DNA of 64,000 nucleotides from Hydrogenophaga pseudoflava (GTDB lineage Bacteria; Pseudomonadota; Gammaproteobacteria; Burkholderiales; Burkholderiaceae_C): contig NZ_JAVHJP010000005.1 of assembly GCF_031020795.1 (NCBI RefSeq), positions 316,834 through 380,833 on the forward strand. The letters are read 5' to 3'. How positions within the stretch are numbered: position 1 is the first letter of the stretch; the number at the start of each line of letters is the position of its first letter. The notes under the pieces are model-generated. The model did no database searches, was not told where the DNA came from, and worked only from the letters and a program-made list of their open reading frames with translations. Positions 1-64,000 of the stretch are shown one piece after another. The translations under genes and the position numbers were made by a program.

Positions 1-1
1 C

Positions 2-667
2 GACCGCGCCAGCGGCGAGCTGCTCGCGGCCAACCCCTACGTGAAGGTGAACTGGGCCGAACGCATCGACCTCAAGACCGGCCGCCCGGTGCCCACGGAC
101 ATCGACCGCAGGGCCCGTGCGGGTGAAGACGTGGAGATCTTCCCCAGCGTGGTCGGCGGCAAGAACTGGACGCCGATGTCGTGGAACCCGGCCACGGGCC
201 TGGCCTACGCCAACACCCTCAACATGAGCTGGCCCTACCAGCTGGCCAAGCCCGAGTACAAGAAGGGCGAGTGGTACCTGGGCGTGAACTTCCGCGGCGT
301 GAACATGCCCAAGAACGAGCCGCACGGTCACCTCAGCGCCATCGACCCGATGACCGGCAAGAGCAAGTGGCAGATGCCCTGGCCCGGCCAGCCGAGCATG
401 GCCGGCACGCTTTCCACCGCGGGCGGCCTGGTGTTCACCGGCGCGGCCACCGGCGAGTTCATCGCGGTGGACGCCAACAACGGCAAGAAGCTCTACGAGT
501 TCCAGACCAGCAGCGGCATCATCGGCCTGCCCGTGACCTTCGAGCACCAGGGCAAGCAGTACGTGAGCATCGTTTCGGGCGCGGGTGGTGTGTGGGCGCT
601 GCTGGGCGACGAGCGCATGGCCAATGTGCCCGCCGGCGGTTCGGTGTGGACCTTTGCGGTCGACTGA
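2..667 (+). CDS. PQQ-dependent methanol/alcohol dehydrogenase, C-terminal part (XoxF-like)
   Basis: Partial gene: the open frame runs in from before base 1, and 221 residues are visible up to the TGA at 665-667. The protein is the end of an eight-bladed quinoprotein propeller. Tryptophan-docking style repeats are visible (GHLSAIDPMTGKSKWQMPW, AGGLVFTGAATGEFIAVDA), and so is the near-terminal ANVPAGGSVWTF typical of periplasmic PQQ alcohol dehydrogenases. The family oxidises methanol or other short alcohols and passes electrons to a cytochrome c. The next two genes, a cytochrome c and a MoxJ/XoxJ-like binding protein, give the xoxF-xoxG-xoxJ order. The lanthanide-ligand aspartate and active-site region lie upstream of the window, so XoxF versus another PQQ alcohol dehydrogenase cannot be settled here. 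Confidence 0.88.
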   Translation, partial: DRASGELLAANPYVKVNWAERIDLKTGRPVPTDIDRRARAGEDVEIFPSVVGGKNWTPMSWNPATGLAYANTLNMSWPYQLAKPEYKKGEWYLGVNFRGVNMPKNEPHGHLSAIDPMTGKSKWQMPWPGQPSMAGTLSTAGGLVFTGAATGEFIAVDANNGKKLYEFQTSSGIIGLPVTFEHQGKQYVSIVSGAGGVWALLGDERMANVPAGGSVWTFAVD

Positions 668-669
668 CG

Positions 670-1038
670 ATGCGCTGGCGTGAACCCATCCTGTGCGCGC
701 TCGCCCTCACGGGCGCGGCGCTGGCACAGTCGAACACGGTGCCGGCCCAGACGCTGCCGGTGGCGATGCCGCCCGCGGCGCCCTTCTCCGCCGAAGCGGT
801 GGAGAAAGGCCGCGAGCAGTTCCACCGCACCTGCGCGCAGTGCCACGGCCGCAACATGGTCAACGCAGGCACCACGGTCTACGACCTGCGCAAGTTCCCC
901 ACCGAACAGCGCGAGCGCTTCTACAACTCCGTGACCAACGGCAAGGGCAACATGCCCTCGTTCAAGGGCGCGCTGGAGCCGGAGGCCATCGAGCTGCTGT
1001 GGAACTACGTGGCGACGCGTGGAGGAAAAGAACTGTGA
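670..1038 (+). CDS. c-type cytochrome (XoxG/MoxG-like electron acceptor)
   Basis: This 122-residue protein has an N-terminal signal peptide (hydrophobic ILCALALTGAALA) and a single haem-binding CAQCH motif at about residues 56-60. A downstream methionine in NMPSF is the probable sixth haem ligand. It starts two bases after the dehydrogenase stop, and its end overlaps the following GTG start. It would be a periplasmic mono-haem cytochrome taking electrons from the PQQ dehydrogenase, as XoxG does. It is somewhat shorter than many XoxG proteins. The function is inferred from the motif and the gene order. Confidence 0.85.
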   Translation: MRWREPILCALALTGAALAQSNTVPAQTLPVAMPPAAPFSAEAVEKGREQFHRTCAQCHGRNMVNAGTTVYDLRKFPTEQRERFYNSVTNGKGNMPSFKGALEPEAIELLWNYVATRGGKEL

Positions 1039-1943
1039 GCACCCTGCGCGCGCTGCTGGCGCCGCTGCTGCTCGCGCCCGTGCTGGCCTTCGCGCAGGCG
1101 GCACCACTGACCGTCTGCATGGCCGAGGACAACCCGCCGTTCTCAGTGGCGCGCAAGGGCCAGGTCACGGGCTTCGACGTGAAGCTGGCCGAGGCGGTGG
1201 CGCGCGAGCTGGGGCGGGAACTCAAGCTCATGCCCTTCGAGCCCGAGGTGGAGAAGGAGGCGATGCTGACGCACGAAGTCAACGCGATGCTCTCGGCCGG
1301 GCTGTGCGAACTGGCGAGCGGCTTTCCGCTGCTGGCCTCGGACCTCGGTCCGCCCACGCGCGAGCGCTTCAAGACGCCGGACCACCCGGGCGCCAAGCCG
1401 CCGCGCGAGCGGCCGTGGGTCGCCCTGGGCACGCTGGCGGCGAGCCAGCCTTACCAGGGCACGGCGCTGGTGATCGTGCAGCGCGCCGGGGCACCGGCCG
1501 TGGCGTCGCTGGGTGAACTCAAGGGTCGCAAGGTGGCCGCGGTGGCGGGCACGCTCGAAGGCACGCTGGTGGCGATGTACGGGGGTGGTGCGCTGGCGAA
1601 GGACATGGTGTCGCTGGGGCAGCGTGAAGACGCCTGGGCGGCGCTGGAGAGTGGCCGTGTGGACGCGATGCTGGTGCCTTCCGCGGCGTTCGACACGCAC
1701 CGGGCGCGCAAGCCGGTCACGACCTTGCAGGCGGGGCCGGCGCGGCCGCTGGGGATCAACCTGGGCTGGGTGGCGCTGTCGTCGAAGGCGGAGTTGCTGG
1801 AGGCGGTGAACCGGGTGGTGGCGCGGGCTTCGGCCTCGGGTGAGTTGCAGGGGTGGGCGCGGGAGTCTGGTCTGTCGTGGCAGGCGCCTTCTGTACCTGC
1901 GGTGGCCGGGTCTTTGTCTTTGGCTGGCTTGCTTCGGGACTGA
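1035..1943 (+). CDS. quinoprotein-associated substrate-binding protein (MoxJ/XoxJ-like)
   Basis: The protein has 302 residues with a GTG start inside a 4-base GTGA overlap with the cytochrome stop. The signal peptide is clear (LLAPLLLAPVLAFAQA), followed by a family-3 solute-binding fold (LTVCMAEDNPPFSV, GFDVKLAEAVARELG). MoxJ/XoxJ proteins look like ABC binding proteins but lack a transporter. They are thought to help assembly or activation of the PQQ methanol dehydrogenase. No permease or ATPase follows, which fits that role. An upstream in-frame start at 693 exists, but it would discard the signal peptide. Confidence 0.8.
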   Translation: MSTLRALLAPLLLAPVLAFAQAAPLTVCMAEDNPPFSVARKGQVTGFDVKLAEAVARELGRELKLMPFEPEVEKEAMLTHEVNAMLSAGLCELASGFPLLASDLGPPTRERFKTPDHPGAKPPRERPWVALGTLAASQPYQGTALVIVQRAGAPAVASLGELKGRKVAAVAGTLEGTLVAMYGGGALAKDMVSLGQREDAWAALESGRVDAMLVPSAAFDTHRARKPVTTLQAGPARPLGINLGWVALSSKAELLEAVNRVVARASASGELQGWARESGLSWQAPSVPAVAGSLSLAGLLRD

Positions 1944-1980
1944 ACTGTTTTCGTTTCCTTGGTGAACAGTGCAGTCTCTG

Positions 1981-2030
1981 GAGCCGGGTGTGCGTGTGGG
2001 CCGGAGAACGCCCAGGCGCACACCCGGCTC
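1981..2030. terminator. 14-bp perfect inverted repeat between convergent genes
   Basis: GAGCCGGGTGTGCG at 1981-1994 is exactly complementary to 2017-2030, with a 22-base loop. It sits in the 127-base gap between the convergent xoxJ-like and exonuclease genes. There is no T-run on either side, so it is a strong stem-loop that may act as a bidirectional or Rho-assisted terminator rather than a classical intrinsic one. Confidence 0.5.
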
Positions 2031-2070
2031 TGAGCCAAAGCAACGAAAGAAACGGGACGAACGAAATGAA

Positions 2071-2688
2071 TCAGGCCAGCGCAGCCACCTGACGGGCAAA
2101 GAACTTCGGCAGAGCAGCCTTGGAACAGGCCTGCAGGGCACAGAGGAAGGCGTGGTCCGGCCGAGCCACACCGTGCTTGAGCATTAGGTCGTGCCGGATG
2201 CGTCCCAGCAGCTCGGTCGCCATCTCCGCATCCGCCAGCGCCCGGTGCGCCTGCCCGGTTCGTGGCAGGCCGAACCAGTCAACCAGCTGCCCCAGCTTGT
2301 GGCTCGGTGCCTCCGGGTACAGCCGGCGCGACAGCAGCACCGTGCAGGCAAAGGGCTGCAACGCCGGCAGGCCGCACAACGCGAGCTCGGCCTGCCAGTA
2401 GCGCCGGTCGAAGCCCGCGTTGTGCGCCACCATCGGCGCATCACCCACAAAGCGCGCGGCCTCGCGCATCACCTGCGCCGCCGACGGTGCGGCCTGCACC
2501 ATCGCGTTGGTGATGCCCGTCAGCTGCGTGATGAAAGCCGGGATGTAAACGCCCGCGTTCATCAGGCTCTGGTAGCGGTCCACCACCCGCCCGCCCTCGG
2601 TCATCACGATCGCGACCTCGGTCGCGCGGTCGCCCAGGTTCGGCGAGGTGCCGGTGGTTTCAAAGTCGATGACGGCGATGCGGTTCAT
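2071..2688 (-). CDS. DnaQ-like 3'-5' exonuclease
   Basis: The protein has 205 residues. It begins with the DEDD exonuclease motif I (IAVIDFETTGTSP), has motif II in VAHNAGFDRRYW, and ends the fold with HRALADAEMATELL, which contains the exo III H-x4-D. This is the RNase T/DnaQ epsilon family (DEDDh), which removes nucleotides from 3' ends of DNA or RNA. The ATG at 2688 overlaps the histidine-kinase TGA by four bases, so it is the third gene of a response regulator-kinase-exonuclease operon. Its exact substrate is unknown. A longer reading of the frame upstream is an out-of-frame shadow of the kinase gene. Confidence 0.88.
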   Translation of the reverse strand: MNRIAVIDFETTGTSPNLGDRATEVAIVMTEGGRVVDRYQSLMNAGVYIPAFITQLTGITNAMVQAAPSAAQVMREAARFVGDAPMVAHNAGFDRRYWQAELALCGLPALQPFACTVLLSRRLYPEAPSHKLGQLVDWFGLPRTGQAHRALADAEMATELLGRIRHDLMLKHGVARPDHAFLCALQACSKAALPKFFARQVAALA

Positions 2689-4835
2689 GCGGAAGGAGAA
2701 GTGCGTGAAGCGGCGCGCGGCAGGCGCAGCGTGAAGGTGACGCCGCCTGCGACGTTGGCGGCCGTGATGGTGCCACCCATCTTGGCCATGTAGGTGCGCG
2801 CGACGAACAGGCCCTGGCCCCGGCCCTCGCCCTGCCCGCCGTTGGCCGCGCCGTCGCTCACGCCGTAGTCGAACACCTTGTCCAGCAGCGGCTCGGGAAT
2901 CGCCGGGCCGCTGTTGCGGATCGCCAGCGCCACCATGGCCTCGCCGACGCCCGGCAGCGCCAGCGTGATCGGCGTGCCGGCCGGGCGGTAGCGGTCGGCG
3001 TTGCGCAGCACATGGGTCACCACGTCTTCCAGCGAGTGTTCGTCGGCCTGCACCCAGACCGGCGCACCGGCCGGCGTGTAGACCACGTCGGCGATGCCCG
3101 CATACGGCGCGTTCTCGGCCACATGGCGCAGAAAGGTGTCCAGGTCCAGCGCGTCCACCTCCACCGTGGCCGCCGTGATCGCCTCGCTCGGCGAGGCCGT
3201 GCCATAGAGCACGCGCACCGCCTGCTGCATGCGCTGCACATAGCGGTGGCTCGGGTCGGCGGCGTCGCCGTGCAGCACCATCAGCGACTGCAGCGGCGAC
3301 ATGATCTCGTGGCCCACGGCCTGCCACATGTCGCGCTCCTGCTCGTTGCGCAGGTGCTCGCGCCGCACGCCCTCCTTCACCCGCTGCAGCAGCGCCGCCA
3401 GCGTGCTCGCGAGAATGCCCATCTCGTCGCGGCCGGCCATGTCGCGCACCTCCAGATCGCCCAGCCGGCGCTCGACCTGCGGGTCCTGCATGTTGTAGTT
3501 GAGCGCCGCGGCGCGTTTCGTCAGCAGCGCCACCGGGCGGATCAGGCCCAGCTCGATCACCAGCCAGGCCAGCAGGATGGCCGCCAGCATCGCGCCGACA
3601 AAACCGCTCATGCGCGTGGCCGTCGCGCTCAGGCTGCGGTCCACGCTGGCCAGCTCGCCGCTGAGGCTGAGCTGGTAACGGCCGCTGGAGGTGCTCACGG
3701 TCTCGCTGGCCGACACCTGCGTGCGCGTGTCGCCCGACGGCAGCCGCAGGACCAGGCGCGTGAGCCAGGGTGCGGCCACGCCCTCGCCCTGCGCCTGGCC
3801 GCGCAGCTGCGTCACCAGTTGCGGCGCGGCGCCGCCCAGGCGCTCGATGCGCAGCACCTCGCCTGCGGACAGCGTGCCCGCCAGTTGCTGCAGCGAAAAC
3901 GGCTGCACCGCGCCCGTCCGTGCGCTGTCGAACAGCACCTGCCCGCCCGGCGCCACCCACTGCAGGTGCAGCCGCGTCTGCGCCAGGTCGGCCGGCGGCC
4001 AGGTGCGCGTGCCCTGGGCGAACAGCGCGCGGCGCCAGGCCTCCACCGGCACCCGCAGCGACAGCAGGCTGCGCCGCGCGCAATCCGGCAGGGCCTGTCC
4101 CGGCGCCGCACAACCGGCCTCTTGCCAGAGCCAGCCGCGGAAATCGCGCACCGGCAGCGAGCCCTTGACCAGCAGCGAGCCCTCGCCGGCGAAGCCGGTC
4201 ACGCGGCCGCGCAGCCCGCCGTCGCCCAGGTCGGCCGGCGCATCGCCGGGTGCCTCGAAAGGCGCGACCCAGCGCTCGGTGCCGGCGGACGTCTCGGCCC
4301 GGATCACCGCGTGGCTCACCGGGTCGAGTTCCAGCGTGCCCTTCTCGCGCGCCACCGCCGGCGGCAGCACCAGGTCGGCCACCAGATACACCACACCGCC
4401 GGCGTAGGCGCTGTTGCCCACGCCCACGCACAGCTGCCCGCCATCGTTCGGCCAGTGCACCGCGCAACCGCTCATCTCCACGGCCTGCCGCGCCTTGAAC
4501 GGGTCGGAGTAGTCCAGCGCCGAGAACGGCAGCACCACGGGCGAGATCCCGGCCTGCGACGGCGCCACCGCGTCGGCGTTGATCAGCGCGAGTTGTCCGG
4601 TGGGGTGGCGCAGCTGCGCGGCCAAGGTGGAGAGCGTCTGGCGAAAGCCCGCCTCGTAGCGCGCCCGCGCGCGCTGCTTCTCCTCGGCCAGCAGCGTCAG
4701 CGCCAGCCCCACCACCGCCAGCGCCAGCAGCACGAACACGGTGTGGAACACGATGCGCCGCCGGAACGCCGCCAGCGGCAGCCGCGGCAGCGCGAGCGCC
4801 GGCAGCGAGGGGAGATCCAGCGGGCCGAATTTCAT
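2685..4835 (-). CDS. membrane sensor histidine kinase
   Basis: The protein has 716 residues. A transmembrane segment at about 25-48 is followed by a periplasmic sensor domain of about 350 residues and a second transmembrane segment near 405-428 (MLAAILLAWLVIELGLI). A HAMP-like linker follows, then a dimerisation helix with the phospho-acceptor His509 in VGHEIMSPLQ and an ATPase domain with N-box VLRNADRY and G-box GRGQGLFVA. It overlaps the response regulator by four bases and should phosphorylate it. The sensor domain has no recognisable ligand signature. Confidence 0.9.
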   Translation of the reverse strand: MKFGPLDLPSLPALALPRLPLAAFRRRIVFHTVFVLLALAVVGLALTLLAEEKQRARARYEAGFRQTLSTLAAQLRHPTGQLALINADAVAPSQAGISPVVLPFSALDYSDPFKARQAVEMSGCAVHWPNDGGQLCVGVGNSAYAGGVVYLVADLVLPPAVAREKGTLELDPVSHAVIRAETSAGTERWVAPFEAPGDAPADLGDGGLRGRVTGFAGEGSLLVKGSLPVRDFRGWLWQEAGCAAPGQALPDCARRSLLSLRVPVEAWRRALFAQGTRTWPPADLAQTRLHLQWVAPGGQVLFDSARTGAVQPFSLQQLAGTLSAGEVLRIERLGGAAPQLVTQLRGQAQGEGVAAPWLTRLVLRLPSGDTRTQVSASETVSTSSGRYQLSLSGELASVDRSLSATATRMSGFVGAMLAAILLAWLVIELGLIRPVALLTKRAAALNYNMQDPQVERRLGDLEVRDMAGRDEMGILASTLAALLQRVKEGVRREHLRNEQERDMWQAVGHEIMSPLQSLMVLHGDAADPSHRYVQRMQQAVRVLYGTASPSEAITAATVEVDALDLDTFLRHVAENAPYAGIADVVYTPAGAPVWVQADEHSLEDVVTHVLRNADRYRPAGTPITLALPGVGEAMVALAIRNSGPAIPEPLLDKVFDYGVSDGAANGGQGEGRGQGLFVARTYMAKMGGTITAANVAGGVTFTLRLPRAASRTSPSA

Positions 4836-5524
4836 CGCGACCAGCGGAAGCCGCGCATCGGCACGTTTTCAATGGCGTCGAACGTGGGGTCCAGATCGCG
4901 GAAGGCGTCGCGGATTGCGCTCACGTGCTTGCGCACGTTGTCGCGGTTGCGCCCGCTCTTGACCACCTCGAACAGGTCCTCGTAGCTCACGGTCTGGCCC
5001 TTCTTTTGCACCAGCACCGCCAGAATGCGCTGCGCGGTCAGCGGCAGGTTGATGCGCTGGCCGCGCCAGGTCGGGCTGCGCTGCCACAGCGGGTCCAGGC
5101 TCAGCTCGTCGTCAGCCGCGGCCACCGGTTCGGCGCCCTTCTGCGCCCGCGCGCTGCGCAGGATGTCGAGGAAGGTCTCGACGAACTCGGCCTCGTCGAA
5201 GGTGGTCTTCTGCAGGTAGTCCCAGGCGTCCAGCGCCTTCATGATGCTGCGGTAGATGGCGGCCGGCATGGCCGAGACCACCAGCACCGGCGTGCCCTGG
5301 TGCAGCTTGTTGATGGTGTTGATGATCGCCACGCCCGCGTGCCGCTCGCGGCCCAGCTCGATGTCCAGCACCACCAGTTCGTAGCGCTCGGTGGCCAGCG
5401 CGGCCTCGGCGCTGTCGCGGTCGAACCACTGGTGCACGGTCAGTTCGGGGCGTGCGGCTTTGATCCAGCCGGCCAGCAGGTCGCTGGTGGGGCGGTCGTC
5501 TTCGATCACGGCTACGGAGGGCAT
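4832..5524 (-). CDS. two-component response regulator
   Basis: The protein has 230 residues. The receiver domain has the acidic pocket at E8-D9-D10, the phospho-acceptor Asp54 (VVLDIELG) and a lysine in LQKTTFD. The C-terminal domain (about 140-230) looks like an OmpR/PhoB-type winged helix, ending NVPMRGFRWSR. The start at 5524 was chosen because the receiver domain begins immediately (MPSVAVIEDD). It is the first gene of an operon with the overlapping kinase. The regulated target is not evident. Confidence 0.87.
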   Translation of the reverse strand: MPSVAVIEDDRPTSDLLAGWIKAARPELTVHQWFDRDSAEAALATERYELVVLDIELGRERHAGVAIINTINKLHQGTPVLVVSAMPAAIYRSIMKALDAWDYLQKTTFDEAEFVETFLDILRSARAQKGAEPVAAADDELSLDPLWQRSPTWRGQRINLPLTAQRILAVLVQKKGQTVSYEDLFEVVKSGRNRDNVRKHVSAIRDAFRDLDPTFDAIENVPMRGFRWSR

Positions 5525-5691
5525 GGGCCGATTATCGAAGCGCCCCGGGTGGAGCCCCTGTGAGTTTTTCTTCCGGGGCCGGCGGTGCATCCGCCCGGCG
5601 GCCGCATTGAGACTTCCGCGCCGCTCCGGAACGATGCAGGGCATGGCGGACCCGCGGTTGGGAACGCCGGCCACAACACCCGGAGGACACC

Positions 5692-7014
5692 ATGCTGTAC
5701 CGACTCAAGACCCTCACCCGTTCCACCCGACTGGCCCTGGCGCAATGGTTGCGTGGCACACGCTCCGCCACTGCCGCCACTGCCGCCGCGGACGGCGACA
5801 CGACGGGCGCAGAAGCGGTGGACCGCGCAGCGCGCCAGCCGGTCCCGCTGCGCCCCGTGCTGCTCACCCTCGGCACCGCCGCCGTCGCCGCGGGCGCCGC
5901 CTGGGTGCTCGTCAATCACCCGCCGGTGCAACCGCTGGAGCCCGGCCACCTGGCCGTGCGCACCAACAACCTCACCGGCGACACCAGCGTCTGGCGAGAA
6001 GGCCCAGTGTGGGTGCTGCCCGGCCTGCACCAGCTGGCCACCCTCTCGCTGCAGGACCGCAGCTGGACCGCGGCCGCCATGGCCACCGCCGACGGCGCCT
6101 CACCCGCACAGACCGTCGAAGGCCTGTCCATCGGCATGGACCTGCGGGTGCGCTACGCCATCGACCCCTCGCGCATCGGCGGCGCCCAGGCCGTGAGCTA
6201 CCCCAAGGACATCGATGCGCAGATCGTCGAACCCGCCGTGCAGGCCACGGTCTACAAGATCGTCGCGCGCCACACGGTGCGCGAGATCTTCTCCTCGCAG
6301 CGCGCGCAGATCGAACAGGACATCGAGACCCAGATCCGCGAGCGCCTGAAAACCGACGGCCTGCTGCTGCGTTCGGTGCACATCGGCCAGATCGACCTGC
6401 CCGAGGACTACCGCCGCGGCATGGAGGTGCTGCTGACCGAAGGCCTGTCGGCCGAGAAGATGCGCTACACGCTGGAGCTGCGCGAGAAGCAGGTCAAGGA
6501 AAGCGAACTGACCGCCGCGGCCGAGAAGGCGCGGCGCGAGGTCGCGGCCGAGGCCGCGGCGCGCGAACAGGTGATCGCGGCCAAGGCACAGGAAGAGGCG
6601 ATGAAGCACGTGCTGCCGCTCAAGCAGCGCCAGATCGAACAGCGCCAGCTGGAAGCCGAGGCCGCGCGCGTCTCGCGCGTCAAACAGGCCGAGGGCGAAG
6701 CCCAGGCGCGCCGCATCGAGGCCACCGGCGAGGCCGAGGCGCGCCAGAAGCTGGCCGACGCCGAGGCCTACCGCCTCAAGAACATCGGCAAGGTCAATGC
6801 CGAGCAGATGGCGCTCGAAGGTGCGCTGATCACCAAGCACCCGCTGCTGATCCAGAAGACCATGGCCGACCGCCTGAGCGACAAGGTGCAGGTCATCATC
6901 GCGCCGCCGAACACCAACGGCTTCATCGGCAACAACCTGCTGGGCAACGTCGCCGCCGCGCCGCGCGACGCCAGCGCCGATGCCGAGATGTCCGGCGACC
7001 ACGGGGAGCAGTGA
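5692..7014 (+). CDS. SPFH/Band 7 (prohibitin-like) membrane protein
   Basis: The protein has 440 residues. A single membrane anchor at about 52-77 (LLTLGTAAVAAGAAWVLV) is followed by an SPFH domain (about 85-270) and a long alanine/glutamate-rich coiled coil (about 265-385, with AEAEARQKLADAEAYRLKNIG). This architecture matches flotillin/prohibitin/HflK-C-like proteins that form membrane microdomain oligomers or protease scaffolds. It is followed one base later by an SH3-like protein, with which it may work. The substrate is unknown. Divergent from the response regulator across a 167-base gap. Confidence 0.82.
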   Translation: MLYRLKTLTRSTRLALAQWLRGTRSATAATAAADGDTTGAEAVDRAARQPVPLRPVLLTLGTAAVAAGAAWVLVNHPPVQPLEPGHLAVRTNNLTGDTSVWREGPVWVLPGLHQLATLSLQDRSWTAAAMATADGASPAQTVEGLSIGMDLRVRYAIDPSRIGGAQAVSYPKDIDAQIVEPAVQATVYKIVARHTVREIFSSQRAQIEQDIETQIRERLKTDGLLLRSVHIGQIDLPEDYRRGMEVLLTEGLSAEKMRYTLELREKQVKESELTAAAEKARREVAAEAAAREQVIAAKAQEEAMKHVLPLKQRQIEQRQLEAEAARVSRVKQAEGEAQARRIEATGEAEARQKLADAEAYRLKNIGKVNAEQMALEGALITKHPLLIQKTMADRLSDKVQVIIAPPNTNGFIGNNLLGNVAAAPRDASADAEMSGDHGEQ

Positions 7015-7015
7015 G

Positions 7016-8545
7016 ATGAGCTTCAAACCCAAAACCCGCTGGGCCCGCTACCTCTGGGCCGGCACCCTGGCCATCGCGCTGGCCGCCACGCTCTACACCG
7101 CCACCGCACGTGCTGCGACCTCCGCACCCGCCACCACCGTCGGCCTGGTGACGCGCGACAAGGTCGCCCTGCGCGCCGCCCCGCGCGAGAGCGCCGCCAG
7201 CCAGACCCTGCTCTGGCGTGGCGAGGCGCTGGAGATCCGCGGCGCCAAAGGCGACTTCCTGCAGGTCTGGGACCACCACCGCGAGCGCGGCGGCTATGTG
7301 CGCGCCACGCAGCTGATGCGCGTGGCCGGCGACGCCGCCGAAGCGCCGCAGTTGCTGGCCCTGCTGGGCTTCGTGAGCGAGCAGCCCGGCGCCGAACCGC
7401 TGGGCCTGGCGCTGGCCGCCGCAGCCATCCAGGCCCTGCCCGCGGCCGCACTGCAGGGCGCGCAGGGCGCCACCGTCATGGACGCCATCGCCCGCCAGGC
7501 CGAACGCCTGGCCGAGCGCGCCACCGTCGGCGCCGGCCGCGTCGACGACGCGCTGCTGACCGCGCACCTCGATGTCGCGCGCCGCCATGGCGTACAGCTT
7601 GTGACCCGTGAGCTGGAAGGTCGCATGACCGTCTGCTACGACGGCGACGCCTTCCGCCGCCTGCTCGCCATGTCCGCCGCCAGCGCCGAACAGAAGGCCC
7701 GTGCCGCGCTGGCGCTGACCCGCGTCGAGTGCCTGGAGCAGCCGGCCCGCATCGCCGACCGCGAGGCGCTCGACGAAGGCCTGGCCGACCTGCTGGCCCG
7801 CGCCGACGCGCCCTCGCTCGCGCCCCACTGGCGCGCCCGCCTGGCCACGCGCCAGGCCGAAGTCTGGAGCCGCATCGCCTACGCCCGCGCCCAGCGCGAC
7901 AGCGCCGACACCGCGCGCAACGCCGCCCGCCAGGCCATCGACGCCATCGGCCGCATCGAGAAGGCCGAGCTGGTCGACGACGACCTGGCCCGCTTCCACG
8001 CCGCCGCCGTGCGCGTCAATGCCGTGCGCTGGGCCGCCGCGCCCGTCGTCGCCACATCCGGCCGCCTCACCGTCGCCACCCGCCGCGCCGACGACGGCCA
8101 GACCTGCGTGATGCTGCGCGACCCGAAGGCCAAGGCCGACGCCCCCGCGCTGGCCGAGCGCTGCAGCTGGGGCCAGGTCTGGGCCGCCTCGGCCGCGCCC
8201 AACCGCGAAGGCACGGCGCTCGCGCTGGCGGTGCAGCCGGTGGACGGCTGGCGCGAACTCTGGGTGTTCAGGAAGGACGCGGGCGGCTGGGGCGTGCAGG
8301 TGCTGCCCCCCGCCGCGCTGCAGCCCGGCACCGGCTACGCCGAATTCGCCGGCTGGGAACCCGGCGGCCAGCGCCTGCTGGTGGCGCGCGAGGCCATGGC
8401 CGAAGGCAAGACCATCCGCCGCTTCGAGGTGGTGAAGCTGGCGACGCTCACACCCGAACGCACCGCCTTCGACGCCGAGGCCCTGGGCCCGTTCTCGCGC
8501 TGGCCTGACCCTGCATGGAAGCGGGAGTCGCTGGCGTTGCGGTGA
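7016..8545 (+). CDS. SH3-like domain exported protein of unknown function
   Basis: The protein has 509 residues. An N-terminal hydrophobic signal or anchor (LWAGTLAIALAATLYTATARA) is followed by a bacterial SH3-like segment at about residues 38-100 (VTRDKVALRAAPRESA, GGYVRATQLMRV). A helical alanine-rich middle and a C-terminal region with possible beta-propeller-like strands complete it. ATG at 7016 is one base after the SPFH stop, so the two are co-transcribed. It probably faces the periplasm, with the SH3 fold binding peptide or peptidoglycan. The remaining 400 residues match no family I can name. Confidence 0.75.
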   Translation: MSFKPKTRWARYLWAGTLAIALAATLYTATARAATSAPATTVGLVTRDKVALRAAPRESAASQTLLWRGEALEIRGAKGDFLQVWDHHRERGGYVRATQLMRVAGDAAEAPQLLALLGFVSEQPGAEPLGLALAAAAIQALPAAALQGAQGATVMDAIARQAERLAERATVGAGRVDDALLTAHLDVARRHGVQLVTRELEGRMTVCYDGDAFRRLLAMSAASAEQKARAALALTRVECLEQPARIADREALDEGLADLLARADAPSLAPHWRARLATRQAEVWSRIAYARAQRDSADTARNAARQAIDAIGRIEKAELVDDDLARFHAAAVRVNAVRWAAAPVVATSGRLTVATRRADDGQTCVMLRDPKAKADAPALAERCSWGQVWAASAAPNREGTALALAVQPVDGWRELWVFRKDAGGWGVQVLPPAALQPGTGYAEFAGWEPGGQRLLVAREAMAEGKTIRRFEVVKLATLTPERTAFDAEALGPFSRWPDPAWKRESLALR

Positions 8546-8580
8546 GCGACGCCAGGCAGGGAGCGGCCTATGATGGCCGC

Positions 8581-10281
8581 ATGCTGATCGAAACCCTGGG
8601 TTCGGCCCGCGACATGGGCCGCCTCAACCAGATTCTGGGTGTGCTCATCCGTCATGGCTTCGGCGACAGCGTGCGCCGGCTGGGCCTGGCGGACCGGCTG
8701 GAACGTGCCGGCCACGCGCTGCGCTGGGAGCACGCGGCCGACCTGGCGAAGCTGGAGCCGCCGGTGCAGCTGCGCCTGGTGCTCGAAGAGCTGGGGCCCA
8801 CCTTCGTCAAGCTCGGTCAGATCCTCGCGGGCCGCGCCGACCTGTTCGGCCCCGAGTACATCGCCGAGTTCGAGAAGCTGCACAGCAACGTGCCCGGCCT
8901 GCCGCTGGACGAGCTGCGGCCGCAGCTGCGCGAGGACCTGGGCGGCGAGCCCGAGGCGGTGTTCGCGCGCTTCGACACCGAGCCGCTGGCGGCGGCCTCG
9001 ATCGCGCAGGTGCACCGCGCCCAGCTGCACGACGGCACCGAGGTGGTGGTCAAGATCCGCCGCCCCGGTATCGACCGCACCATCGAGGCCGACCTGCGGT
9101 TGATGGGCCGCCTGGCCGCGGTGGCCGAGGCCGAGCTGCCCGCGCTCAAGCCCTACCGCCCGCAGCAGCTGGTGCGCGAGCTGGCGCAGTCGCTGCGCCG
9201 CGAGCTGGACCTGGCCAGCGAATGCCGCAACGCCGAGCGCATCGCCACCAACATGACCGGCCTGCCCTGGATCGTGGTACCCCGGGTGCACTGGGCCTAC
9301 ACCAAGGCCCGTGTGAACGTGCAGGACTTCGTCCAGGGCATCGCAGGCCATGAGCTCGCGATGCTGGACGAACAGGGGCTGGACCGCACGCTGCTGGCGC
9401 GCCGCGGCGCCCAGGCGGTGCTCAAGCAGATCGTGCAGGACGGCCTGTTCCACGCCGACCCGCACCCGGGCAACGTGTTCTACCTGCCGGACAACCGCAT
9501 CGCCTTCATCGACTTCGGCATGGTCGGCCGCCTCTCGGCGCGCCGCCGCGAGGAGCTGCTGCAGCTGCTGATGGGCCTGGTCGAGCGCGACCCACGCACC
9601 GTGGCCGACGTGCTGCTGGACTGGGCCGGCGACGCGCACACCGCCAACCTGTCCTCGCTGGAGACCGAGATCGAGACCTTCGTCGACCAGTACCACGGCG
9701 CCCCGCTGGCCGAGCTGAACCTGGGCCAGATGCTGGGCGACGTGACGGCCATCCTCCGCGGCCACCAGCTGGGCCTGCCGTCCGACCTGGCGCTGCTGAT
9801 CAAGGCCTTCATCACGCTCGAAGGCATGGGCCGCGGGCTGGACCCGGACTTCCACATGACCAGCGAGGCGCTGCCGCTGCTGCGGCAGGTGGTGCGCGCG
9901 CGCTACCAGCCCAAGGCCATGGCCACCCGCGCCTGGAAGACGCTGCGCCGGGCGCTGTCGGTGGCCGAGCAGCTGCCCGACGACCTCACGCGGCTGCTGC
10001 GCAACGCGCGCCGCGGCAAGGTGCACGTGGGCATCGACATCGCCCACCTCAAGCGCGTGGGCGACCAGATCGACCGCGCGGCCAACCGGCTGGCGATGGC
10101 GCTGCTGATCGCGGCCCTGATCGTCGGCTCGTCCATCGTCATGACGGTGCAGGGCGGCCCCACGCTGTTCGGCCTGCCGGCCTTCGGCTTCCTGGGATTT
10201 GCCAGCGCGTTTGCCGGCGCCATCTGGCTGCTGCGCGCGATCTGGCGCAGCAACCACGGCAAGGACCTGGGCGACGACTGA
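8581..10281 (+). CDS. ABC1/UbiB family atypical protein kinase-like protein
   Basis: The protein has 566 residues. UbiB-family hallmarks are present: the KxGQ motif (LGPTFVKLGQILAGR), the alanine-rich loop LAAASIAQVH, the invariant lysine in EVVVKIRRPGI, the catalytic-loop motif GLFHADPHPGNVF and the metal-binding DFG in FIDFGMVG. Two transmembrane helices lie at the C-terminus (about 510-555). UbiB proteins support ubiquinone biosynthesis as ATPases at the inner membrane. No ubi genes lie next to it, so it may be a second paralogue. An in-frame ATG at 8515 overlaps the preceding gene and is less likely. Confidence 0.88.
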   Translation: MLIETLGSARDMGRLNQILGVLIRHGFGDSVRRLGLADRLERAGHALRWEHAADLAKLEPPVQLRLVLEELGPTFVKLGQILAGRADLFGPEYIAEFEKLHSNVPGLPLDELRPQLREDLGGEPEAVFARFDTEPLAAASIAQVHRAQLHDGTEVVVKIRRPGIDRTIEADLRLMGRLAAVAEAELPALKPYRPQQLVRELAQSLRRELDLASECRNAERIATNMTGLPWIVVPRVHWAYTKARVNVQDFVQGIAGHELAMLDEQGLDRTLLARRGAQAVLKQIVQDGLFHADPHPGNVFYLPDNRIAFIDFGMVGRLSARRREELLQLLMGLVERDPRTVADVLLDWAGDAHTANLSSLETEIETFVDQYHGAPLAELNLGQMLGDVTAILRGHQLGLPSDLALLIKAFITLEGMGRGLDPDFHMTSEALPLLRQVVRARYQPKAMATRAWKTLRRALSVAEQLPDDLTRLLRNARRGKVHVGIDIAHLKRVGDQIDRAANRLAMALLIAALIVGSSIVMTVQGGPTLFGLPAFGFLGFASAFAGAIWLLRAIWRSNHGKDLGDD

Positions 10282-10290
10282 GCCGCCGCC

Positions 10291-10308
10291 CCGTGCCTGA
10301 TGGCACGG
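10291..10308 (+). terminator. stem-loop after the ubiB-like gene
   Basis: CCGTGCC-TGAT-GGCACGG is a perfect 7-bp stem with a four-base loop, 10 bases after the ubiB-like stop codon. No T-run follows. It separates that gene from the sigma54-type promoter of the next operon and may be a weak terminator. Confidence 0.4.
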
Positions 10309-10367
10309 CGCACCAAGTCTGTTCACCGCCGGCCCGAACCGCCGGGTTTCTGACGCGCTTTGGTGCG
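10309..10367 (+). promoter_or_regulatory. possible NtrC enhancer half-sites
   Basis: CGCACCAA at 10309-10316 and its exact complement TTGGTGCG at 10360-10367 resemble the GCACCA and TGGTGC half-sites of NtrC enhancers. They lie about 31-90 bases upstream of the GG-N10-GC promoter element. The partner half of each site is imperfect, so this is a suggestion only. Confidence 0.4.
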
Positions 10368-10396
10368 TCGTGCGCCTTCAAAGGCCCCGCCCACCC

Positions 10397-10412
10397 TGGC
10401 ACGCTCCATGCA
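10397..10412 (+). promoter_or_regulatory. sigma54-type -24/-12 promoter upstream of guanidine riboswitch 1
   Basis: TGGCACGCTCCATGCA has the invariant GG (10398-10399) and GC (10410-10411) separated by exactly 10 bases, with a full TGGCACG -24 block. Transcription would begin near 10423, about 55 bases before the riboswitch aptamer. The same arrangement occurs before the second riboswitch. Confidence 0.62.
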
Positions 10413-10477
10413 TTGGGGGGTATCAGCATGGATGAGCGGTCTGTGACCGGTGGTTGCAGCGGCTCGTGCGTAGGTCC

Positions 10478-10568
10478 ACTAGGGTTCCGTCTGCGGCAAC
10501 GCAGGGTCTGGTCCGAGAGTGGGCCGGCCTCATCGCAGGCTCCACGGAGGGACAAAAGCCCGGGAGAA
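10478..10568 (+). promoter_or_regulatory. guanidine-I (ykkC) riboswitch, copy 1
   Basis: The conserved blocks of the ykkC class are all present in order: CTAGGGTTCCG (10479-10489), GGTCCGAGAG (10510-10519), and ACGGAGGGACAAAAGCCCGGGAGA (10544-10567, longest block cited by position). Between the first two is a CTGCG-GCAA-CGCAG hairpin. ykkC subtype 1 RNAs bind free guanidinium and turn on genes for its export or use. It precedes a substrate-binding protein gene, and guanidine assimilation genes lie under a second copy at 24199. This supports the guanidine subtype over the ppGpp or PRPP subtypes. Confidence 0.93.
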
Positions 10569-10588
10569 CGACATCAGATCGTCTCTCC
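10563..10588 (+). promoter_or_regulatory. possible expression-platform hairpin of riboswitch 1
   Basis: GGAGAACGA (10563-10571, the 3' edge of the aptamer) can pair with 10579-10588 (TCGTCTCTCC) if one C is bulged. This stem would compete with the aptamer's closing helix. No T-run follows, so control may be translational or Rho-dependent. A similar pairing is possible after copy 2. Confidence 0.4.
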
Positions 10589-10620
10589 TGCGCCCGTCCC
10601 ACATCAACCGGAGCTTTCCC

Positions 10621-11661
10621 ATGAAACTGGCTGGTCTCTTCTCCTCTCCCGCAGCGTCCACCTCTTCGTCTTCCCTGCTCGGCCGGCTGTTCAAGCCCGC
10701 GCTGGGCGCCGCGCTCTCGCTGGCCACGGCCGCCGCGATGGCCGCCCCCACCAACATGAAGATCGCCACCGTGGTGTGGATCGGCTACGGCCCGTTCTAC
10801 GTGGCCGAGTCGCTGGACCTGTTCAAGAAGTACAACCTCAAGGTCTCGCTGCAGGTCTTCACCGATCCGGCGCTGATCCCGCCCGCCATCGCCTCGGGCG
10901 CGGTGGACGGCGGCATGCTGACGTATGACCAGGTGGTCGGCCAGGTCGCGGCGGGCAAGGCCATGAAGGTGGTCATGCCCATCGACTATTCCAACGGCGG
11001 CGACGCCATCGTGGCCGACGGCTCGATCAAGTCGGTCAAGGACTTCAAGGGCAAGAAGATCGGCTACAACCCGCTCTCGCCCAGCGACTTCCTGCTGTCC
11101 TACGCGCTCAAGGTCAACGGCCTGAGCGAGAAGGACATCAGCCCCGTCAGCATGACGCCCGAAGCCGTGCCGGCGGCTATGGCCTCGGGCCAGCTGCCGA
11201 TTGGCGTGACCTACGAACCCAGCCTGTCGCAGATCCTCGGTCAGGGCGGCGGCAAGAAGTTCAAGGTGGTGTTCTCGTCCAAGGACGCGCCCGGCCTGAT
11301 CGCCGACGTGCTGGTGTTCGATGACAAGGCCATCAAGGCCAAGCCCGCCGAGATCAGCGGCCTCATCAAGGCCTACCTCGACGGCATGGCCTACATGAAG
11401 GCCAAGCCCGACGAGGCCGCCAAGATCATCGGCAAGTTCATGGGCGTCTCCGCCAAGGAAGCCAAGGAACAGATGGGCGGCGTCTACAACATCCCGCTGG
11501 CCGAGATGCCCAAGGCCTTCCTGCCCGCCAAGGAAACCACCTCCTACTACGCCAGCGGCGAAGTCATCGGCCAGCTGCTCAAGGCCAAGGGCCAGATCAG
11601 CGCCATCCCCGCCACCGAGGCGACCTTCGACGCCTCCCTGGTCAAGGCCCTGGCCAAGTAA
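10621..11661 (+). CDS. ABC transporter substrate-binding protein (NMT1/TauA-SsuA type), probable guanidine uptake
   Basis: The protein has 346 residues. An export signal ends near residue 43 (ALSLATAAAMAAP), followed by the nitrate/sulfonate/taurine-type binding fold (IATVVWIGYGPFYVAESLDLF, KSVKDFKGKKIGYNPLSPSD). ATG at 10621 has CGGAG nearby. It is the first gene behind guanidine riboswitch 1. No permease or ATPase lies in this operon. Those two genes sit behind riboswitch 2 at 24379-26141 and lack a binding protein of their own, so the three most likely form one transporter. Ligand specificity (guanidine or a larger guanidino compound) is inferred from the riboswitch. Confidence 0.85.
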   Translation: MKLAGLFSSPAASTSSSSLLGRLFKPALGAALSLATAAAMAAPTNMKIATVVWIGYGPFYVAESLDLFKKYNLKVSLQVFTDPALIPPAIASGAVDGGMLTYDQVVGQVAAGKAMKVVMPIDYSNGGDAIVADGSIKSVKDFKGKKIGYNPLSPSDFLLSYALKVNGLSEKDISPVSMTPEAVPAAMASGQLPIGVTYEPSLSQILGQGGGKKFKVVFSSKDAPGLIADVLVFDDKAIKAKPAEISGLIKAYLDGMAYMKAKPDEAAKIIGKFMGVSAKEAKEQMGGVYNIPLAEMPKAFLPAKETTSYYASGEVIGQLLKAKGQISAIPATEATFDASLVKALAK

Positions 11662-11674
11662 GACAGGAGGCGCC

Positions 11675-12685
11675 ATGCCCGCCCTGTTCCGGCACGCCGA
11701 CGGCGCGCTGCCCAACACGCTCGCCCTCGCGGTGACCGTGCTGGGCTGGCCCGCCGGCCTCTGGATGCTCGGCCAGAGCGCCTGGTGGCTCAACGCCGCC
11801 GGCGTGCTGCTGGTCGCGCTCACCCTCACCTGGTCGGCCTACTTCATCCACGAGTTCGCCCACCAGGCCATCTTCCGCACGCCGCAGGCCAACGAGCGCT
11901 GGGGCGTGGCCATGAGCTGGATCAACGGCAGCGCCTACGCCAGCTTCGACGACCTGCGCCGCAAGCACATGCGCCACCACGTCGAGCGCGCCGACGTCAT
12001 CACCTTCGACCACCAGGCCTTCCTGCGCGCGCGCCCCCTGGTGCGCCGTGTGGTCCTGGCGCTGGAGTGGCTGCACATCCCGGCGGTGGAGTTCGTGATG
12101 CGCGGCTTCGTCATCGCGCTGCCCTTCATGGACGAACGCAAGAAAGCCGCGCGCGGTCGCATCATCGGCGTGGCCGTGGTGCGGCTGGCGGCCTGGGCGC
12201 TGCTCGGGTGGTGGTCGCTCAAGGCGCTGGCGCTCTACGCGCTGGCCTACCTGCTGTTCGTGCACCTGCTGCGCTTTGCCGACTGCTTCCAGCACACCTA
12301 CGACGCCTACCCCATCCTCGACGACAGGCCGATCCCGCAGGACAAGCTGCGCGACCGCGCCTACGAGCAGGCCAACACCTACAGCGACGTGGTGGGCCTG
12401 GACGCCAAATGGCTCAACATGGTGTGGCTGAACTTCGGTTTCCACAACGCCCACCACGAGCGGCCCGTCGCGCCCTGGTACCAGCTGCCGGCCCTGCACC
12501 GGCAGCTGTATGCGGACCAAAGCCCGCAGGTGGTGACCGTGGGCGAGCTGCTGCGCGCCTACCACCGCCACCGCGTCACGCGTGTGCTGGCCAAGGACTA
12601 CGGCGAAGTGCTGCCGCCCGGCACGCCGCGCCGCGCCGACGGCTTCATCGGTGCGGTGGGCGTCTCGTTCCTGACCGCGGTATGA
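11675..12685 (+). CDS. membrane fatty-acid-desaturase-family di-iron oxygenase
   Basis: The protein has 336 residues and several membrane helices. All three histidine boxes of the membrane di-iron family are present: H59-E-F-A-H63, H98-M-R-H-H102 and H257-N-A-H-H261, plus the FADCFQHTYD segment. A strong AGGAGG precedes the ATG, 13 bases after the binding-protein gene, so it is translated from the guanidine-riboswitch transcript. Family members desaturate or hydroxylate acyl chains, alkanes or N-alkyl compounds. In this operon an oxidative attack on an alkyl-guanidine is an attractive inference, but no published example was recalled. A lipid-modifying role remains possible. Confidence 0.82.
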   Translation: MPALFRHADGALPNTLALAVTVLGWPAGLWMLGQSAWWLNAAGVLLVALTLTWSAYFIHEFAHQAIFRTPQANERWGVAMSWINGSAYASFDDLRRKHMRHHVERADVITFDHQAFLRARPLVRRVVLALEWLHIPAVEFVMRGFVIALPFMDERKKAARGRIIGVAVVRLAAWALLGWWSLKALALYALAYLLFVHLLRFADCFQHTYDAYPILDDRPIPQDKLRDRAYEQANTYSDVVGLDAKWLNMVWLNFGFHNAHHERPVAPWYQLPALHRQLYADQSPQVVTVGELLRAYHRHRVTRVLAKDYGEVLPPGTPRRADGFIGAVGVSFLTAV

Positions 12686-13467
12686 CGGTCCGCTACGGCC
12701 TGGAAGGCCGCACCGTGCTCATCACCGGCGCGGCCGGCGGCATCGGCCAGGCGCTCTCCCGCGCCTTTCTCGCGCAGGGTGCGCGGCTGATGCTGCTCGA
12801 CCGCGAGGCCGCGCCGCTGGACACGCTGGTCGAATCCCTGCACAGCCGCCAGGTGCACAGCGCCGTGTGTGATCTTGGCGACGACGCCGCTGTCAACGAA
12901 GCGGCCGCGCGGGTGGCGAACCGCTTCGGCCGGCTGGACGTGCTGGTGCACAACGCCGGCAGCGAGTACCCGACACCTGTCGATGAGGCGTCCGACGACG
13001 CCAACGCCCGCTGGGCCGCGCTGCTGGACAACAACGTCAGCGGCATGTGGCGGCTCACGCGCGCGCTGCTGCCGCATCTGCCGCGCGGCGCCAGCGTCAT
13101 CCACCAGTCCTCCATCTGGGGTCGCATCGGCGTGGCCGGCTTCTCGGCCTACAGTGCGAGCAAACACGCCATCGTCGGCCTCACACGCTCGCTGGCGCTG
13201 GAGCTGGGCCCGCGCGGCATCCGCGTCAACGCCGTCTGCCCCGGCTGGGTGCGCACCGCCGCCGCCATGCGCTCGCTCGCGGTCATGGCACGGGAACAGG
13301 GCCGCAGCGAAGCCGAGGTCGAACGCGAGATCCTCTCGCGCCAGGCCGTGCCGGTGATGCTCACGCCCGAGGACCTGGCCGACACCTTCCTGTTCCTGGC
13401 CAGCGACGGTTCGGCCGCGCTCACCGGTCAGTGCCTGTGCCCCAGCCATGGCGAGGTGATGCTGTGA
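12682..13467 (+). CDS. short-chain dehydrogenase/reductase
   Basis: The protein has 261 residues. It shows the classical SDR pattern: Rossmann TGAAGGIGQ at about 15-23, NAG in VLVHNAGSEY, catalytic serine in IHQSSIWG and YSASK (Tyr-x3-Lys). ATGA overlap with the desaturase indicates translational coupling. It would oxidise or reduce a hydroxyl/carbonyl group with NAD(P). In this operon it could act on an alcohol made by the desaturase-family oxygenase. The exact substrate cannot be read from sequence. Confidence 0.85.
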   Translation: MTVRYGLEGRTVLITGAAGGIGQALSRAFLAQGARLMLLDREAAPLDTLVESLHSRQVHSAVCDLGDDAAVNEAAARVANRFGRLDVLVHNAGSEYPTPVDEASDDANARWAALLDNNVSGMWRLTRALLPHLPRGASVIHQSSIWGRIGVAGFSAYSASKHAIVGLTRSLALELGPRGIRVNAVCPGWVRTAAAMRSLAVMAREQGRSEAEVEREILSRQAVPVMLTPEDLADTFLFLASDGSAALTGQCLCPSHGEVML

Positions 13468-14216
13468 CGCTGCCCACCCTCTCCCTGCAGGGCCGCACGG
13501 CGCTGATCACCGGCGGCGCCACGGGCATCGGCCGCGCCACCGCGCTGCTGTTGGCCCAGGCCGGTGCCACCGTCTGGGTGAACCACCTCGGTCAGGCCGA
13601 TGCCGCCGCCGCACTGGTCGAGCAGATCCGGACCGCCGGTGGCAGTGCGCAGGCCATCCAGGCCGACGTGAGCCAAGCCGTCGCGGTGCAGGCCATGGCG
13701 GAAGCGGTGGGCGCCGTGGACGTGCTGGTGAACAACGCCGGCGTCATCCAGGAGAAGGCGTTTCTGGAGACCACCGAGGCCGACTGGGACCGCCTGCTGG
13801 GCGTGGACCTCAAGGCCGTGTTCCTGGTCTGCCGCGCCTTCATTCCCGGCATGCTTTCAAAGGGCCGGGGCGCCATCGTCAACATGGCGTCCGACCTCGG
13901 CATCCTGGGCCGCGAGCGCTACGCGCCCTACTGCGCGGCCAAGGCCGGCGTGATGGGCCTGACCAAATCGCTGGCGCGCGAGTTCGCGCCGCAGCAGATC
14001 CGCGTCAACGCCATCGCGCCCGGTCCGGTGGCCACCGCCATGGTCTCGCTCGAACACATGAGCGCCGAGTGGGTGGAGAAGGAACTCGCCATCCCGCAGC
14101 ACCGGCTGGCCGCGCCGGAGGAGATCGCCGCCACCGCGCTCTTCCTCGCCTGCGACCTGTCGGGCTTCTACACCGGCCAGGTGCTCGGTCCCAACGGCGG
14201 GTCGGTCATGCCCTGA
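13464..14216 (+). CDS. short-chain dehydrogenase/reductase (second SDR)
   Basis: The protein has 250 residues with a GTG start in a GTGA overlap with the previous SDR stop. TGGATGIGR (cofactor loop), NNAG, NMASDLG and Y-x3-K (YCAAK) are all in place. The C-terminus (PNGGSVMP) is typical of FabG-like SDRs. It is co-expressed with the first SDR but clearly divergent from it, so the two may catalyse consecutive steps. The substrate is unknown. Confidence 0.85.
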   Translation: MTLPTLSLQGRTALITGGATGIGRATALLLAQAGATVWVNHLGQADAAAALVEQIRTAGGSAQAIQADVSQAVAVQAMAEAVGAVDVLVNNAGVIQEKAFLETTEADWDRLLGVDLKAVFLVCRAFIPGMLSKGRGAIVNMASDLGILGRERYAPYCAAKAGVMGLTKSLAREFAPQQIRVNAIAPGPVATAMVSLEHMSAEWVEKELAIPQHRLAAPEEIAATALFLACDLSGFYTGQVLGPNGGSVMP

Positions 14217-14226
14217 ACGCAATCCC

Positions 14227-15177
14227 ATGAAGCTGCTGCCCGCCCACCCCACCGACCGCGTCGCCACGGCCGTGCTGCTGTTCTCGGCCACGCTCTGGGG
14301 CCTGACCTGGATGCCGCTGAAGGGCTTCATCGCCCAGGGCCTGCCCGGACCGCTGGTCTCACTGCTCACCTACGGCTCGGTGGGCGTGCTGGCCGTGGCG
14401 CTGCTCTGGCACGACCGCGCCGCCTGGCGCACGCAGTGGGGCCTGGTGCTCGCGCTCACGCTGGTCGGCGGCTGGGCCAACACCTCGTTCGTCAACGCGG
14501 TGATGCTGGGCGACGTGGCGCGGGTGATGTTCCTGTTCTACCTCTCGCCCGTGTGGTCGGTGCTGGGCGGCTGGCTGTTCCTGAAGGAGCGCATCCCGCC
14601 CGCGCGCTGGGCGGCGGTGGCCGGCGCCATCGTCGGGCTGTGGCTGGTGCTCGGCGGGCCGGGCCTGGGCGGCGCCGAGGCGCTGGCCTTCACCTGGGTC
14701 GACGCGCTCTCGCTCTCGGCCGGCCTCGCCTTCGCGGCCAACAACGTGATCGCGCGCGCCGCGCACCGCGTGCCGCTGCGCACCAAGACCTTCGCCGTCT
14801 TTGTGGGCTGTGGACTGCTCTCGGCCGTCGCCACCGCACTGTCCGGGCGCGAGCTGCCCGCCATCGGTGCGTGGCTCTGGATCGCGCTGCTGGCCTACGG
14901 CTTTGGCTGGATGCTGCTGGCCACGGTGACCTGGCAGTACGGCGTGAGCCACCTGGAGAGCAGCCGCGCCGGCGTGATCCTGCTGGCCGAGCTGCTCGTG
15001 TCGGTGGGCACGGCCATTGCATTCGGTGGGGAGAGCCTCAGCCCGATGGGCTGGGCCGGCGGCGCGCTGATCAGCTGTGCGGCGCTGGCCGAGGCCCTGT
15101 TCCCGCCCGCCGACCCGACCATGACCGAGACACCCGCCCCCCACCCCATCGCCGCCAGCGGCCCCCGCACGCCATGA
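14227..15177 (+). CDS. EamA-family drug/metabolite transporter (10 TM)
   Basis: The protein has 316 residues with about ten hydrophobic helices in two EamA repeats (first repeat around SATLWGLTWMPLKGF; second with LESSRAGVILLAELLVSVG). The gap from the second SDR is 10 bases, and the stop overlaps the creatininase start. Many guanidine-riboswitch operons carry a small SMR exporter. Here a full-length EamA protein occupies the transporter slot, either exporting a metabolite or importing the pathway substrate. Direction and substrate are not inferable. Confidence 0.82.
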   Translation: MKLLPAHPTDRVATAVLLFSATLWGLTWMPLKGFIAQGLPGPLVSLLTYGSVGVLAVALLWHDRAAWRTQWGLVLALTLVGGWANTSFVNAVMLGDVARVMFLFYLSPVWSVLGGWLFLKERIPPARWAAVAGAIVGLWLVLGGPGLGGAEALAFTWVDALSLSAGLAFAANNVIARAAHRVPLRTKTFAVFVGCGLLSAVATALSGRELPAIGAWLWIALLAYGFGWMLLATVTWQYGVSHLESSRAGVILLAELLVSVGTAIAFGGESLSPMGWAGGALISCAALAEALFPPADPTMTETPAPHPIAASGPRTP

Positions 15178-15956
15178 ACACCACCGTCTGGATGAACCAG
15201 CTTTCCTGGGTCGACTACCAGCGGCGCATCCGCACCGAGCACCCGCCCGTGCTGCTGCCCGTGGGCGCGCTCGAACAGCACGGCCCGCACCTGCCACTGG
15301 GCACCGACGGCCTGCTCGCTGCGGCCGTGGCGGCCGACACCGCCGCGCTCGTCGGCGGCCTGGTCGCGCCCACGCTGAGCTACGGCTACAAGTCGCAGCC
15401 CAAGTGCGGCGGCGGCCAGCACTTCTGCGGCACCACCAGCGTCGACGCCGCCACGCTGATCGGCCAGGTGCGCGATGCGGTGCGCGAGTTCGCGCGCCAC
15501 GGCGTCGACAAGCTGGTGGTCGTCAACGGCCACTACGAAAACCAGTGGTTCCTCATCGAAGGCATCGACCTCGGCCTGCGCGACGCCAGGGCCGCCGACC
15601 CGGCCTGCGCGCTGCAGGTGATGCGGCTCGAATACTGGGACTTCATGACGCCCGAGACCCTGGGCCACGTGTTCCCCGAGGGCTTCCCCGGCTTCGCGCT
15701 GGAACACGCGGCCGTGCTGGAGACGTCGATGATGCTGCACCACCACCCCAGCCTGGTGCGCATGGACCTGCTGCCCGACGACGGCCCGGCCGATTTCCCG
15801 CCGTATGACATGTACCCGCCGCGCACCGACTGGGTGCCGCCCTCGGGCGTGCTCTCGTCCGCCAAAGGCTCCGACGCGGTCAAGGGACAACTGCTCGCCG
15901 ACGAGGTGGCGCGCCGCATGGCGGGCGCCATCACCACCGGATTCACCCGCCCATGA
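15174..15956 (+). CDS. creatininase (creatinine amidohydrolase) family enzyme
   Basis: The protein has 260 residues, the usual creatininase length. Metal ligands occur at the positions I recall from the Pseudomonas enzyme: E34, H36 (GALEQHG), D45, H120 and E122 (NGHYEN). Tyr121 and stretches GYKSQPKCGGGQHF, GTTSVDAATL, EGIDLGLRD, YWDF and FPPYD are also shared. The known reaction is reversible hydrolysis of cyclic creatinine to creatine. The closeness suggests a true creatininase or an enzyme opening a similar cyclic guanidine or hydantoin-like amide, rather than a distant formamide hydrolase. No creatinase gene is present in the window. It has ATGA overlaps with genes on both sides. Confidence 0.83.
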   Translation: MNTTVWMNQLSWVDYQRRIRTEHPPVLLPVGALEQHGPHLPLGTDGLLAAAVAADTAALVGGLVAPTLSYGYKSQPKCGGGQHFCGTTSVDAATLIGQVRDAVREFARHGVDKLVVVNGHYENQWFLIEGIDLGLRDARAADPACALQVMRLEYWDFMTPETLGHVFPEGFPGFALEHAAVLETSMMLHHHPSLVRMDLLPDDGPADFPPYDMYPPRTDWVPPSGVLSSAKGSDAVKGQLLADEVARRMAGAITTGFTRP

Positions 15957-16630
15957 CCTCCCTGCAAGACCTCGACCCTTCGACCACGGCGCTCATCGTC
16001 ATCGACATGCAGCGCGACTTCTGCAGCCCCGGCGGCTACGCCCACCAGGCCGGGCTGGACATCGCGCGCATGCAGGCCGTGGTGGGCCAGGTGAAGGCCC
16101 TGCTGGTGGCCGCGCGCGCGGCCGGCCTGCACGTGTTCCACACGCGCGAAGGCCACCTGCCCGACCTCTCGGACTGCCCGCCCGCCAAGCTCGCGCGCAG
16201 CGTGGCGGCCGGTGCACCCATCGGCAGCGCCGGCCCCCTGGGCCGCCTGCTGGTGCGCGGCGAACAGGGCCACGACTTCGTGCCCGAGCTGCGCCCGCTG
16301 TCTTGCGAACACGTGATCGACAAACCCGGCTATGGCGCCTTCCACAAGACCACGCTGGGCGCGCTGCTGGGCGCCTTCGGCATCCGCCGCCTGCTGCTGT
16401 GCGGTGTCACCACCGAGGTCTGCGTGCATTCCACGCTGCGCGAGGCCATCGACCGCGGCTTCTTCTGCACCACCGTGGGCGACGCCACCGCCGCCAGCCA
16501 GGCCGAGCTGCAGGCCCCGGCGCTGGCCATGATCGGCGTCGAAGGCGGCATCTTCGGCGGCGTCTGCGGCACGGCCGAGGCCGTGGCCGCGCTCAATGCC
16601 CTGCCGCGCGCGAACCGGGAAGCGGCGTGA
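15953..16630 (+). CDS. isochorismatase-like cysteine hydrolase (biuret/ureido amidohydrolase type)
   Basis: The protein has 225 residues. The catalytic triad is visible as D18 (VIDMQRDF), K124 (VIDKPGYGAF) and C157 (GVTTEVCVHST). HTREGHLPDLSDCPPAKL and the GVTTEVCVHSTLREA block resemble biuret hydrolase, guanylurea hydrolase and N-carbamoylsarcosine amidase more than isochorismatases. Such enzymes release ammonia from carbamoyl or ureido compounds. ATGA overlap with the creatininase argues that it acts on a product of the same pathway. The precise substrate is open. Confidence 0.83.
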   Translation: MTSLQDLDPSTTALIVIDMQRDFCSPGGYAHQAGLDIARMQAVVGQVKALLVAARAAGLHVFHTREGHLPDLSDCPPAKLARSVAAGAPIGSAGPLGRLLVRGEQGHDFVPELRPLSCEHVIDKPGYGAFHKTTLGALLGAFGIRRLLLCGVTTEVCVHSTLREAIDRGFFCTTVGDATAASQAELQAPALAMIGVEGGIFGGVCGTAEAVAALNALPRANREAA

Positions 16631-16634
16631 ACCC

Positions 16635-17264
16635 ATGAACCACTGGATCGACCTGCCCGCACCCGACGAGCCCGTGCCCGACGCCTACCGCGGCGTCTGG
16701 CAACGCACCCTGCTCGAAACCCCCGAGGGCCGCGACACGACCACGCGGGTGCACTGGCTGCAGACCGGAGGCTGGCACGCCGACCTGCGTGTGCCCGCGG
16801 GCGTGGACCCTGCCACGCCCGAAGGCCGCGCGCAGCTGCAGGGCTTCTGCGGCCTCACCCGCATCACGCCCGGCGCGAGTGGGCAGCCCGATGTCTGCAC
16901 CTGGCATCGCCGCTGGGACGTGCAGCCGCCGCGCAGCACGCCCGACGCGGGGTACATGGTGTTCGAGACCAGCGAATGCGTGATCGAGACCGGCGTGCAC
17001 GGCCGCTACCTCGAGGTGTGGGAGCGCCTGCCCGGCTCCACCGGGCCCTGCGCCGCGGTGGCCGAGCTTGATGCCGAAGGCCAGGCCACGGGCCTGATGC
17101 GCTTCACGGCCGGCCGGTACACGCTCACCGTGCGCCCGCGCCGTGCCACCTGGCCGGCCGACCTGCGGCCCGACGAGACCCTGGCCGAACTGGTGCAGCG
17201 CCACCCCGCCGAGGCCGGCGCCTTGCTGGACTTCGAGCTGGTGTTCAGCGAGACACCGGCCTAG
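16635..17264 (+). CDS. uncharacterised 209-residue protein of the guanidine-riboswitch operon
   Basis: I do not recognise this protein. It has no signal peptide or membrane segment. It is rich in tryptophan and beta-prone stretches (RVHWLQTGGWHADLRVP, TWHRRWDVQPP, YMVFETSECVIETG, YLEVWERLPG), which suggests a lipocalin/calycin-like barrel or a small-molecule-binding beta protein. It starts four bases after the cysteine hydrolase and ends nine bases before the metallo-beta-lactamase gene, so it is firmly inside the operon. It could be a binding protein or a new enzyme of the pathway. Confidence 0.75.
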   Translation: MNHWIDLPAPDEPVPDAYRGVWQRTLLETPEGRDTTTRVHWLQTGGWHADLRVPAGVDPATPEGRAQLQGFCGLTRITPGASGQPDVCTWHRRWDVQPPRSTPDAGYMVFETSECVIETGVHGRYLEVWERLPGSTGPCAAVAELDAEGQATGLMRFTAGRYTLTVRPRRATWPADLRPDETLAELVQRHPAEAGALLDFELVFSETPA

Positions 17265-17273
17265 AGTGTTCCC

Positions 17274-18041
17274 ATGCTCCCGACCCTCGACGGCGACTGG
17301 TTTGAATTCCGCTCCCTCGGCGACGGCCTCACGCTGATCACCGAGCCCCACGTCGTCCCGCTGCTCCGCTGCAACATCTGGCACATCCGCGGCCGCGACA
17401 TCGACCTGGTGGTCGACACCGGCCTGGGCGTCAGCAGCCTCCACCAGGCCTCGCGCCACCTGTTTGGCCACCGCGTGGCGGCGCTCGCCACGCACGTGCA
17501 CCTGGACCACGTCGGCGGCCACCACGAGTTCGCCGAGTGCTGGTGCCACCGGCTCGAAGCGCCCGGCCTGCGCGGCGCCGACCCGGCCTTCACCCTGGGC
17601 GACATCGACCTCCGGCGGCTGGACTTCGCCGCGCCCGGCTACGAAACCGGTGGCGCCGCCCTCACCGCGCTGCCCGCGCCCGACTACGACCTCTCGGCCT
17701 GGGAGATCCAACAGGCCACGGTGACGCGCGAACTCGAAGACGGCGACGTGATCGACCTGGGCAACCGCCACTTCGAGGTGCTGCACCTGCCCGGCCACTC
17801 GCCCGGCAGCATCGGCCTCTGGGAGGCGAAGACCGGCACCCTGTTTTCGGGGGATGCGGTCTACGACGGCCCGCTGCTCGACGCGCTGCCACATTCCGAC
17901 CGCGCCGCCTACGAGCGCACCATGGAGCGCCTGCTGGGCTTGCCGGTGAACGTGGTGCACGCCGGCCACGACCCGAGCTTCGGGCGCCAGCGCCTGCACG
18001 AGCTGGTGCGTGCGTACCTCGACCGCCCGTCACCGCCCTGA
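17274..18041 (+). CDS. metallo-beta-lactamase-fold hydrolase
   Basis: The protein has 255 residues. The dinuclear metal site motif H74-x-H76-x-D78-H79 (THVHLDHVGGH) is followed by LHLPGHSPGSIGL, FSGDAVYDG and VHAGHDPSF, giving the full set of histidine/aspartate ligands. No export signal is seen, so it is probably cytoplasmic. Family members hydrolyse thioesters, lactones, amides or phosphodiesters. It is the last closely spaced gene of the riboswitch-1 operon (nine-base gap upstream, 46-base gap downstream). Confidence 0.85.
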   Translation: MLPTLDGDWFEFRSLGDGLTLITEPHVVPLLRCNIWHIRGRDIDLVVDTGLGVSSLHQASRHLFGHRVAALATHVHLDHVGGHHEFAECWCHRLEAPGLRGADPAFTLGDIDLRRLDFAAPGYETGGAALTALPAPDYDLSAWEIQQATVTRELEDGDVIDLGNRHFEVLHLPGHSPGSIGLWEAKTGTLFSGDAVYDGPLLDALPHSDRAAYERTMERLLGLPVNVVHAGHDPSFGRQRLHELVRAYLDRPSPP

Positions 18042-18087
18042 CCGCACAAGGCCGGCGCTGCGCGCCGAATGCGACGACACTGCAGGC

Positions 18088-18858
18088 ATGAACACACCGC
18101 CTGCCGACCGCCCGGTCACCGTCCCGCCCGCCGTCGACCCGCTGTTTCTGGTCGCACCCAGCGTGACCACCTACGACGGCGCGGTGGCGCTGACCAATGC
18201 CTCGGGCTTTTTCTTCCAGCGCGGTGAGCGTCTGTACCTCGTGACCAGCCGCCATGTGCTGATCGACCAGCCCAGCAACCACCGCCCCAGCCGCCTGGCG
18301 ATCACGTTGCATCTGGACGCCCAGAACCTCTCGCGCTGCACGGAGTTTTCCATGCTGCTCTACGCGAAAGGGACCGCCGCCTGGCGCCAGGGCAAAGACG
18401 GCGGTGGCGAGATCGACGTGGCGGTGCTGGAGATTGATCGCAGCGCCTTGCCCGAAGGGGCCATCGTCTACGCCTTCACGCCGGAGCATCTGCCCGGCGA
18501 CTTCGACAGCGTGCCCATCGACGCGGCCCTGTGCATCGCCGGGTTCCCGCTGGGCTTCCGCGACACCGTGTACCAGCTGCCGGTGCTGCGCCACGCCGCG
18601 ATCGCTTCACCGTTTGGTGTGCGTTTCCAGGGTCGGGGCTTCTTCCTCACCGATGCGCGCACCCACCGGGGCACCAGCGGTGCACCGGTGGTGACGCGTC
18701 ACCATGGGCTGACGCGTGAGGGTGCCCGGTTGCCGTGGCAACTGCTGGGCGTGCATTCGGCGCGCATGGACATGGGCAACCGGGACCGCGGGCAGGACGA
18801 GTCCCTGGGCCTGAACTGCGCCTGGTACGCCGACATCCTGCTCACGCTGACGGCGTGA
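18088..18858 (+). CDS. trypsin-like serine peptidase domain protein
   Basis: The protein has 256 residues. A chymotrypsin-fold triad is visible as H56 (LVTSRHVL), D110 (GEIDVAVLEI) and S197 (HRGTSGAPV). No signal peptide is apparent. Similar cytosolic trypsin-like proteins are found in Proteobacteria, and their substrates are unknown. The 46-base gap from the preceding gene leaves membership of the riboswitch-1 operon uncertain; it may be read through. The upstream in-frame start at 18010 overlaps the hydrolase end and was not chosen. Confidence 0.75.
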   Translation: MNTPPADRPVTVPPAVDPLFLVAPSVTTYDGAVALTNASGFFFQRGERLYLVTSRHVLIDQPSNHRPSRLAITLHLDAQNLSRCTEFSMLLYAKGTAAWRQGKDGGGEIDVAVLEIDRSALPEGAIVYAFTPEHLPGDFDSVPIDAALCIAGFPLGFRDTVYQLPVLRHAAIASPFGVRFQGRGFFLTDARTHRGTSGAPVVTRHHGLTREGARLPWQLLGVHSARMDMGNRDRGQDESLGLNCAWYADILLTLTA

Positions 18859-18882
18859 GCGCGGCGCCGGCGGCGCGCGGCC

Positions 18883-19437
18883 TCAGGACCGCACCTCCGA
18901 CGGCGGCGGCGTGACCACCACCTGCCCGTCCTTCACCGGCAGCGTGGGGCCCGGCGGGAAGGAGGTGCGCGTCTTGCCCTCCTGGCCGCCCAGCCGGTAG
19001 GTCACGTCGTAGCCCACCAGCCGCTGCGACTTCTGCTGCACCGTCCTGCAGCGCTGTTCGGTCGTCGTGACCACGTCGTTTTCCTGCAGGTTCTTTTGCA
19101 CTCGGTTACCGGCGTAACCCCCAGCCACCGCGCCCGCCACCGTGGCCACCTTCCTGCCGTTGCCGCCGCCGATGTTGCTGCCCAGCAGGCCGCCCGCCAC
19201 ACCGCCGATCACCGTGCCGGCGATGCGGTGCTCGTCCTTCACGGGCGCCTGCCGGCGCACCGCCACGTTCTCGCAGCGCACCTGGGGCGTCGACACGGTC
19301 TGCAGCACCTCCTTGACGGCGACCACGTCGGCCACCTTCGGCTGGGCCAGCTTCTGGTATCCGGTGACCGCGCCGGCCCCCAGCACCACCATGGCGATGC
19401 CGCCCACCGCCATGCCCTTCATCATCGACTTGTCCAT
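18883..19437 (-). CDS. glycine-zipper 2TM domain protein
   Basis: The protein has 184 residues. An N-terminal hydrophobic segment (MAVGGIAMVVLGAGAVTGY) acts as an anchor. A glycine-zipper 2TM block occupies about residues 70-108 (IAGTVIGGVAGGLLGSNIGG, VAGAVAGGYAGNRVQ), the pattern of the 17-kDa surface-antigen/SlyB group. It is probably an envelope protein. It is convergent with the peptidase gene and divergent from the YitT-like gene. Confidence 0.8.
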   Translation of the reverse strand: MDKSMMKGMAVGGIAMVVLGAGAVTGYQKLAQPKVADVVAVKEVLQTVSTPQVRCENVAVRRQAPVKDEHRIAGTVIGGVAGGLLGSNIGGGNGRKVATVAGAVAGGYAGNRVQKNLQENDVVTTTEQRCRTVQQKSQRLVGYDVTYRLGGQEGKTRTSFPPGPTLPVKDGQVVVTPPPSEVRS

Positions 19438-19516
19438 GTGTTGTTTCCTTTCTCGACGTTTCTTCCGGGGCGAAATCTAGGGCGGCTGGCGCGCCGGGTC
19501 GTGACAAACGGTGTCA

Positions 19517-20152
19517 ATGGCACATCCCATGCTTGTCATGGGCATGGACCCCACCGCACCCGCCGCCCATTCCTGGTTCGACGACACCCACGCGCTGATC
19601 GCCGGTTCGCTCTTCGTCGCGCTGGGCATGACCATGTTCGGCCACGCCGGCCTGCTCACCGGCGGCGTCGCGGGCGTGGCCTTCCTCGCCAGCTACGCCA
19701 GCGGCCTGCCCTTCGGCCTGTTCTTCTTTCTGCTGAGCCTGCCGTTCTTCGTGCTCTCGTGGTTCCGGCTCGGCCCGGCGTTCACGTTCAAGAGCTTCGG
19801 CGCCGTGGCCCTGGTGTCCGTCTGCACCACGCTGGCGCCCAAGGTGGTGCGCTTTGAACTGCTCAACCCCTGGCTGGCCTCGGTGCTCGGTGGCTTCCTC
19901 ATCGGCTTCGGCCTGCTCGCCCTGCTGCGCCACCAGGCCAGCGTGGGCGGCGTCAACATCCTCGCGCAGTGGCTGCAGCAGGCCCGCGGCTACAGCGCCG
20001 GCAAGGTGCAGATGTCGGTCGACCTCGTCGTGGTGCTGGCCGCCCTGTGGGTGCTGCCGCCGCTGCAGGTGGCGCAGTCGGTGGTGGGGGCGGTCGCCAT
20101 CGGTGCCATCCTCGCGCTCAACCACAAGCCGGGGCGCTATCTCGGCGTCTGA
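19517..20152 (+). CDS. YitT-family integral membrane protein
   Basis: The protein has about 211 residues with five or six hydrophobic helices, including the YitT-like first repeats HALIAGSLFVALGMTMF and GLLTGGVAGVAFLASYASG and a basic loop RHQASVGGVNILAQWLQ. The family's transported molecule is unknown. The start is uncertain: ATGs at 19517, 19538 and 19544 are all in frame and none has a convincing ribosome-binding site. Confidence 0.75.
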   Translation: MAHPMLVMGMDPTAPAAHSWFDDTHALIAGSLFVALGMTMFGHAGLLTGGVAGVAFLASYASGLPFGLFFFLLSLPFFVLSWFRLGPAFTFKSFGAVALVSVCTTLAPKVVRFELLNPWLASVLGGFLIGFGLLALLRHQASVGGVNILAQWLQQARGYSAGKVQMSVDLVVVLAALWVLPPLQVAQSVVGAVAIGAILALNHKPGRYLGV

Positions 20153-20167
20153 GTCGCCAGTGGTGGG

Positions 20168-20380
20168 CTACGGCAGCGTGATCGCGCCCTCGGACACGTA
20201 GCGCCGGAACTCGGCCATGGGCATGGCCGCCGCGCCGTGGGTTTCGCCCTCCACCCAGCTCAGGGTGGCTTCGAGCTTGGTGGTCTCGATCTCCACCGGG
20301 CCTTCCGGGATGCGCATCAGGGCGCCGTCGCCCGGCCGGTACTCCACTTTCCCCACGATGTATCCAGTCTTCTGAGTCAT
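20168..20380 (-). CDS. small conserved hypothetical protein (70 aa)
   Basis: The protein has 70 residues starting at MTQKTGYIVG, preceded by a good AGGAG six bases upstream of the ATG at 20380. An extra upstream start at 20407 adds nine residues and lacks this site. The chain alternates charged and beta-prone residues (KVEYRPGDGALM, VEIETTKLEATLSW) with no signal peptide. No function is recognised. It is divergent from the Rrf2 regulator. Confidence 0.6.
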   Translation of the reverse strand: MTQKTGYIVGKVEYRPGDGALMRIPEGPVEIETTKLEATLSWVEGETHGAAAMPMAEFRRYVSEGAITLP

Positions 20381-20548
20381 GACGTGCTCCTGTTGGTTGC
20401 AGTTCATTCTGTGAACCGCGCTGCAGGCCCGGCATCGGTGAACGCGCAGTCCGCCGGTAGGACGCGTCCTACACCGAAGGTCTGCATCCGGCTTCCGCCA
20501 ATGGCCCTGCGCAGGCAGAGGTCAATGTCATGCAACTCATAATGTTGC

Positions 20549-21022
20549 ATGAAATCAAACAGCCAGCTGTCCGACGTGCTGCACGTGCTGCTGCACATGG
20601 CCGAGCGCGATGCGCCCATGACCTCCGACACCCTGGCCGCCGCCATGCAGACCCACCCGGTGGTGCTGCGCCGCCTGATGGGCGGGCTGCGCGACGCCGG
20701 CTTCGTCGGCTCGGCCAAGGGGCATGGCGGCGGCTGGGTGCTGACCTGTTCGCTGGACCAGGTGACGCTGCGCGACATCCACGAGGCGCTGGGCGCCCCC
20801 GCCCTGGTGTCGCTGGGTTTTCGCGAAGACCGGCCCGAATGCCTGGTCGCCCTCGCGGTCCACGACGCGCTGACCAGCGCCGTGCAGGAGGCCGAGGCCG
20901 CGCTGCTGCGGCGGCTGGACGGCGTCACGCTGGCGGCGCTCTCGCGCGACTTCCATCAACGTCTGTTGGCCCGCGGCGCGGTGCGCCACCGGCCCGAGGA
21001 GCACTTCCATGATGAACACTGA
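20549..21022 (+). CDS. Rrf2-family transcriptional regulator
   Basis: The protein has 157 residues. An N-terminal winged helix (LSDVLHVLLHMAER, VVLRRLMGGLRDAGFVGSAKGHGGGW) is the Rrf2 signature. Only isolated cysteines occur (TCSLDQ, ECLVALAV), so the three-cysteine Fe-S site of IscR/NsrR is absent. It may be a redox- or metabolite-sensing Rrf2 such as YwnA/SaiR types. It overlaps the following flavoprotein by 14 bases and probably regulates that pair. Confidence 0.85.
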   Translation: MKSNSQLSDVLHVLLHMAERDAPMTSDTLAAAMQTHPVVLRRLMGGLRDAGFVGSAKGHGGGWVLTCSLDQVTLRDIHEALGAPALVSLGFREDRPECLVALAVHDALTSAVQEAEAALLRRLDGVTLAALSRDFHQRLLARGAVRHRPEEHFHDEH

Positions 21023-21905
21023 ATTCGCCGTCATCGGCGGCAGCTACGCCGGCATGTCGGCCGCGCTGCAGCTCGCGCGGGCGCGCCGCCAGGTGCTGGT
21101 GGTGGACGCCGGCCAGCGCCGCAACCGCTTCGTCGACGAGGCCGGCGCCACGGCGCACGGCTTTCTGGGGCAGGACGGCCGCGCACCCGCCGCCATTGCG
21201 GCCGAGGCGCGCCAGCAGCTGCTGGCCTACCCGAACGTGCGGTGGATCGATGGCCTGGCCGAGGACGCGCACCACCGGCCCGACGGGCGCTTGGGCTTCC
21301 GTGTGGGCGGCACCGAGGTGAGCGCCGCGCGGCTGGTGCTGGCCACCGGCGTGCGCGACGAAATGCCGCTCGTGCCCGGCCTGGCCGAGCGCTGGGGCCG
21401 CAGCGTGTTCCATTGCCCCTACTGCCACGGCTACGAACTGGAAGAAGGCGCCATCGGCGTCGTCGCCACCTCGCCCGCCGCCCTGCACCAGGCCGCCATG
21501 CTGCCCGACTGGGGCCCCACCACGCTGTTCCTCAACGACGCCTTCACCCCCACCGACGACGACCTGGCCCTGCTCGCCCGGCGCGGCACGCAGATCGAGC
21601 GCACCCCCGTCGCGCGCATCGAGGGCGTGGCCGACGTGGTGCTGACCGATGGCCGCCGTTGCGCCATGGCCGGCCTCTTCGCCCAGGCGCGCATGCACAT
21701 GGCCAGCCCGGTGGCCGAGCAGCTGGGTTGCGCCTTCGAGCAGGGGCCGCTCGGCCCGTTCATCCAGGTGGACCGCATGGGGCAGACCAGCGTGCCGCAC
21801 GTGTTCGCCTGCGGCGATGCCGCGCGCGCGGCCGGCAACGTGGCCCTGGCGGTGGGCGATGGCGCCATGACCGGCGCGGCCGCGCACCGCTCCGTCATGT
21901 TCTGA
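21009..21905 (+). CDS. thioredoxin-reductase-like FAD/NAD(P) oxidoreductase
   Basis: The protein has 298 residues. An N-terminal FAD dinucleotide motif (VIGGSYAGMSAALQLARARR) is present, with a redox-active CPYC in VFHCPYCHGYELEEG and the FAD-closing FACGDAARAAGN near the end. The CPYC thioredoxin-reductase-like group is found with Rrf2 or LysR regulators and is linked to detoxification or disulfide reduction. The NADPH-domain glycine motif is weak (IGVVATSPAALHQ), so the electron donor is uncertain. Confidence 0.83.
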   Translation: MMNTEFAVIGGSYAGMSAALQLARARRQVLVVDAGQRRNRFVDEAGATAHGFLGQDGRAPAAIAAEARQQLLAYPNVRWIDGLAEDAHHRPDGRLGFRVGGTEVSAARLVLATGVRDEMPLVPGLAERWGRSVFHCPYCHGYELEEGAIGVVATSPAALHQAAMLPDWGPTTLFLNDAFTPTDDDLALLARRGTQIERTPVARIEGVADVVLTDGRRCAMAGLFAQARMHMASPVAEQLGCAFEQGPLGPFIQVDRMGQTSVPHVFACGDAARAAGNVALAVGDGAMTGAAAHRSVMF

Positions 21906-21931
21906 ACGCCGCGATCCTGTTAGCCTGCGCC

Positions 21932-22645
21932 ATGCCCTCCACATCCACCCTCCTGCGCACCTCTGAAGCCGGCGTCCTCACCCTGACGCTCAACCGCCCC
22001 GACAAGCTCAACGCCATCGACAACCCGCTGGCCGAAGCCCTGCTCGAAGCGCTGAACGCCGCCGCCACCGACCCCGCGGTGCGCGCCATCCGCCTGCGCG
22101 GCAACGGCCGCGCCTTCTGCGCCGGCCGCGACGTCAGCGCCGCGCCCACCGACAAGGACCTGGAACTGGTGCAGGCCGTCTCCCGCGCCATCGTGGCGCA
22201 CCGCTGCCCCGTCATCGCCGCCGTGCACGGCTGGACCGTGGGCGCGGGCTTCGAGTGGACGATGAACGCCGACATCGTCTTCGCCGCCGACAGCGCGAGA
22301 TTCAAGCTCCCAGAGGCCTCGCTGGGAGTCTTCGTCACCGGCGGCCTGGTGGCCACCCTGCCCGCCGCCATCGGCCCCATGCGCGCCAAGGCGCTGACGC
22401 TGCTGGGCGAACCGTTCGACGCGGCGCAGGCGCTGGCCTGGGGCCTGGTCTACCGCTGCGTGCCGGCGGACGAGCTTGATGCGGTGTCGCTGGCCGCGGC
22501 GCGGCGCGTCGCAGACCTGAAGCCCGAGGTGGCCCGCGAGTTCAAGCGCGTGCTCAATCAGATCGGGCTGGAGCGCTTCGAGCGTGCGGTGGAGGAGGAA
22601 ACGGCCGTCCAGCGCCGGCTGGGCCAGGGCAACGCTGAAGCCTGA
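21932..22645 (+). CDS. enoyl-CoA hydratase/isomerase family protein
   Basis: The protein has 237 residues, slightly short for the crotonase family. LTLNRPDKLNAI, the oxyanion-hole segment GRAFCAGRDVS and AAVHGWTVGAGFEWTMNADIVFAA are typical. The two catalytic glutamates of true hydratases are only partly matched (Glu in GAGFEWTMN region, PEASLGV later), so an isomerase or another crotonase activity is equally likely. It stands alone 26 bases after the flavoprotein. Confidence 0.83.
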   Translation: MPSTSTLLRTSEAGVLTLTLNRPDKLNAIDNPLAEALLEALNAAATDPAVRAIRLRGNGRAFCAGRDVSAAPTDKDLELVQAVSRAIVAHRCPVIAAVHGWTVGAGFEWTMNADIVFAADSARFKLPEASLGVFVTGGLVATLPAAIGPMRAKALTLLGEPFDAAQALAWGLVYRCVPADELDAVSLAAARRVADLKPEVAREFKRVLNQIGLERFERAVEEETAVQRRLGQGNAEA

Positions 22646-22646
22646 T

Positions 22647-23072
22647 TCAGCCCGCCGGCGGGCGCTGTTTCTTCGCGATGCGGTCCCAGTCGCGCAGCGT
22701 CTGCAGCAGCCGGTTCTTCGCATCGGTGTGGCTCTGGCCGAAGGTCTCGGCCATCTGCCGGCGCAGCGCCTCGTCCGGCGGCGGCGCGCCCAGCGCCTTG
22801 AGCCGGTCGATCACCAGCATCACCACCTGAAAGCTGCCCGAGCCCACCGCCATCGTCAGCGGCGTCTGCCCGTCCGCCGCCGTGTCCAGCACGTCGGCGC
22901 CGTGCTCGATCATGAACTTGACCACTCCCGCCTTGCCGCCCGCACAGGCCCAGTGCAGCGGCACCAGCCCGCCCTCCAGCCGCGCGTTGAAGTCGGCGCC
23001 GGGCGCAAGATGCTCCGCGGCCAGGGGCCAGCCGGAGGCTTTGATCATTTGCTGGAGTTGCCAGGGGGGCAT
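22647..23072 (-). CDS. ankyrin-repeat protein
   Basis: The protein has 141 residues with about three ankyrin repeats: GADFNARLEGGLVPLHWACAG, GKAGVVKFMIEHGADVLDTA and DGQTPLTMAVGSGSFQVVML. A charged C-terminal tail follows. Ankyrin proteins mediate protein contacts. It is convergent with the enoyl-CoA hydratase gene (one-base gap), and no partner is evident. Confidence 0.78.
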   Translation of the reverse strand: MPPWQLQQMIKASGWPLAAEHLAPGADFNARLEGGLVPLHWACAGGKAGVVKFMIEHGADVLDTAADGQTPLTMAVGSGSFQVVMLVIDRLKALGAPPPDEALRRQMAETFGQSHTDAKNRLLQTLRDWDRIAKKQRPPAG

Positions 23073-23216
23073 GGGGTGGATGTGTCGGATGGGTTTGATG
23101 GATGTGGCGGGCGGGGGACAACCGGGTTTGCCGAATCTGTGGTGAATGGTCGAAACTACGCGTTCGTCGGCTACTTTGCTCGACTGTCATTCAAATGAGA
23201 GGGAGATCGCTGAGCC

Positions 23217-23498
23217 ATGTCCACCGTCACAAAAGATCATGTCAGAGAGCATGCGCGCATGGCGCTGCTGCGCGGCCTGAGAGGCTGGTGTATTGCGTTG
23301 AGCATCGTCTTTCTCGCCCTGGCGATCATGTCGCTAAGAAACACTGTCGGCAATCCGAAAACATGGGCGTCTTCCTTCCACGCGCTCGCCGCCAGCGGCG
23401 CATTTGTCGAGTATGGCGCCTGGCTTGCGGCTGTCGGAGGACTGTTCTTGTTCATCGCGCTGGTCATCTCATTCGTTCTCAGAACAATGAAGGAATGA
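23217..23498 (+). CDS. small two-helix membrane protein
   Basis: The protein has 93 residues with two hydrophobic helices (CIALSIVFLALAIMSL, WLAAVGGLFLFIALVISFVL), a basic N-terminus and a short basic tail. No function is recognised. It is the first of three small genes (23217-24180) with less GC-biased codon use than their neighbours, suggesting later acquisition. Confidence 0.55.
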   Translation: MSTVTKDHVREHARMALLRGLRGWCIALSIVFLALAIMSLRNTVGNPKTWASSFHALAASGAFVEYGAWLAAVGGLFLFIALVISFVLRTMKE

Positions 23499-23582
23499 CC
23501 TCCATCGCGACCGAACACTGTCCTTGCGAATTTCCCATCCTCATCGCTTGGATGCATTTGCTCCACCAGTCAGGACCTATCC

Positions 23583-23957
23583 ATGTTGAAAATCATCGCC
23601 ATCCTCGTGTTCTCAGGCTCGCTCAACGTTGCCGTCGAGACCGATTCCGGTTGGGCTGAGAAGTCGTTTGCCAACACCGCGAAAGGTGCAGAAGAACTCG
23701 TCGGATTTGCGGAAGAAGTGGTTGGTGATCCGCCGGATGGCGTGAGGGTGGTCCTTGGCGCTCTGAACGAGGACGACAACTTGGAGCACATCGTCACCCT
23801 GTTCAATGCGCTGGAGTTGAAACACAGCTTCGCCACGCCTGAAGAGGTCAAGGCAGCGGCAGCCAAGCACCAACTGTCTGCGCAAACTGCCATCTCGGTG
23901 GCCAAGGCCGACCAGGAAAAGTTTGGAGCGCTCTATGGAAGAACGCCTCCGAAGTGA
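23583..23957 (+). CDS. small hypothetical protein (124 aa)
   Basis: The protein has 124 residues. A short hydrophobic N-terminus (MLKIIAILVFSGSLNVAV) could be a signal peptide. The rest is acidic and helical (AKGAEELVGFAEEVVGDPP, EEVKAAAAKHQLSAQTAISVAKADQEKFG). No family is recognised. It overlaps the next gene by 23 bases, suggesting a two-gene unit. Confidence 0.55.
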   Translation: MLKIIAILVFSGSLNVAVETDSGWAEKSFANTAKGAEELVGFAEEVVGDPPDGVRVVLGALNEDDNLEHIVTLFNALELKHSFATPEEVKAAAAKHQLSAQTAISVAKADQEKFGALYGRTPPK

Positions 23958-24180
23958 TGCGCCCACCCGGAGCAATTGGCGCGTCTGGCTGTACCTGCTC
24001 TTGGGGTTCACCGGTGGTGGCATCGGCGCCCTCTTCGCGCTGTTCTTCGGCGCCTCGTCTTGGCCAGACGCACGGCTGTTCATCCTGTCGGGCATCGCCA
24101 TCGGGCTCGGTCTGGCCTCCTTCCTGGCACCAAACCTGCTAAGCCCTAAACACAGAGAGGCGAGTGCACCAAAACAGTGA
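23935..24180 (+). CDS. small membrane protein (81 aa)
   Basis: The protein has 81 residues with two hydrophobic helices (VWLYLLLGFTGGGIGALFAL, LFILSGIAIGLGLASFLAP). The ATG at 23935 has GGAG six bases upstream, inside the previous gene. The sigma54-like element before riboswitch 2 lies within its last 19 codons. Function unknown. Confidence 0.55.
   Translation: MEERLRSDAPTRSNWRVWLYLLLGFTGGGIGALFALFFGASSWPDARLFILSGIAIGLGLASFLAPNLLSPKHREASAPKQ
24125..24140 (+). promoter_or_regulatory. sigma54-type -24/-12 promoter upstream of guanidine riboswitch 2
   Basis: TGGCACCAAACCTGCT has GG at 24126-24127 and GC at 24138-24139 separated by exactly 10 bases, with the full TGGCAC -24 block. Transcription would start near 24151, about 48 bases before the aptamer. 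It overlaps coding sequence, so chance is possible. The matched geometry with copy 1 (10397) supports it. A TGCACCA NtrC-like half-site follows at 24165-24171. Confidence 0.58.
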
Positions 24181-24198
24181 CTCGCAGCCTTGAATGAC

Positions 24199-24309
24199 CG
24201 CTAGGGTTCCGGGCGCTGCGCATACATATATGTAGACAGCAGCGCCGCCTGGTCCGAGAGCGGTCGGCCACGATCGTGTGGCTCCACGGAGGGACAAAAG
24301 CCCGGGAGA
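24199..24309 (+). promoter_or_regulatory. guanidine-I (ykkC) riboswitch, copy 2
   Basis: The blocks CTAGGGTTCCGG (24201-24212), GGTCCGAGAG (24251-24260) and ACGGAGGGACAAAAGCCC onward (24287-24309) match copy 1. The variable arm is longer here: GGCGCTGC pairs perfectly with GCAGCGCC and encloses an ACATATATGT stem. It precedes the permease, ATPase, carboxyguanidine deiminase, carboxylase and allophanate hydrolase genes, the classical guanidine-assimilation set, so guanidinium is the expected ligand. Confidence 0.94.
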
Positions 24310-24346
24310 AGCTGGCATGCCGCTGATGCGGTTGCGCGAGCCTCTC
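24306..24346 (+). promoter_or_regulatory. possible expression-platform pairing of riboswitch 2
   Basis: GAGAAGCT (24306-24313, overlapping the aptamer's 3' edge) can pair at seven of eight positions with AGCCTCTC (24339-24346), with a CCGC-TGAT-GCGG hairpin inside. The geometry parallels copy 1. No T-run follows. Confidence 0.35.
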
Positions 24347-24378
24347 TGGCCGTCGTCCCCCCGAACAGGAGCCCGCGC

Positions 24379-25275
24379 ATGTCCACGTCTCCCCCTTCGT
24401 TTCCGCTGGTGGCCCCGGCGCCTGTCGCCGAGGCGGCTGCGCTGCAGCCCGCGCCCTTGGCGCCACTGCCAGCCCGCCGTCCGCTGTCCTCGCTCTGGAC
24501 GGTGCGCGCGCCCATCAACCGCCGCGCCTACTGGGTGCTCGCGCTCACCGGCCTCGTGCTGCCGCTGCTGGCCTGGGCCGCGCTGGCCGCCTGGGGCGGG
24601 CTGGACCCGACTTTCATGCCCTCGCCCGGGGCGGTGATGGGCAAGTTCTGGGCATGGCTGACCGAGAACGACCTGCTCAACGACATGGCGATCAGCACCT
24701 ACCGCGTGGTCGCGGGCTTCGTGCTCTCGGCCGTGTTCGCGCTGCCGCTGGGCCTGTTCATCGGCTCGTTCCGTTCGGTGCAGGCGCTGCTGGAGCCGCT
24801 GACCGACTTCATCCGCTACATGCCGGCGGTGGCCTTCATTCCGCTGGTGATGCTGTGGGTGGGCATCGACGAGGGTTCCAAGATCGCCATCATCTTCATC
24901 GGCACCTTCTTCCAGATGGTGCTGATGGTGGCCGAAGACGTGCGGCGCGTGCCGGCCGCGCAGGTGGAGGCGGCGCAGACCATGGGCGCCAGCCGCGCCG
25001 AGCTGATCGAAAAGGTCATCCTGCCCAGCGCCAAGCCCGCGCTGCTGGACACGCTGCGCATCACCATGGGCTGGGCCTGGACCTACCTGGTGGTGGCCGA
25101 ACTGGTGGCGGCCAACTCGGGCCTGGGCTACGCCATCCTGCGCGCGCAGCGCTTCCTGCAGACCGACACCATCTTCGCGGGAATCATCGTCATCGGCCTC
25201 ATCGGCCTGTTGACCGACCAGCTGTTCCGCCTGGCCCACCGCAAAGCCTTTCCCTGGCTCTACCTGAAAGGCTGA
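24379..25275 (+). CDS. ABC transporter permease (guanidine uptake, NitT/TauT-type)
   Basis: The protein has 298 residues with about six transmembrane helices and the permease EAA loop (VEAAQTMGASRAELIEKVILP) that docks on the ATPase. GGAG precedes the ATG 70 bases after riboswitch 2. It is the first gene of the guanidine-assimilation operon. No binding protein is encoded here; the likely partner is the riboswitch-1 gene at 10621. The substrate is inferred from the riboswitch and the downstream enzymes. Confidence 0.88.
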   Translation: MSTSPPSFPLVAPAPVAEAAALQPAPLAPLPARRPLSSLWTVRAPINRRAYWVLALTGLVLPLLAWAALAAWGGLDPTFMPSPGAVMGKFWAWLTENDLLNDMAISTYRVVAGFVLSAVFALPLGLFIGSFRSVQALLEPLTDFIRYMPAVAFIPLVMLWVGIDEGSKIAIIFIGTFFQMVLMVAEDVRRVPAAQVEAAQTMGASRAELIEKVILPSAKPALLDTLRITMGWAWTYLVVAELVAANSGLGYAILRAQRFLQTDTIFAGIIVIGLIGLLTDQLFRLAHRKAFPWLYLKG

Positions 25276-25280
25276 CCGCC

Positions 25281-26137
<857 letters not shown>

Positions 26138-26141
<4 letters not shown>

Positions 26142-26992
26142 CACCCACCAACACCTACCCCCTGCCCGAGACGCTCACCGACCCGCTGAGCGTGATCCCC
26201 TCCAACCCGCCGGCCGCGATGCCGGTGGACGCGCCCGCGCTGTGGCAGCGCTTTCCTCAAACCTCGCTGGCGGGCGTGCACACCGGCCATGCGATGTGGA
26301 GCGAGGTCATGCCCGGCGGCAGCCACTGGAGCTGGCGCATGCCGCGCGGCAGCGCAATCCGATTCGTGGCGCTGGAAGCCGGCGCCAACGTGAGCGTGGT
26401 CATGTACTCGGCGCTGGAAAAGCTGGAGCGCTACAACATGCCCGACAGCCTCAAGGCGCAGCACACCGCGCACTACGGCAAGGGCCATGTGCTGATGAGC
26501 GACATGGGCCGCAGCATGGCCAGCGTCACCGCCGACAGCCTGGGCTGGCACGACCCGCTGGGCGCGCTGCTCGACAACGAGCTGATGACCGCGAAATACG
26601 GCGAGCGGCGCTACGAACAGGCGCGCAACGCCATGCACCGTTCGGGCAAAGACGGCCTGCTGATCGAGATCGGCAAGTACGGCCTGACCAAACGCGACCT
26701 CGTGGCGCCGGTCAACCTGTTCAGCAAGGTGAGCGTGGACGAGCATGGGCGCTTTCATTTCGCGAAGGACCACAGCCGCGCGGGCGACTTCGTCGAGCTG
26801 CGCTTCGACATGGACGTGATCGTCGCCGTCTCCAGCGCGCCGCACCCGCTGGACCCTGCCCCTGAGTGGTCACCGAAGAAGGTGGGCCTGCTGGCCTGGC
26901 GCTGCGGCGCCGCGCCGGCCCACGACGCCTGCCGCGCCTTCCGCCCGGAGAACGCGCGGGCGCTGCACAACAGCGACATGCTCTACCTGTGA
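26138..26992 (+). CDS. carboxyguanidine deiminase subunit, DUF1989 (UAAP1-type)
   Basis: The protein has 284 residues of the DUF1989 family, long annotated as urea-amidolyase-associated protein 1. GHAMWSEVMPGGSHWSWRMP, DMGRSMASVTADSLGWHDPL and the C-terminal LAWRCGAAPAHDACRAFRPE contain candidate metal-binding histidines and cysteines. In established work the two DUF1989 partners (CgdA/CgdB) together deiminate carboxyguanidine to allophanate and ammonia. Which of the two genes here corresponds to CgdA cannot be fixed from sequence alone, so no symbol is given. ATGA overlap with the ATPase gene. Confidence 0.87.
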
Positions 26993-27008
26993 GCGAGGAG
27001 ACGAAGCC

Positions 27009-27677
27009 ATGAACGCCACCACCGCCACCGACATCCGCATCCAGGAAAGCGCGCTCGACCCGGCCGCCGCCGTGATGAACCAGCGCCACCCCGCGGGCGA
27101 GCCCATCCTGTTCGCCGTCCACAAAGGCCAGACCCTGCGCATCGTGGACCTCGAAGGCAACCAGGCCGCCGACGTGATCTTCTACAACCGCGACGACCTG
27201 GCCGAGCACTACAGCGCAACCGACACCATGCTGCACCAGGGCGGCATCTACCTGACCACCGGCTCGGTGATCCGCAGCAACGAGGCGCGGCCCATGCTCA
27301 CCATCGTGGCCGACACCTGCGGCCGCCACGACACGCTCGGCGGCGCCTGCGCGGCCGAGAGCAACACCGTGCGCTACGCGCTGCAGAAGAAGTTCATGCA
27401 CAGCTGCCGCGACAACTACCTGATTGCGCTGCAGCGCGCCGACATGGGCCTGACCAAGCGCGACCTGGTGCCCAACATCAACTTCTTCATGAATGTGCCG
27501 GTGACCGGCGAAGGCGGGCTCAAGTTCGACGACGGCGTGTCCGGCCCGGGCAAGTACGTGGAGATGCGCGCCGAGATGGACCTCTGGGTGCTGATCAGCA
27601 ACTGCCCGCAGCTCAACAACCCGTGCAACGCCTACAACCCGACCCCCATTCAACTCATTGTTTGGGACCCGGTCTGA
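27009..27677 (+). CDS. carboxyguanidine deiminase subunit, DUF1989 (UAAP2-type)
   Basis: The protein has 222 residues, the second DUF1989 partner. Characteristic segments are LRIVDLEGNQAADVIFYN, VADTCGRHDTLGGACAAES, KFMHSCRDNYLIAL and NCPQLNNPCNAYNPTPI, with conserved Cys/His groups for a metal site. It works as a heteromer with the preceding protein in carboxyguanidine deimination. GAGGAG precedes its ATG. Confidence 0.88.
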   Translation: MNATTATDIRIQESALDPAAAVMNQRHPAGEPILFAVHKGQTLRIVDLEGNQAADVIFYNRDDLAEHYSATDTMLHQGGIYLTTGSVIRSNEARPMLTIVADTCGRHDTLGGACAAESNTVRYALQKKFMHSCRDNYLIALQRADMGLTKRDLVPNINFFMNVPVTGEGGLKFDDGVSGPGKYVEMRAEMDLWVLISNCPQLNNPCNAYNPTPIQLIVWDPV

Positions 27678-27699
27678 CCGACCCTTGTGAAACCGGCCA

Positions 27700-27743
27700 G
27701 CAGGACGGCCTGCTGCGCGACACCCCTCGGCAGGACGGCCTGC
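27700..27743 (+). repeat. pair of 14-base palindromic direct repeats between deiminase and carboxylase genes
   Basis: GCAGGACGGCCTGC occurs at 27700-27713 and again, identically, at 27730-27743. Each copy can fold as GCAGG-ACGG-CCTGC. They fill the 79-base gap before the carboxylase gene and could act as mRNA-stabilising or processing hairpins that adjust expression within the operon. Confidence 0.55.
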
Positions 27744-27756
27744 CACCGGAGAGCCC

Positions 27757-30700
27757 ATGTTCCGCAAGGTCCTGATCGCCAACCGCGGCGCCATCGCCTG
27801 CCGCATCATCCGCACGCTCAAAGCCCTGGGCGTGCAGAGCGTGGCCGTGTATTCCGAGGCCGACGCGATGGCGCGCCACGTGCGCGAAGCCGACGAGGCG
27901 TATCTGCTCGGCCCCGCGCCCGCGGCCGAGAGTTACCTCAGAGCCGATCGCATCCTGCAGATCGCCCGCGACTGCGGCGCCGAAGCCATCCACCCCGGCT
28001 ACGGCTTCCTGTCGGAGAACCCCGGCTTTGCCCAGGCCTGCGAAGACGCGGGCATCGCCTTCATCGGCCCCACGCCCGAGCAGATGCGCGCCTTCGGCCT
28101 GAAGCACACGGCGCGCGACCTGGCCGAGCAGCGCGGCGTGCCGCTGCTGCCCGGCACCGGCCTTCTGGCGGACGCGGCGCAGGCCCGCGCCGAGGCGCTG
28201 CGCATCGGCTACCCGGTCATGCTCAAGAGCACGGCCGGCGGTGGCGGCATCGGCATGCGCCTGGTGTGGAGCGAAGACGAACTGAGCGACGCGTTCGCCT
28301 CGGTGCAGCGCCTGGCCAGCGCCAACTTCAAGGACGCCGGCCTGTTCCTGGAAAAGTACGTGGAGCAGGCGCGCCACATCGAGGTGCAGGTCTTCGGCGA
28401 CGGCGCGGGCACGGTGCTCGCGCTGGGCGAGCGCGACTGTTCGGTGCAGCGCCGCAACCAGAAGGTGATCGAAGAGACCCCCGCGCCGGGCCTGACGGAG
28501 GCACAACGCCACGAGCTGCACGCCACCGCCGTGCGGCTGGCGCAGGCGGTGAACTACCGCTCGGCCGGCACGGTGGAATTCGTCTACGACGCGGCCACCG
28601 GCCAGTTCTACTTCCTCGAAGTCAACACCCGCCTGCAGGTGGAACACGGTGTGACCGAGCAGGTGACCGGGGTCGATCTTGTGGCGTGGATGGTGCAACT
28701 CGCGGCCGGCGACCTCCCTTCACTGGACTCGTTGAAGCCCACGCCACAAGGCGCGTCCATCCAGGTGCGGCTGTACGCCGAAGACCCGGCCAAGAACTTC
28801 CAGCCCAGCGCCGGTCTGCTGACCGAAGTGGTGTTCCCCACCGATGCACGCGTCGATGGCTGGGTCGAACGCGGCACCGAGGTGCCCGCCTGGTACGACC
28901 CCATGCTGGCCAAGCTCATCGTCACCGCACCGGACCGCGAGCAGGCGCTGGCCAAGCTCGACGCCGCGCTGGCCGCCACGCGCCTGGCCGGCATCGAGAC
29001 CAACCTGGGCTACCTGCGCCAGGTGGTGCGCGACCCGGTGTTCCGCGAAGGCCGGCAGGTCACGCGTTTTCTCAACAGCTTCCACTTCCGCCCCGCCACC
29101 GTCGAAGTGGTCGAACCCGGCGTGCAGACCAGCGTGCAGGACTGGCCGGGCCGCCTGGGCCACTGGGACGTGGGCGTGCCGCCCAGCGGCCCCATGGACG
29201 CCTACGCCCACCGCATGGCCAACCGCCTGGTGGGCAACGCCGACGACGCGGCCGCGCTGGAGATCACGCTCTCGGGCCCCACGCTGCGCTTCAACGCCGA
29301 GGCGGTGATCGCCGTGACCGGCGCTCCGGTCAAGGTCATGCTCGACGGCGCGCCGCTGACCATGTGGCAGAGCCACCGCGTGGCCGCCGGCAGCGTGCTT
29401 GCCATCGGCCGGGCCGAGGCTGGTGCGCGCCTGTGCCTGGCCGTCGGTGGCGGCTTCGACGTGCCGCTGTACCTGGGCAGCCGAAGCACCTTCACGCTCG
29501 GCCAGTTCGGCGGCCATGCGGGGCGGCACCTGCGCACCGGCGACGTGCTGCACCTGGCCTCGCCGGGCGCCGGCACGGCCGGCATGAGCGCCGCCCCGGA
29601 CACCGTGCCGGCCTTCACCCACCACTGGGACGTGGGCGTGCTCTACGGCCCGCACGGCGCGCCCGACTTCTTCACGCCCGACGACGTGGCCACCTTCTTC
29701 GCCACCGACTGGGAGGTGCACTACAACTCCAGCCGCACCGGCGTGCGCCTGATCGGCCCCAAGCCGCAGTGGGCGCGGGCCGACGGTGGCGAGGCCGGCC
29801 TGCACCCGTCGAACATCCACGACAACGCCTACGCCATCGGCGCCATCGACTTCACCGGCGACATGCCGGTCATCCTCGGCCCCGACGGCCCCAGCCTCGG
29901 CGGCTTCGTCTGCCCGGCCGTGGTGGTGGACGCCGAACTCTGGAAGCTCGGCCAGCTGCGCCCCGGCGACACGGTGCGCTTCCACCGCCTCTCGCTCGAT
30001 CAGGCGCTGGACCGCAGCGCGACCGTCGAAGCCGCGCTGACCTCGCTCGCGCAGCCCCTGCCCGCCACGCCGAACGACGACCCAACCGCCCACCCCACAC
30101 CCGTCGTCCACGAAGACCCGGCCCGCGAAGACGAGGCCGTGCCCGCCATGGTGGTGCGCCAGGCCGGCGACCGTTACCTGCTGGTCGAGTTCGGCCCGCT
30201 GGTGCTCGACATCGAACTGCGCCTGCGCGTGCATGTGCTCATGCAGGCGCTGCAAGCGCGCATGGCAGCAGGCACGCTGCCCGGCATCGTCGACATGACA
30301 CCCGGCATCCGTTCCCTGCAGCTGCACTTCGACCCGTCCCAGGTCTCGCGCGCCGAGTTGCTGAAGGTGCTGGTCGAGGCTGAGGCCGCGCTGCCCGCGG
30401 TGGACGACATGGAGGTGCCCAGCCGCATCGTGCACCTGCCGCTGAGCTGGGACGACCCGCAGACCAAACTCGCCATTCAGAAGTACATGCAGTCGGTGCG
30501 GCCCGACGCGCCCTGGTGCCCGAGCAACATCGAGTTCATCCGCCGCATCAACGGGCTGGACAGCATCGACGACGTGTTCAAGGTCGTGTTCGACGCCAGC
30601 TACCTGGTGCTGGGCCTGGGCGACGTCTACCTGGGCGCGCCCGTGGCCACGCCGGTGGACCCGCGCCACCGCCTGGTGACCACCAAGTACAACCCCGCGC

Positions 30701-31383
30701 GCACCTGGACGCCCGAGAACGCCGTCGGCATCGGCGGCGCCTACCTCTGCGTCTACGGCATGGAAGGCCCCGGCGGCTACCAGTTCGTCGGCCGCACGCT
30801 GCAGATGTGGAACCGCTGGCGCCACGGCGAGCCCGGCTCCGTGTTCGAGCAGCCCTGGCTGCTGCGCTTCTTCGACCAGATCCGCTTCGTGCCGGTGGAC
30901 CAGGACGAGCTGCTGCGCATCCGAGCCGCCTTCCCGCATGGCGGCTACGCGCTGCAAGTCGAAGAGACCACCTTCAGCCTGCGCGACTACCGCCGCTTCC
31001 TGGCCGACAACGCACCGAGCATCGGCGCCTTCAAGGCGCAGCAGCAGGCCGCCTTCGACGCCGAGCGCGAGCGCTGGGCCGCGAGCGGCCAGCTGACCTA
31101 CGCGGGCGACGCCGACGTGGCTGCGGCCGACGCCAGCGTCGAGCTGGATCTGCCGCCCGGCGGCCGGCCGCTGGCCAGCAGCGTGCCTGGCAGCGTGTGG
31201 AAGGTGCTGGTCAGCGAAGGCCAGCGCGTGGCCGCGGGCGACGTGCTGCTCGTCGTCGAGTCCATGAAGATGGAATTCAGCGTGCTCGCGCCGCAGGACG
31301 CCACCGTGCACCGCCTCATGTGCCGCGAAGGCGCGCCCGTGGCCGCCGGCCAGGACGTGCTGGTGCTCGTCACCGAAGACTGA
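27757..31383 (+). CDS. guanidine carboxylase (urea-carboxylase-type biotin enzyme)
   Basis: The protein has 1208 residues, the full length for this family. A biotin carboxylase with ATP-grasp motifs occupies about residues 1-450 ([41 protein letters not shown]). A carboxyltransferase made of a KipA-like part (about 450-760) and a KipI-like part (about 790-1010) follows. A biotinyl domain at the C-terminus carries biotin-acceptor Lys1171 in ESMKMEF. Homologues in guanidine-riboswitch operons with two DUF1989 partners carboxylate guanidine using ATP and bicarbonate, although databases often call them urea carboxylase. Substrate preference over urea is inferred from context. Confidence 0.92.
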
Positions 31384-31409
31384 ACAGAACCGAATCAGCG
31401 GATCCCCCC

Positions 31410-33239
31410 ATGACCACGAACTTGCAAGACCTGTCCTTCGACCTCGCCAGCCTGCGCGCCGCCTACGCCGCTGGCACCCCCGTGCGCGCCGTCATCGCCG
31501 AAGCCATGCGCCGCTGCGCCAGCGACGCGCACCACGCCTTCATCCACCGCCTGACCGACGCCGAGATCGAGCCCTACGTCGCGCACCTCGACGGCGTGGA
31601 CCCGGTCAGTCTGCCGCTGTACGGCGTGCCGTTTGCGATCAAGGACAACATCGACCTCGCGCACATCCCCACCACCGCCGGCTGCCCCGAATACGCGTAC
31701 ACGCCGGGCGAGAGCGCCTTCCTCGTGCAGCGGCTCATTGCGGCCGGCGCCGTGCCGCTGGGCAAGGCCAACCTCGACCAGTTCGCCACCGGCCTCAACG
31801 GCACGCGCTCGCCCTACGGCGCCTGCCGCAATGCCTTCAACCCCGACTTCGTCTCGGGCGGCTCCAGCTCCGGCTCGGCCGTGAGCGTGGCCAAGGGCTG
31901 GGTCAGCTTCTCGCTGGGCACCGACACGGCCGGCTCGGGCCGCGTGCCCGCCAGCTTCAACAACCTGATCGGCCTCAAGCCCAGCATCGGCCTGCTCTCG
32001 GCCACCGGCGTGGTGCCGGCGTGCCGGTCGGTGGACACCGTGTCCATCTTCGCGCTCACCGCCGCCGACGCGCAGGCCGTGCTCGCCGTGGCCGCTGTGC
32101 CCGATGCGGCCGACGCCTTCAGCCGCGCCGCCAAACCCTTCGGCGTGGACTTCTCGGCCAGCCACTTCCGTTTCGGCGTGCCGCGCCCGCAGGACCTCAA
32201 CTTCTTCGGCAACGACGCGGCCGTCGAACTGTTCGCGCAGAGCATCGAACGCCTGCACGCCCTCGGCGGCACCGCGGTGGAGGTGGACCTCACCCCCTTC
32301 CTCGAAGCAGCGCGACTGCTCTACGAAGGCCCCTGGGTGGCCGAGCGCTACGTCGCCATCCAGGACTTCATCGACGCACAGCCCGAGGCCGTGTTCCCGC
32401 CCGTGCGCACCATCATCGAAGGCGGCAAGGCCAAGACCGCCGCCGACGCCTTCGCCGCGAGCTACAAGCTCAAGGCCCTCAAGCGCGTGTGCGACGCCGT
32501 GTGGCAGGACGTGGACTGCCTGCTCACGCCCACGGCGGGGACGATCTACCGCATCGCCGACATGCAGGCCGGCCCGATCCGCCTGAACAGCAACCTGGGC
32601 TACTACACCAACTTCATGAACCTGCTGGACTACGCCGCCGTCGCGGTGCCCGCCGGCTTCCAGGCCAGCGGCGACGCGCAAGGCCTGCCCTGGGGCGTGA
32701 CCCTGGCCGCGCCCGCGTTCAAGGACGTGCCGCTGCTGCGCCTGGCCGACCGGTTTCACCGCGCGCAGGCCGCGTTGTCACTCGGCGCCACCAACGCGAC
32801 GCTGGCCGACACCCCCGCCATCGGCACCGAGCTGCCCAAAGGCAGCAACACCGCCGGCACCGTCAAGGTCGCGGTCTGCGGCGCCCACCTCAGCGGCCTG
32901 CCGCTCAACTGGCAACTCACCCAGCGCGGCGCGCGCCTGCTCGGCGCGGTCCAGTCCGCGCCCGAATACAAGTTCTACGCCCTGGCCGGTGGCCCGGTCC
33001 AGCGGCCCGGCATGGTGCGCGTCAACGAAGGCGGCGCCGCCATCGACATGGAAGTCTGGGAACTGCCCGCCGAACACTTCGGCAGCTTCGTCGACGGCAT
33101 CCCCGCCCCGCTGGGCATCGGCAAGGTGAAGCTGGCCGACGGGTCGTGGGTGAGCGGGTTTGTGTGCGAGGCGATCGGGGTGGAGGGGGGGGCCGAGATC
33201 ACTGCGCTGGGGAGTTGGCGGGCTTGGTTGGCGCAGTAG
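31410..33239 (+). CDS. atzF: allophanate hydrolase
   Basis: The protein has 609 residues. The amidase-signature domain (about 1-450) has the Ser-cisSer-Lys triad elements FAIKDNIDLA and SGGSSSGSAVSVAKG. A C-terminal domain (about 470-609, VAVCGAHLSGLPLNWQLTQ onward) is characteristic of AtzF/DUR1 allophanate hydrolases and converts the intermediate N-carboxycarbamate. The overall reaction is allophanate to two ammonia and two carbon dioxide, the last step of guanidine assimilation. It lies 26 bases after the carboxylase; no strong ribosome-binding site is visible. Confidence 0.93.
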   Translation: MTTNLQDLSFDLASLRAAYAAGTPVRAVIAEAMRRCASDAHHAFIHRLTDAEIEPYVAHLDGVDPVSLPLYGVPFAIKDNIDLAHIPTTAGCPEYAYTPGESAFLVQRLIAAGAVPLGKANLDQFATGLNGTRSPYGACRNAFNPDFVSGGSSSGSAVSVAKGWVSFSLGTDTAGSGRVPASFNNLIGLKPSIGLLSATGVVPACRSVDTVSIFALTAADAQAVLAVAAVPDAADAFSRAAKPFGVDFSASHFRFGVPRPQDLNFFGNDAAVELFAQSIERLHALGGTAVEVDLTPFLEAARLLYEGPWVAERYVAIQDFIDAQPEAVFPPVRTIIEGGKAKTAADAFAASYKLKALKRVCDAVWQDVDCLLTPTAGTIYRIADMQAGPIRLNSNLGYYTNFMNLLDYAAVAVPAGFQASGDAQGLPWGVTLAAPAFKDVPLLRLADRFHRAQAALSLGATNATLADTPAIGTELPKGSNTAGTVKVAVCGAHLSGLPLNWQLTQRGARLLGAVQSAPEYKFYALAGGPVQRPGMVRVNEGGAAIDMEVWELPAEHFGSFVDGIPAPLGIGKVKLADGSWVSGFVCEAIGVEGGAEITALGSWRAWLAQ

Positions 33240-33463
33240 GGCTGAGGTTCGGTGCTCGCTTTTGACGTTAGCTGTAAAAAATTTCCGACAAGAGCAGATG
33301 GTGGGGCTTGGTAATTTTCGAGATGCCCGCTGGGGACGAATGCGCTTCAAGGGGAGGCTCATCTAAAGAGATAGGCGGCACTTTGGATTATTGAACATCG
33401 CCTACGGCATACTTGTCGGGATCAAATATTCAGCCAGACGAAAGGCATCTTTAGGGAGGAGAC

Positions 33464-35122
33464 ATGGCAGTGACAAAAAATCTCATCAAGGTCCGTTCTC
33501 TTGAGTTTGGAACGCCGGCATTCCGGAAGTTGGGCAATCTGACGATCGAGTTTGCTGATCGTCTTACCTTAATTGCAGGTCACAACGGAATCGGAAAATC
33601 CACCATCCAGGGGTTAGTTGCCAACACTTTCGGCGTTGCGAAGGGCGGCCCCAAGAGCTACTTTGGCGAGCCGTTCTCCGCAAACATCGAGCGAATCGTG
33701 TATCTCGCCCTCGAAGAGGTGGTGACTGCACAAGAGAACCCTGCTGCCGCTCCAACTGTCGTTGCGCAGGTGGGGGGGATCACCGTTCGAAAGCGTTGTG
33801 CTATGACGCAACGTACTGAATGGAAGCGTGCACGCGTTGTCCCCAGAACGATTGAAAGAGCTGAAGGAGATCCGGTGGGGCCGGATGCAAAAGTGCCTCT
33901 GCCCACCATCTTCCTTGGCATCAAGCGGCTGGCGTCAATCGGGGAGGCTGATGAGAAGGAAGTTGCAAGCCGGAAAATCACCATGCACCCGGAGGATCGC
34001 CAACTCATGGCGGACTTCGTGAGTTCAGTAATCATCGGTACACAAGTGACTACTGAAGTCACCCACCAGAGTATCAAGGGGTCTAGGAAGAAGACCGTTC
34101 AACCAGGCTATGCAACGCATGATGCGCTCGCAATTTCGATGGGCCAGGACAGCTTAGGCAGCATCGCAACGGCATTGGCTTCGTTCAATAGACTCCAACG
34201 CGAGCAAGGCAACAACTACTGCGGTGGACTCCTTGTGATTGACGAGCTCGATGTGGGATTTCACCCCCACGCGATCGACCGTCTTGTCAAGGCATTGAAA
34301 ACACATGCCAAGCGGCTCGATCTGCAGATCATCGCAACTACGCACTCGCCTCGACTGATCGAGGCGGTCCACCCACAGGGCGGGGGCAACTCGAAAGCGC
34401 CCGACAAGGTTGTCTACCTGCTTGACACGCGGCACCCACGCCTTGCGGATGACCAGTCTCTGCAAGCCATCCTCGACGACATGGCACTACGTCAAGACAT
34501 TGACGTTCTTCCGAAAGCGAAGAAGCCGGTGCTCGGCGTCTATTTCGAGGATCCCGAAGGTGCTCAGTTCTGTGATGCCCTATATCCGGCAGCCAAACGG
34601 GCAGCCTTGGGCAAAAAGCTGGGCGTACAGATTAAGTTGATCCCGCTCGGTGTTGGGGGATCAAACCTGATCGGCCTCCCAGATAAGGATCCGCTCTTCA
34701 AGGACCGCGTGCTAATAGTCGATGCGGACACATCTATTCCGCAGAAGGCAGGAGCTCGCGGAAATACCATCAAGCTTCCATGTCCCCGAGGGGCTCACGG
34801 CACTGACCGGTCGCCAGAGAACGTCCTGAAGAAGTTCTTGAGGGCTGTGATGGACGCCTCAAGTGGGCCATTACATGAGGCCCTTCGAAGACTCAGTGTC
34901 CGCAACCCAAGCTCCGACAAGGTGTTGAGCACGTTTTTTGCTGACGACTCCAGTACGAGCACGCAGCGCGAAGCCAGTAAGGGATGGTGGGTTGCTCATT
35001 GGAATCAATTGAAGCGGTGGGGTGTGATACGGGAGTGGGCCATCTGCCACTCTGACGAGGCTGGAGCGTTTGTAAAGGCCTTCGAAGAGGCAGTAACCAA
35101 GACTGCGAGCCGGATCATCTGA
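33464..35122 (+). CDS. AAA ATPase with C-terminal TOPRIM-like domain (OLD/PARIS-like, putative defence effector)
   Basis: The protein has 552 residues. It has an ABC/SMC-type ATPase with Walker A GHNGIGKST at 39-47, a Walker B LLVIDELDVGFHP near 255-267 and the switch histidine in TTHSPRLIEA. From about residue 355 a TOPRIM-like region follows (GVYFEDPEGAQFCDAL, then LIVDADTS), the acidic Glu and Asp-x-Asp pattern of OLD-family nucleases. GGGAGGAG precedes the start. The codon use is clearly less GC-biased than the neighbours. The next gene is a Dam-type methylase. The pair resembles defence modules that combine an OLD/AriA-like ATPase-nuclease with another activity. Function is inferred. Confidence 0.75.
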   Translation: MAVTKNLIKVRSLEFGTPAFRKLGNLTIEFADRLTLIAGHNGIGKSTIQGLVANTFGVAKGGPKSYFGEPFSANIERIVYLALEEVVTAQENPAAAPTVVAQVGGITVRKRCAMTQRTEWKRARVVPRTIERAEGDPVGPDAKVPLPTIFLGIKRLASIGEADEKEVASRKITMHPEDRQLMADFVSSVIIGTQVTTEVTHQSIKGSRKKTVQPGYATHDALAISMGQDSLGSIATALASFNRLQREQGNNYCGGLLVIDELDVGFHPHAIDRLVKALKTHAKRLDLQIIATTHSPRLIEAVHPQGGGNSKAPDKVVYLLDTRHPRLADDQSLQAILDDMALRQDIDVLPKAKKPVLGVYFEDPEGAQFCDALYPAAKRAALGKKLGVQIKLIPLGVGGSNLIGLPDKDPLFKDRVLIVDADTSIPQKAGARGNTIKLPCPRGAHGTDRSPENVLKKFLRAVMDASSGPLHEALRRLSVRNPSSDKVLSTFFADDSSTSTQREASKGWWVAHWNQLKRWGVIREWAICHSDEAGAFVKAFEEAVTKTASRII

Positions 35123-35166
35123 GCCCTGGCCAAGATGGCCAGCCTGAGGCTACAGTTCCGTTATTC

Positions 35167-36036
35167 ATGTACTCCAACAAGCTCTTCACCCCGCTGCGCT
35201 ACCCTGGCGGAAAGGCACGGTTTGCACCGCTGATCGCCGACGTCCTCTACAGCAACGATTTGGCTGGTGGTCACTATCTTGAGCCCTATGCAGGCGGGGC
35301 TGGCGTCGCCCTCGTGCTGCTACTGGACGGCGTCGTCGGACACATCCACATCAACGATGCTGACCCAGCAATCGCCGTCTTTTGGCGCGCGGTTGTGCAG
35401 GAGACCTCTGAGCTAATAGAGCTGGTTGCAAGCGAACCAGTGACTATGGACGCATGGCATTACTGGCGCGCCATCATGCTTGGCGAATCTGAGGGCACAC
35501 AGCTTCAGCGTGGCTTCGCGACGCTCTTCATGAATCGGACGAACCGCTCGGGGATCCTCAAAGGTGGGGTCATCGGCGGCAAGACACAAAGTGGTACCTA
35601 CAAACTGGATGCTAGGTTCATGCGCGATGAGCTTTGCCGGCGCCTTGAGCGCATCGGACGGCATGCGAGTGCAATCAGCGTCTATGAAGAGGACGCCCAC
35701 AAGCTGTTGCTGCGGTGCCATCAGTTCCTTCCCGGAAAGTCACTGATCTATCTTGACCCGCCCTATTACGTGAAGGGCGCAGGCCTTTATCGCAACTTCT
35801 ACAAGCACGATGACCACGCGCGCATCGCGCGCCTACTTGGCAGCAGCCGGTTTCGACGCCCGTGGATCGTTTCCTACGACAACGCCGAGGAAATTCGCGC
35901 GATGTACAGCTACGCGCATTCGTTCACGTATGGACTTCACTACACCGCTCAGCAGCGCTACACCGGGTCGGAAGTCATGTTCTTCAGTGACCGGCTGACA
36001 CCGCCAGAACAGGCTCGAGAGCGAGAGGCCGCGTGA
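35167..36036 (+). CDS. D12-class (Dam-like) DNA N6-adenine methyltransferase
   Basis: The protein has 289 residues. Motif I PLRYPGGKAR, the AdoMet-binding EPYAGGAGVAL, NDADPAIAVFW and the catalytic DPPYY (LIYLDPPYYVKG) mark the MethyltransfD12 family, which methylates adenine, often in GATC. It follows the AAA-TOPRIM gene by 44 bases and shares its less GC-rich composition. A role as the self-protection or modification partner of the ATPase is plausible. A solitary prophage-type methylase is the alternative. Confidence 0.85.
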   Translation: MYSNKLFTPLRYPGGKARFAPLIADVLYSNDLAGGHYLEPYAGGAGVALVLLLDGVVGHIHINDADPAIAVFWRAVVQETSELIELVASEPVTMDAWHYWRAIMLGESEGTQLQRGFATLFMNRTNRSGILKGGVIGGKTQSGTYKLDARFMRDELCRRLERIGRHASAISVYEEDAHKLLLRCHQFLPGKSLIYLDPPYYVKGAGLYRNFYKHDDHARIARLLGSSRFRRPWIVSYDNAEEIRAMYSYAHSFTYGLHYTAQQRYTGSEVMFFSDRLTPPEQAREREAA

Positions 36037-36193
36037 CTCTTTTTCCCGCGCTGCGACTGCTTATGAACTCGAGCCGTTGCTGATCGACTCGTATCGCAAT
36101 ACTTGGCGCGATGGGCAGTTCTGCCAAGGCAGGTGCTCTGGGTCGAAAGCAACTGTTCACATACCAAGATAAGGTCTCGAAACCTTCAATTCC

Positions 36194-36400
36194 TCACCAA
36201 CCTCCCCGGACCAAGCTCCGCCCCACCCGCTCACTCGCCCGGCGCAGCCGCTCCTTGAGCACAGGCGGCTCAAGCACATCAAACTCCACGTCCAGCGCCA
36301 TGAGCCAGTAGACCAGCGAGTCAAGCTGGCCCGTGCCGCAGAGCATGAGGCAGTGCGTGTCGTCAATCGCCTCCAACGTGGCGCGGCTTGGTTGTGCCAT
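36194..36400 (-). pseudogene. truncated duplicate of the WYL regulator C-terminus
   Basis: The frame encodes 68 residues (ATG at 36400) that match the last part of the regulator at 38906-39877: TLEAxDDxHCLMLCGTGQL followed by DSLVYWLMALDVEFDVLEPP and LKERLRRASERVGRSL. The DNA of 36219-36400 is roughly 90% identical by eye to 38936-39123. The HTH and WYL body are missing. It is a partial gene duplication, not a working regulator. The rest of the 448-base gap 36037-36484 shows no gene. Confidence 0.8.
36219..36400 (+). repeat. direct repeat, left copy (about 185 bp)
   Basis: This segment repeats 38936-39123 in the same orientation with scattered substitutions. The repeats bracket a 2.5-kb block of small orphan genes and lie at the right edge of the AAA/Dam module. 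This looks like a duplication of the target gene's 3' end during insertion of foreign DNA. Confidence 0.75.
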
Positions 36401-36484
36401 AGCGTTCCCTCTGTATTCGGCGCACTGAGTCTGCAAACGTCGTGATGCGATACAACCGCGGTTTCGAACGCATGTGGGGGCGCG

Positions 36485-36880
36485 ATGAGCAGCTACGCTG
36501 AAAAATCGGGGCGGCAGCCGGACTTTAGGCTTTCGTACAAGCGACTGCCTGCGCAGCAACGCCTGTTTCAACACATGCGCAGCAATGTGTCTTGGGCGGC
36601 TGATGACGACCCCACCCGGCAGTGGTCCATCTGGCCGGAGTTTGAATCACCGAATCGCGAACCCATCGGCGAGGGAGTCGAGCCTTGCGAACATGGAACA
36701 GCCACCATGTGGGTCCTGTTCGATGAGCCAGACTACAGATCCCAGCTGCGGCAGTGGTTGCGGACGGGCCAGGAAGGGTTCTTCATGGCGGGTAGCGAAA
36801 AGATCGCGCATTTCACCGTCTTGGAATTGCTCTGCCGCGAAGCAGATGCCCAAGCCAACGCTTCTGTGAAACACCTATGA
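36485..36880 (+). CDS. conserved hypothetical protein (131 aa)
   Basis: The protein has 131 residues, with no signal peptide. FRLSYKRLPAQQRLFQHMRS, WSIWPEF and GTATMWVLF resemble an uncharacterised family I recall in many Burkholderiales and Xanthomonadales genomes, often near accessory islands. No function is known. Its stop overlaps the following lipoprotein gene by four bases. Confidence 0.65.
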   Translation: MSSYAEKSGRQPDFRLSYKRLPAQQRLFQHMRSNVSWAADDDPTRQWSIWPEFESPNREPIGEGVEPCEHGTATMWVLFDEPDYRSQLRQWLRTGQEGFFMAGSEKIAHFTVLELLCREADAQANASVKHL

Positions 36881-37443
36881 ATCCCGTCTTCGCTGTCCTC
36901 GTTCTTTTCACCCTGAGTGCATGCACAGATGGTGGTGGGTATCTTGTCGAGGCAAAGGCTCCTCCCGCAGCCGCAATGGCAGCGGAGTCGCCCGATGGGC
37001 AGAAGCTGGTGCTTCCGCTCGAAGTGGACCAGCAGGCCGCTGAAGCCTTTGTTCGACTCGGGTTCGGTCTGAACGAAGGGCAGCGCTTCCAAGCCACAGC
37101 GTTTCTGACGCCTTTCCTGCGAACAACCCAAGCTGCGCCGCTGATCAGGTTGGTGAAGGAATACAACGAGTTCAACGGTGAGCGGGTCGCCGCAGCGGTT
37201 GAGAAGCTGCGAGGCCGGATATCGGGTTTGGAATTCGGCCGCGAGGGTTCGCCTGTCCTCTACATCGAGCTGCCCCATTGGACTCATCAGCGTGATGAGG
37301 CTGAGACCAATGTTCAAGGCACCAGGATCACCGACGCCGAGAACGACAGGCTCGTCGAGGAACTGCGTCAGGTGTTTGTCGGTGAGTTGAGGGCGGATGA
37401 GTTTGGTGTGGATGGACGCAAGGTTCGCGTGTGGTGGGACTGA
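36877..37443 (+). CDS. putative lipoprotein (188 aa)
   Basis: The protein has 188 residues. The N-terminus VLVLFTLSAC is a lipobox with the modified cysteine at residue 16. The mature part is mixed and acidic, without recognised domains. ATGA overlap couples it to the 36485 gene. It is probably anchored in the envelope. It lies inside the block bracketed by the WYL-fragment repeats. Confidence 0.6.
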   Translation: MNPVFAVLVLFTLSACTDGGGYLVEAKAPPAAAMAAESPDGQKLVLPLEVDQQAAEAFVRLGFGLNEGQRFQATAFLTPFLRTTQAAPLIRLVKEYNEFNGERVAAAVEKLRGRISGLEFGREGSPVLYIELPHWTHQRDEAETNVQGTRITDAENDRLVEELRQVFVGELRADEFGVDGRKVRVWWD

Positions 37444-37459
37444 TGGCGACACATTGGCC
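37441..37459 (+). repeat. 19-base repeat, copy 1
   Basis: TGATGGCGACACATTGGCC begins at the stop codon of the lipoprotein gene. Copy 2, TGATGGCGACACGTTGGCC at 38385-38403, differs at one base and also lies just after a gene. The repeats may mark duplicated gene-end modules in this accessory block. Confidence 0.5.
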
Positions 37460-37461
37460 GT

Positions 37462-37584
37462 ATGGAGCATGCCTTGATGCTGAGTCTTGAAAGTTCTCGT
37501 TGGTCCGCGCTTGAACATGCCTACGGCCACGCTTCCGACATTCCGCCGCTGCTTCGCCAGCTTCAGGACCTGCCCGTGTCTTAA
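37462..37584 (+). pseudogene. truncated N-terminal fragment of a hypothetical (immunity-like) protein
   Basis: The frame encodes 40 residues and then stops. LMLSLESSRWSALEHAYG followed by ASDIPPLLRQLQDLP resembles the N-terminal signature of a family of larger uncharacterised proteins from polymorphic-toxin or immunity neighbourhoods, as far as I recall. It is most likely a remnant cut off by recombination. Confidence 0.5.
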
Positions 37585-37630
37585 GGGCAGTCTGAGCCGT
37601 GGTTAGCTCTTCCATTGCGAGGCTCTGAAC

Positions 37631-37930
37631 ATGGAACTCCTTGAACCGTGGCATGTACCTCAACGTGCGGACCTGCTTGAACGGCAACTTGCAACTGAGC
37701 TTCCTCGTGGACATGCGCTATTTGGCGTTCCTGTTCGAGCCGTCGCGCAGCGACAGGACTGTGACGATGTCTTGTTCGAACTGCTAGACGGGTCAGACCG
37801 AGTCGCCGTCGTTCACCTCACCTACTCCATGAACTTTGATCCCGCCTGGCCGTTCACGACGGTCTTTAACGGGCTGTCTGCGTGGACGGAGAGTCGCATG
37901 CTCAAAGACCATCTCGACTTCAATACATAA
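37631..37930 (+). CDS. small hypothetical protein (99 aa)
   Basis: The protein has 99 residues starting MELLEPWHVP. The C-terminal half VAVVHLTYS and DPAWPFTTVFNGLSAWTESR is like uncharacterised small proteins seen across bacteria. No catalytic motif or signal peptide is visible. It lies in the island between the WYL repeats. Confidence 0.6.
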   Translation: MELLEPWHVPQRADLLERQLATELPRGHALFGVPVRAVAQRQDCDDVLFELLDGSDRVAVVHLTYSMNFDPAWPFTTVFNGLSAWTESRMLKDHLDFNT

Positions 37931-37991
37931 ATTGATGTCGTGCGGACTCCCCCAAAGGCGAGCCGCTCCCTTCAAACGAGAGAACACACAC

Positions 37992-38375
37992 ATGAGCTAC
38001 GTCGTTGTGTACGACCTTCCTGAGTTCGATACCGGGCAATACGAAGGCTTTGAGTTCGTCATGGACGAGGGGGACGCGTCATTGCGGATTCGAGTAGCGG
38101 AGCTGGGCGTGATCACCATCACTTTCTGCCGCGTGCGGTGGCATCAGTTCACTGCGGCTCCCAATTGCACTGCGGAGCTTGTCGAAGGTGCTTACTTCCG
38201 CCTTGTGGATGTCGCCTCACCAGCGCTCCAGGCGTTCCTCGCCGCAGACCGCTCAACGCTCAAGGCATATTCCGGGCTGCACCACTTTCGGATCTTTCTT
38301 GACGAATCAGGTTGTCATGAACTCTTTGCGGAGTCCTTCAATGTGGTCAAACCTGCGGCTCAAATTCAGTGTTGA
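37992..38375 (+). CDS. hypothetical protein (127 aa)
   Basis: The protein has 127 residues with no signal peptide. It has alternating beta-prone stretches (YVVVYDLPEFDTGQYEG, RIRVAELGVITITFCRVRW) and a C-terminus with LKAYSGLHHFRIFLDESGCH. No family is recognised. Codon use is less GC-biased than the core genome. Confidence 0.58.
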   Translation: MSYVVVYDLPEFDTGQYEGFEFVMDEGDASLRIRVAELGVITITFCRVRWHQFTAAPNCTAELVEGAYFRLVDVASPALQAFLAADRSTLKAYSGLHHFRIFLDESGCHELFAESFNVVKPAAQIQC

Positions 38376-38384
38376 GCATCTGAC

Positions 38385-38403
38385 TGATGGCGACACGTTG
38401 GCC
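38385..38403 (+). repeat. 19-base repeat, copy 2
   Basis: TGATGGCGACACGTTGGCC matches 37441-37459 at 18 of 19 bases. It lies nine bases after the stop of the 37992 gene. Confidence 0.5.
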
Positions 38404-38491
38404 ACGTGAAGGATGCGTCCGGCAAGGCCCATGACCAGTGATACTCAGCAGCCCTTCTGTCACCTTGCCAGACCGACTCGCTGAGCTCCCT

Positions 38492-38884
38492 ATGCACGAC
38501 CGCGACACCCTTTCCCAAACCGATCAACTTTCGACCCTTCACAAACCGCGCGGACGTCGAGTTCGTATCGCGCTGTACGTTGGTCTCTGCCTGGTGGCCT
38601 CCCTGGTTCCGCTGTTCCTGGAAAGCGCACGAGCCCCACACGGTGATAGCGGCGTCGCTGAGATGCTCGGCGCGATCGGTGGTTTGCTGGCGCTGGCGGT
38701 CCTCACGTTTCCTGCTGGTGTTGTGGCTGTTCCTCTTTGGTGGCTGCTGGTATGGAATGGCATTGCCACGCCGTCTGAGGGCGTTGCCGCGGTGATGCCC
38801 GTATTCACCGTCGCCGGCTACCTGCAGTGGTTCGTGTTGGTTCCCAAGTTGGCGCGCCGCGGGTCGAAAGCGGCTTCTCGTTAA
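38492..38884 (+). CDS. small membrane protein (about 130 aa)
   Basis: The protein has 130 residues with about three hydrophobic helices (IALYVGLCLVASLVPLFL, IGGLLALAVLTFPAGVVAVP, VMPVFTVAGYLQWFVLV). The N-terminal start is uncertain: a GTG at 38438 adds 18 residues, and neither has a clear ribosome-binding site. Function unknown. Confidence 0.5.
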   Translation: MHDRDTLSQTDQLSTLHKPRGRRVRIALYVGLCLVASLVPLFLESARAPHGDSGVAEMLGAIGGLLALAVLTFPAGVVAVPLWWLLVWNGIATPSEGVAAVMPVFTVAGYLQWFVLVPKLARRGSKAASR

Positions 38885-38905
38885 GGGTGGAGTTCAGGTC
38901 GCCGG

Positions 38906-39877
38906 TCATTGCCCCCCACCCCGCGCCAGACTCCTCCCCACCCGCTCACTCGCCCGGCGCAGCCGCTCCTTCAGCGCGGGCGGCTCCAGCACATCAAACT
39001 CCACGTCCAGCGCCATGAGCCAGTACACCAGCGAGTCCAGCTGGCCCGTGCCGCAGAGCATGAGGCAGTGCGCGTCGTCCATCGCTTCCAGCGTGGCGGC
39101 GGATGGGGGAATGGTTTTCGCCATCACCTCGCGAGGCTGGTGCAGCACCACGCGCGCCTGTTCGCCCTGCTGGTGCACGCCGGCCATGGCCCCGGTGACG
39201 TAGGCGCGCAGGTCGCCCGCGGGCGGCGGGCGTGGCGCGAAGTGCGCGCCGGTGCGGGGTGTGCCCTGCACGCGGTCGATGCGGAAGGTGCGCCAGTCGT
39301 CGCGCGCCGGGTCCCAGGCCACCAGGTACCAGTGGTGGCCGGTGTGCACCAGCCCGTGCGGCTGCACCTGGCGCAGGCTGGCCTGGCCGCGCAGGTCGCG
39401 GTAGCTGAAGCCCACCTGCAGCTGGTCGCGGCAGGCCGTGGCCAGGGTGGCCAGCACGCTGGCGTCGATGGTGGGCCCCATGCGCTGCACCGGCACGATG
39501 GCCGAGCGCAGCGCGCCCGTGCGGCGTCGCAGGCGGGTGGGCATCACCTGTTCCAGCTTCACCAGCGCGCGCAGCGAGCTTTCCTCCACACCGCTCACGG
39601 TGCCGGCCGCGGCGATCTGCAGGGCAATGGCCACCGCCAGCGCCTCTTCGTCGTCCAGCAGCAGCGGCGGCAGCGATTGCCCCGCGCGAAACGCGTAGCC
39701 GCCCGCCACGCCGCTGCTGGCATGGATGGGGTAGCCGAGCTGGCGCAGCCGGTCGATGTCGCGCCGCAGCGTGCGCGGGTGCACCGCGAGCCGATCGGCC
39801 AGCTCGGGGCCGGCCCAGTGGCTGCGGGTCTGCAGCAGCGAGAGGACGCGCAGCAGGCGCGAGGACGATGACAGCAT
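38906..39877 (-). CDS. WYL-domain transcriptional regulator (HTH_11 + WYL, YafY-like)
   Basis: The protein has 323 residues. An N-terminal HTH_11 (LLRVLSLLQTRSHW, LAVHPRTLRRDIDRLRQLG) is followed by a WYL domain (about 140-215, HTGHHWYLVAWDPARDDWRTF) and a C-terminal WCX-like extension. It is divergent from a glutathione S-transferase gene across 113 bases, so it probably regulates that gene and itself. The DNA encoding its C-terminus is duplicated at 36219-36400. Confidence 0.88.
   Translation of the reverse strand: MLSSSSRLLRVLSLLQTRSHWAGPELADRLAVHPRTLRRDIDRLRQLGYPIHASSGVAGGYAFRAGQSLPPLLLDDEEALAVAIALQIAAAGTVSGVEESSLRALVKLEQVMPTRLRRRTGALRSAIVPVQRMGPTIDASVLATLATACRDQLQVGFSYRDLRGQASLRQVQPHGLVHTGHHWYLVAWDPARDDWRTFRIDRVQGTPRTGAHFAPRPPPAGDLRAYVTGAMAGVHQQGEQARVVLHQPREVMAKTIPPSAATLEAMDDAHCLMLCGTGQLDSLVYWLMALDVEFDVLEPPALKERLRRASERVGRSLARGGGQ
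38936..39123 (+). repeat. direct repeat, right copy (3' end of the WYL gene)
   Basis: This is the intact-gene copy of the repeat described at 36219-36400. The two copies run in the same direction about 2.7 kb apart. Confidence 0.75.
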
Positions 39878-39990
39878 GGCCGCACTCTAGCGTTTATTGA
39901 GGGCCGGAACTGTCCGCAATGGGCGCGACATTGCAGCCACGGGTTCGGCGCGGTGTCGGGCCCGCTGTCCACACCTTCAAGGAGCCCACC

Positions 39991-40596
39991 ATGTCCCAGA
40001 TCGTTCTCTACTGGCACCCCATGTCCAGCGCCACCCCGGTCGCCTGCGCCCTCGCCGAACTCGGCGTGCCGCACGAGCGCGTCAAGATCGACATCACCAC
40101 CGGCGAGCAGCGCCGGCCCGACTACCTGGCCCTCAACCCCAACGGCCAGGTGCCCACGCTGACGGTGGACGGCGCGCCGATGTTCGAGGCGCTGGCCATC
40201 GAGCTGTGGCTGGGCCACACCTATGGCGTGAAGAGCGGCCTGTGGCCGGCCGGCGGCACGCCGGAACACCTGCAGGCCATGTCGTGGAGCACCTGGTCCT
40301 ACGTGACCTACGGCGCGCAGCTGGTGCGCCTGCAGGCCGCGAAAAACTTGGGCACACCCGACGACGCGCACGGCACAGCGGCGCACAAGGCCCTGGACGA
40401 ACTGCTCACCGTGCTCGACGGGCACCTGAGCGAGAAGCCCTGGCTGCTGGGCGACGCGTACACGCTGGCCGACCTGATCGTGGCGTCGGTGATCGGCTAC
40501 AGCGTCTACCTGGGGGCACCGGTAGACAAGCACCCGACCACGAACGCCTGGCTGCAGAAGGTGCAGGCGCGGCCGGCGATGCAGATCGACGCCTGA
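39991..40596 (+). CDS. glutathione S-transferase
   Basis: The protein has 201 residues. A thioredoxin-fold N-terminal domain (LYWHPMSSATPVACALAELG, NPNGQVPTL with the cis-proline, and the glutathione-contact EALAIELWL) is followed by an all-helical C-terminal domain (LLGDAYTLADLIVAS N-capping box). AAGGAG lies upstream of the ATG. The divergent WYL regulator suggests inducible detoxification. The class cannot be fixed. Confidence 0.88.
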   Translation: MSQIVLYWHPMSSATPVACALAELGVPHERVKIDITTGEQRRPDYLALNPNGQVPTLTVDGAPMFEALAIELWLGHTYGVKSGLWPAGGTPEHLQAMSWSTWSYVTYGAQLVRLQAAKNLGTPDDAHGTAAHKALDELLTVLDGHLSEKPWLLGDAYTLADLIVASVIGYSVYLGAPVDKHPTTNAWLQKVQARPAMQIDA

Positions 40597-40608
40597 CCGA
40601 ACAGCCGC

Positions 40609-40977
40609 TCAAGGCTTCACTTCAACCACCGCTTCGAAGCCGCCGAAGATCATGCGTTTGCCGTCGAAGGGCATGGGCGGGTTGTCGGGGTTGGTCGGGT
40701 CCATGCGCGGGTCCTCCAGCATCTTTTTCATGCCGGCGTCGCGCGTGGCCTTGTCCGGCCATTCGACCCACGAAAACGCCACCGTCTCCTCGGCCGTGGC
40801 CTGGACGGCACGGCGGAAGTCGGTGACCTTGCCGTCGGGGACGTCGTCGCCCCAGGCCTCGAGCACGCGGATCGCGCCCAGTTCGATGAACAGAGAATCG
40901 AAATGCCGCGCGTGTTCGATGAACTGCTGCTTGCTGGCCGTGGGAACCGCGATGACGAAACCATCGATGTAGGACAT
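40609..40977 (-). CDS. DUF1428 (YbaA-like) protein
   Basis: The protein has 122 residues starting at MSYIDGFVIAVPT, with GGAG ten bases upstream. FRRAVQATAEETVAFSWVEW and MPFDGKRMIFGGFE are typical of the small ferredoxin-like-fold DUF1428 family, related to dimeric alpha-beta barrel proteins. No reaction is known. It is convergent with the GST gene. The following gap 40978-41220 holds no supported gene. Confidence 0.85.
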   Translation of the reverse strand: MSYIDGFVIAVPTASKQQFIEHARHFDSLFIELGAIRVLEAWGDDVPDGKVTDFRRAVQATAEETVAFSWVEWPDKATRDAGMKKMLEDPRMDPTNPDNPPMPFDGKRMIFGGFEAVVEVKP

Positions 40978-41220
40978 GTCTTCACTCCGGTGGGGTTGAG
41001 GGCGTGACGCCAAGCTGGAAGGCGCCCCGTATGCCGACGACGAACGACAGGGTGCCGAATCGACATGGCCTGCCGCGAACGGGTCGCGGAGCCCTCATCC
41101 TGGACCCCTTGGCCCGGCTTGTCACGCTGAAGCCACCGGCGCTGCAGAGCATGAGGCGGTAGTGTCGTCCTGCCGTTTTCACTAGGTCGGGCGGAGCGGG
41201 TGCGGGGTGAGAATGAAGCG

Positions 41221-42085
41221 ATGAGCACCTCCACCTCCTCCTTCCTCTCCGACGCCGACCGCACCCAGGTCGTTACCTACACCTGGGCCGACGTGGACGG
41301 CCAGCCCACCGGCGTGGTGCAGATCGCCCACGGGCTGGCCGAACACGGCGAACGCTACGACCGCTTTGCCCGGGCCCGGCTTCGTGGTCCACGCGGTCGA
41401 CCACCGCGGGCATGGGCGCACCGCCAACGGGCAACTGGGCGACTTCGGTGCGGCCGGCTTCACTGGCCTGATCGCCGACGTGGCCCAGTTCGGCGCCCTG
41501 CTCCGCGCGCAGCACGGCGGCCTGCCGGTGTTCCTGTTCGGGCATTCGATGGGCTCGTTCGCCGCGCAGGCGGCCCTGCTCGATCACTCCGCCACCTGGT
41601 CGGGCGTGGTGCTGTCCGGATCGACGGCGCTGGACGCGTTTGCCGCGGCCATGGCCAACGCGCCCGCGGACGCACCCGCCGGGCTCGAGGCCTTCAACGC
41701 CGGCTTCGAGCACCGCACGGGCTACGAATGGCTGTCCCGCGACCCCGCCGAAGTGGACGCCTACGTGGCGAACCCCTGGTGCGGCTGGGACGTGCCGGCC
41801 GATGTGATCCCTGCCCTGTTCGAGCCCGCGCCCCGCGTGGCCGACCCGGCGCGACTGGCCGGCATCCGCCGCGACCTGCCGGTGCTGATCGCGTCCGGCG
41901 ACGCCGACCCGCTGGCCGGCGGAGGCGCACTGATCCAGCTGCTGGGCCAGCGCTACCGCGAGGCCGGCCTGAGCGACGTGACGGTGAAGCTGTACCCGGG
42001 CGGCCGTCACGAGATCCTGAACGAGACCAACCGCGACGAGGTGACCGCCGACATCGTGGCCTGGTTGCGCGCGCACGCGGCGTAG
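41221..42085 (+). pseudogene. alpha/beta hydrolase (monoacylglycerol-lipase-like), frameshifted
   Basis: The first 50 or so codons (from ATG 41221) read TYTWADVDG, QIAHGLAEHGERYDRFARA in one frame. From about 41375 the family sequence continues in the next frame (GFVVHAVDHRGHGRT, then the nucleophile elbow LFGHSMGSF, and the final GGRHEILNE with the catalytic histidine). A few residues are missing at the junction, within the GC palindrome GCCCGGGC. Both halves match the Hydrolase_4/lysophospholipase family. It is either a broken gene or a sequence error; the catalytic parts are otherwise intact. Confidence 0.78.
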
Positions 42086-42131
42086 CGGCGGAAGGCCGCG
42101 CACCGGAAGGCGCCGGTCTGGCGCGGGCGCC

Positions 42132-42788
42132 TCAGCGGCCGATACGGGCCAGCGCGTCCGACGCCAGCACCACCACGCCCTGCGCGGTCGGCAGCGTGCG
42201 CACCAGGGCCAGCGCCACCGCACGCGCGTGCACCGGTTGGTAGCGCCCAGGAAACAGCGGCGCCAGCACGCGGGCGATGGGGATGGCGATGCGTTCGCCC
42301 AGGCGCGGTGGCTGTTGCAGGCCGTCGCGCAGGTCGAGCAGCAGCGAAGGCTGGGCCAGCACCAGAGCTTGCAAGTTGAGCGTGCGCAGCGCATCTTCCA
42401 GCTCGCCCTTGACGCGGTTGTAGAACACCGACGACTGCGCGCTGGCGCCGGCCGCGCTGACCAGGCCGATGCGCCGCACGCCCGCGGCCAGGGCGGCGCG
42501 CGCCACCGCAATGTTGGCGTCCAGGTCCACCGCGCGGAAGGCCGCCTGGCTGCCCGCCACCTTGATGGTCGTGCCGAGGGCAAGGTAGAGCTCGTCGGCC
42601 GGCGGCAGCGCGGGCAGGCGCGTGAAGTCCACGCGCAGGGGCCGCAGCTTGGGGTGGTTCAGGGTCAGGTCGCGGCGGGTCAGCGCGTGCACCTGCGCCA
42701 CCGTCGGGTCGGCCAGCAGGGCTTGCAGTATCTGTCCGCCCACCAGTCCGGTGGCGCCGGCGAGCAGCACGGTGCGGGTGGGTTGCAT
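42132..42788 (-). CDS. NAD(P)-binding Rossmann oxidoreductase (HTATIP2/YbjT-like)
   Basis: The protein has 218 residues. The N-terminal glycine motif LAGATGLVGGQIL is the atypical-SDR type. YLALGTTIKVAGSQAAFRAVD and VSAAGASAQSSVFYNRVKGELE (Tyr-x3-Lys) resemble the HTATIP2-like group. The substrate is unknown. It is probably co-transcribed with, or just downstream of, the 42803 gene. Confidence 0.82.
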   Translation of the reverse strand: MQPTRTVLLAGATGLVGGQILQALLADPTVAQVHALTRRDLTLNHPKLRPLRVDFTRLPALPPADELYLALGTTIKVAGSQAAFRAVDLDANIAVARAALAAGVRRIGLVSAAGASAQSSVFYNRVKGELEDALRTLNLQALVLAQPSLLLDLRDGLQQPPRLGERIAIPIARVLAPLFPGRYQPVHARAVALALVRTLPTAQGVVVLASDALARIGR

Positions 42789-42802
42789 GGGTGGGCTCTC
42801 GG

Positions 42803-43291
42803 TTACCAGCGCCAGAGGTAGAAGGCCGCGGTTGCGGCGATGAGTCCGCTCAGGAAAAGGATGCTGGCCCAGCCGGGGCGCAGCAGCAGGCTCTTGTGGG
42901 GGCGCCGGGGGTTGTAGAGCACCGGGACCCGGCCGTGCACGTCGGCACGGACGCGCCGGGGCAGCAGCGCGGCCGTGCCTTTGAGGATGCCCGAGGCGGA
43001 GTATTTCCAGACCGAGATTTCCTGGCCTTCATAGGCCACGCCACCGACCTCGTAGCGGTAGAGCGCCGAAGGAATGTGGTCCTGCAGGTGGCTCTGCAGG
43101 TCGGGCGTGCCCAGCGGACGCACGCCCAGGCGAAGCAGCTGGCCCGTGGTGGTCGGCCAGGCCCGCACGCGCACAACGTGCCAGAGCGATCCGAGAAGCA
43201 CGACCAGCACATAGACGGTCGCCCAGAAATGGAGGCCCTGCAGCTCCTTGCGCAGCGCCAGATCCAGCATGTGTCGAAGGTAATCGGTCAT
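42803..43291 (-). CDS. DUF3592-like membrane protein
   Basis: The protein has 162 residues. A hydrophobic helix near 22-40 (FWATVYVLVVLLGSLWHVV), a soluble middle beta domain (SALYRYEVGGVAYEG, VPVLYNPRRPHKSLL) and a second helix at the C-terminus (WASILFLSGLIAATAAFYLW) match the DUF3592 architecture. Function unknown. It is divergent from the Bug-family gene. Confidence 0.72.
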   Translation of the reverse strand: MTDYLRHMLDLALRKELQGLHFWATVYVLVVLLGSLWHVVRVRAWPTTTGQLLRLGVRPLGTPDLQSHLQDHIPSALYRYEVGGVAYEGQEISVWKYSASGILKGTAALLPRRVRADVHGRVPVLYNPRRPHKSLLLRPGWASILFLSGLIAATAAFYLWRW

Positions 43292-43446
43292 GGCAGAGGA
43301 AGTTCTTCGGAGGCGTCATGGGGGGCTGTTGATGAAGCAGGGGCCATTCTGCGGTGCTGGCGCACGTCTTGCACAGCGGTGTCCAGCCCACGTCCGGCCG
43401 CACTGGCCCGGTGCGTGCCTACCCCACCTGTTCTGGAGAGTCGCCC

Positions 43447-44421
43447 ATGCCCACCCGCCGCACCACCCTGGCCTGTCTGGCCGCCGCCGCCCTTTCTGCC
43501 ACCGGCCTGGCCGGCGCACAGGGCAAGTACCCCGACCAGACCGTCAAGCTCATCGTCGCCCTGCCGGCCGGTGGCAGCGTGGACATGATCGCCCGCGCGC
43601 TGGGGCAGAAGCTGAACGCGTCGCTGGGTGTGCCCTTCATCGTGGACAACCGCGGTGGCGCCTCGGGCCAGATCGGCATGCCCGTGGTGGCCAAGGCCGC
43701 GCCCGATGGCCACACGCTGGCCGTGTCGCCGGCCTCGTTCCTGACCACGAACAAGAGCGTGTTCAAGACCCTGCCCTACGACCCGGAAGCGGACTTCACG
43801 CCCGTCACGCGCCTGGTCAACCAGCCCATGGTGCTGATCGTCAAGGACAAGCAGAAGTACCCCAGCGTGGCGGCGCTGGTCGCGGCGGCCAGGGCCAAGC
43901 CGGGCGGCATCACCTTTGCGTCTTCGGGCGACGGCAGCCCGCAGCACCTGGGCGGCCTGCTGTTCGAATCGCGCGCCAAGGTGAAGATGCTGCACGTGCC
44001 CTACAAGGGCGGCGCGCTGGCCATCAACGACACGCTGGCGGGCACGGTGGACGTGATGTTCGCGGTGATGCCCGAAGCGGTGCCGCACGTGGCGTCGGGC
44101 AAGCTGCACGCGCTGGGCGTGATGAGCCCCAACCGCTCGCCGGTGCTGCCGCAGGTGCCTACCATGGCCGAGGCGGGCGTGACCGACATGAACCTGTCGG
44201 CCTGGATGGCACTGCTGGCGCCGGCCAAGACGCCACGCCCCATCGTGGACCAGCTCAACCGTGCGGTGCAGGCCGCCTTCGACCCCGAGCTGAAGGCCAA
44301 GCTGGCCGAGAGCGGCATCGAGGTGGCGACCAGCACACCCGAAGAGCTACAGCGCCTGATCGCCAGCGACATCAAGCTGCACGCCGAGCTGGTGAAGTCG
44401 GCGGGACTGGTCCCGCAGTGA
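43447..44421 (+). CDS. Bug/TctC-family periplasmic solute-binding protein
   Basis: The protein has 324 residues. The signal peptide (about 1-24, LACLAAAALSATGLAGAQG) is followed by the Bug signature KYPDQTVKLIVALPAGGSVD, DNRGGASGQIG and FASSGDGSPQHL. Bug proteins bind carboxylates or aromatic acids and are amplified in Comamonadaceae and Bordetella. It is convergent with the hydroxybenzoate-monooxygenase-like gene, so an aromatic acid ligand is possible. No TctA/TctB genes are nearby. Confidence 0.9.
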   Translation: MPTRRTTLACLAAAALSATGLAGAQGKYPDQTVKLIVALPAGGSVDMIARALGQKLNASLGVPFIVDNRGGASGQIGMPVVAKAAPDGHTLAVSPASFLTTNKSVFKTLPYDPEADFTPVTRLVNQPMVLIVKDKQKYPSVAALVAAARAKPGGITFASSGDGSPQHLGGLLFESRAKVKMLHVPYKGGALAINDTLAGTVDVMFAVMPEAVPHVASGKLHALGVMSPNRSPVLPQVPTMAEAGVTDMNLSAWMALLAPAKTPRPIVDQLNRAVQAAFDPELKAKLAESGIEVATSTPEELQRLIASDIKLHAELVKSAGLVPQ

Positions 44422-44459
44422 CCCGGGCTGGCCGGGCACCGGCCAGTGCTGATATCACC

Positions 44460-46370
44460 TCACTTCAGCACGCCCGCGAAGTACGCCGACAGAGCGTCGA
44501 ATCCGTCCAGCGGCAGCACGTTCGCCACGTACTGGTCGGGCCGCACGACGATCAGGCAGCCCTGCTCGCGGTGAATGCCGCGCATGGCGTAGATGTCGCC
44601 CGCGCCCTTGTGGTCGACGCAGAAGATCTTCTCGTGGTCCTGCAGGCCGAGCTTGCCGGTCCTCGGTTTCAGCAGCGAGGGCATCTGCCCGACGTCGAGC
44701 TGGTCGAAGGTGGGCTGGAAGATGGCGCGCACGTCGATGATGGCGTCGATGTCTTCGCCTTCGCGCGTGTGCTTCACCACCGGTGAGGCCGGGTCGTTCT
44801 CCAGCCAGTCGGCCAGGCGGGCCATGGGCGCGCCGGGCTGGCCCACGTCGCCCTGACCGGCAAAGGCGTAGATCCGCCAGCGCGCGTCGGCCTCGGCCAC
44901 GTGGCCCAGCTGCATCTGCTTGGCGTCCGACAGGCGCACCACCGGCGCCGAGTGGAAGCGGCGGCCGATGGCTTCGCCTTTCGCCAGCGCCTGGTGCGTG
45001 CCGGGCGCGAACAGGGTGGAGGTGTCGTACTTCACCGCGGTCCCGCCGGTGAATTCGAGGTTGGCCTTGAACTGGCGGATGATGCGCGGTTCTTCCTTGC
45101 CTTCGCGTTCGGCCTGGGTGGTGGGCGCGGACATGATGCGCGACCACTCGTGGTCGGTCTCGACCAGCCGCCTGGCCTCGGTCAGGCGCTCCTTGCTGTA
45201 GCTGCGCAGCAGGCTGGGGTTGGCCCGGCCCTGCAGCACGTGCACCAGCTTCCAGCCCAGGTTGAAGGTGTCCTGCATGGACACGTTCATGCCCTGCCCC
45301 GCCTTGGGCGAGTGGGTGTGGCAGGCGTCGCCCGCGGTGAACACGCGCGGCGCGCGGTCGCTGCCTTCGGGCACGTCGTCGAACTTGTCGGTGATGCTGT
45401 GGCCGATGTCGTAGATCGACCACCAGACGATCTCCTTCACGTCCAGCGAATAGGGTTGGATGATGCGGTTGGCGGCCGCGATCATGTCGTCCTGCGTGAA
45501 CTTCTTGCTCGCGGCCTTCTCGCCGTCCTTGAGCTTGTCCAGCTCCACGTACATGCGGAACACGTAGCCGCCTTCGCGCGGCAGGATCAGCACGTTGCCC
45601 TCGTTCGCCGACGAGATCAGGCACTTCTGGCGCACGTCGGGGAAGTCGGTGTTGGCCAGGATGTCCATCACGCCCCAGGCCTGGTTGGCCGCGTCGCCGT
45701 GCAGCACGCCGCCGATCGCCTTGCGCACCGCCGAATGCGCGCCGTCGCAGCCGACCACATAGTTGGCGCGCACGGTGCGCGTGGCGCCCCAGTGGATGCC
45801 CGTCGAGTCCTTGAGCGTCACCGTCACCGGGTGGTCGTCGGTGGTCTCGTCGATGGTCAGACCCACCACCTCCCAGCCGTAGTCGGGCGCCAGGCGCGAG
45901 GGCGAGTTCGCCATCACCTCCAGGAACAGCTCGTGCAGCCGCGCCTGGTTGATCAGGATGTGCGGCATCTCCGAGCTGTCGTCGGCCACGTCCTGCACCC
46001 GGCCGACGCGCCGGATGTGCGCGGGGTTGGCCGGGTCGGGCATCCAGAACGCGGTCTGGTTGACCCAGTAGGTCTCGCGCTTGACCTTGTCGGCGAAACC
46101 GAAGGCCTGGAACATTTCCATGGTGCGCGTGTTGATGCCGTCGGCCTTGCCCTTGACGATGTTGCTGGCCATGCGCTCGATGATCATGGTGTCGATCTGC
46201 GGGAACTGCGCCAGCTGCGCGGCCAGGCACAGGCCGGCCGGGCCGGTGCCGGCGATCAGCACGTCCACCTTCTCGGGCAGGGGTTCGTTGACGCCCCGGT
46301 TGCGCCGGTTGGGCGCGGCCTGCCTGAGGTCGGGGTTGCCGCCGCGAAAACCGTCTTTGTAGAACTGCAT
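44460..46370 (-). CDS. FAD-dependent aromatic monooxygenase, 3-hydroxybenzoate 4-monooxygenase-like
   Basis: The protein has 636 residues, close to the length I recall for MobA of Comamonas. The FAD motif is VLIAGTGPAGLCLAAQL. The DG motif is in VVGCDGAHSAVRKAIGG, and the GD motif in RVFTAGDACHTHSPKAGQGMN. A C-terminal thioredoxin-like domain ends with VVRPDQYVANVLPLDGF. QFYKDGFRGGNPDL at the N-terminus is also MobA-like. The reaction would be NADPH-dependent hydroxylation of 3-hydroxybenzoate to protocatechuate, or of a related phenol. The divergent MarR gene parallels mobA-mobR, which supports the assignment, but substrate is not proven. Confidence 0.83.
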   Translation of the reverse strand: MQFYKDGFRGGNPDLRQAAPNRRNRGVNEPLPEKVDVLIAGTGPAGLCLAAQLAQFPQIDTMIIERMASNIVKGKADGINTRTMEMFQAFGFADKVKRETYWVNQTAFWMPDPANPAHIRRVGRVQDVADDSSEMPHILINQARLHELFLEVMANSPSRLAPDYGWEVVGLTIDETTDDHPVTVTLKDSTGIHWGATRTVRANYVVGCDGAHSAVRKAIGGVLHGDAANQAWGVMDILANTDFPDVRQKCLISSANEGNVLILPREGGYVFRMYVELDKLKDGEKAASKKFTQDDMIAAANRIIQPYSLDVKEIVWWSIYDIGHSITDKFDDVPEGSDRAPRVFTAGDACHTHSPKAGQGMNVSMQDTFNLGWKLVHVLQGRANPSLLRSYSKERLTEARRLVETDHEWSRIMSAPTTQAEREGKEEPRIIRQFKANLEFTGGTAVKYDTSTLFAPGTHQALAKGEAIGRRFHSAPVVRLSDAKQMQLGHVAEADARWRIYAFAGQGDVGQPGAPMARLADWLENDPASPVVKHTREGEDIDAIIDVRAIFQPTFDQLDVGQMPSLLKPRTGKLGLQDHEKIFCVDHKGAGDIYAMRGIHREQGCLIVVRPDQYVANVLPLDGFDALSAYFAGVLK

Positions 46371-46419
46371 GGCCTGTCTCCTGGGTGGTGGGCACGGGGA
46401 ACGATTGGTGTGTGGGCAA

Positions 46420-46449
46420 ATGATATCTATGCTTACTAATCCGTGTCAA
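46420..46449 (-). promoter_or_regulatory. promoter of the monooxygenase gene
   Basis: On the minus strand TTGACA (46449-46444) and TATCAT (46425-46420) are separated by 18 bases, giving a good sigma70 promoter that faces the monooxygenase start at 46370. Confidence 0.55.
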
Positions 46450-46472
46450 GACGGTACGTATACTTATCAATC
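46428..46472 (+). promoter_or_regulatory. candidate MarR operators (14-base direct repeats)
   Basis: TATGCTTACTAATC at 46428-46441 and TATACTTATCAATC at 46459-46472 match at 11 of 14 bases, with start points 31 bases apart (three helical turns). The first lies between the -35 and -10 of the monooxygenase promoter; the second covers a TATACT element facing the MarR gene. Binding of the MarR protein could control both directions. Confidence 0.5.
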
Positions 46473-46494
46473 GACTTTCAAACGGAGCGTTGGC

Positions 46495-46914
46495 ATGGAC
46501 TCACTCGACATGGCGGGGCACCTGATCCGCCGGCTGCACCAGCTGTCCACGCAGGTGTTCGTGCAGCGCACGCAGGCGGCGGGCTTCGACCTGACGCCGG
46601 TGCAGTTCGCGGCGCTGGACGCCATCGGTCACCACCCGGGCACGGACCAGGCGACCGTGGCCGAGCTGATCGCCTACGACCGCGCCACCATCGGCGGCGT
46701 GATCGAGCGGCTGGAGCAGAAGGGCTGGGTCGACCGCGTGGTGAGCGAGCGCGACCGCCGCGCGCGCGTGCTGTCGCTGACGGCCGAAGGCGAGCGCATC
46801 CTCCAGGCGCTGGTGCCGGTGGTGCGCGATCTGCAGGACGAGATCCTGCAGGCCCTGGGCGATGCCGACCGCGCGCGTTTTCTCAGGCTGGCGCGCCAGG
46901 CCGTGGGGTCGTAG
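46495..46914 (+). CDS. MarR-family transcriptional regulator (MobR-like)
   Basis: The protein has 139 residues. Its MarR winged helix shows FDLTPVQFAALDAIG, YDRATIGGVIERLEQKGWVD and the wing VSERDRRARVLSLTAEG. It is divergently placed from the MobA-like monooxygenase, as mobR is to mobA in Comamonas, and may release its operator when the aromatic substrate binds. Its 3' end overlaps the convergent MFS gene by 32 bases. Confidence 0.87.
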   Translation: MDSLDMAGHLIRRLHQLSTQVFVQRTQAAGFDLTPVQFAALDAIGHHPGTDQATVAELIAYDRATIGGVIERLEQKGWVDRVVSERDRRARVLSLTAEGERILQALVPVVRDLQDEILQALGDADRARFLRLARQAVGS

Positions 46915-48121
46915 CCGGCGGCGCCACAGCGCGCCGCGCCATGTGCAGCGCCAGGCCCTGCAGCAGGGCCAGCGCCAGCAGGCCCAGCCCGGCGGTGAGC
47001 CAGAGCGCATGCCCGCCCCAGTGCGCCATGGCCAGGCCGAACAGCACCGGCGCAAAGGCCTGCGACACGCGGGCCGGCGCCATCAGCCAGCCCTGGCGCT
47101 CGCCGTAACCCGCGGCGCCGAACACCACCAGCGGCAGCGTGCCCTTGGCGATGGTGAGGATGCCGTTGCCCATGCCGTGCATCACCGCAAACAGCCAGGC
47201 GCCGACCGGCCCGCCCAGCGCCAGCAGCAGCACACCGATGGGGTGACCCGCGGTGGCGAAGCGGCTGGAGAGCAGCGGGTGAGCGCGGCGCAGCAGGCCG
47301 AACTCCAGCAGCCGACCCGCCACCTGCGCCGGCCCGACCAGCATGGCCACGCCCAGCGCAGCGGAGGTCGACAGGCCCTGGGCCTGCAGCAGCAGCGGCA
47401 GGTGGGCCGCCATGGCGGTGCTGGTGAACCAGGCGATGGCGAACACGGCGGCCAGCACCATGGCCACGCCGCGGCCGGCGGTGGCGTGTGAAGGGGCCGG
47501 TGCTGCCGGCGCGGTGCCCGGTACGGCCACGCTCTGCACCGCCGGCGTGGCTTCCACCCGCCCGCGCGGCAGCGCGCTGTGCAGCGGCAGGCCGAGCACG
47601 AGGTGCAGCGCGGCCCAGCCCAGGCAGGTGCCGCGCCAGCCCAGCGTGTCCAGGCCCCATTGCGTGAGCGGCCAGCCCACGGTGCTCGCAAACCCGGCGA
47701 TGAGCGTGATTCCGGTGATGGCGTTGCGCGCGCTCACCGGGTAGAGCCGCACCAGCGTGGCGAAGGCCGCGTCGTAGAGCCCGCTGCCCATGGCCACACC
47801 GATCAGGCACCAGGCGGCCCAGACCTGCCACCCGGCTTGCGCCAGGCCCAGTGCCGCCAGGCCGGTGGCGAACAGAAGATTGGTCACCAGCAGCACCGCG
47901 CGCCCGCCGTGCCGGTCGATGGCGCGGCCCGCGGCCGGCCCGACCAGGGCCGAAATCACCAGCGCCAGCGTGAAGGCGCCGAACACCTGGGTGACCGCGA
48001 TGCCCAGCTCCGCCGCCAGCGGCGCGGCCAGCAGGGCGGGCAGGTAGTAGGACGAGGCCCAGGCCAGGGTCTGCGTGCTGCCCAGCCGCAGCACCACCCC
48101 GGTCTGGCCTGTGTGCCTCAC
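46883..48121 (-). CDS. MFS transporter
   Basis: The protein has 412 residues with about twelve transmembrane helices in two halves. Segments such as GPAAGRAIDRHGGRAVLL (cytoplasmic loop 2-3 motif) and a matching second-half loop are typical of the major facilitator superfamily. A proline/alanine-rich loop (about 195-230) joins the halves. It is two bases upstream of... rather, its ATG lies two bases before the end of the phn HD gene on the same strand, so it may be read through from phnCDE. Substrate unknown. Confidence 0.83.
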   Translation of the reverse strand: MRHTGQTGVVLRLGSTQTLAWASSYYLPALLAAPLAAELGIAVTQVFGAFTLALVISALVGPAAGRAIDRHGGRAVLLVTNLLFATGLAALGLAQAGWQVWAAWCLIGVAMGSGLYDAAFATLVRLYPVSARNAITGITLIAGFASTVGWPLTQWGLDTLGWRGTCLGWAALHLVLGLPLHSALPRGRVEATPAVQSVAVPGTAPAAPAPSHATAGRGVAMVLAAVFAIAWFTSTAMAAHLPLLLQAQGLSTSAALGVAMLVGPAQVAGRLLEFGLLRRAHPLLSSRFATAGHPIGVLLLALGGPVGAWLFAVMHGMGNGILTIAKGTLPLVVFGAAGYGERQGWLMAPARVSQAFAPVLFGLAMAHWGGHALWLTAGLGLLALALLQGLALHMARRAVAPPATTPRPGAPA

Positions 48122-48122
48122 C

Positions 48123-48683
48123 TCATGCGGTCTGGAGCATCAGCTGTTCCAGACGGGGCAGGTAGTGGTCCAGGGGGGGCACCACGCGGGCCGGGTCCTT
48201 GGCTTTGTCGTCGTAGCGCCGCAGGCGCACGGCGTCTGCGGCGAAGGGCTGCAGCAGGAAGGCGCGTGACTCGACGGCGGTGTAGGCCCCGCCCTGCTGG
48301 GCCAGGCTGTGCACCGAGGCGGTGGACAGCGAGGCGTAGTAGCCGCCTTCGGCCTGGCAGAGGTAGCGCTTGGCGTCCACGTGCAGGCGGATCGGCTCCA
48401 GCACGGCGTCGGGCAGGACGCCGCGCAGAAAGGGCAGCACGGTGTACTGGTGCAGATCGTCCTGGCTCATGTCGGTGTCCATGGTACCGGCCTTCTCGGC
48501 AGCGATCAGATGGCCCAGGTCGTGCAGCAGGCAGGCGATGACCAGCTCGTCCGGTTCGCCCGCGGTCTCGGCCAGGTGGGCGCACTGCAGCGCGTGCTCG
48601 CGCTGGCTCACGGCCTCCAGGCCGTACTGCTGTGCACCCCGTTGCTCCAGCAGGCGCACGATGTCGTCGATGTTCAGGGCCAT
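48123..48683 (-). CDS. phosphonate HD-domain oxygenase (PhnZ-like)
   Basis: The protein has 186 residues. The HD motif LLHDLGHLI, REHALQ, LHVDAKRYLC and RLRRYDDKAKDP match the phosphonate-degradation HD family. The Tyr-x2-Glu pair of PhnZ is present as Y20-G-L-E23. PhnZ is a mixed-valent di-iron oxygenase that cleaves the C-P bond of a hydroxylated aminoethylphosphonate. No PhnY dioxygenase is found in the window. It is the last phn gene, ten bases after phnE, so it is in the phosphonate transport operon. Confidence 0.85.
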   Translation of the reverse strand: MALNIDDIVRLLEQRGAQQYGLEAVSQREHALQCAHLAETAGEPDELVIACLLHDLGHLIAAEKAGTMDTDMSQDDLHQYTVLPFLRGVLPDAVLEPIRLHVDAKRYLCQAEGGYYASLSTASVHSLAQQGGAYTAVESRAFLLQPFAADAVRLRRYDDKAKDPARVVPPLDHYLPRLEQLMLQTA

Positions 48684-48692
48684 GGGTGCTCC

Positions 48693-49499
48693 TCAGATCA
48701 TGAGTTTGCGGATGCGGGCGGAGACCAGGTCGATCAGGCTGACGGTGACGATGATGATGACCATCACCGCGGCGGTCTCGCCATAGCGGAAGCCACGGAT
48801 GATTTCCCACAGCACCACGCCGATGCCGCCTGCGCCGACCATGCCGACCACCGAGGCCGAGCGCACGTTGGCCTCGAACCGGTAGAGCGTGTAGGAGATC
48901 CACAGCGGCATCACCTGCGGGATCACGCCGTAGACGATTTCGTGCAGGGCCGAGGCGCCGGTGGAGCGGATCCCCTCGACCGGCTGCGGGTCGATGGCCT
49001 CCACCGCCTCGGAAAACAGCTTGGCCAGGGTGCCCGCGGTGTGGATCCACAGCGCCAGCACACCCGCAAACGGACCCAGGCCCACCGCCACCACGAACAG
49101 CATCGCGAACACCATCTCGTTGATGGCGCGGAAGGCATCGAGCACGCGGCGAACCGGCTGGTGGACCCACCAGGGCGTGATGTTGGACGAGGCCAGCAGG
49201 CCCAGCGGAATGGCCGAGACCACCGCCAGTGCCGTCCCCCAGACGGCGATCTGCAGCGTGACCAGCATTTCCTGCACATACATCTTCCAGTCCGCGAAGT
49301 TGGGCGGGAAGAACTCGCTGGCGTACTGCGCCATGTTGCCCGAGTCGCGCAGCAGCTCCAGCGGTCGCATGTCGGCACCGTTCCAGGAGCCGGCGAGCAC
49401 CAGCAGCACGGCGGCCCAGCCCAGGTACCAGCCCGGGCTGTGCTTCTGTGCGGCGACCCGCACGGCGGCGGTGGCCGGGAGCGAGGACGTTGTGGTCAT
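48693..49499 (-). CDS. phnE: phosphonate ABC transporter permease
   Basis: The protein has 268 residues with about six membrane helices. The PhnE loop [24 protein letters not shown] and [21 protein letters not shown] are diagnostic. ATG at 49499 has CGGAG upstream; a longer in-frame start at 49535 runs into the terminator hairpin and was rejected. It acts with PhnC and PhnD to import phosphonates. Confidence 0.93.
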
Positions 49500-49514
49500 G
49501 AGGTTCTCCGGTCG

Positions 49515-49544
49515 AAAAAAAGCCCGCCGCGGCACCGGGCGGGC
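49515..49544 (-). terminator. intrinsic terminator between phnD and phnE
   Basis: Read on the minus strand, GCCCGCC pairs with GGCGGGC across a nine-base loop and is followed by seven T. It lies after the phnD stop (49562) and before the phnE start (49499). It would leave more transcript for the binding protein than for the permease. Confidence 0.8.
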
Positions 49545-49561
49545 CTGGACTCAGCGGCGCG

Positions 49562-50506
49562 TCACTGCAGGGCGGCGAGCTGCTTGTCGATGTCGGCCAG
49601 CCTGGCGGCCTTGTCGGCGGCGGCCAGCGTGGCGTCGGCCTCGATCTTGTTGCGTTTGCTGAACAGGTCGAGTTCGCGGATGGGCGTCAGCTGGGCGTTG
49701 GTCGAGGGCTTGAAGCCCGACAGCTTGGAGATCTTCATCACGATCTCCTTCTCGCGCGCGTCGGACTTGGCGTAGTTGTAGAAGAAGGTCTTGACCTTCT
49801 CCTTGGTGGCCGCCGGCAGGTCCTTGTGCATCACCAGCGGGTCCAGGGGGATCAGCGGCGAGGTCCAGACCACGCGGATCTCCTTGAACTTCTCGGGCTG
49901 GCGCTCTTGGATCTTGCCCAGGTTCTCGCTGTTGTTGGTGGCCACATCGACCTGCTTGTTGGCGACGGCCAGGGCGTTGGTCTCGTGGTTGGCGCTGCGC
50001 ACGATCTTGAAGTGCGTCTTGGCGTCGACCTTGTTCTTGGCAAACACATAGAAGCCCGGCACCAGGAAACCCGAGGTGGAGTTCGGGTCGCCGTTGCCGA
50101 ACGACAGGCTCTTGCCGTTCTTGAGCACGTCGTCCAGCGACCTGAGCGGGCTGTCCTTGTGCACGATCAGGTGCGAGTAGTAACCCTGGGTGCCGTCGGC
50201 GTTGACCATCTGGGCGAACACTTCGCCGTTGGCGCGGTCCACCGCCTCCATGGCCGACTTGTTGCCCAGCCAGGCCACCTGCACCTTGTTGAAGCGCATG
50301 CCTTCGATGATGCCGGCGTAGTCGGGTGCGAAGAAGGCCGTGACCTTCAGGCCGGTTTGCCGGGCCATGTCGTCGATCAGCGGCTGCCAGTCGGCCTTGA
50401 GGTTCTGCGTCGCTTCGGTCGAAATGATGCCGAAATTGATGTCCTGCGCCCAGGAGGCGCTCAGGGTCAGGCCGAGTGTGGCGGCGGCGAGGGTCTGCTT
50501 GATCAT
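49562..50506 (-). CDS. phnD: phosphonate ABC transporter substrate-binding protein
   Basis: The protein has 314 residues. The signal peptide (LAAATLGLTLSASWAQ) precedes the PhnD fold: INFGIISTEATQNLKADWQPLIDDMARQTG, FNKVQVAWLGNKSAMEAVDR, HEIVMKISKLSGF-like region near the end. PhnD binds phosphonates in the periplasm. It is second in the phnC-phnD-phnE order. Confidence 0.93.
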   Translation of the reverse strand: MIKQTLAAATLGLTLSASWAQDINFGIISTEATQNLKADWQPLIDDMARQTGLKVTAFFAPDYAGIIEGMRFNKVQVAWLGNKSAMEAVDRANGEVFAQMVNADGTQGYYSHLIVHKDSPLRSLDDVLKNGKSLSFGNGDPNSTSGFLVPGFYVFAKNKVDAKTHFKIVRSANHETNALAVANKQVDVATNNSENLGKIQERQPEKFKEIRVVWTSPLIPLDPLVMHKDLPAATKEKVKTFFYNYAKSDAREKEIVMKISKLSGFKPSTNAQLTPIRELDLFSKRNKIEADATLAAADKAARLADIDKQLAALQ

Positions 50507-50554
50507 GGGAGTGTCCTTGGCTTCAAGGTGGAAGGGGCGAAGGGATGCCGGCGC

Positions 50555-51430
50555 TCAGGCGGCCTGGGCCAGCGGGGTCGGCCAGGTCACCACGTTCGGT
50601 GCCGGCGCAAGAGAAGGGGTGGGCGTCGGGACTTCGTGCAGCGACGAACTGCCGTTGAGGATTTCGTCGGCCTGCATGCCGTAGAGGCTGCGCAGCAGCG
50701 CCGGGGTGAGTTCGCGCGACGGGCCATCGAACACCACGCGGCCCTGGTGCAGCGCCACCACGCGCGGGCAGTAGCGCATGGCCATGTCGACCTGGTGCAG
50801 CGAGACCACCACGGTGCAGCCGTCTTCGCGGTTGATGCGGGCCAGGATCTCCATCACCTTGCGCGAGGCCTCGGGGTCCAGCGAAGCGATGGGTTCGTCG
50901 GCCAGCACCACCTTGGCGCCCTGCACCAGGGTGCGCGCGATGGCGGCGCGCTGCTGCTGGCCGCCCGAGAGCGTGGAGGCGCGCTGTGCATGGCATTCGG
51001 CGATGCCGACGCGGCCCAGGGCCTCGATGGCGAGCGCGCGTTCCTGCGCGGTGAACCAGCGCGTCCAGGCGCGCCACCAGGGCATGCCGTGCAGGCGGCC
51101 CACCAGCACGTTCACCAGCACCGGCAGGCGGTCGACCAGGTTGAACTGCTGGAACACGAAGCCGATCTGCGAACGGATCCGGCGCACGTCGCGCTGGATG
51201 CGGCCTTCGCGCTGCACGCAGCAGCCCGCCACCTCGATCACCGAGCCGGGTGTGGCGTCGGCGGCCATCAGGCCGGCCACGTGGCGCAGCAGGGTCGACT
51301 TGCCGGAGCCGGACGCGCCGATCAGCGCCACCATCTCGCCGGGCCGGATGTCCAGGTTCACATGGTCCAGCGCCAGTTTGCCGCCGGCGAATCGCTTGCT
51401 CAGGTTCTGGATGCGCAGGGCGGAAGACAT
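50555..51430 (-). CDS. phnC: phosphonate ABC transporter ATP-binding protein
   Basis: The protein has 291 residues with Walker [10 protein letters not shown], signature LSGGQQQR, Walker [15 protein letters not shown] and switch histidine VSLHQVDMA, in PhnC-type context ([20 protein letters not shown]). It is the first gene of phnCDE-HD. A HutC-type operator lies 20-35 bases upstream of its start. Confidence 0.93.
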
Positions 51431-51451
51431 GGCAGGGCTCCGTGATCGAAG

Positions 51452-51463
51452 TTATCTAGACAA
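51452..51463 (-). promoter_or_regulatory. candidate PhnF (HutC-type) operator before phnC
   Basis: TTATCTAGACAA is palindromic at all but one pair and contains ATCTAGAC, one base from the GT-x-TA-x-AC pattern of HutC-subfamily GntR operators. A second site with the exact pattern lies between phnG and phnF at 57781. Confidence 0.5.
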
Positions 51464-51539
51464 GTCGCAGTGTCCGGGGCTTGTGTGACAGCTCTTTGAA
51501 GGCCGCGGGAAGCTTTGATGGCGGGGCCGGCCGTGCGGC

Positions 51540-52694
51540 TCAGAGCACCCGCCCGCCTTCGCGCCAGACGCCCCGCACCACCGCCTGGCGGCGTCCGTCG
51601 GGCAGGTCCACCAGCTTCACGCGCACCAGGTCGGCGCGTTGTCCGGGCGCGATTTCGCCGCGGTCGTGCAGGCCGCAGGCGCGCGCCGGGTTGCGCGTGA
51701 CGGTGGCCACCGCACTCGGCATGTCCAGGATGCCGTCGTCCACCAGCCGCACCACGGCACTGAGCAGGCTGCCGGGCACGTAGTCGGACGAGAGAATGTC
51801 CAGCAGGCCCAGGCGCGCCAGATCGGCTGCGGCCACGTTGCCCGAGTGCGAGCCGCCGCGCACCACGTTGGGCCCGCCCATCACCGTCAGCAGGCCGCGC
51901 TCGTGCGCCGCGCGAGCAGCCACCACGGTGGTCGGGAATTCGGACACGCTGGCGCCCTCGGCGTGCGCCTGCTCCACATGGGCCAGCGTGGTGTCGTCGT
52001 GGCTGGCCATGGCGATGCCGTGGGTGCGGCAGTAGTCCACGAAGTACTGGCGGTGCGGGTCGGCGTAGAGCGCCTGCAGTTCGGCGGCGTGCTCCACCTG
52101 GCGCCGGAACTTCTCCAGGCTCCAGCCCTTCTTGCCGGTGTAGTAGACCTTGGCCACGTCGATGTTCTCCCACTGGCGCTGGCCCGGTGTGTGGTCCATC
52201 AGCGAGATCAGCGACAGGCGCTCGTGGCCGTGGAAGGGTTCGAACAGATCGATGGTGTTGGGCGCCGGCAGCTCGCAGCGCACGTGCAGGTGGTGGTCGG
52301 CGCGCAGCAGGCCTTCGCGGGCGCAGGTGTCGATGGTGTCGACCACACCGTGCCAGGTGCTGCCGCGCAGGCTGTCCGGGTCGGCGTCGCCCACGCCCAG
52401 CGCGTCGAACACGGTGGTGATGCCAGCGGCGGCCACCTCGGCGTCGTGCGCCAGGAGGGCGGGCATCTCGGCCCACTGCACCGAGGGGCGCGGCATCAGG
52501 TGGCGCTCGAAGTTGTCGGTGTGGATCTCGACCAGGCCCGGCAGGAGGTAGTCGCCTTCCAGGTCCAGGCCCACCGCGCCCTGGCGGTGGCCGGGGTCGA
52601 TGGAGGCGATGGTGCCGCCGGCCGCCGCGAGGCTGCCTTCGACCACTTCGTCGCCCAGCACCATGCGGGCGTTGCGGAACACGGTGGGGTTCAT
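51540..52694 (-). CDS. phnM: alpha-D-ribose 1-methylphosphonate 5-triphosphate diphosphatase
   Basis: The protein has 384 residues. The amidohydrolase-fold metal motif LVEIHTDNFERHLMPRP, DALGVGDADPDS, LMDHTPGQRQW, ASHDDTT and SSDYVPGSLL are PhnM hallmarks. It removes pyrophosphate from the triphosphate made by PhnI-G-H-L. It overlaps phnL by four bases and is the last gene of the phnG-M operon. Confidence 0.93.
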   Translation of the reverse strand: MNPTVFRNARMVLGDEVVEGSLAAAGGTIASIDPGHRQGAVGLDLEGDYLLPGLVEIHTDNFERHLMPRPSVQWAEMPALLAHDAEVAAAGITTVFDALGVGDADPDSLRGSTWHGVVDTIDTCAREGLLRADHHLHVRCELPAPNTIDLFEPFHGHERLSLISLMDHTPGQRQWENIDVAKVYYTGKKGWSLEKFRRQVEHAAELQALYADPHRQYFVDYCRTHGIAMASHDDTTLAHVEQAHAEGASVSEFPTTVVAARAAHERGLLTVMGGPNVVRGGSHSGNVAAADLARLGLLDILSSDYVPGSLLSAVVRLVDDGILDMPSAVATVTRNPARACGLHDRGEIAPGQRADLVRVKLVDLPDGRRQAVVRGVWREGGRVL

Positions 52695-53407
52695 GCGGCA
52701 CTCCTGAACTGGGCGATGTCGATGCGGCGGGTGGCCACGGCGGCCCCCACCTCGGGGTCGTGGAAGATGCCCATCAGCGCGGCGCCACGCGCCACCGCCT
52801 CGTGGATGAGTTCGATCACGGTGCGGGTGTTGGCCTGGTCCAGCGAGGCCGTGGGTTCGTCCAGCAGCAGCAGCTGGCGCGGCTGGATCAGGCTGCGCGC
52901 GATGTTGATGCGCTGCTGCTCGCCGCCCGAGAAGGTGGCGGGCGGCAGCGGCCACAGGCGCTCGGGGATGCGCAGCCGCGTCAGCCAGGCGCCGGCTTCC
53001 TGCCGCGCGGCCTCGACCCGCTCGGGCGACGGCGTGCCCTCGCCCAGCAGCGGCTCGGCCACCACGTCCAGCGCGCTCACGCGCGGGATCACGCGCAGGA
53101 ACTGGCTGACGTAGCCCACGCGGTCGCGCCGCATGGCCACCAGCTCGCGCGGGGTCGCCTGGGTGATGTCCAGCGTGCGGCCGTCGTCCTGGCGCAGGGT
53201 GATGGTGCCGCTGCTGGCGCGGTAGTTGGCGTAGACCAGCTTGAGCAGCGTGCTCTTGCCCATGCCCGAGGGGCCGTCGAGCACCAGGCATTCGCCCGCG
53301 TGCAGGTCCAGGTCCACCTGGTCGAGCACGCGCAGCTGCGCGGCGTTCTGGTGGTGCAGGGTGAAGCGCTTGGAAACGCCTTGCAGGGTCAGGAGGGGTG
53401 GGGTCAT
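52691..53407 (-). CDS. phnL: C-P lyase subunit PhnL (ABC-type ATPase)
   Basis: The protein has 238 residues with Walker A GPSGMGKST, signature FSGGEQQRINIARSL and Walker B LLLLDEPTASLD. PhnL associates with the C-P lyase core and is needed for phosphonate breakdown. ATGA overlaps join it to phnK and phnM. The start at 53407 matches the usual MTPPLLTLQGVSK beginning. Confidence 0.93.
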   Translation of the reverse strand: MTPPLLTLQGVSKRFTLHHQNAAQLRVLDQVDLDLHAGECLVLDGPSGMGKSTLLKLVYANYRASSGTITLRQDDGRTLDITQATPRELVAMRRDRVGYVSQFLRVIPRVSALDVVAEPLLGEGTPSPERVEAARQEAGAWLTRLRIPERLWPLPPATFSGGEQQRINIARSLIQPRQLLLLDEPTASLDQANTRTVIELIHEAVARGAALMGIFHDPEVGAAVATRRIDIAQFRSAA

Positions 53408-54186
53408 GGCTGGAGCACCGAGGCGACGAGCAGCTGGGTGTAGGGGTGTTGCGGGTCGTCGAGCACCTGGTCGGTCAGGCCCGACTCGACGATGCGGCCG
53501 CGCTGCATGACGACCATGCGGTGCGCCAGCAGGCGCGCCACGGCGAGGTCGTGCGTGACGATGACGACGGCCAGCTGCATCTGCTGCGTGAGCTGGCGCA
53601 GCAGGTCGAGCAGGCGGGCCTGCACCGACACGTCCAGGCCCGAGGTGGGTTCGTCCATGAAGACCAGGCGCGGCTGCGTGACCAGGTTGCGCGCGATCTG
53701 CAGGCGCTGGCGCATGCCGCCGGAGAAGGTGCGCGGCGCGTCGTCGATGCGGATCGGGTCGATTTCCACGCGCCGCAGCCATTCTTCGGCCTGCGTGCGC
53801 AGGTCGCCGTAGTGGCGCTGCCCCAGGCCCATCAGGCGTTCGCAGACATTGGCGCCGGCCGAGACGTCCATGCGCAGCCCGTCGGCCGCGTGCTGGTGCA
53901 CGAAACCCCAGTCGGTGCGGGCCAGCAGGCGCTGCTGGGCCTGGCTCATGGCGTGCACGTCCTGCAGCGCGCCGTCGCGGCCCTGGAACAGGATCTCGCC
54001 GCTGTCCGGGCGCAGGCGTGCGGCCAGCGTGTTGAGCAGGGTGGTCTTGCCCGAGCCGGACTCGCCGACGATGGCCAGCACCTCGCCGGGCCAGAGTTCG
54101 AACGAGGCCTCTTGCAGGGCGATCTGCGGGCCGTAGCGTTTGCCGACGCCGGCGGCGCGCAGCAGGGGGGTGTGTGACAGGGTCAT
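53404..54186 (-). CDS. phnK: C-P lyase subunit PhnK (ABC-type ATPase)
   Basis: The protein has 260 residues with Walker A GESGSGKTT, signature FSGGMRQRLQIARNL, Walker B LVFMDEPTSGLD and VTHDLAVA. GKRYGPQIALQEASFELWPGEVL and WGFVHQHAADGLRM are PhnK-like. PhnK docks on the PhnGHIJ core. It overlaps the GNAT gene upstream by four bases. Confidence 0.93.
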   Translation of the reverse strand: MTLSHTPLLRAAGVGKRYGPQIALQEASFELWPGEVLAIVGESGSGKTTLLNTLAARLRPDSGEILFQGRDGALQDVHAMSQAQQRLLARTDWGFVHQHAADGLRMDVSAGANVCERLMGLGQRHYGDLRTQAEEWLRRVEIDPIRIDDAPRTFSGGMRQRLQIARNLVTQPRLVFMDEPTSGLDVSVQARLLDLLRQLTQQMQLAVVIVTHDLAVARLLAHRMVVMQRGRIVESGLTDQVLDDPQHPYTQLLVASVLQP

Positions 54187-54635
54187 GGGGTGATCACGAA
54201 GCTGATGCCATGGCGCTGGAAGCCCAGCGATTCGTAGAAGGCGTGGGCACGCTCGCGCTTCTGGTTGGACGAGAGGGCGAGCTTGTAGGCGCCGGCCTCG
54301 CGCGCCAGCGCGCGGGCGTGTTCCATCATCCGGCGGCCGATGCCCAGGCTGCGGCAGGTCTGGTCCACCACCACGTCCTCGACGATGGCCGAGGGTGTGC
54401 CACGGTGGGCCAGGTTGTGCATCACCAGCAGGGCGTAGCTGCCGACCACGCGGCCGGCGGCGTCGCAGGCGACGAACAGGCGGTAGCTCGGGTAACGCGC
54501 GAACTGGGCGAAGGCCTCGCGCGCCTGTTCGGGGCTGAGCACGTCGCCGTCGTCCAGGCCCGGCTGGGCGTAGAGCGCCAGCACGGCCTGAAGGTCGTCG
54601 GCCGTGGCTTCGCGCAGGTGAATGCCGTCAGCCAC
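54183..54635 (-). CDS. GNAT N-acetyltransferase in the phn operon (PhnO-like role)
   Basis: The protein has 150 residues of the GNAT fold with the acetyl-CoA loop RSLGIGRRMMEHA. AIVEDVVVDQTCRSLGIG and SSNQKRERAHAFYESLGFQRHG are typical. PhnO acetylates aminoalkylphosphonates to aid their use or limit toxicity. This protein lies between phnJ and phnK rather than at the end of the operon, and its identity as PhnO is inferred from location. Confidence 0.8.
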   Translation of the reverse strand: MADGIHLREATADDLQAVLALYAQPGLDDGDVLSPEQAREAFAQFARYPSYRLFVACDAAGRVVGSYALLVMHNLAHRGTPSAIVEDVVVDQTCRSLGIGRRMMEHARALAREAGAYKLALSSNQKRERAHAFYESLGFQRHGISFVITP

Positions 54636-55536
54636 GGGCCTGCTCCGGCGTCTCGGCTTGTACCGCCTGCCGCTCCTGGCAGTGGTCGGAGTCGGAGCAG
54701 ACGTGCAGGCGCGTGCCCTGGTCGTCGGTGATGATCTCGTCGAGGAAGCTGTCGGTGGCGCCGCACAGCGCGCAGGGCACGTCCCATTTCTGCACCTCGA
54801 AGGGGTGGTCCTCGAAACCCAGGCTCTCCACCTGGGTGTACGGCGGCACGGCGTAGATGCGCTTCTCGCGCCCGGCGCCGAACAGCTGCAGCGCGGGGTT
54901 CATGTGCATCTTGGGGTTGTCGAACTTCGGGATCGGCGACGGCGCCATCAGGTAGCGGTGGTTCACCATCACGGGGTAGTCGTAGGTGGTGGCGATGTGG
55001 CCGTGGCGCGCGATGTCCTCGTAGAGCTTCACGTGCATCAGCCCGTATTCCGCCAGCGCGTGCAGCGTGCGCGTCTCGGTCTCGCGCGGCTCCAGCCGCT
55101 GCATGGGCTCGGGCACCGGCACCTGGTAGACGATCACCTGGCCCTCGCGCAGCGGCGTCTCGGGGATGCGGTGGCGCGTCTGGATGATGTCGGCCTCGGT
55201 GGTGCGCGTGGTCACGTCGACGCCGGTGGTGCGCTGGAAGAAGCGGCGGATGTTGACCGCGTTCACCGTGTCGTCCGAGCCCTGGTCGATCACCTTGAGC
55301 GTGTCGTCCGGCCCGATCACCGCAGCGGTCACCTGGATGCCGCCCGTGCCCCAGCCGTAGGGCAGCGGCATCTCGCGCGAGCCGAAAGGCACCTGGTAAC
55401 CGGGGATGGCGACCGCCTTGAGGATGGCGCGGCGGATCATGCGCTTGGTGCGCTCGTCGAGGTACGCGAAGTTCACACCGGGTTCGGTGGCCGGCGCGGC
55501 GGGATGCAGCAATTCAGGGTTCATGGGCGCGTTCAT
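54628..55536 (-). CDS. phnJ: C-P lyase radical-SAM subunit
   Basis: The protein has 302 residues. The four Fe-S/catalytic cysteines are C255-x2-C258-x21-C280-x5-C286, the expected PhnJ spacing. VNFAYLDERTKRMIRRAILKA, PYGWGTGGIQVTAA and YPVMVNHRYLMAPSPIPKFDNP are PhnJ blocks. PhnJ cleaves the C-P bond of ribose 1-phosphonate 5-phosphate with a radical mechanism. ATGA overlap with phnI. Confidence 0.95.
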   Translation of the reverse strand: MNAPMNPELLHPAAPATEPGVNFAYLDERTKRMIRRAILKAVAIPGYQVPFGSREMPLPYGWGTGGIQVTAAVIGPDDTLKVIDQGSDDTVNAVNIRRFFQRTTGVDVTTRTTEADIIQTRHRIPETPLREGQVIVYQVPVPEPMQRLEPRETETRTLHALAEYGLMHVKLYEDIARHGHIATTYDYPVMVNHRYLMAPSPIPKFDNPKMHMNPALQLFGAGREKRIYAVPPYTQVESLGFEDHPFEVQKWDVPCALCGATDSFLDEIITDDQGTRLHVCSDSDHCQERQAVQAETPEQARG

Positions 55537-56630
55537 GCGGGCTCCTGGTCCGGGGTGGCGCGGCGGGCGGCTTCGGCGCGCATGCGGCGCACCAGCTCCA
55601 GTTCGGACTGGAAGTCCACGTAGTGCGGCAGCTTCAGGTGCTGCACAAAGCCCGAGGCTTCCAGGCTGTCGCTGTGCGAGAGCACGAACTCCTGTTCCTG
55701 TGCGGGGGCTTCGACCGTCTCGCCCAGCTCGGGGGCGCGCAACGCGCGGTCCACCAGGCTCATGGCCATGGCCTTGCGTTCGCTGTGGCCGAAAGCCAGG
55801 CCGTAGCCGCGCGTGAACTTCGGGGGTTCGGTCTTGCTGCCAGCGAACTGGTTGACCATCTCGCACTCGGTGATCTCGATCTCGCCGATGGACAGCGGGA
55901 AATCCAGCTCTTCGGGTTCAAGCACCACCTCGACCTGGCCCAGCCGCACCTCGCCCACGAAGGGGTGGGTGTGCGAATAGCCGCGCTGGGTGGAATACGC
56001 CATCGCCAGCAGGAAGCCTTCGTCGCCGCGCGCCAGGTTCTGCAGACGGGTGGCGCGGCCGGCCGGAAAGCGCAGCGGTTCGCGCGTGAGGTCCACCGGC
56101 TCGGGGTCGTCCTCCGGCACCGGGTGGGTCTCGATCAGGCCTTCCTGGTTCAGCAGGTCGACCACGCGTGGGGCTGGAGTGGGCACGGTGGCGGTTGTCG
56201 TTTTCACACCTGGCGCCGACGCGTCGGCCAGCAGCGTGAAGTCCAGCAGGCGCTGGGTGTAGTCGTAGGTGGGGCCGAGGATCTGCCCGCCGGGCAGGTC
56301 CTTGAAGGTGGCCGAGATCCGGCGGTCCGGGCGCATCTGCGCGGTGTCCAGCGCCCGCGTGGTGCCCAGGCGCGGCAGCGTGGCGCGGTAGGCGCGCAGC
56401 AGGAAGATCGCCTCGACCAGATCGCCTGCCGCCTGCTTGATCGCCAGCGCCGCGAGTTCGGGGTCGTAGACCGAGCCTTCGGTCATCACGCGGTCCACCG
56501 CGAGCTTCATCTGCTGGCGGATCTGGTCGACGCTGAGCTCGGGCTGCCGCGGGTCGCCGCGGCGCTGTTCGGCCAGCAGGCGGTAGCTGTGGAGGATGGC
56601 GGTCTCTCCGCCCTTGACGGCCACGTACAT
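55533..56630 (-). CDS. phnI: C-P lyase core subunit PhnI
   Basis: The protein has 365 residues. MYVAVKGGETAILHSYRLL, QQMKLAVDRVMTEGSVYDPE, FKDLPGGQILGPTYDYTQRL and LPHYVDFQSELELVRRMR are PhnI signatures. It transfers the phosphonate to the ribose of ATP, with displacement of adenine. It starts three bases after the phnH stop and overlaps phnJ by four. Confidence 0.95.
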   Translation of the reverse strand: MYVAVKGGETAILHSYRLLAEQRRGDPRQPELSVDQIRQQMKLAVDRVMTEGSVYDPELAALAIKQAAGDLVEAIFLLRAYRATLPRLGTTRALDTAQMRPDRRISATFKDLPGGQILGPTYDYTQRLLDFTLLADASAPGVKTTTATVPTPAPRVVDLLNQEGLIETHPVPEDDPEPVDLTREPLRFPAGRATRLQNLARGDEGFLLAMAYSTQRGYSHTHPFVGEVRLGQVEVVLEPEELDFPLSIGEIEITECEMVNQFAGSKTEPPKFTRGYGLAFGHSERKAMAMSLVDRALRAPELGETVEAPAQEQEFVLSHSDSLEASGFVQHLKLPHYVDFQSELELVRRMRAEAARRATPDQEPA

Positions 56631-56632
56631 GG

Positions 56633-57262
56633 TCAGGCCTCCACGGTCGTTTGGGCAGCGCGCACGCACGTGCTGCGGGGCAGGCCTGCGATGTGGCCGG
56701 GCGTGGCCAGGAACAGGTCCACGCCGCGCGGGAAGCGGCGGTGGTTGGCGTCCCACTGGTCCACAAAGTCGTCGGGCAGGCCGGTGGCGCACAAGGTCTG
56801 TTCGCTCGCGATGCCGGGGCCGGTGAGCACGAAGGCATCGGCCCCGGCACCGGCCAGCGCCGCCACCTCGATCACGCAGGTGGCCGACTGGTCGGGGTAC
56901 TCGTCGGTGCCGGCGTCCAGCGAGGCCAGCGCCGGCAGGGTGTCGCCTTCGGCCACCCAGAGGAAGCGCGCGTCGGCGGGCGCGGCGGCCCAGCGGCAGC
57001 CGGTGTGGAAGCGCAGCCAGGGCGCAGCGTCGCTGGAGGCCAGCTTGGGCGAGAGCCACACCGCGCAGTCGCTGTCCACCAGCGACTGCAGCAGCTGGGC
57101 CGCGGCGCCGTGACCGTGGCGCGGCAACGCGGACACGTCGGGCATCCCGATCACACGGCCCGGGTGCGACAGCGCCGAGAGCGCCGTGCGGAACACCGCC
57201 TGGCTGCCCAGCGCGGCATCGTGGAAACCGGGGCGCACCTGTTGCAGGTCTTCGGCCTTCAT
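56633..57262 (-). CDS. phnH: C-P lyase core subunit PhnH
   Basis: The protein has 209 residues. GFHDAALGSQAVFRTALSALSHPG and VDLFLATPGHIAGLPRST are typical of PhnH, a PLP-transferase-like fold without catalytic residues. It is part of the PhnGHIJ complex. ATG at 57262 overlaps phnG by four bases. Confidence 0.94.
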   Translation of the reverse strand: MKAEDLQQVRPGFHDAALGSQAVFRTALSALSHPGRVIGMPDVSALPRHGHGAAAQLLQSLVDSDCAVWLSPKLASSDAAPWLRFHTGCRWAAAPADARFLWVAEGDTLPALASLDAGTDEYPDQSATCVIEVAALAGAGADAFVLTGPGIASEQTLCATGLPDDFVDQWDANHRRFPRGVDLFLATPGHIAGLPRSTCVRAAQTTVEA

Positions 57263-57759
57263 GCCTCGTCTCCTTCGTCGGCCGCACCGGACTCGCGCGC
57301 CACGGTGAAAAAGTCCACCTTGGTCGATTGCGCGCGCGCGGCCCGGCGGGCCTGCTGCGCCGCCAGGTGCTGGCGCACCGGGTGCAGCAGGGCGCTGTCC
57401 AGCGTCTCGTGCTGCGCCGGGTCCTGCAGCAGCGCATCGGCCACGGCCGCCAGCTGGGCCTGCCGGTGGTTGCGCCCCATCACATAGGCCACGCCCACGG
57501 CGCTGTCCTCGCCACCCACGCGCAGCGCGCAGCGTGTGACCGTCATTTCGCCCAGGTTGAAACGTTCGCCGGTGCCACCGGCGCGGCCCTGCACCATGTA
57601 CAGGCCGGTTTCGGGTTTGCGCAGCCACTGCAGCGGCGCCCCAGCCTGTTTCGACAGCGCCTGCTCCAGCAGCGGCAGGGGCGCGCGGCACAGCAGGGCC
57701 ATCCAGTCGGGGCGCGGTGTGGGCCGGTTCGGCCCGGTGTTGTCAAACGCGTGAAACAT
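57259..57759 (-). CDS. phnG: C-P lyase core subunit PhnG
   Basis: The protein has 166 residues. RPDWMALLCRAPLPLLEQAL, FNLGEMTVTRCALRVGG and YVMGRNHRQAQLAAVADAL are PhnG-like. It is the first gene of the phnGHIJ-GNAT-KLM operon, transcribed away from phnF across a 75-base region that holds the operator. Confidence 0.94.
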   Translation of the reverse strand: MFHAFDNTGPNRPTPRPDWMALLCRAPLPLLEQALSKQAGAPLQWLRKPETGLYMVQGRAGGTGERFNLGEMTVTRCALRVGGEDSAVGVAYVMGRNHRQAQLAAVADALLQDPAQHETLDSALLHPVRQHLAAQQARRAARAQSTKVDFFTVARESGAADEGDEA

Positions 57760-57780
57760 CGTGGTGGTAGTCTGAAATCT

Positions 57781-57799
57781 GTGTAGACAACTTGTTGTC
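57781..57799. promoter_or_regulatory. candidate PhnF operator between phnG and phnF
   Basis: GTGTAGAC (57781-57788) fits the HutC-subfamily pattern GT-x-TA-x-AC exactly. It overlaps a perfect palindrome, GACAACTTGTTGTC (57786-57799). The position between the divergent genes suits autoregulation of phnF and repression of phnG-M. Confidence 0.58.
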
Positions 57800-57833
57800 G
57801 ATGCCCAGCTTAGGTTTCACCTGTGTCCCTTTC

Positions 57834-58592
57834 ATGACAAGAAACGCCGCCTCTTTCGCCCTGCTCCTGCCGGAGCCCGATCACAGCTTCTGGGCCCGCA
57901 TCGCCCACGAACTGGCCGACGCCATCGGTCGCGGTATCTACGCGCCTGGCGAGCGCCTGCCCTCGGAGCACCTGCTGGCCGAGCAGTACGGCGTGAACCG
58001 CCACACCATCCGCCGTTCGCTGGCCAGCCTGGGCCAGATCGGCCTGGTGCGCTCCACGCAGGGCAGTGGCACCTACGTCGAGGACTTCGCGGTCGACCTG
58101 GTGCTGGGCCGCCGCACACGCCACCGCCAGAGCCTGGCGCAGGCCGGTCTGCCCGGCGGCATGCAGGTGCTGGCCTCGCGCAGCCTGCGCGCGAACGCCG
58201 ATGTGGCGAAGGCGCTGGAGCTGCGCACCGGCAGCACGGTGCTGCACCTGCAGGTGATCGGCGACGGCGGTGGCCAGCCGCTGCACGTCAGCGACCGCTT
58301 CTTCCCCTGCCCGCGTTTTGCGGGACTGGACGATCTGGTTCGCCAGAGCGGCTCGATCACGCAGGCCTTCGCCGCCTGTGGCGTGGCCGACTACACACGG
58401 CGCCAGAGCCGCATCTCGGCGCGCCTGCCGGTGTCAGAGATCGCCGCCCACCTCAGGCAGCCCGCGGCCCATCCGGCGCTCTACGTCAGCAGTGTCAATG
58501 TCGACACCGACGGCGTGCCGATCGAGTACGCCTGCACCTGGTTCGCGGGCGACCGCGTCACCCTCACCGTGGACCACGACCATGTCGCATGA
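57834..58592 (+). CDS. phnF: phosphonate metabolism regulator PhnF (GntR/HutC family)
   Basis: The protein has 252 residues. An N-terminal GntR helix-turn-helix (IAHELADAIGRGIYAPGERLPSEHLLAEQYGVNRHTIRRSL, given by its core LPSEHLLAEQYGVNRHTIRR at about 46-65) is followed by a UTRA ligand domain (about 95-245). The start at MTRNAAS was chosen; ATG 57801 and TTG 57792 are alternatives that lie in or next to the operator. It should repress the phn genes until phosphonate or low phosphate is sensed. Confidence 0.88.
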   Translation: MTRNAASFALLLPEPDHSFWARIAHELADAIGRGIYAPGERLPSEHLLAEQYGVNRHTIRRSLASLGQIGLVRSTQGSGTYVEDFAVDLVLGRRTRHRQSLAQAGLPGGMQVLASRSLRANADVAKALELRTGSTVLHLQVIGDGGGQPLHVSDRFFPCPRFAGLDDLVRQSGSITQAFAACGVADYTRRQSRISARLPVSEIAAHLRQPAAHPALYVSSVNVDTDGVPIEYACTWFAGDRVTLTVDHDHVA

Positions 58593-59295
58593 CGTACTCG
58601 CACCGCACCGTGTGGCCATCTACGCCGCGCCCCAGCCCGGCTCCGACTGGTGGGAGCGCGGCAGCGAGTGGCTGGGTCGCTGCGCGTCCCGCCGCTGCGC
58701 CCTGCCGATGCCGGAAGGGGCGAGGGTCGACCCGGCCGTTCTGACCGCCGTGACCGCCGACCCGCGCCGCTATGGCTGGCACGCCACGCTCAAGGCGCCG
58801 TTCCGGCTGTCGCGCCAGTCGAACCTCTGGGCCCTGCGCGATACGGTGGCGGCCATCTGTCGCGAACACCGTCCGTTCGAGCTGGGCGATCTGCAGGTCA
58901 CCCGGCTGGGTTCGTTCCTCGCCCTGCAGCCTGAGCAGGCGCCGGCGGCGCTGGGCGCGCTGGCCGACGACTGTGTGCGCCGCCTGCAGCCGCTGGCCGC
59001 GCCCCTGAACGAGGCCGAGCTGGCGCGCCGCCGCCGTGCGCCGCTCACGCCCGAGGAAGACGCGCTGATGCAGGCCTGGGGCTACCCCTGGGTGTTCGAC
59101 AGGTTCCGTTTCCACTTCTCGCTCACCGGTCCGCTGGCCGGCGTGCCGGACGATGTGGTGGGTGGCCTGTGGGTGGCCGCCACGCGGCAGTTCGGCGCCC
59201 TGCCGCCGATGCGGCTGGACCGCCTCTCGATCTTCATCGAACCGTCGCCGGGCGCCGACTTCGTGCTGCTCGAACAGCTGGAGCTGGGCGCATGA
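58582..59295 (+). CDS. DUF1045 2H-phosphoesterase-like protein (possible PhnP substitute)
   Basis: The protein has 237 residues. Two H-x-T/S motifs, H67-A-T69 (YGWHATLKAPFRL) and H178-F-S180 (FRFHFSLTGPL), are the active-site signature of the 2H phosphoesterase superfamily, whose members open cyclic phosphates. It overlaps phnF and precedes phnN. The MBL phosphodiesterase PhnP, which opens ribose 1,2-cyclic phosphate in the C-P lyase pathway, is missing from the window. This protein could fill that role. The family is annotated only as phosphonate-associated. Confidence 0.82.
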   Translation: MSHDVLAPHRVAIYAAPQPGSDWWERGSEWLGRCASRRCALPMPEGARVDPAVLTAVTADPRRYGWHATLKAPFRLSRQSNLWALRDTVAAICREHRPFELGDLQVTRLGSFLALQPEQAPAALGALADDCVRRLQPLAAPLNEAELARRRRAPLTPEEDALMQAWGYPWVFDRFRFHFSLTGPLAGVPDDVVGGLWVAATRQFGALPPMRLDRLSIFIEPSPGADFVLLEQLELGA

Positions 59296-59867
59296 CACAC
59301 CGTCTGGTCTATGTGGTCGGCCCCTCGGGCGCCGGCAAGGACAGCGTGCTGCACCACCTGCGCGAGGCCTGGACCGGCATGCCGCCCGCGCACTGGGCGC
59401 GCCGCACCATCACGCGCGTGGCGCAGGCCGGGGGCGAGGCCAACGAGTGGGTGGACCGCCCGGCGTTCGAACGCCTGCAGCAGGCGGGCGCGTTCGCGAT
59501 GCACTGGCAGGCCAACGGCCATGCCTACGGCGTGCGCCGTCCGGAGCTGGCGCCGCTGGCCAGCGGCCATTGCGTGTTCGTCAACGGGTCCCGCGCCCAC
59601 CTGCCGCAACTGCTCGCGCAGTGGCCCGAGGCCACGGTGGTGCAGATCTCGGCGCCGGCCGATGTGTTGCTGCAACGCCTGCGTGCGCGCAACCGGGAGA
59701 GCGTGCAGGCGATCTCGGACCGGCTCGCACGGGGCATTGATGTCGAACTGCCCGCGAGCGCGATCCGCATCGTCAACGACGGCCCGCTCAGCGAAGCCGT
59801 CGACATGCTGCTGGCCGCGCTGCAGTCACGACTGGGCGAGCGCACCACCCGCGCGATGGCGCGGTGA
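59292..59867 (+). CDS. phnN: ribose 1,5-bisphosphate phosphokinase
   Basis: The protein has 191 residues of the guanylate-kinase-like fold. P-loop GPSGAGKDS, RRTITR and WQANGHAYGV are PhnN features. It makes PRPP from ribose 1,5-bisphosphate, closing the C-P lyase pathway. ATGA overlap with the DUF1045 gene. Confidence 0.92.
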   Translation: MTHRLVYVVGPSGAGKDSVLHHLREAWTGMPPAHWARRTITRVAQAGGEANEWVDRPAFERLQQAGAFAMHWQANGHAYGVRRPELAPLASGHCVFVNGSRAHLPQLLAQWPEATVVQISAPADVLLQRLRARNRESVQAISDRLARGIDVELPASAIRIVNDGPLSEAVDMLLAALQSRLGERTTRAMAR

Positions 59868-59965
59868 GGCCGGCGCCGGCATAGTTCTTCAGGACTATTC
59901 AGCGCGTCACCCGGGGCGCCGAAAACCTCCCCATGAGGCGCCGGTGCGCGCGCCAGGAGTTCAGC

Positions 59966-61531
59966 ATGTGGGGTGTGTCCAGGTTCCGGATCGGTGCGCG
60001 GCTGGCGGCCGGTTTCGGGTTGATGTTGTTGCTCATCGCGGGGCTGGTGGCGTCGTCGCTGCTGTCGCTGCGGCTGATCGGTCAGGAAAACAGCCAGCTG
60101 ATCGACCACGAGATGGTGAAGGTGGCGGCGGTGTCGGTGATCGACACGGCCACGCGCGCCAATGGCCTGAACACGGCCGAACTGCTGCTGGTGGAGCCTT
60201 CGCAGATGCCGGTGGTGCAGGCGCGCATCGACGTCAACCGCAAGGCCATCGACGAGGCCCTGCTGACGCTGGACCGGCTGGTGGTGCGGCCTGAAGGCAA
60301 GGCCGCGCTGGCCGAGCTGCGCACCTCGCGCGCGGCCTATGTCGCCTCGTTCGTGAAGGTGGGTCCGCTGGTGAAGGCCGGGCGCATCGACGAGGCGCAG
60401 CAGCTCCTGAACAGCGAAACCCTGCCGGCGCTGGTGCGCCTGCAGCAACCCATCGACACCCTGCGTGCGCTGCAGGACCGGCTGGCCCATGAACGGGGCC
60501 AGGCCGTGGTCGACGCGATCGACGGTGCCCGGCTGCTGCAGATCGGCCTCGGCGCGGTGGCGCTGGTGCTGGGCCTGCTGGCCTCGGCGGTGCTGGCGCG
60601 CAGCATCGTGCAGCCGCTGCGCGAAGGCGTGGCGGTGGCCGGTCGCATCGCGGCCGGTGACCTCACGAAGGACGTGCCGGTGCAGGGCCGCGACGAGGTG
60701 GCCGAGCTGCTGCGTTCGCTGGGCACCATGCAGGACGGGCTGCGCAGCCTGGTGGGCCAGGTGCACCGCGGGGTCGACCATGTGGGCTCGGCCTCGGCGC
60801 AGATCGCCAGCGCCAACAAGGACCTGAGCGCGCGCACGGAGGCGCAGGCCAGTGCGCTGGAGCAGTCTGCCGCGTCGATGGAGCAGCTGAGCAGCGCGAT
60901 CGCCCTGAACGCCGACAGCGCGCAGGCGGCCCGCACGCTGTCCACCGACGCCTCGCGGGCGGCCGAGGCCGGTGGCGAGACGGTGGCGGCGGTGGTGCGC
61001 ACCATGCGCAGCATCGAGGACGCCTCGCGGCGCATCGCCGAAATCATCGGCGTGATCGACGGCATTGCCTTCCAGACCAACATCCTGGCGCTGAACGCGG
61101 CGGTGGAGGCGGCGCGGGCTGGCGAGCAGGGTCGCGGCTTTGCCGTGGTGGCCTCCGAGGTGCGGGCCCTGGCCAGCCGTTCGGCCGACGCGGCGCGGCA
61201 GATCAAGCAGCTGATCGAAGCCAGCGTGGACCAGGTGGGTTCGGGCACCGAACTGGCCGACCAGGCCGGCCACGCGATGACCGATGTGGTGGCGGCCATC
61301 CGCCGGGTGAACCAGCTGGTGGTGGACATCGCCGCCGCCATGCAGGAACAGAGCACCGGCGTGAGCCAGATGGGCGAGGCCATCACCCAGCTGGACCAGG
61401 CCACTCAGCAGAACGCGGCCCTGGTGGAAGAGACCGCCGCGGCCTCGCAGAGCCTGAACGACCAGGCGCGGGACCTGGTGGCCTCGGTGGCGGCGTTCCG
61501 GATCGAGCGCCGCGCGCTGCAGGCCGCCTGA
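59966..61531 (+). CDS. methyl-accepting chemotaxis protein
   Basis: The protein has 521 residues. Transmembrane segments at about 11-38 and 195-220 flank a periplasmic four-helix-bundle-like sensor (about 40-190). A HAMP linker follows, and a signalling domain has the hairpin tip [20 protein letters not shown] at about residues 363-382. The class is like Tar/Tsr of Comamonadaceae. AGGAG precedes the ATG. No ligand is evident from sequence; it follows the phn cluster by 98 bases on the same strand and is probably independent. Confidence 0.92.
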
Positions 61532-61553
61532 GGCCCGCAGCGCAGCGGATGGA

Positions 61554-62219
61554 TCACTTCACTTCGGTGACGAACTGCTCCAGCGGGCGGCGCACCTTCT
61601 TCAGGTTCGCCAGCCAGTCGCCTTCAGCGGCGCGGTAGCCCAGCGGCACGATGGCCACGCTGCGCAGGCCGCGCTCGCGCAGCTTCAGGATCTCGTCCAG
61701 CTTGGCGGGGTCGAAGCCTTCCATCGGCGTCGCGTCGACCTCTTCGAACGCGGCCGCGATCAGCGCGGCGCCCAGGCCGATGTAGGCCTGGCGGGCGGCG
61801 TGGTTGAAGTTCACTTCCGCGTCGCGCTGCGGGTAGCTGTTCAGCAGCATCTGGCGGTAGTTCTCCCAGCCTTCGTTGGTGAAGCCGCGCTCGGTGTTCA
61901 CCAGGTCGAACATGTGGTTGATGCGCTCGGCCGTGTAGGTGTCCCAGGCCGCGAACACCAGCAGGTGCGAGCCGTCGGTGATCTGGGCCTGGTTCCAGGC
62001 GATGGGCTGGATCTGCTCGCGCACGGCCTTGCTGGTGACGACGAAGATCTCGAAGGGCTGCAGGCCGCTGGAGGTGGGCGCCAGGCGCGCCGCCTCGACG
62101 ATGCGGTCCACCTTGTCCTGCGGCACGGCGCGGGACGGGTCCATCTTCTTGGTGGCGTAGCGCCACTGCAGTTTGTCCAGCAGGACGGGGGCGTGGGTGG
62201 GTTGCGACAGGTCGCTCAT
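61554..62219 (-). CDS. NAD(P)H-dependent nitroreductase (NfsB-like)
   Basis: The protein has 221 residues, the usual nitroreductase length. RYATKKMDPSRAVPQDKVDRI and APTSSGLQPFEIFVVT form the FMN-binding N-terminus; GLRSVAIVPLGYRA is the typical end. It reduces nitroaromatics or quinones. GGAG lies before the ATG at 62219. The 5' region carries a perfect hairpin at 62245-62265. Confidence 0.88.
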   Translation of the reverse strand: MSDLSQPTHAPVLLDKLQWRYATKKMDPSRAVPQDKVDRIVEAARLAPTSSGLQPFEIFVVTSKAVREQIQPIAWNQAQITDGSHLLVFAAWDTYTAERINHMFDLVNTERGFTNEGWENYRQMLLNSYPQRDAEVNFNHAARQAYIGLGAALIAAAFEEVDATPMEGFDPAKLDEILKLRERGLRSVAIVPLGYRAAEGDWLANLKKVRRPLEQFVTEVK

Positions 62220-62244
62220 GGAACGGGTTCTCCGGGGTGGTGGG

Positions 62245-62265
62245 GCGCCCGCACCATGCGGGCGC
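62245..62265. other. 9-bp perfect hairpin in the 320-base gap 62220-62540
   Basis: GCGCCCGCA-CCA-TGCGGGCGC is a perfect nine-base-pair stem upstream of the nitroreductase. No T-run follows. The rest of this gap shows no open frame with support; it should hold the promoters of the divergent flanking genes. Confidence 0.4.
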
Positions 62266-62540
62266 ATGGAGAAATCATGACGCGGTGCAGCAATCGGCGC
62301 TGCCGCCCGTGGGGATCACGGCCACCGGAACGCCTTTGTTCCCGCTGTCCGGCGGTGCGGCGGCGGATGGGGTATATGGCGCGGCCCGCCGGCTTGTCAT
62401 CAAAACGGGTGATCCGGGAGGCCGCCGGTCCCTAGTCGGAAGGATGTCACCGCCACACCGCGCTCCTACATTGGCCCCACCCCGCGCACCGGTCCGTCCA
62501 TCGGACCCGGGCCACGGGGCCACCCCTTGCAGGAGCGGAC

Positions 62541-64000
62541 ATGGCAAGCGACGAGCAGGTTCTGTTGATGAGCAACCAGCTGCAGGCTTTCGAGCTCAAG
62601 TCCCTGGTGCTCAAGCCCACGGCGCGCCCGGCGACCACCGTGGTGGCGGAGACACCGGTGCCGGTGAGCCCGGACGGCAGCCTGCAGCCCCAGGTGCTCT
62701 ACGAGGCCTCCGACGACGCCAACGCCCGCTACCAGCTGCCCCGCTACGAATGGAACATGGTCGGCGGCCGCCACACGTCGCGCTTGCGCCTGCGCACGGC
62801 CGACGACGATCCGCACGGCCCGCTGGGCTGGCTGAACATCGAGCTGCTGGCGGTGCACGCCGTCGACGCGCGCTTCGCCATGCGCACCATCCCCCACACC
62901 GCGACGCTGCGCCTGGGCTACGAAATGCCGGTGGTGAGTTCCGGCGAGCCGGAGGCCCCGCCCTGGGAAGGCCAGTGGGAAAACACCGACCCCGCCACGC
63001 GGGGCATGACCCGTCTGGTGATCGGGCGGCGGGCCGACGGCGGTTGGTCCATGCACGGCTTCGGCAAGTGCCACCCCAGCGACTGCGACTGGGGCGAGAC
63101 CACGGCCATGCTCTCGGGCGATGCGCTGATCGGCGTCTACGCCTTCGGCTTCAAGGTCACCACCCTCACCGCCCGCCGCAGCGGCCAGACGCTGGTGGTG
63201 GACGTGCTGGACGACTACACCGACGCCGATGGCCGCACCGACCGCCTGAGCCAGTACGTCATGGCCCGCTCGGTGGCCGCCGCGCCCGCCCAGCCGCTGA
63301 TCTGGGAGGCGCTCGGCCCGCTGAACCCGCTGGGCGGCAGCGTGCACCGCTGCACGCTGCCGTTCCACGCCCAGGAGGACTACGACCGCATCCACCAGAT
63401 CATCACCTCGCCGGTGCACCGTGCGCGGCTGGAGGTGGTGTGCAAGGCCACGGTCGGCCAGCGCACCTGGCAGCAGTGGTGGCTGCACGACCGGCCGGCG
63501 GTGGCGCCGGTGCGGCCGGACATCGACGTGGTCCGCATCAGCCCCGCGGTGCTGAACACGCTGCGCACCAGGCCGGTGGCGGCGGCGGTGCCCCGGATGC
63601 CGGCGATCGCCAGCCTGCGGGCCGAGCGCGCCAGCGTGGCCACGCTGGCGCTGGCCCGGGGTGTGCGCCGCCCGCACCATGAGCCCGATCTGGACGAGGC
63701 GCTGTCCAGGGAAGAGGCCGCGCGCGTGCTGCGCACCCTGCCGCGGCGCGTGGCCATCGACAAGAAGGGCCGGCCGGTGCTGGTGCGGCGCGAGGCCGAG
63801 TGCACCCAGTCGCTGGCCTGCACCTTCGACCCCCAGGCCGACGGCTACATGCTCGACGCGCCGCGCGACCCCTCGCAGGCCCATGTGCTGTTCAAGCACG
63901 ACCTGGTCGCGGACGGGCAGAGCGTCACCTTCTTCCAGGACTCCCTGGTGCGCGACCAGGTCTATTTCGAGCCGCAGGAGTTCCGGCTCGCACGCAGCGA
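62541..64000 (+). CDS. hypothetical protein with CHPSDCDWG motif, partial at window end
   Basis: The open frame begins at ATG 62541 (AGGAG upstream) and runs off the window; 486 residues are visible. There is no obvious signal peptide. A central segment (about 165-235) contains HGFGKCHPSDCDWG, then GVYAFGFKVTTLTARRSGQ and DDYTDADGRTDRLSQYV. This is like a widespread uncharacterised module with G-x-C-H-P-x-D-C-D-W-G that I recall from extracellular and hypothetical proteins. The protein is probably a large multi-domain chain of unknown function. Confidence 0.7.
   Translation, partial: MASDEQVLLMSNQLQAFELKSLVLKPTARPATTVVAETPVPVSPDGSLQPQVLYEASDDANARYQLPRYEWNMVGGRHTSRLRLRTADDDPHGPLGWLNIELLAVHAVDARFAMRTIPHTATLRLGYEMPVVSSGEPEAPPWEGQWENTDPATRGMTRLVIGRRADGGWSMHGFGKCHPSDCDWGETTAMLSGDALIGVYAFGFKVTTLTARRSGQTLVVDVLDDYTDADGRTDRLSQYVMARSVAAAPAQPLIWEALGPLNPLGGSVHRCTLPFHAQEDYDRIHQIITSPVHRARLEVVCKATVGQRTWQQWWLHDRPAVAPVRPDIDVVRISPAVLNTLRTRPVAAAVPRMPAIASLRAERASVATLALARGVRRPHHEPDLDEALSREEAARVLRTLPRRVAIDKKGRPVLVRREAECTQSLACTFDPQADGYMLDAPRDPSQAHVLFKHDLVADGQSVTFFQDSLVRDQVYFEPQEFRLARS

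Follow-up and report, generated by a model that had tools for sequence, protein, structure and literature searches.

Guanidine riboswitches pose the still open question of where free guanidine comes from, and the stretch of Hydrogenophaga pseudoflava DNA analysed here (the window, 64,000 nucleotides) raises it in a specific form: what might a membrane di-iron protein, two short-chain dehydrogenases (SDRs), and several hydrolases do behind a Guanidine-I riboswitch? The sequence-only reading had described a riboswitch followed by nine genes with 4-base overlaps or gaps of at most 13 bases. The open reading frames, the Pfam families, and the spacing (13, −4, −4, 10, −4, −4, 4, and 9 bases from g1 to g9) all agree with that list, and the leader is a Guanidine-I aptamer (Table 1). 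The observation is real and conserved. Both Guanidine-I aptamers in the window score above the gathering score of RF00442. A scan of positions 10281-24700 found no more terminators or promoters than in shuffled sequence.

Table 1. Features of the two operons, with positions in the window.
Feature	Position	Strand	Evidence
Guanidine-I aptamer, operon 1	10468..10568	+	Rfam RF00442 83.9 bits, gathering score 63
g1, NMT1-type ABC substrate-binding protein (SBP)	10621..11661	+	PF09084 2.4e-26
g2, membrane di-iron FA_desaturase-family (FADS) protein, putative N-alkylguanidine hydroxylase	11675..12685	+	PF00487 1.2e-32, 114 bits
g3, short-chain dehydrogenase a	12682..13467	+	PF13561
g4, short-chain dehydrogenase b, GTG start	13464..14216	+	PF13561
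g5, EamA-family transporter	14227..15177	+	PF00892 9e-20
g6, creatininase-family amidohydrolase, altered pocket residues	15174..15956	+	TIGR04448 350.9 bits, cut-off 235
g7, guanylurea-hydrolase-type cysteine hydrolase (Isochorismatase)	15953..16630	+	58% identity to UZZ13643.1 on pMET-2
g8, MgdL-family lyase homologue	16635..17264	+	profile match E 3.3e-44; no Pfam family
g9, metallo-beta-lactamase-fold (MBL) hydrolase (Lactamase_B)	17274..18041	+	PF00753 8.9e-16
Guanidine-I aptamer, operon 2	24190..24310	+	RF00442 88.0 bits
ABC permease	24379..25275	+	SaoP/TauC/SsuC-type
ABC ATPase	25281..26141	+	TIGR01184-type
UAAP1, CgdA/B subunit counterpart	26138..26992	+	TIGR03425 331.7 bits, cut-off 205.95
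UAAP2, CgdA/B subunit counterpart	27009..27677	+	TIGR03424 335.7 bits, cut-off 284.7
Guanidine-II riboswitch	27697..27743	+	RF01068 32.2 bits, gathering 32
Guanidine/urea carboxylase	27757..31383	+	TIGR02712 1901.7 bits, cut-off 1303.85
Allophanate hydrolase AtzF	31398..33239	+	TIGR02713 786.5 bits, cut-off 511.05

The operon 1 gene order was found again in dozens of Burkholderiales genomes (80 loci examined), including Hydrogenophaga, Rhodoferax, Polaromonas, Aquabacterium, Rubrivivax, Noviherbaspirillum, and others, and since it recurs in loci of many genera, it has not arisen by chance. Conservation therefore extends beyond the binding protein, a point on which the sequence-only reading had staked its case. 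A Guanidine-I aptamer lies no more than 89 bases from g1 in 73 of the 76 testable loci, and the three exceptions, with no riboswitch before g1, are located downstream of transporter/carboxylase genes. A carboxylase operon is found close to the cluster, and on the same strand, in 31 loci. The g8 gene is present in 62 of the 64 untruncated clusters with g2; L060 and L108 contain the FADS gene and lack a local lyase gene. The SDR and creatininase genes are both absent from nine of the 62 g8-bearing clusters, so a cluster need not carry all nine genes. The minimal operon of L130, consisting of a riboswitch and the genes for a FADS protein, an MBL, an MgdL-like lyase, and an EamA transporter, pairs FADS with the lyase while most other operon 1 genes are missing. 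Gene order, riboswitches, family memberships, catalytic residues, conservation, and linkage to the carboxylase operon can all be read from the DNA itself.

MgdL, an N-(hydroxymethyl)guanidine lyase with the catalytic residues D49 and R51, was described in 2025 (PMC12508155). A profile of the g8 family (A1) matches the protein at L128:8723-9397 with an E value of 3.3e-44. We took this protein, which is 31% identical to g8, as the MgdL counterpart from its gene position and residue numbers: its Asp-x-Arg residues are D49/R51, the same as the published pair, and its gene lies directly 3′ of a 2OG dioxygenase gene, itself situated after a carboxylase gene, with atzF further on. The set sits behind Guanidine-I and Guanidine-II riboswitches, in the arrangement published for Vreelandella boliviensis (PMC12508155). 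Carboxylase, 2OG dioxygenase, and MgdL-like genes are also consecutive in L126. Outside the Burkholderiales, the partner of the MgdL-position proteins is a 2OG dioxygenase and not a FADS protein. The catalytic pair of g8, D50/R52, is invariant in 63 of 63 Burkholderiales copies, as are W22, R24, D34, W41, Q43, W90, E118, E127, and W129; W47, H48, and T75 are common to g8 and the two MgdL-position proteins, whereas the other four members of the family that were compared have different residues there. The AF2 model of g8 (pLDDT 96.1) is a β-barrel composed mostly of strands, the fold expected of an MgdL protein. Comparison with the PDB gave only weak matches to lipocalin-like and other barrels, a Foldseek search returned nothing under E 0.001, Pfam and NCBIfam matched no family at loose thresholds, and a g8 relative searched against plasmids gave no match. 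By the profile match and the conserved Asp-x-Arg, g8, which had been listed as an unknown beta-rich protein, belongs to the MgdL family as a predicted N-(hydroxymethyl)guanidine lyase, and a function can be proposed for a family that lacks annotation and occurs in more than 60 clusters. With g8 as an MgdL-type lyase, guanidine would probably be set free when the C-N bond of a hydroxylated intermediate is cleaved; the scheme first drawn for this operon lacked this step.

Such a lyase calls for a hydroxylated substrate. No MgdH match was found anywhere in the window, and no MgdH-type 2OG/Fe(II) dioxygenase gene lies beside the lyase gene. The g2 protein contains three histidine boxes, H59xxxH63, H98xxH101H102, and H257xxH260H261, and the histidines of HEFAH, KHMRHH, and HNAHH are kept across 81 g2 sequences. 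A PDB sequence search found no relative of g2, and a Foldseek search gave no match under E 0.001. Characterised FA_desaturase-family enzymes act mostly on hydrophobic substrates, and we know of none that acts on a guanidine; a literature search for guanidine and desaturase found nothing relevant. Judged by its family and its pairing with the MgdL-type lyase, g2 would most likely take the place of MgdH as the hydroxylase. This lends support to the earlier idea of an oxygenase-type enzyme in guanidine release, and the predicted reaction would be new among membrane di-iron enzymes.

The enzyme set of operon 2 is complete (UAAP1/2, carboxylase, and AtzF) and is accompanied by guanidine riboswitches; from these riboswitches and the context, we infer that the carboxylase acts on guanidine, not urea. 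All enzyme parts of the guanidine carboxylase pathway (gca, CgdAB, and AtzF) are thus present. Unlike in the known pathway, the binding protein is apparently encoded in operon 1, and the first gene of operon 2 is the permease. When the SBP of a guanidine carboxylase operon is compared with this genome, g1 is the best match, and no other SBP of the guanidine-operon type comes close; g1 most likely completes the operon 2 ABC transporter as its binding protein. The sequence-only reading had also proposed that guanidine is passed on to the second operon, and this part of its scheme is supported.

We consider it likely that operon 1 extends the operon 2 carboxylase pathway by steps that release guanidine, with g2 as hydroxylase and g8 as lyase. 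The g1 protein with the operon 2 permease and ATPase would import guanidine and/or a substituted guanidine. The g2 enzyme would hydroxylate the carbon beside a guanidine nitrogen; in the most likely case, this is the methyl carbon of methylguanidine. The g8 lyase would split the hemiaminal so formed, giving guanidine and an aldehyde, which would be formaldehyde with methylguanidine as substrate. Guanidine would turn on both riboswitches, and the operon 2 enzymes would carboxylate, deaminate, and hydrolyse it to ammonia and CO2. In addition, g7 would free guanidine by cutting guanylurea or a related N-acylguanidine, and the SDRs and creatininase would probably supply other cyclic or acylated guanidino compounds. 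What we infer is the hydroxylase role of g2, which substrate is used, in which order the steps run, and what g3-g6 and g9 do.

The MgdH/MgdL operon of V. boliviensis (PMC12508155) shares with this locus the Guanidine-I riboswitch, ABC transporter, CgdAB, Guanidine-II riboswitch, carboxylase, AtzF, and an MgdL-family lyase with an identical catalytic pair. However, the hydroxylase is a 2OG dioxygenase in V. boliviensis, and the putative hydroxylase here is a membrane di-iron FA_desaturase-family protein; the genes form one operon there and two here; and the SDRs, EamA transporter, creatininase-family enzyme, guanylurea-hydrolase-type enzyme, and MBL are extra here. The locus had been thought to encode a pathway without a described counterpart. 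The pairing of a hydroxylase with a lyase, however, already appeared in 2025 for halophiles (PMC12508155), with a different hydroxylase, so the pathway cannot be called entirely undescribed. The cluster seems to be another, unrelated way of cutting guanidine from larger molecules such as methylguanidine. It is common in Burkholderiales and points to enzymatic guanidine release from substituted guanidines by an unrelated oxygenase.

The SDR and creatininase genes are jointly present or jointly absent in all 62 g8-bearing clusters (Fisher's test, p 5e-11, with the relatedness of the clusters ignored). Each requires seven parsimony changes on the FADS tree, where only two independent SDR/creatininase pairs lie on well-supported branches. 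They form a module that may feed creatinine-type rings into the pathway. The g6 protein keeps the creatininase metal ligands E34, H36, D45, H120, and E122, whereas S78, W174, and D175 of Pseudomonas putida creatininase, which we take to be residues with a substrate role, are replaced in all 59 g6 cluster sequences (S78C, W174F/Y, and D175A). The P. putida enzyme (PDB 1j2t/1v7z) is of the same family and also shares W154, E177, and H178 with g6. The cluster contains no creatinase gene, and a literature search for Guanidine-I and creatininase found no paper.

A route from creatinine would account for most of the enzymes and for the joint travel of SDR and creatininase. In this route, g2 would convert creatinine to creatol (5-hydroxycreatinine), an SDR would yield creatone A, and g6 would open the ring to creatone B, an N-acylguanidine that g7 or the MBL would cut into oxalate and methylguanidine; g2 and g8 would then demethylate methylguanidine to guanidine, which extends the preferred explanation. 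The strict co-occurrence and the repeated changes on the tree favour it, as do the metal site of g6, kept beside altered pocket residues as a modified ring might require, and the creatinine-creatol-creatone-methylguanidine sequence known in mammals, where enzymatic catalysis of the steps is unclear (PMC11970497). However, it speaks against the route that no more than two independent pairs are well supported on the tree and that some clusters lack the module, and g6 scores above the creatininase cut-off, so plain creatinine hydrolysis is possible. We regard the route as unlikely, and the complete sequence down to ammonia with a di-iron oxygenase hydroxylating as slightly less likely still. If true, it would be a bacterial creatinine pathway distinct from the creatine and N-methylhydantoin routes and would provide the first FA_desaturase-family enzyme acting on a guanidine.

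Alternatively, an SDR would oxidise the hydroxylated N-alkylguanidine to an N-acylguanidine (N-formylguanidine from methylguanidine), which g6/g7 would hydrolyse to guanidine and a carboxylate; free formaldehyde would be avoided, and the lyase would be a parallel exit. Both g6 and g7 are expected to attack amide bonds beside the guanidine carbon, at least one of them is present in every g8-bearing cluster, and N-(hydroxymethyl)guanidine is long-lived (PMC12508155). Nevertheless, nine of the 62 clusters have g7 and no SDR, and the lyase is retained in almost all untruncated clusters, which makes this oxidation doubtful compared with the preferred cleavage by g8.

The g7 protein had been read as a biuret-hydrolase-like enzyme removing carbamoyl nitrogen. 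It scores 246.4 bits against the BiuH model NF050097, below the cut-off of 370, and lacks Gln215 and Lys145 (BiuH numbering), so biuret hydrolase was rejected; in BiuH, the Q215E change lowers efficiency on biuret ~1300-fold, and variants at K145 have no activity (PMC5806882). A g7 paralogue, L032, in the same genome retains the BiuH-type Lys and Gln. Instead, g7 shares Glu215 and Tyr145 with the guanylurea hydrolase UZZ13643.1, and each occurs in 57 of 58 g7 sequences (one gap at 215). BB_00025 (GuuH type) of Pseudomonas mendocina MET, a purified guanylurea hydrolase from a metformin-degrading strain (PMC9800807), resembles g7 in its 58% identity, Glu215, Tyr145, and the catalytic Cys/Asp/Lys. 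They differ at position 173 (Glu in g7, Asp in BB_00025) and in context, which is a plasmid with SBP, deaminase, and ABC genes for BB_00025 and the FADS-lyase operon for g7. By identity and the Glu/Tyr pocket, g7 is a predicted guanylurea-hydrolase-type enzyme. A creatininase-family enzyme and a guanylurea-type hydrolase are thereby tied to guanidine sensing, with a bearing on the breakdown of creatinine, metformin, and nitrification-inhibitor residues. The identity to the enzyme of a metformin degrader might suggest that the cluster serves mainly man-made guanylurea (from metformin or dicyandiamide) with g7 as its key enzyme, but this is improbable: six of the 62 g8-bearing clusters lack g7 and retain g2 and g8, and the cluster is spread over many genera.

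That g2 is an ordinary lipid desaturase/hydroxylase and the riboswitch truly controls only the binding protein, with the other genes as passengers, as the Pfam assignment and the lack of a close solved structure would allow, is very improbable given the gene overlaps, the FADS and lyase pair even in the L130 operon, and the carboxylase operon near 31 loci.

The MBL and EamA genes have no firm role in the proposed model. In many relatives, another MBL, not of the g9 type, lies between g7 and g8. One constant MBL gene per cluster was rejected, since the two MBLs alternate; they were never seen together in one cluster, and some clusters have neither.

A Guanidine-I riboswitch precedes each of the two operons in the window, and the ORFs of operon 1 match exactly the closely packed nine-gene layout claimed in the sequence-only reading. 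By its sequence, operon 2 is assigned as parts of the guanidine carboxylase pathway. The FADS protein (g2, a membrane di-iron FA_desaturase-family protein), used as query against 84,980 genomes, gave 80 loci, all from taxa that, judged by their titles, fit Burkholderiales; among named organisms, Hydrogenophaga flava and H. pseudoflava carry the FADS genes most similar to that of the window (95-96%). Local tblastn across these loci recovered the order SBP (g1, an NMT1-type ABC binding protein), FADS, SDRa, SDRb, EamA, creatininase (g6), cysteine hydrolase (g7), MBL (metallo-beta-lactamase-fold hydrolase), and g8, with lineage-specific absences. A covariance model made from 18 copies placed a Guanidine-I aptamer directly 5' of the SBP gene in 73 of 76 testable loci; the three without it there (L060, L075, and L108) sit 3' of transporter or carboxylase genes. 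The neighborhood proposed behind the riboswitch therefore recurs in other genomes. A carboxylase operon lies near the cluster on the same strand in 31 loci, and 23 genomes of a separate 300-genome sample of the order had a FADS relative with an E-value no higher than 1e-20.

Operons and neighboring or related features, in window positions unless a locus is named
Feature	Location	Content
Operon 1	10621-18041	nine genes; neighbors overlap by 4 bases or stand no more than 13 bases apart
Gene after operon 1	18088-18858	trypsin-like (PF13365) protein; conserved in both H. flava and H. pseudoflava
Operon 2	24379-33239	ABC permease, ATPase, UAAP1, UAAP2, Guanidine-II riboswitch, urea/guanidine carboxylase, allophanate hydrolase
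ORFs directly 3' of operon 2	33464-36036	weak PtuA-like ATPase; Dam-family methyltransferase-like
Second MgdL-family gene in the genome of L128	L129:6745-9381	after PhyH-type and MgdH-like 2OG dioxygenase genes; polyamine-type ABC genes come next
MgdL-family locus	L125:9349-18881	EamA, NMT1-type SBP, permease, ATPase, distant creatininase-family gene, glutamine-synthetase-like gene, NikR-like regulator, CgdA/B-like genes; FADS or MgdH gene not recognized
Paired FADS genes	L114:10001-14557	two different FADS genes; also in L112 and several genomes of the 300-genome sample
Lactonase-like MBL	L054:15126-15950	between g7 and g8, replacing g9 of the window, in many relatives

The g8 protein, formerly an unknown beta-rich protein, has no match in Pfam or NCBIfam, and a profile from 19 aligned copies matched 7 of 369 genomes of the class. 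At one of these loci (L128), which has both Guanidine-I and Guanidine-II riboswitches in place, the homologue lies immediately 3' of a 2-oxoglutarate (2OG) dioxygenase gene, itself after a carboxylase gene, with atzF further downstream; this is the published arrangement of MgdH and the N-(hydroxymethyl)guanidine lyase MgdL in Vreelandella boliviensis (PMC12508155). Carboxylase, 2OG dioxygenase, and MgdL-like genes are also consecutive in a second genome (L126). The Asp-x-Arg motif of the L128 homologue falls at D49/R51, the very numbers of the MgdL residues required for activity by mutation (PMC12508155). Their g8 counterparts, D50/R52, are invariant in 63 Burkholderiales copies, as are Trp, Glu, and Asp residues of the type proposed to hold guanidine in MgdL, and W47, H48, and T75 are common to g8 and the MgdL-position proteins and differ in the four other family members examined. 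The structure model of g8 is confident and beta-rich, and its predicted barrel-like fold agrees with the description of MgdL. Because of this homology, position, residue numbering, conservation, and fold model, g8 is taken as a putative MgdL-family lyase. The residues beside the catalytic pair differ in the L129 protein, which suggests another guanidino substrate.

The substrate of MgdL is supplied by a hydroxylase, MgdH (PMC12508155). No MgdH-type gene was found within the window; the only oxygenase-type gene of the cluster is g2, with the histidine boxes of membrane di-iron enzymes complete. g8 accompanies it in 62 of 64 clusters free of contig-end cuts, and a small operon (L130) consists of a riboswitch, a FADS protein, an MBL, an MgdL-like lyase, and EamA. 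We infer that g2 is an N-alkylguanidine hydroxylase. Methylguanidine would be its likeliest substrate, since MgdL has a narrow specificity for N-(hydroxymethyl)guanidine (PMC12508155) and the similarity of g8 to MgdL is greatest around the catalytic pair. The literature search, from which subscription papers were largely absent, returned no paper tying a FADS-family protein to guanidine operons. The paired FADS genes may perform two separate hydroxylations.

The g7 protein scores under the BiuH (biuret hydrolase) cut-off and carries Glu for BiuH Gln215 and Tyr for Lys145, each in 57 of the 58 sequences compared. For BiuH itself, the Q215E change takes catalytic efficiency down from roughly 150,000 to 115 per M per s, and variants at K145 have no activity (PMC5806882). 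Both g7 residues recur in a pMET-2 plasmid cysteine hydrolase of 58% identity, which adjoins a deaminase gene, the location described for BB_00025; purified BB_00025 hydrolyses guanylurea and acts on biuret only very weakly (PMC9800807). A paralogue (L032) at another place in the window's own genome retains Lys and Gln as in BiuH. On these grounds, the best reading of g7 is an enzyme of the guanylurea-hydrolase type, which would free guanidine from guanylurea or from another N-acylguanidine like it. The L054-type MBL has its top scores to the AiiA and 4-pyridoxolactonase models.

The g6 protein scores above the cut-off for creatininase and its five metal ligands are all conserved, but S78, W174, and D175 are substituted in 59 of 59 sequences. 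SDR and creatininase occur together in 53 and are jointly missing in 9 of 62 g8-bearing clusters; on the best FADS tree each changes seven times, and two independent pairs are well supported. In mammals, creatinine passes via creatol and creatone A or B to methylguanidine, the enzyme catalysis of the steps being unclear (PMC11970497); such a route, as a hypothesis for the cluster, fits the gene set. The cluster would follow the hydroxylate, lyse, and carboxylate logic of the published methylguanidine pathway, but its proposed hydroxylase is unrelated and it has several additional enzymes; a new creatinine route is possible.

Of the proteins in its own genome, g1 comes closest to the SBP encoded in the guanidine operon of L128, at just 25% identity, and operon 2 begins with a permease gene; hence, one importer is probably common to both operons. 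The trypsin-like gene is probably unrelated. The PtuA-like and Dam-like ORFs, both far under curated cut-offs, possibly form a small defense-type island.
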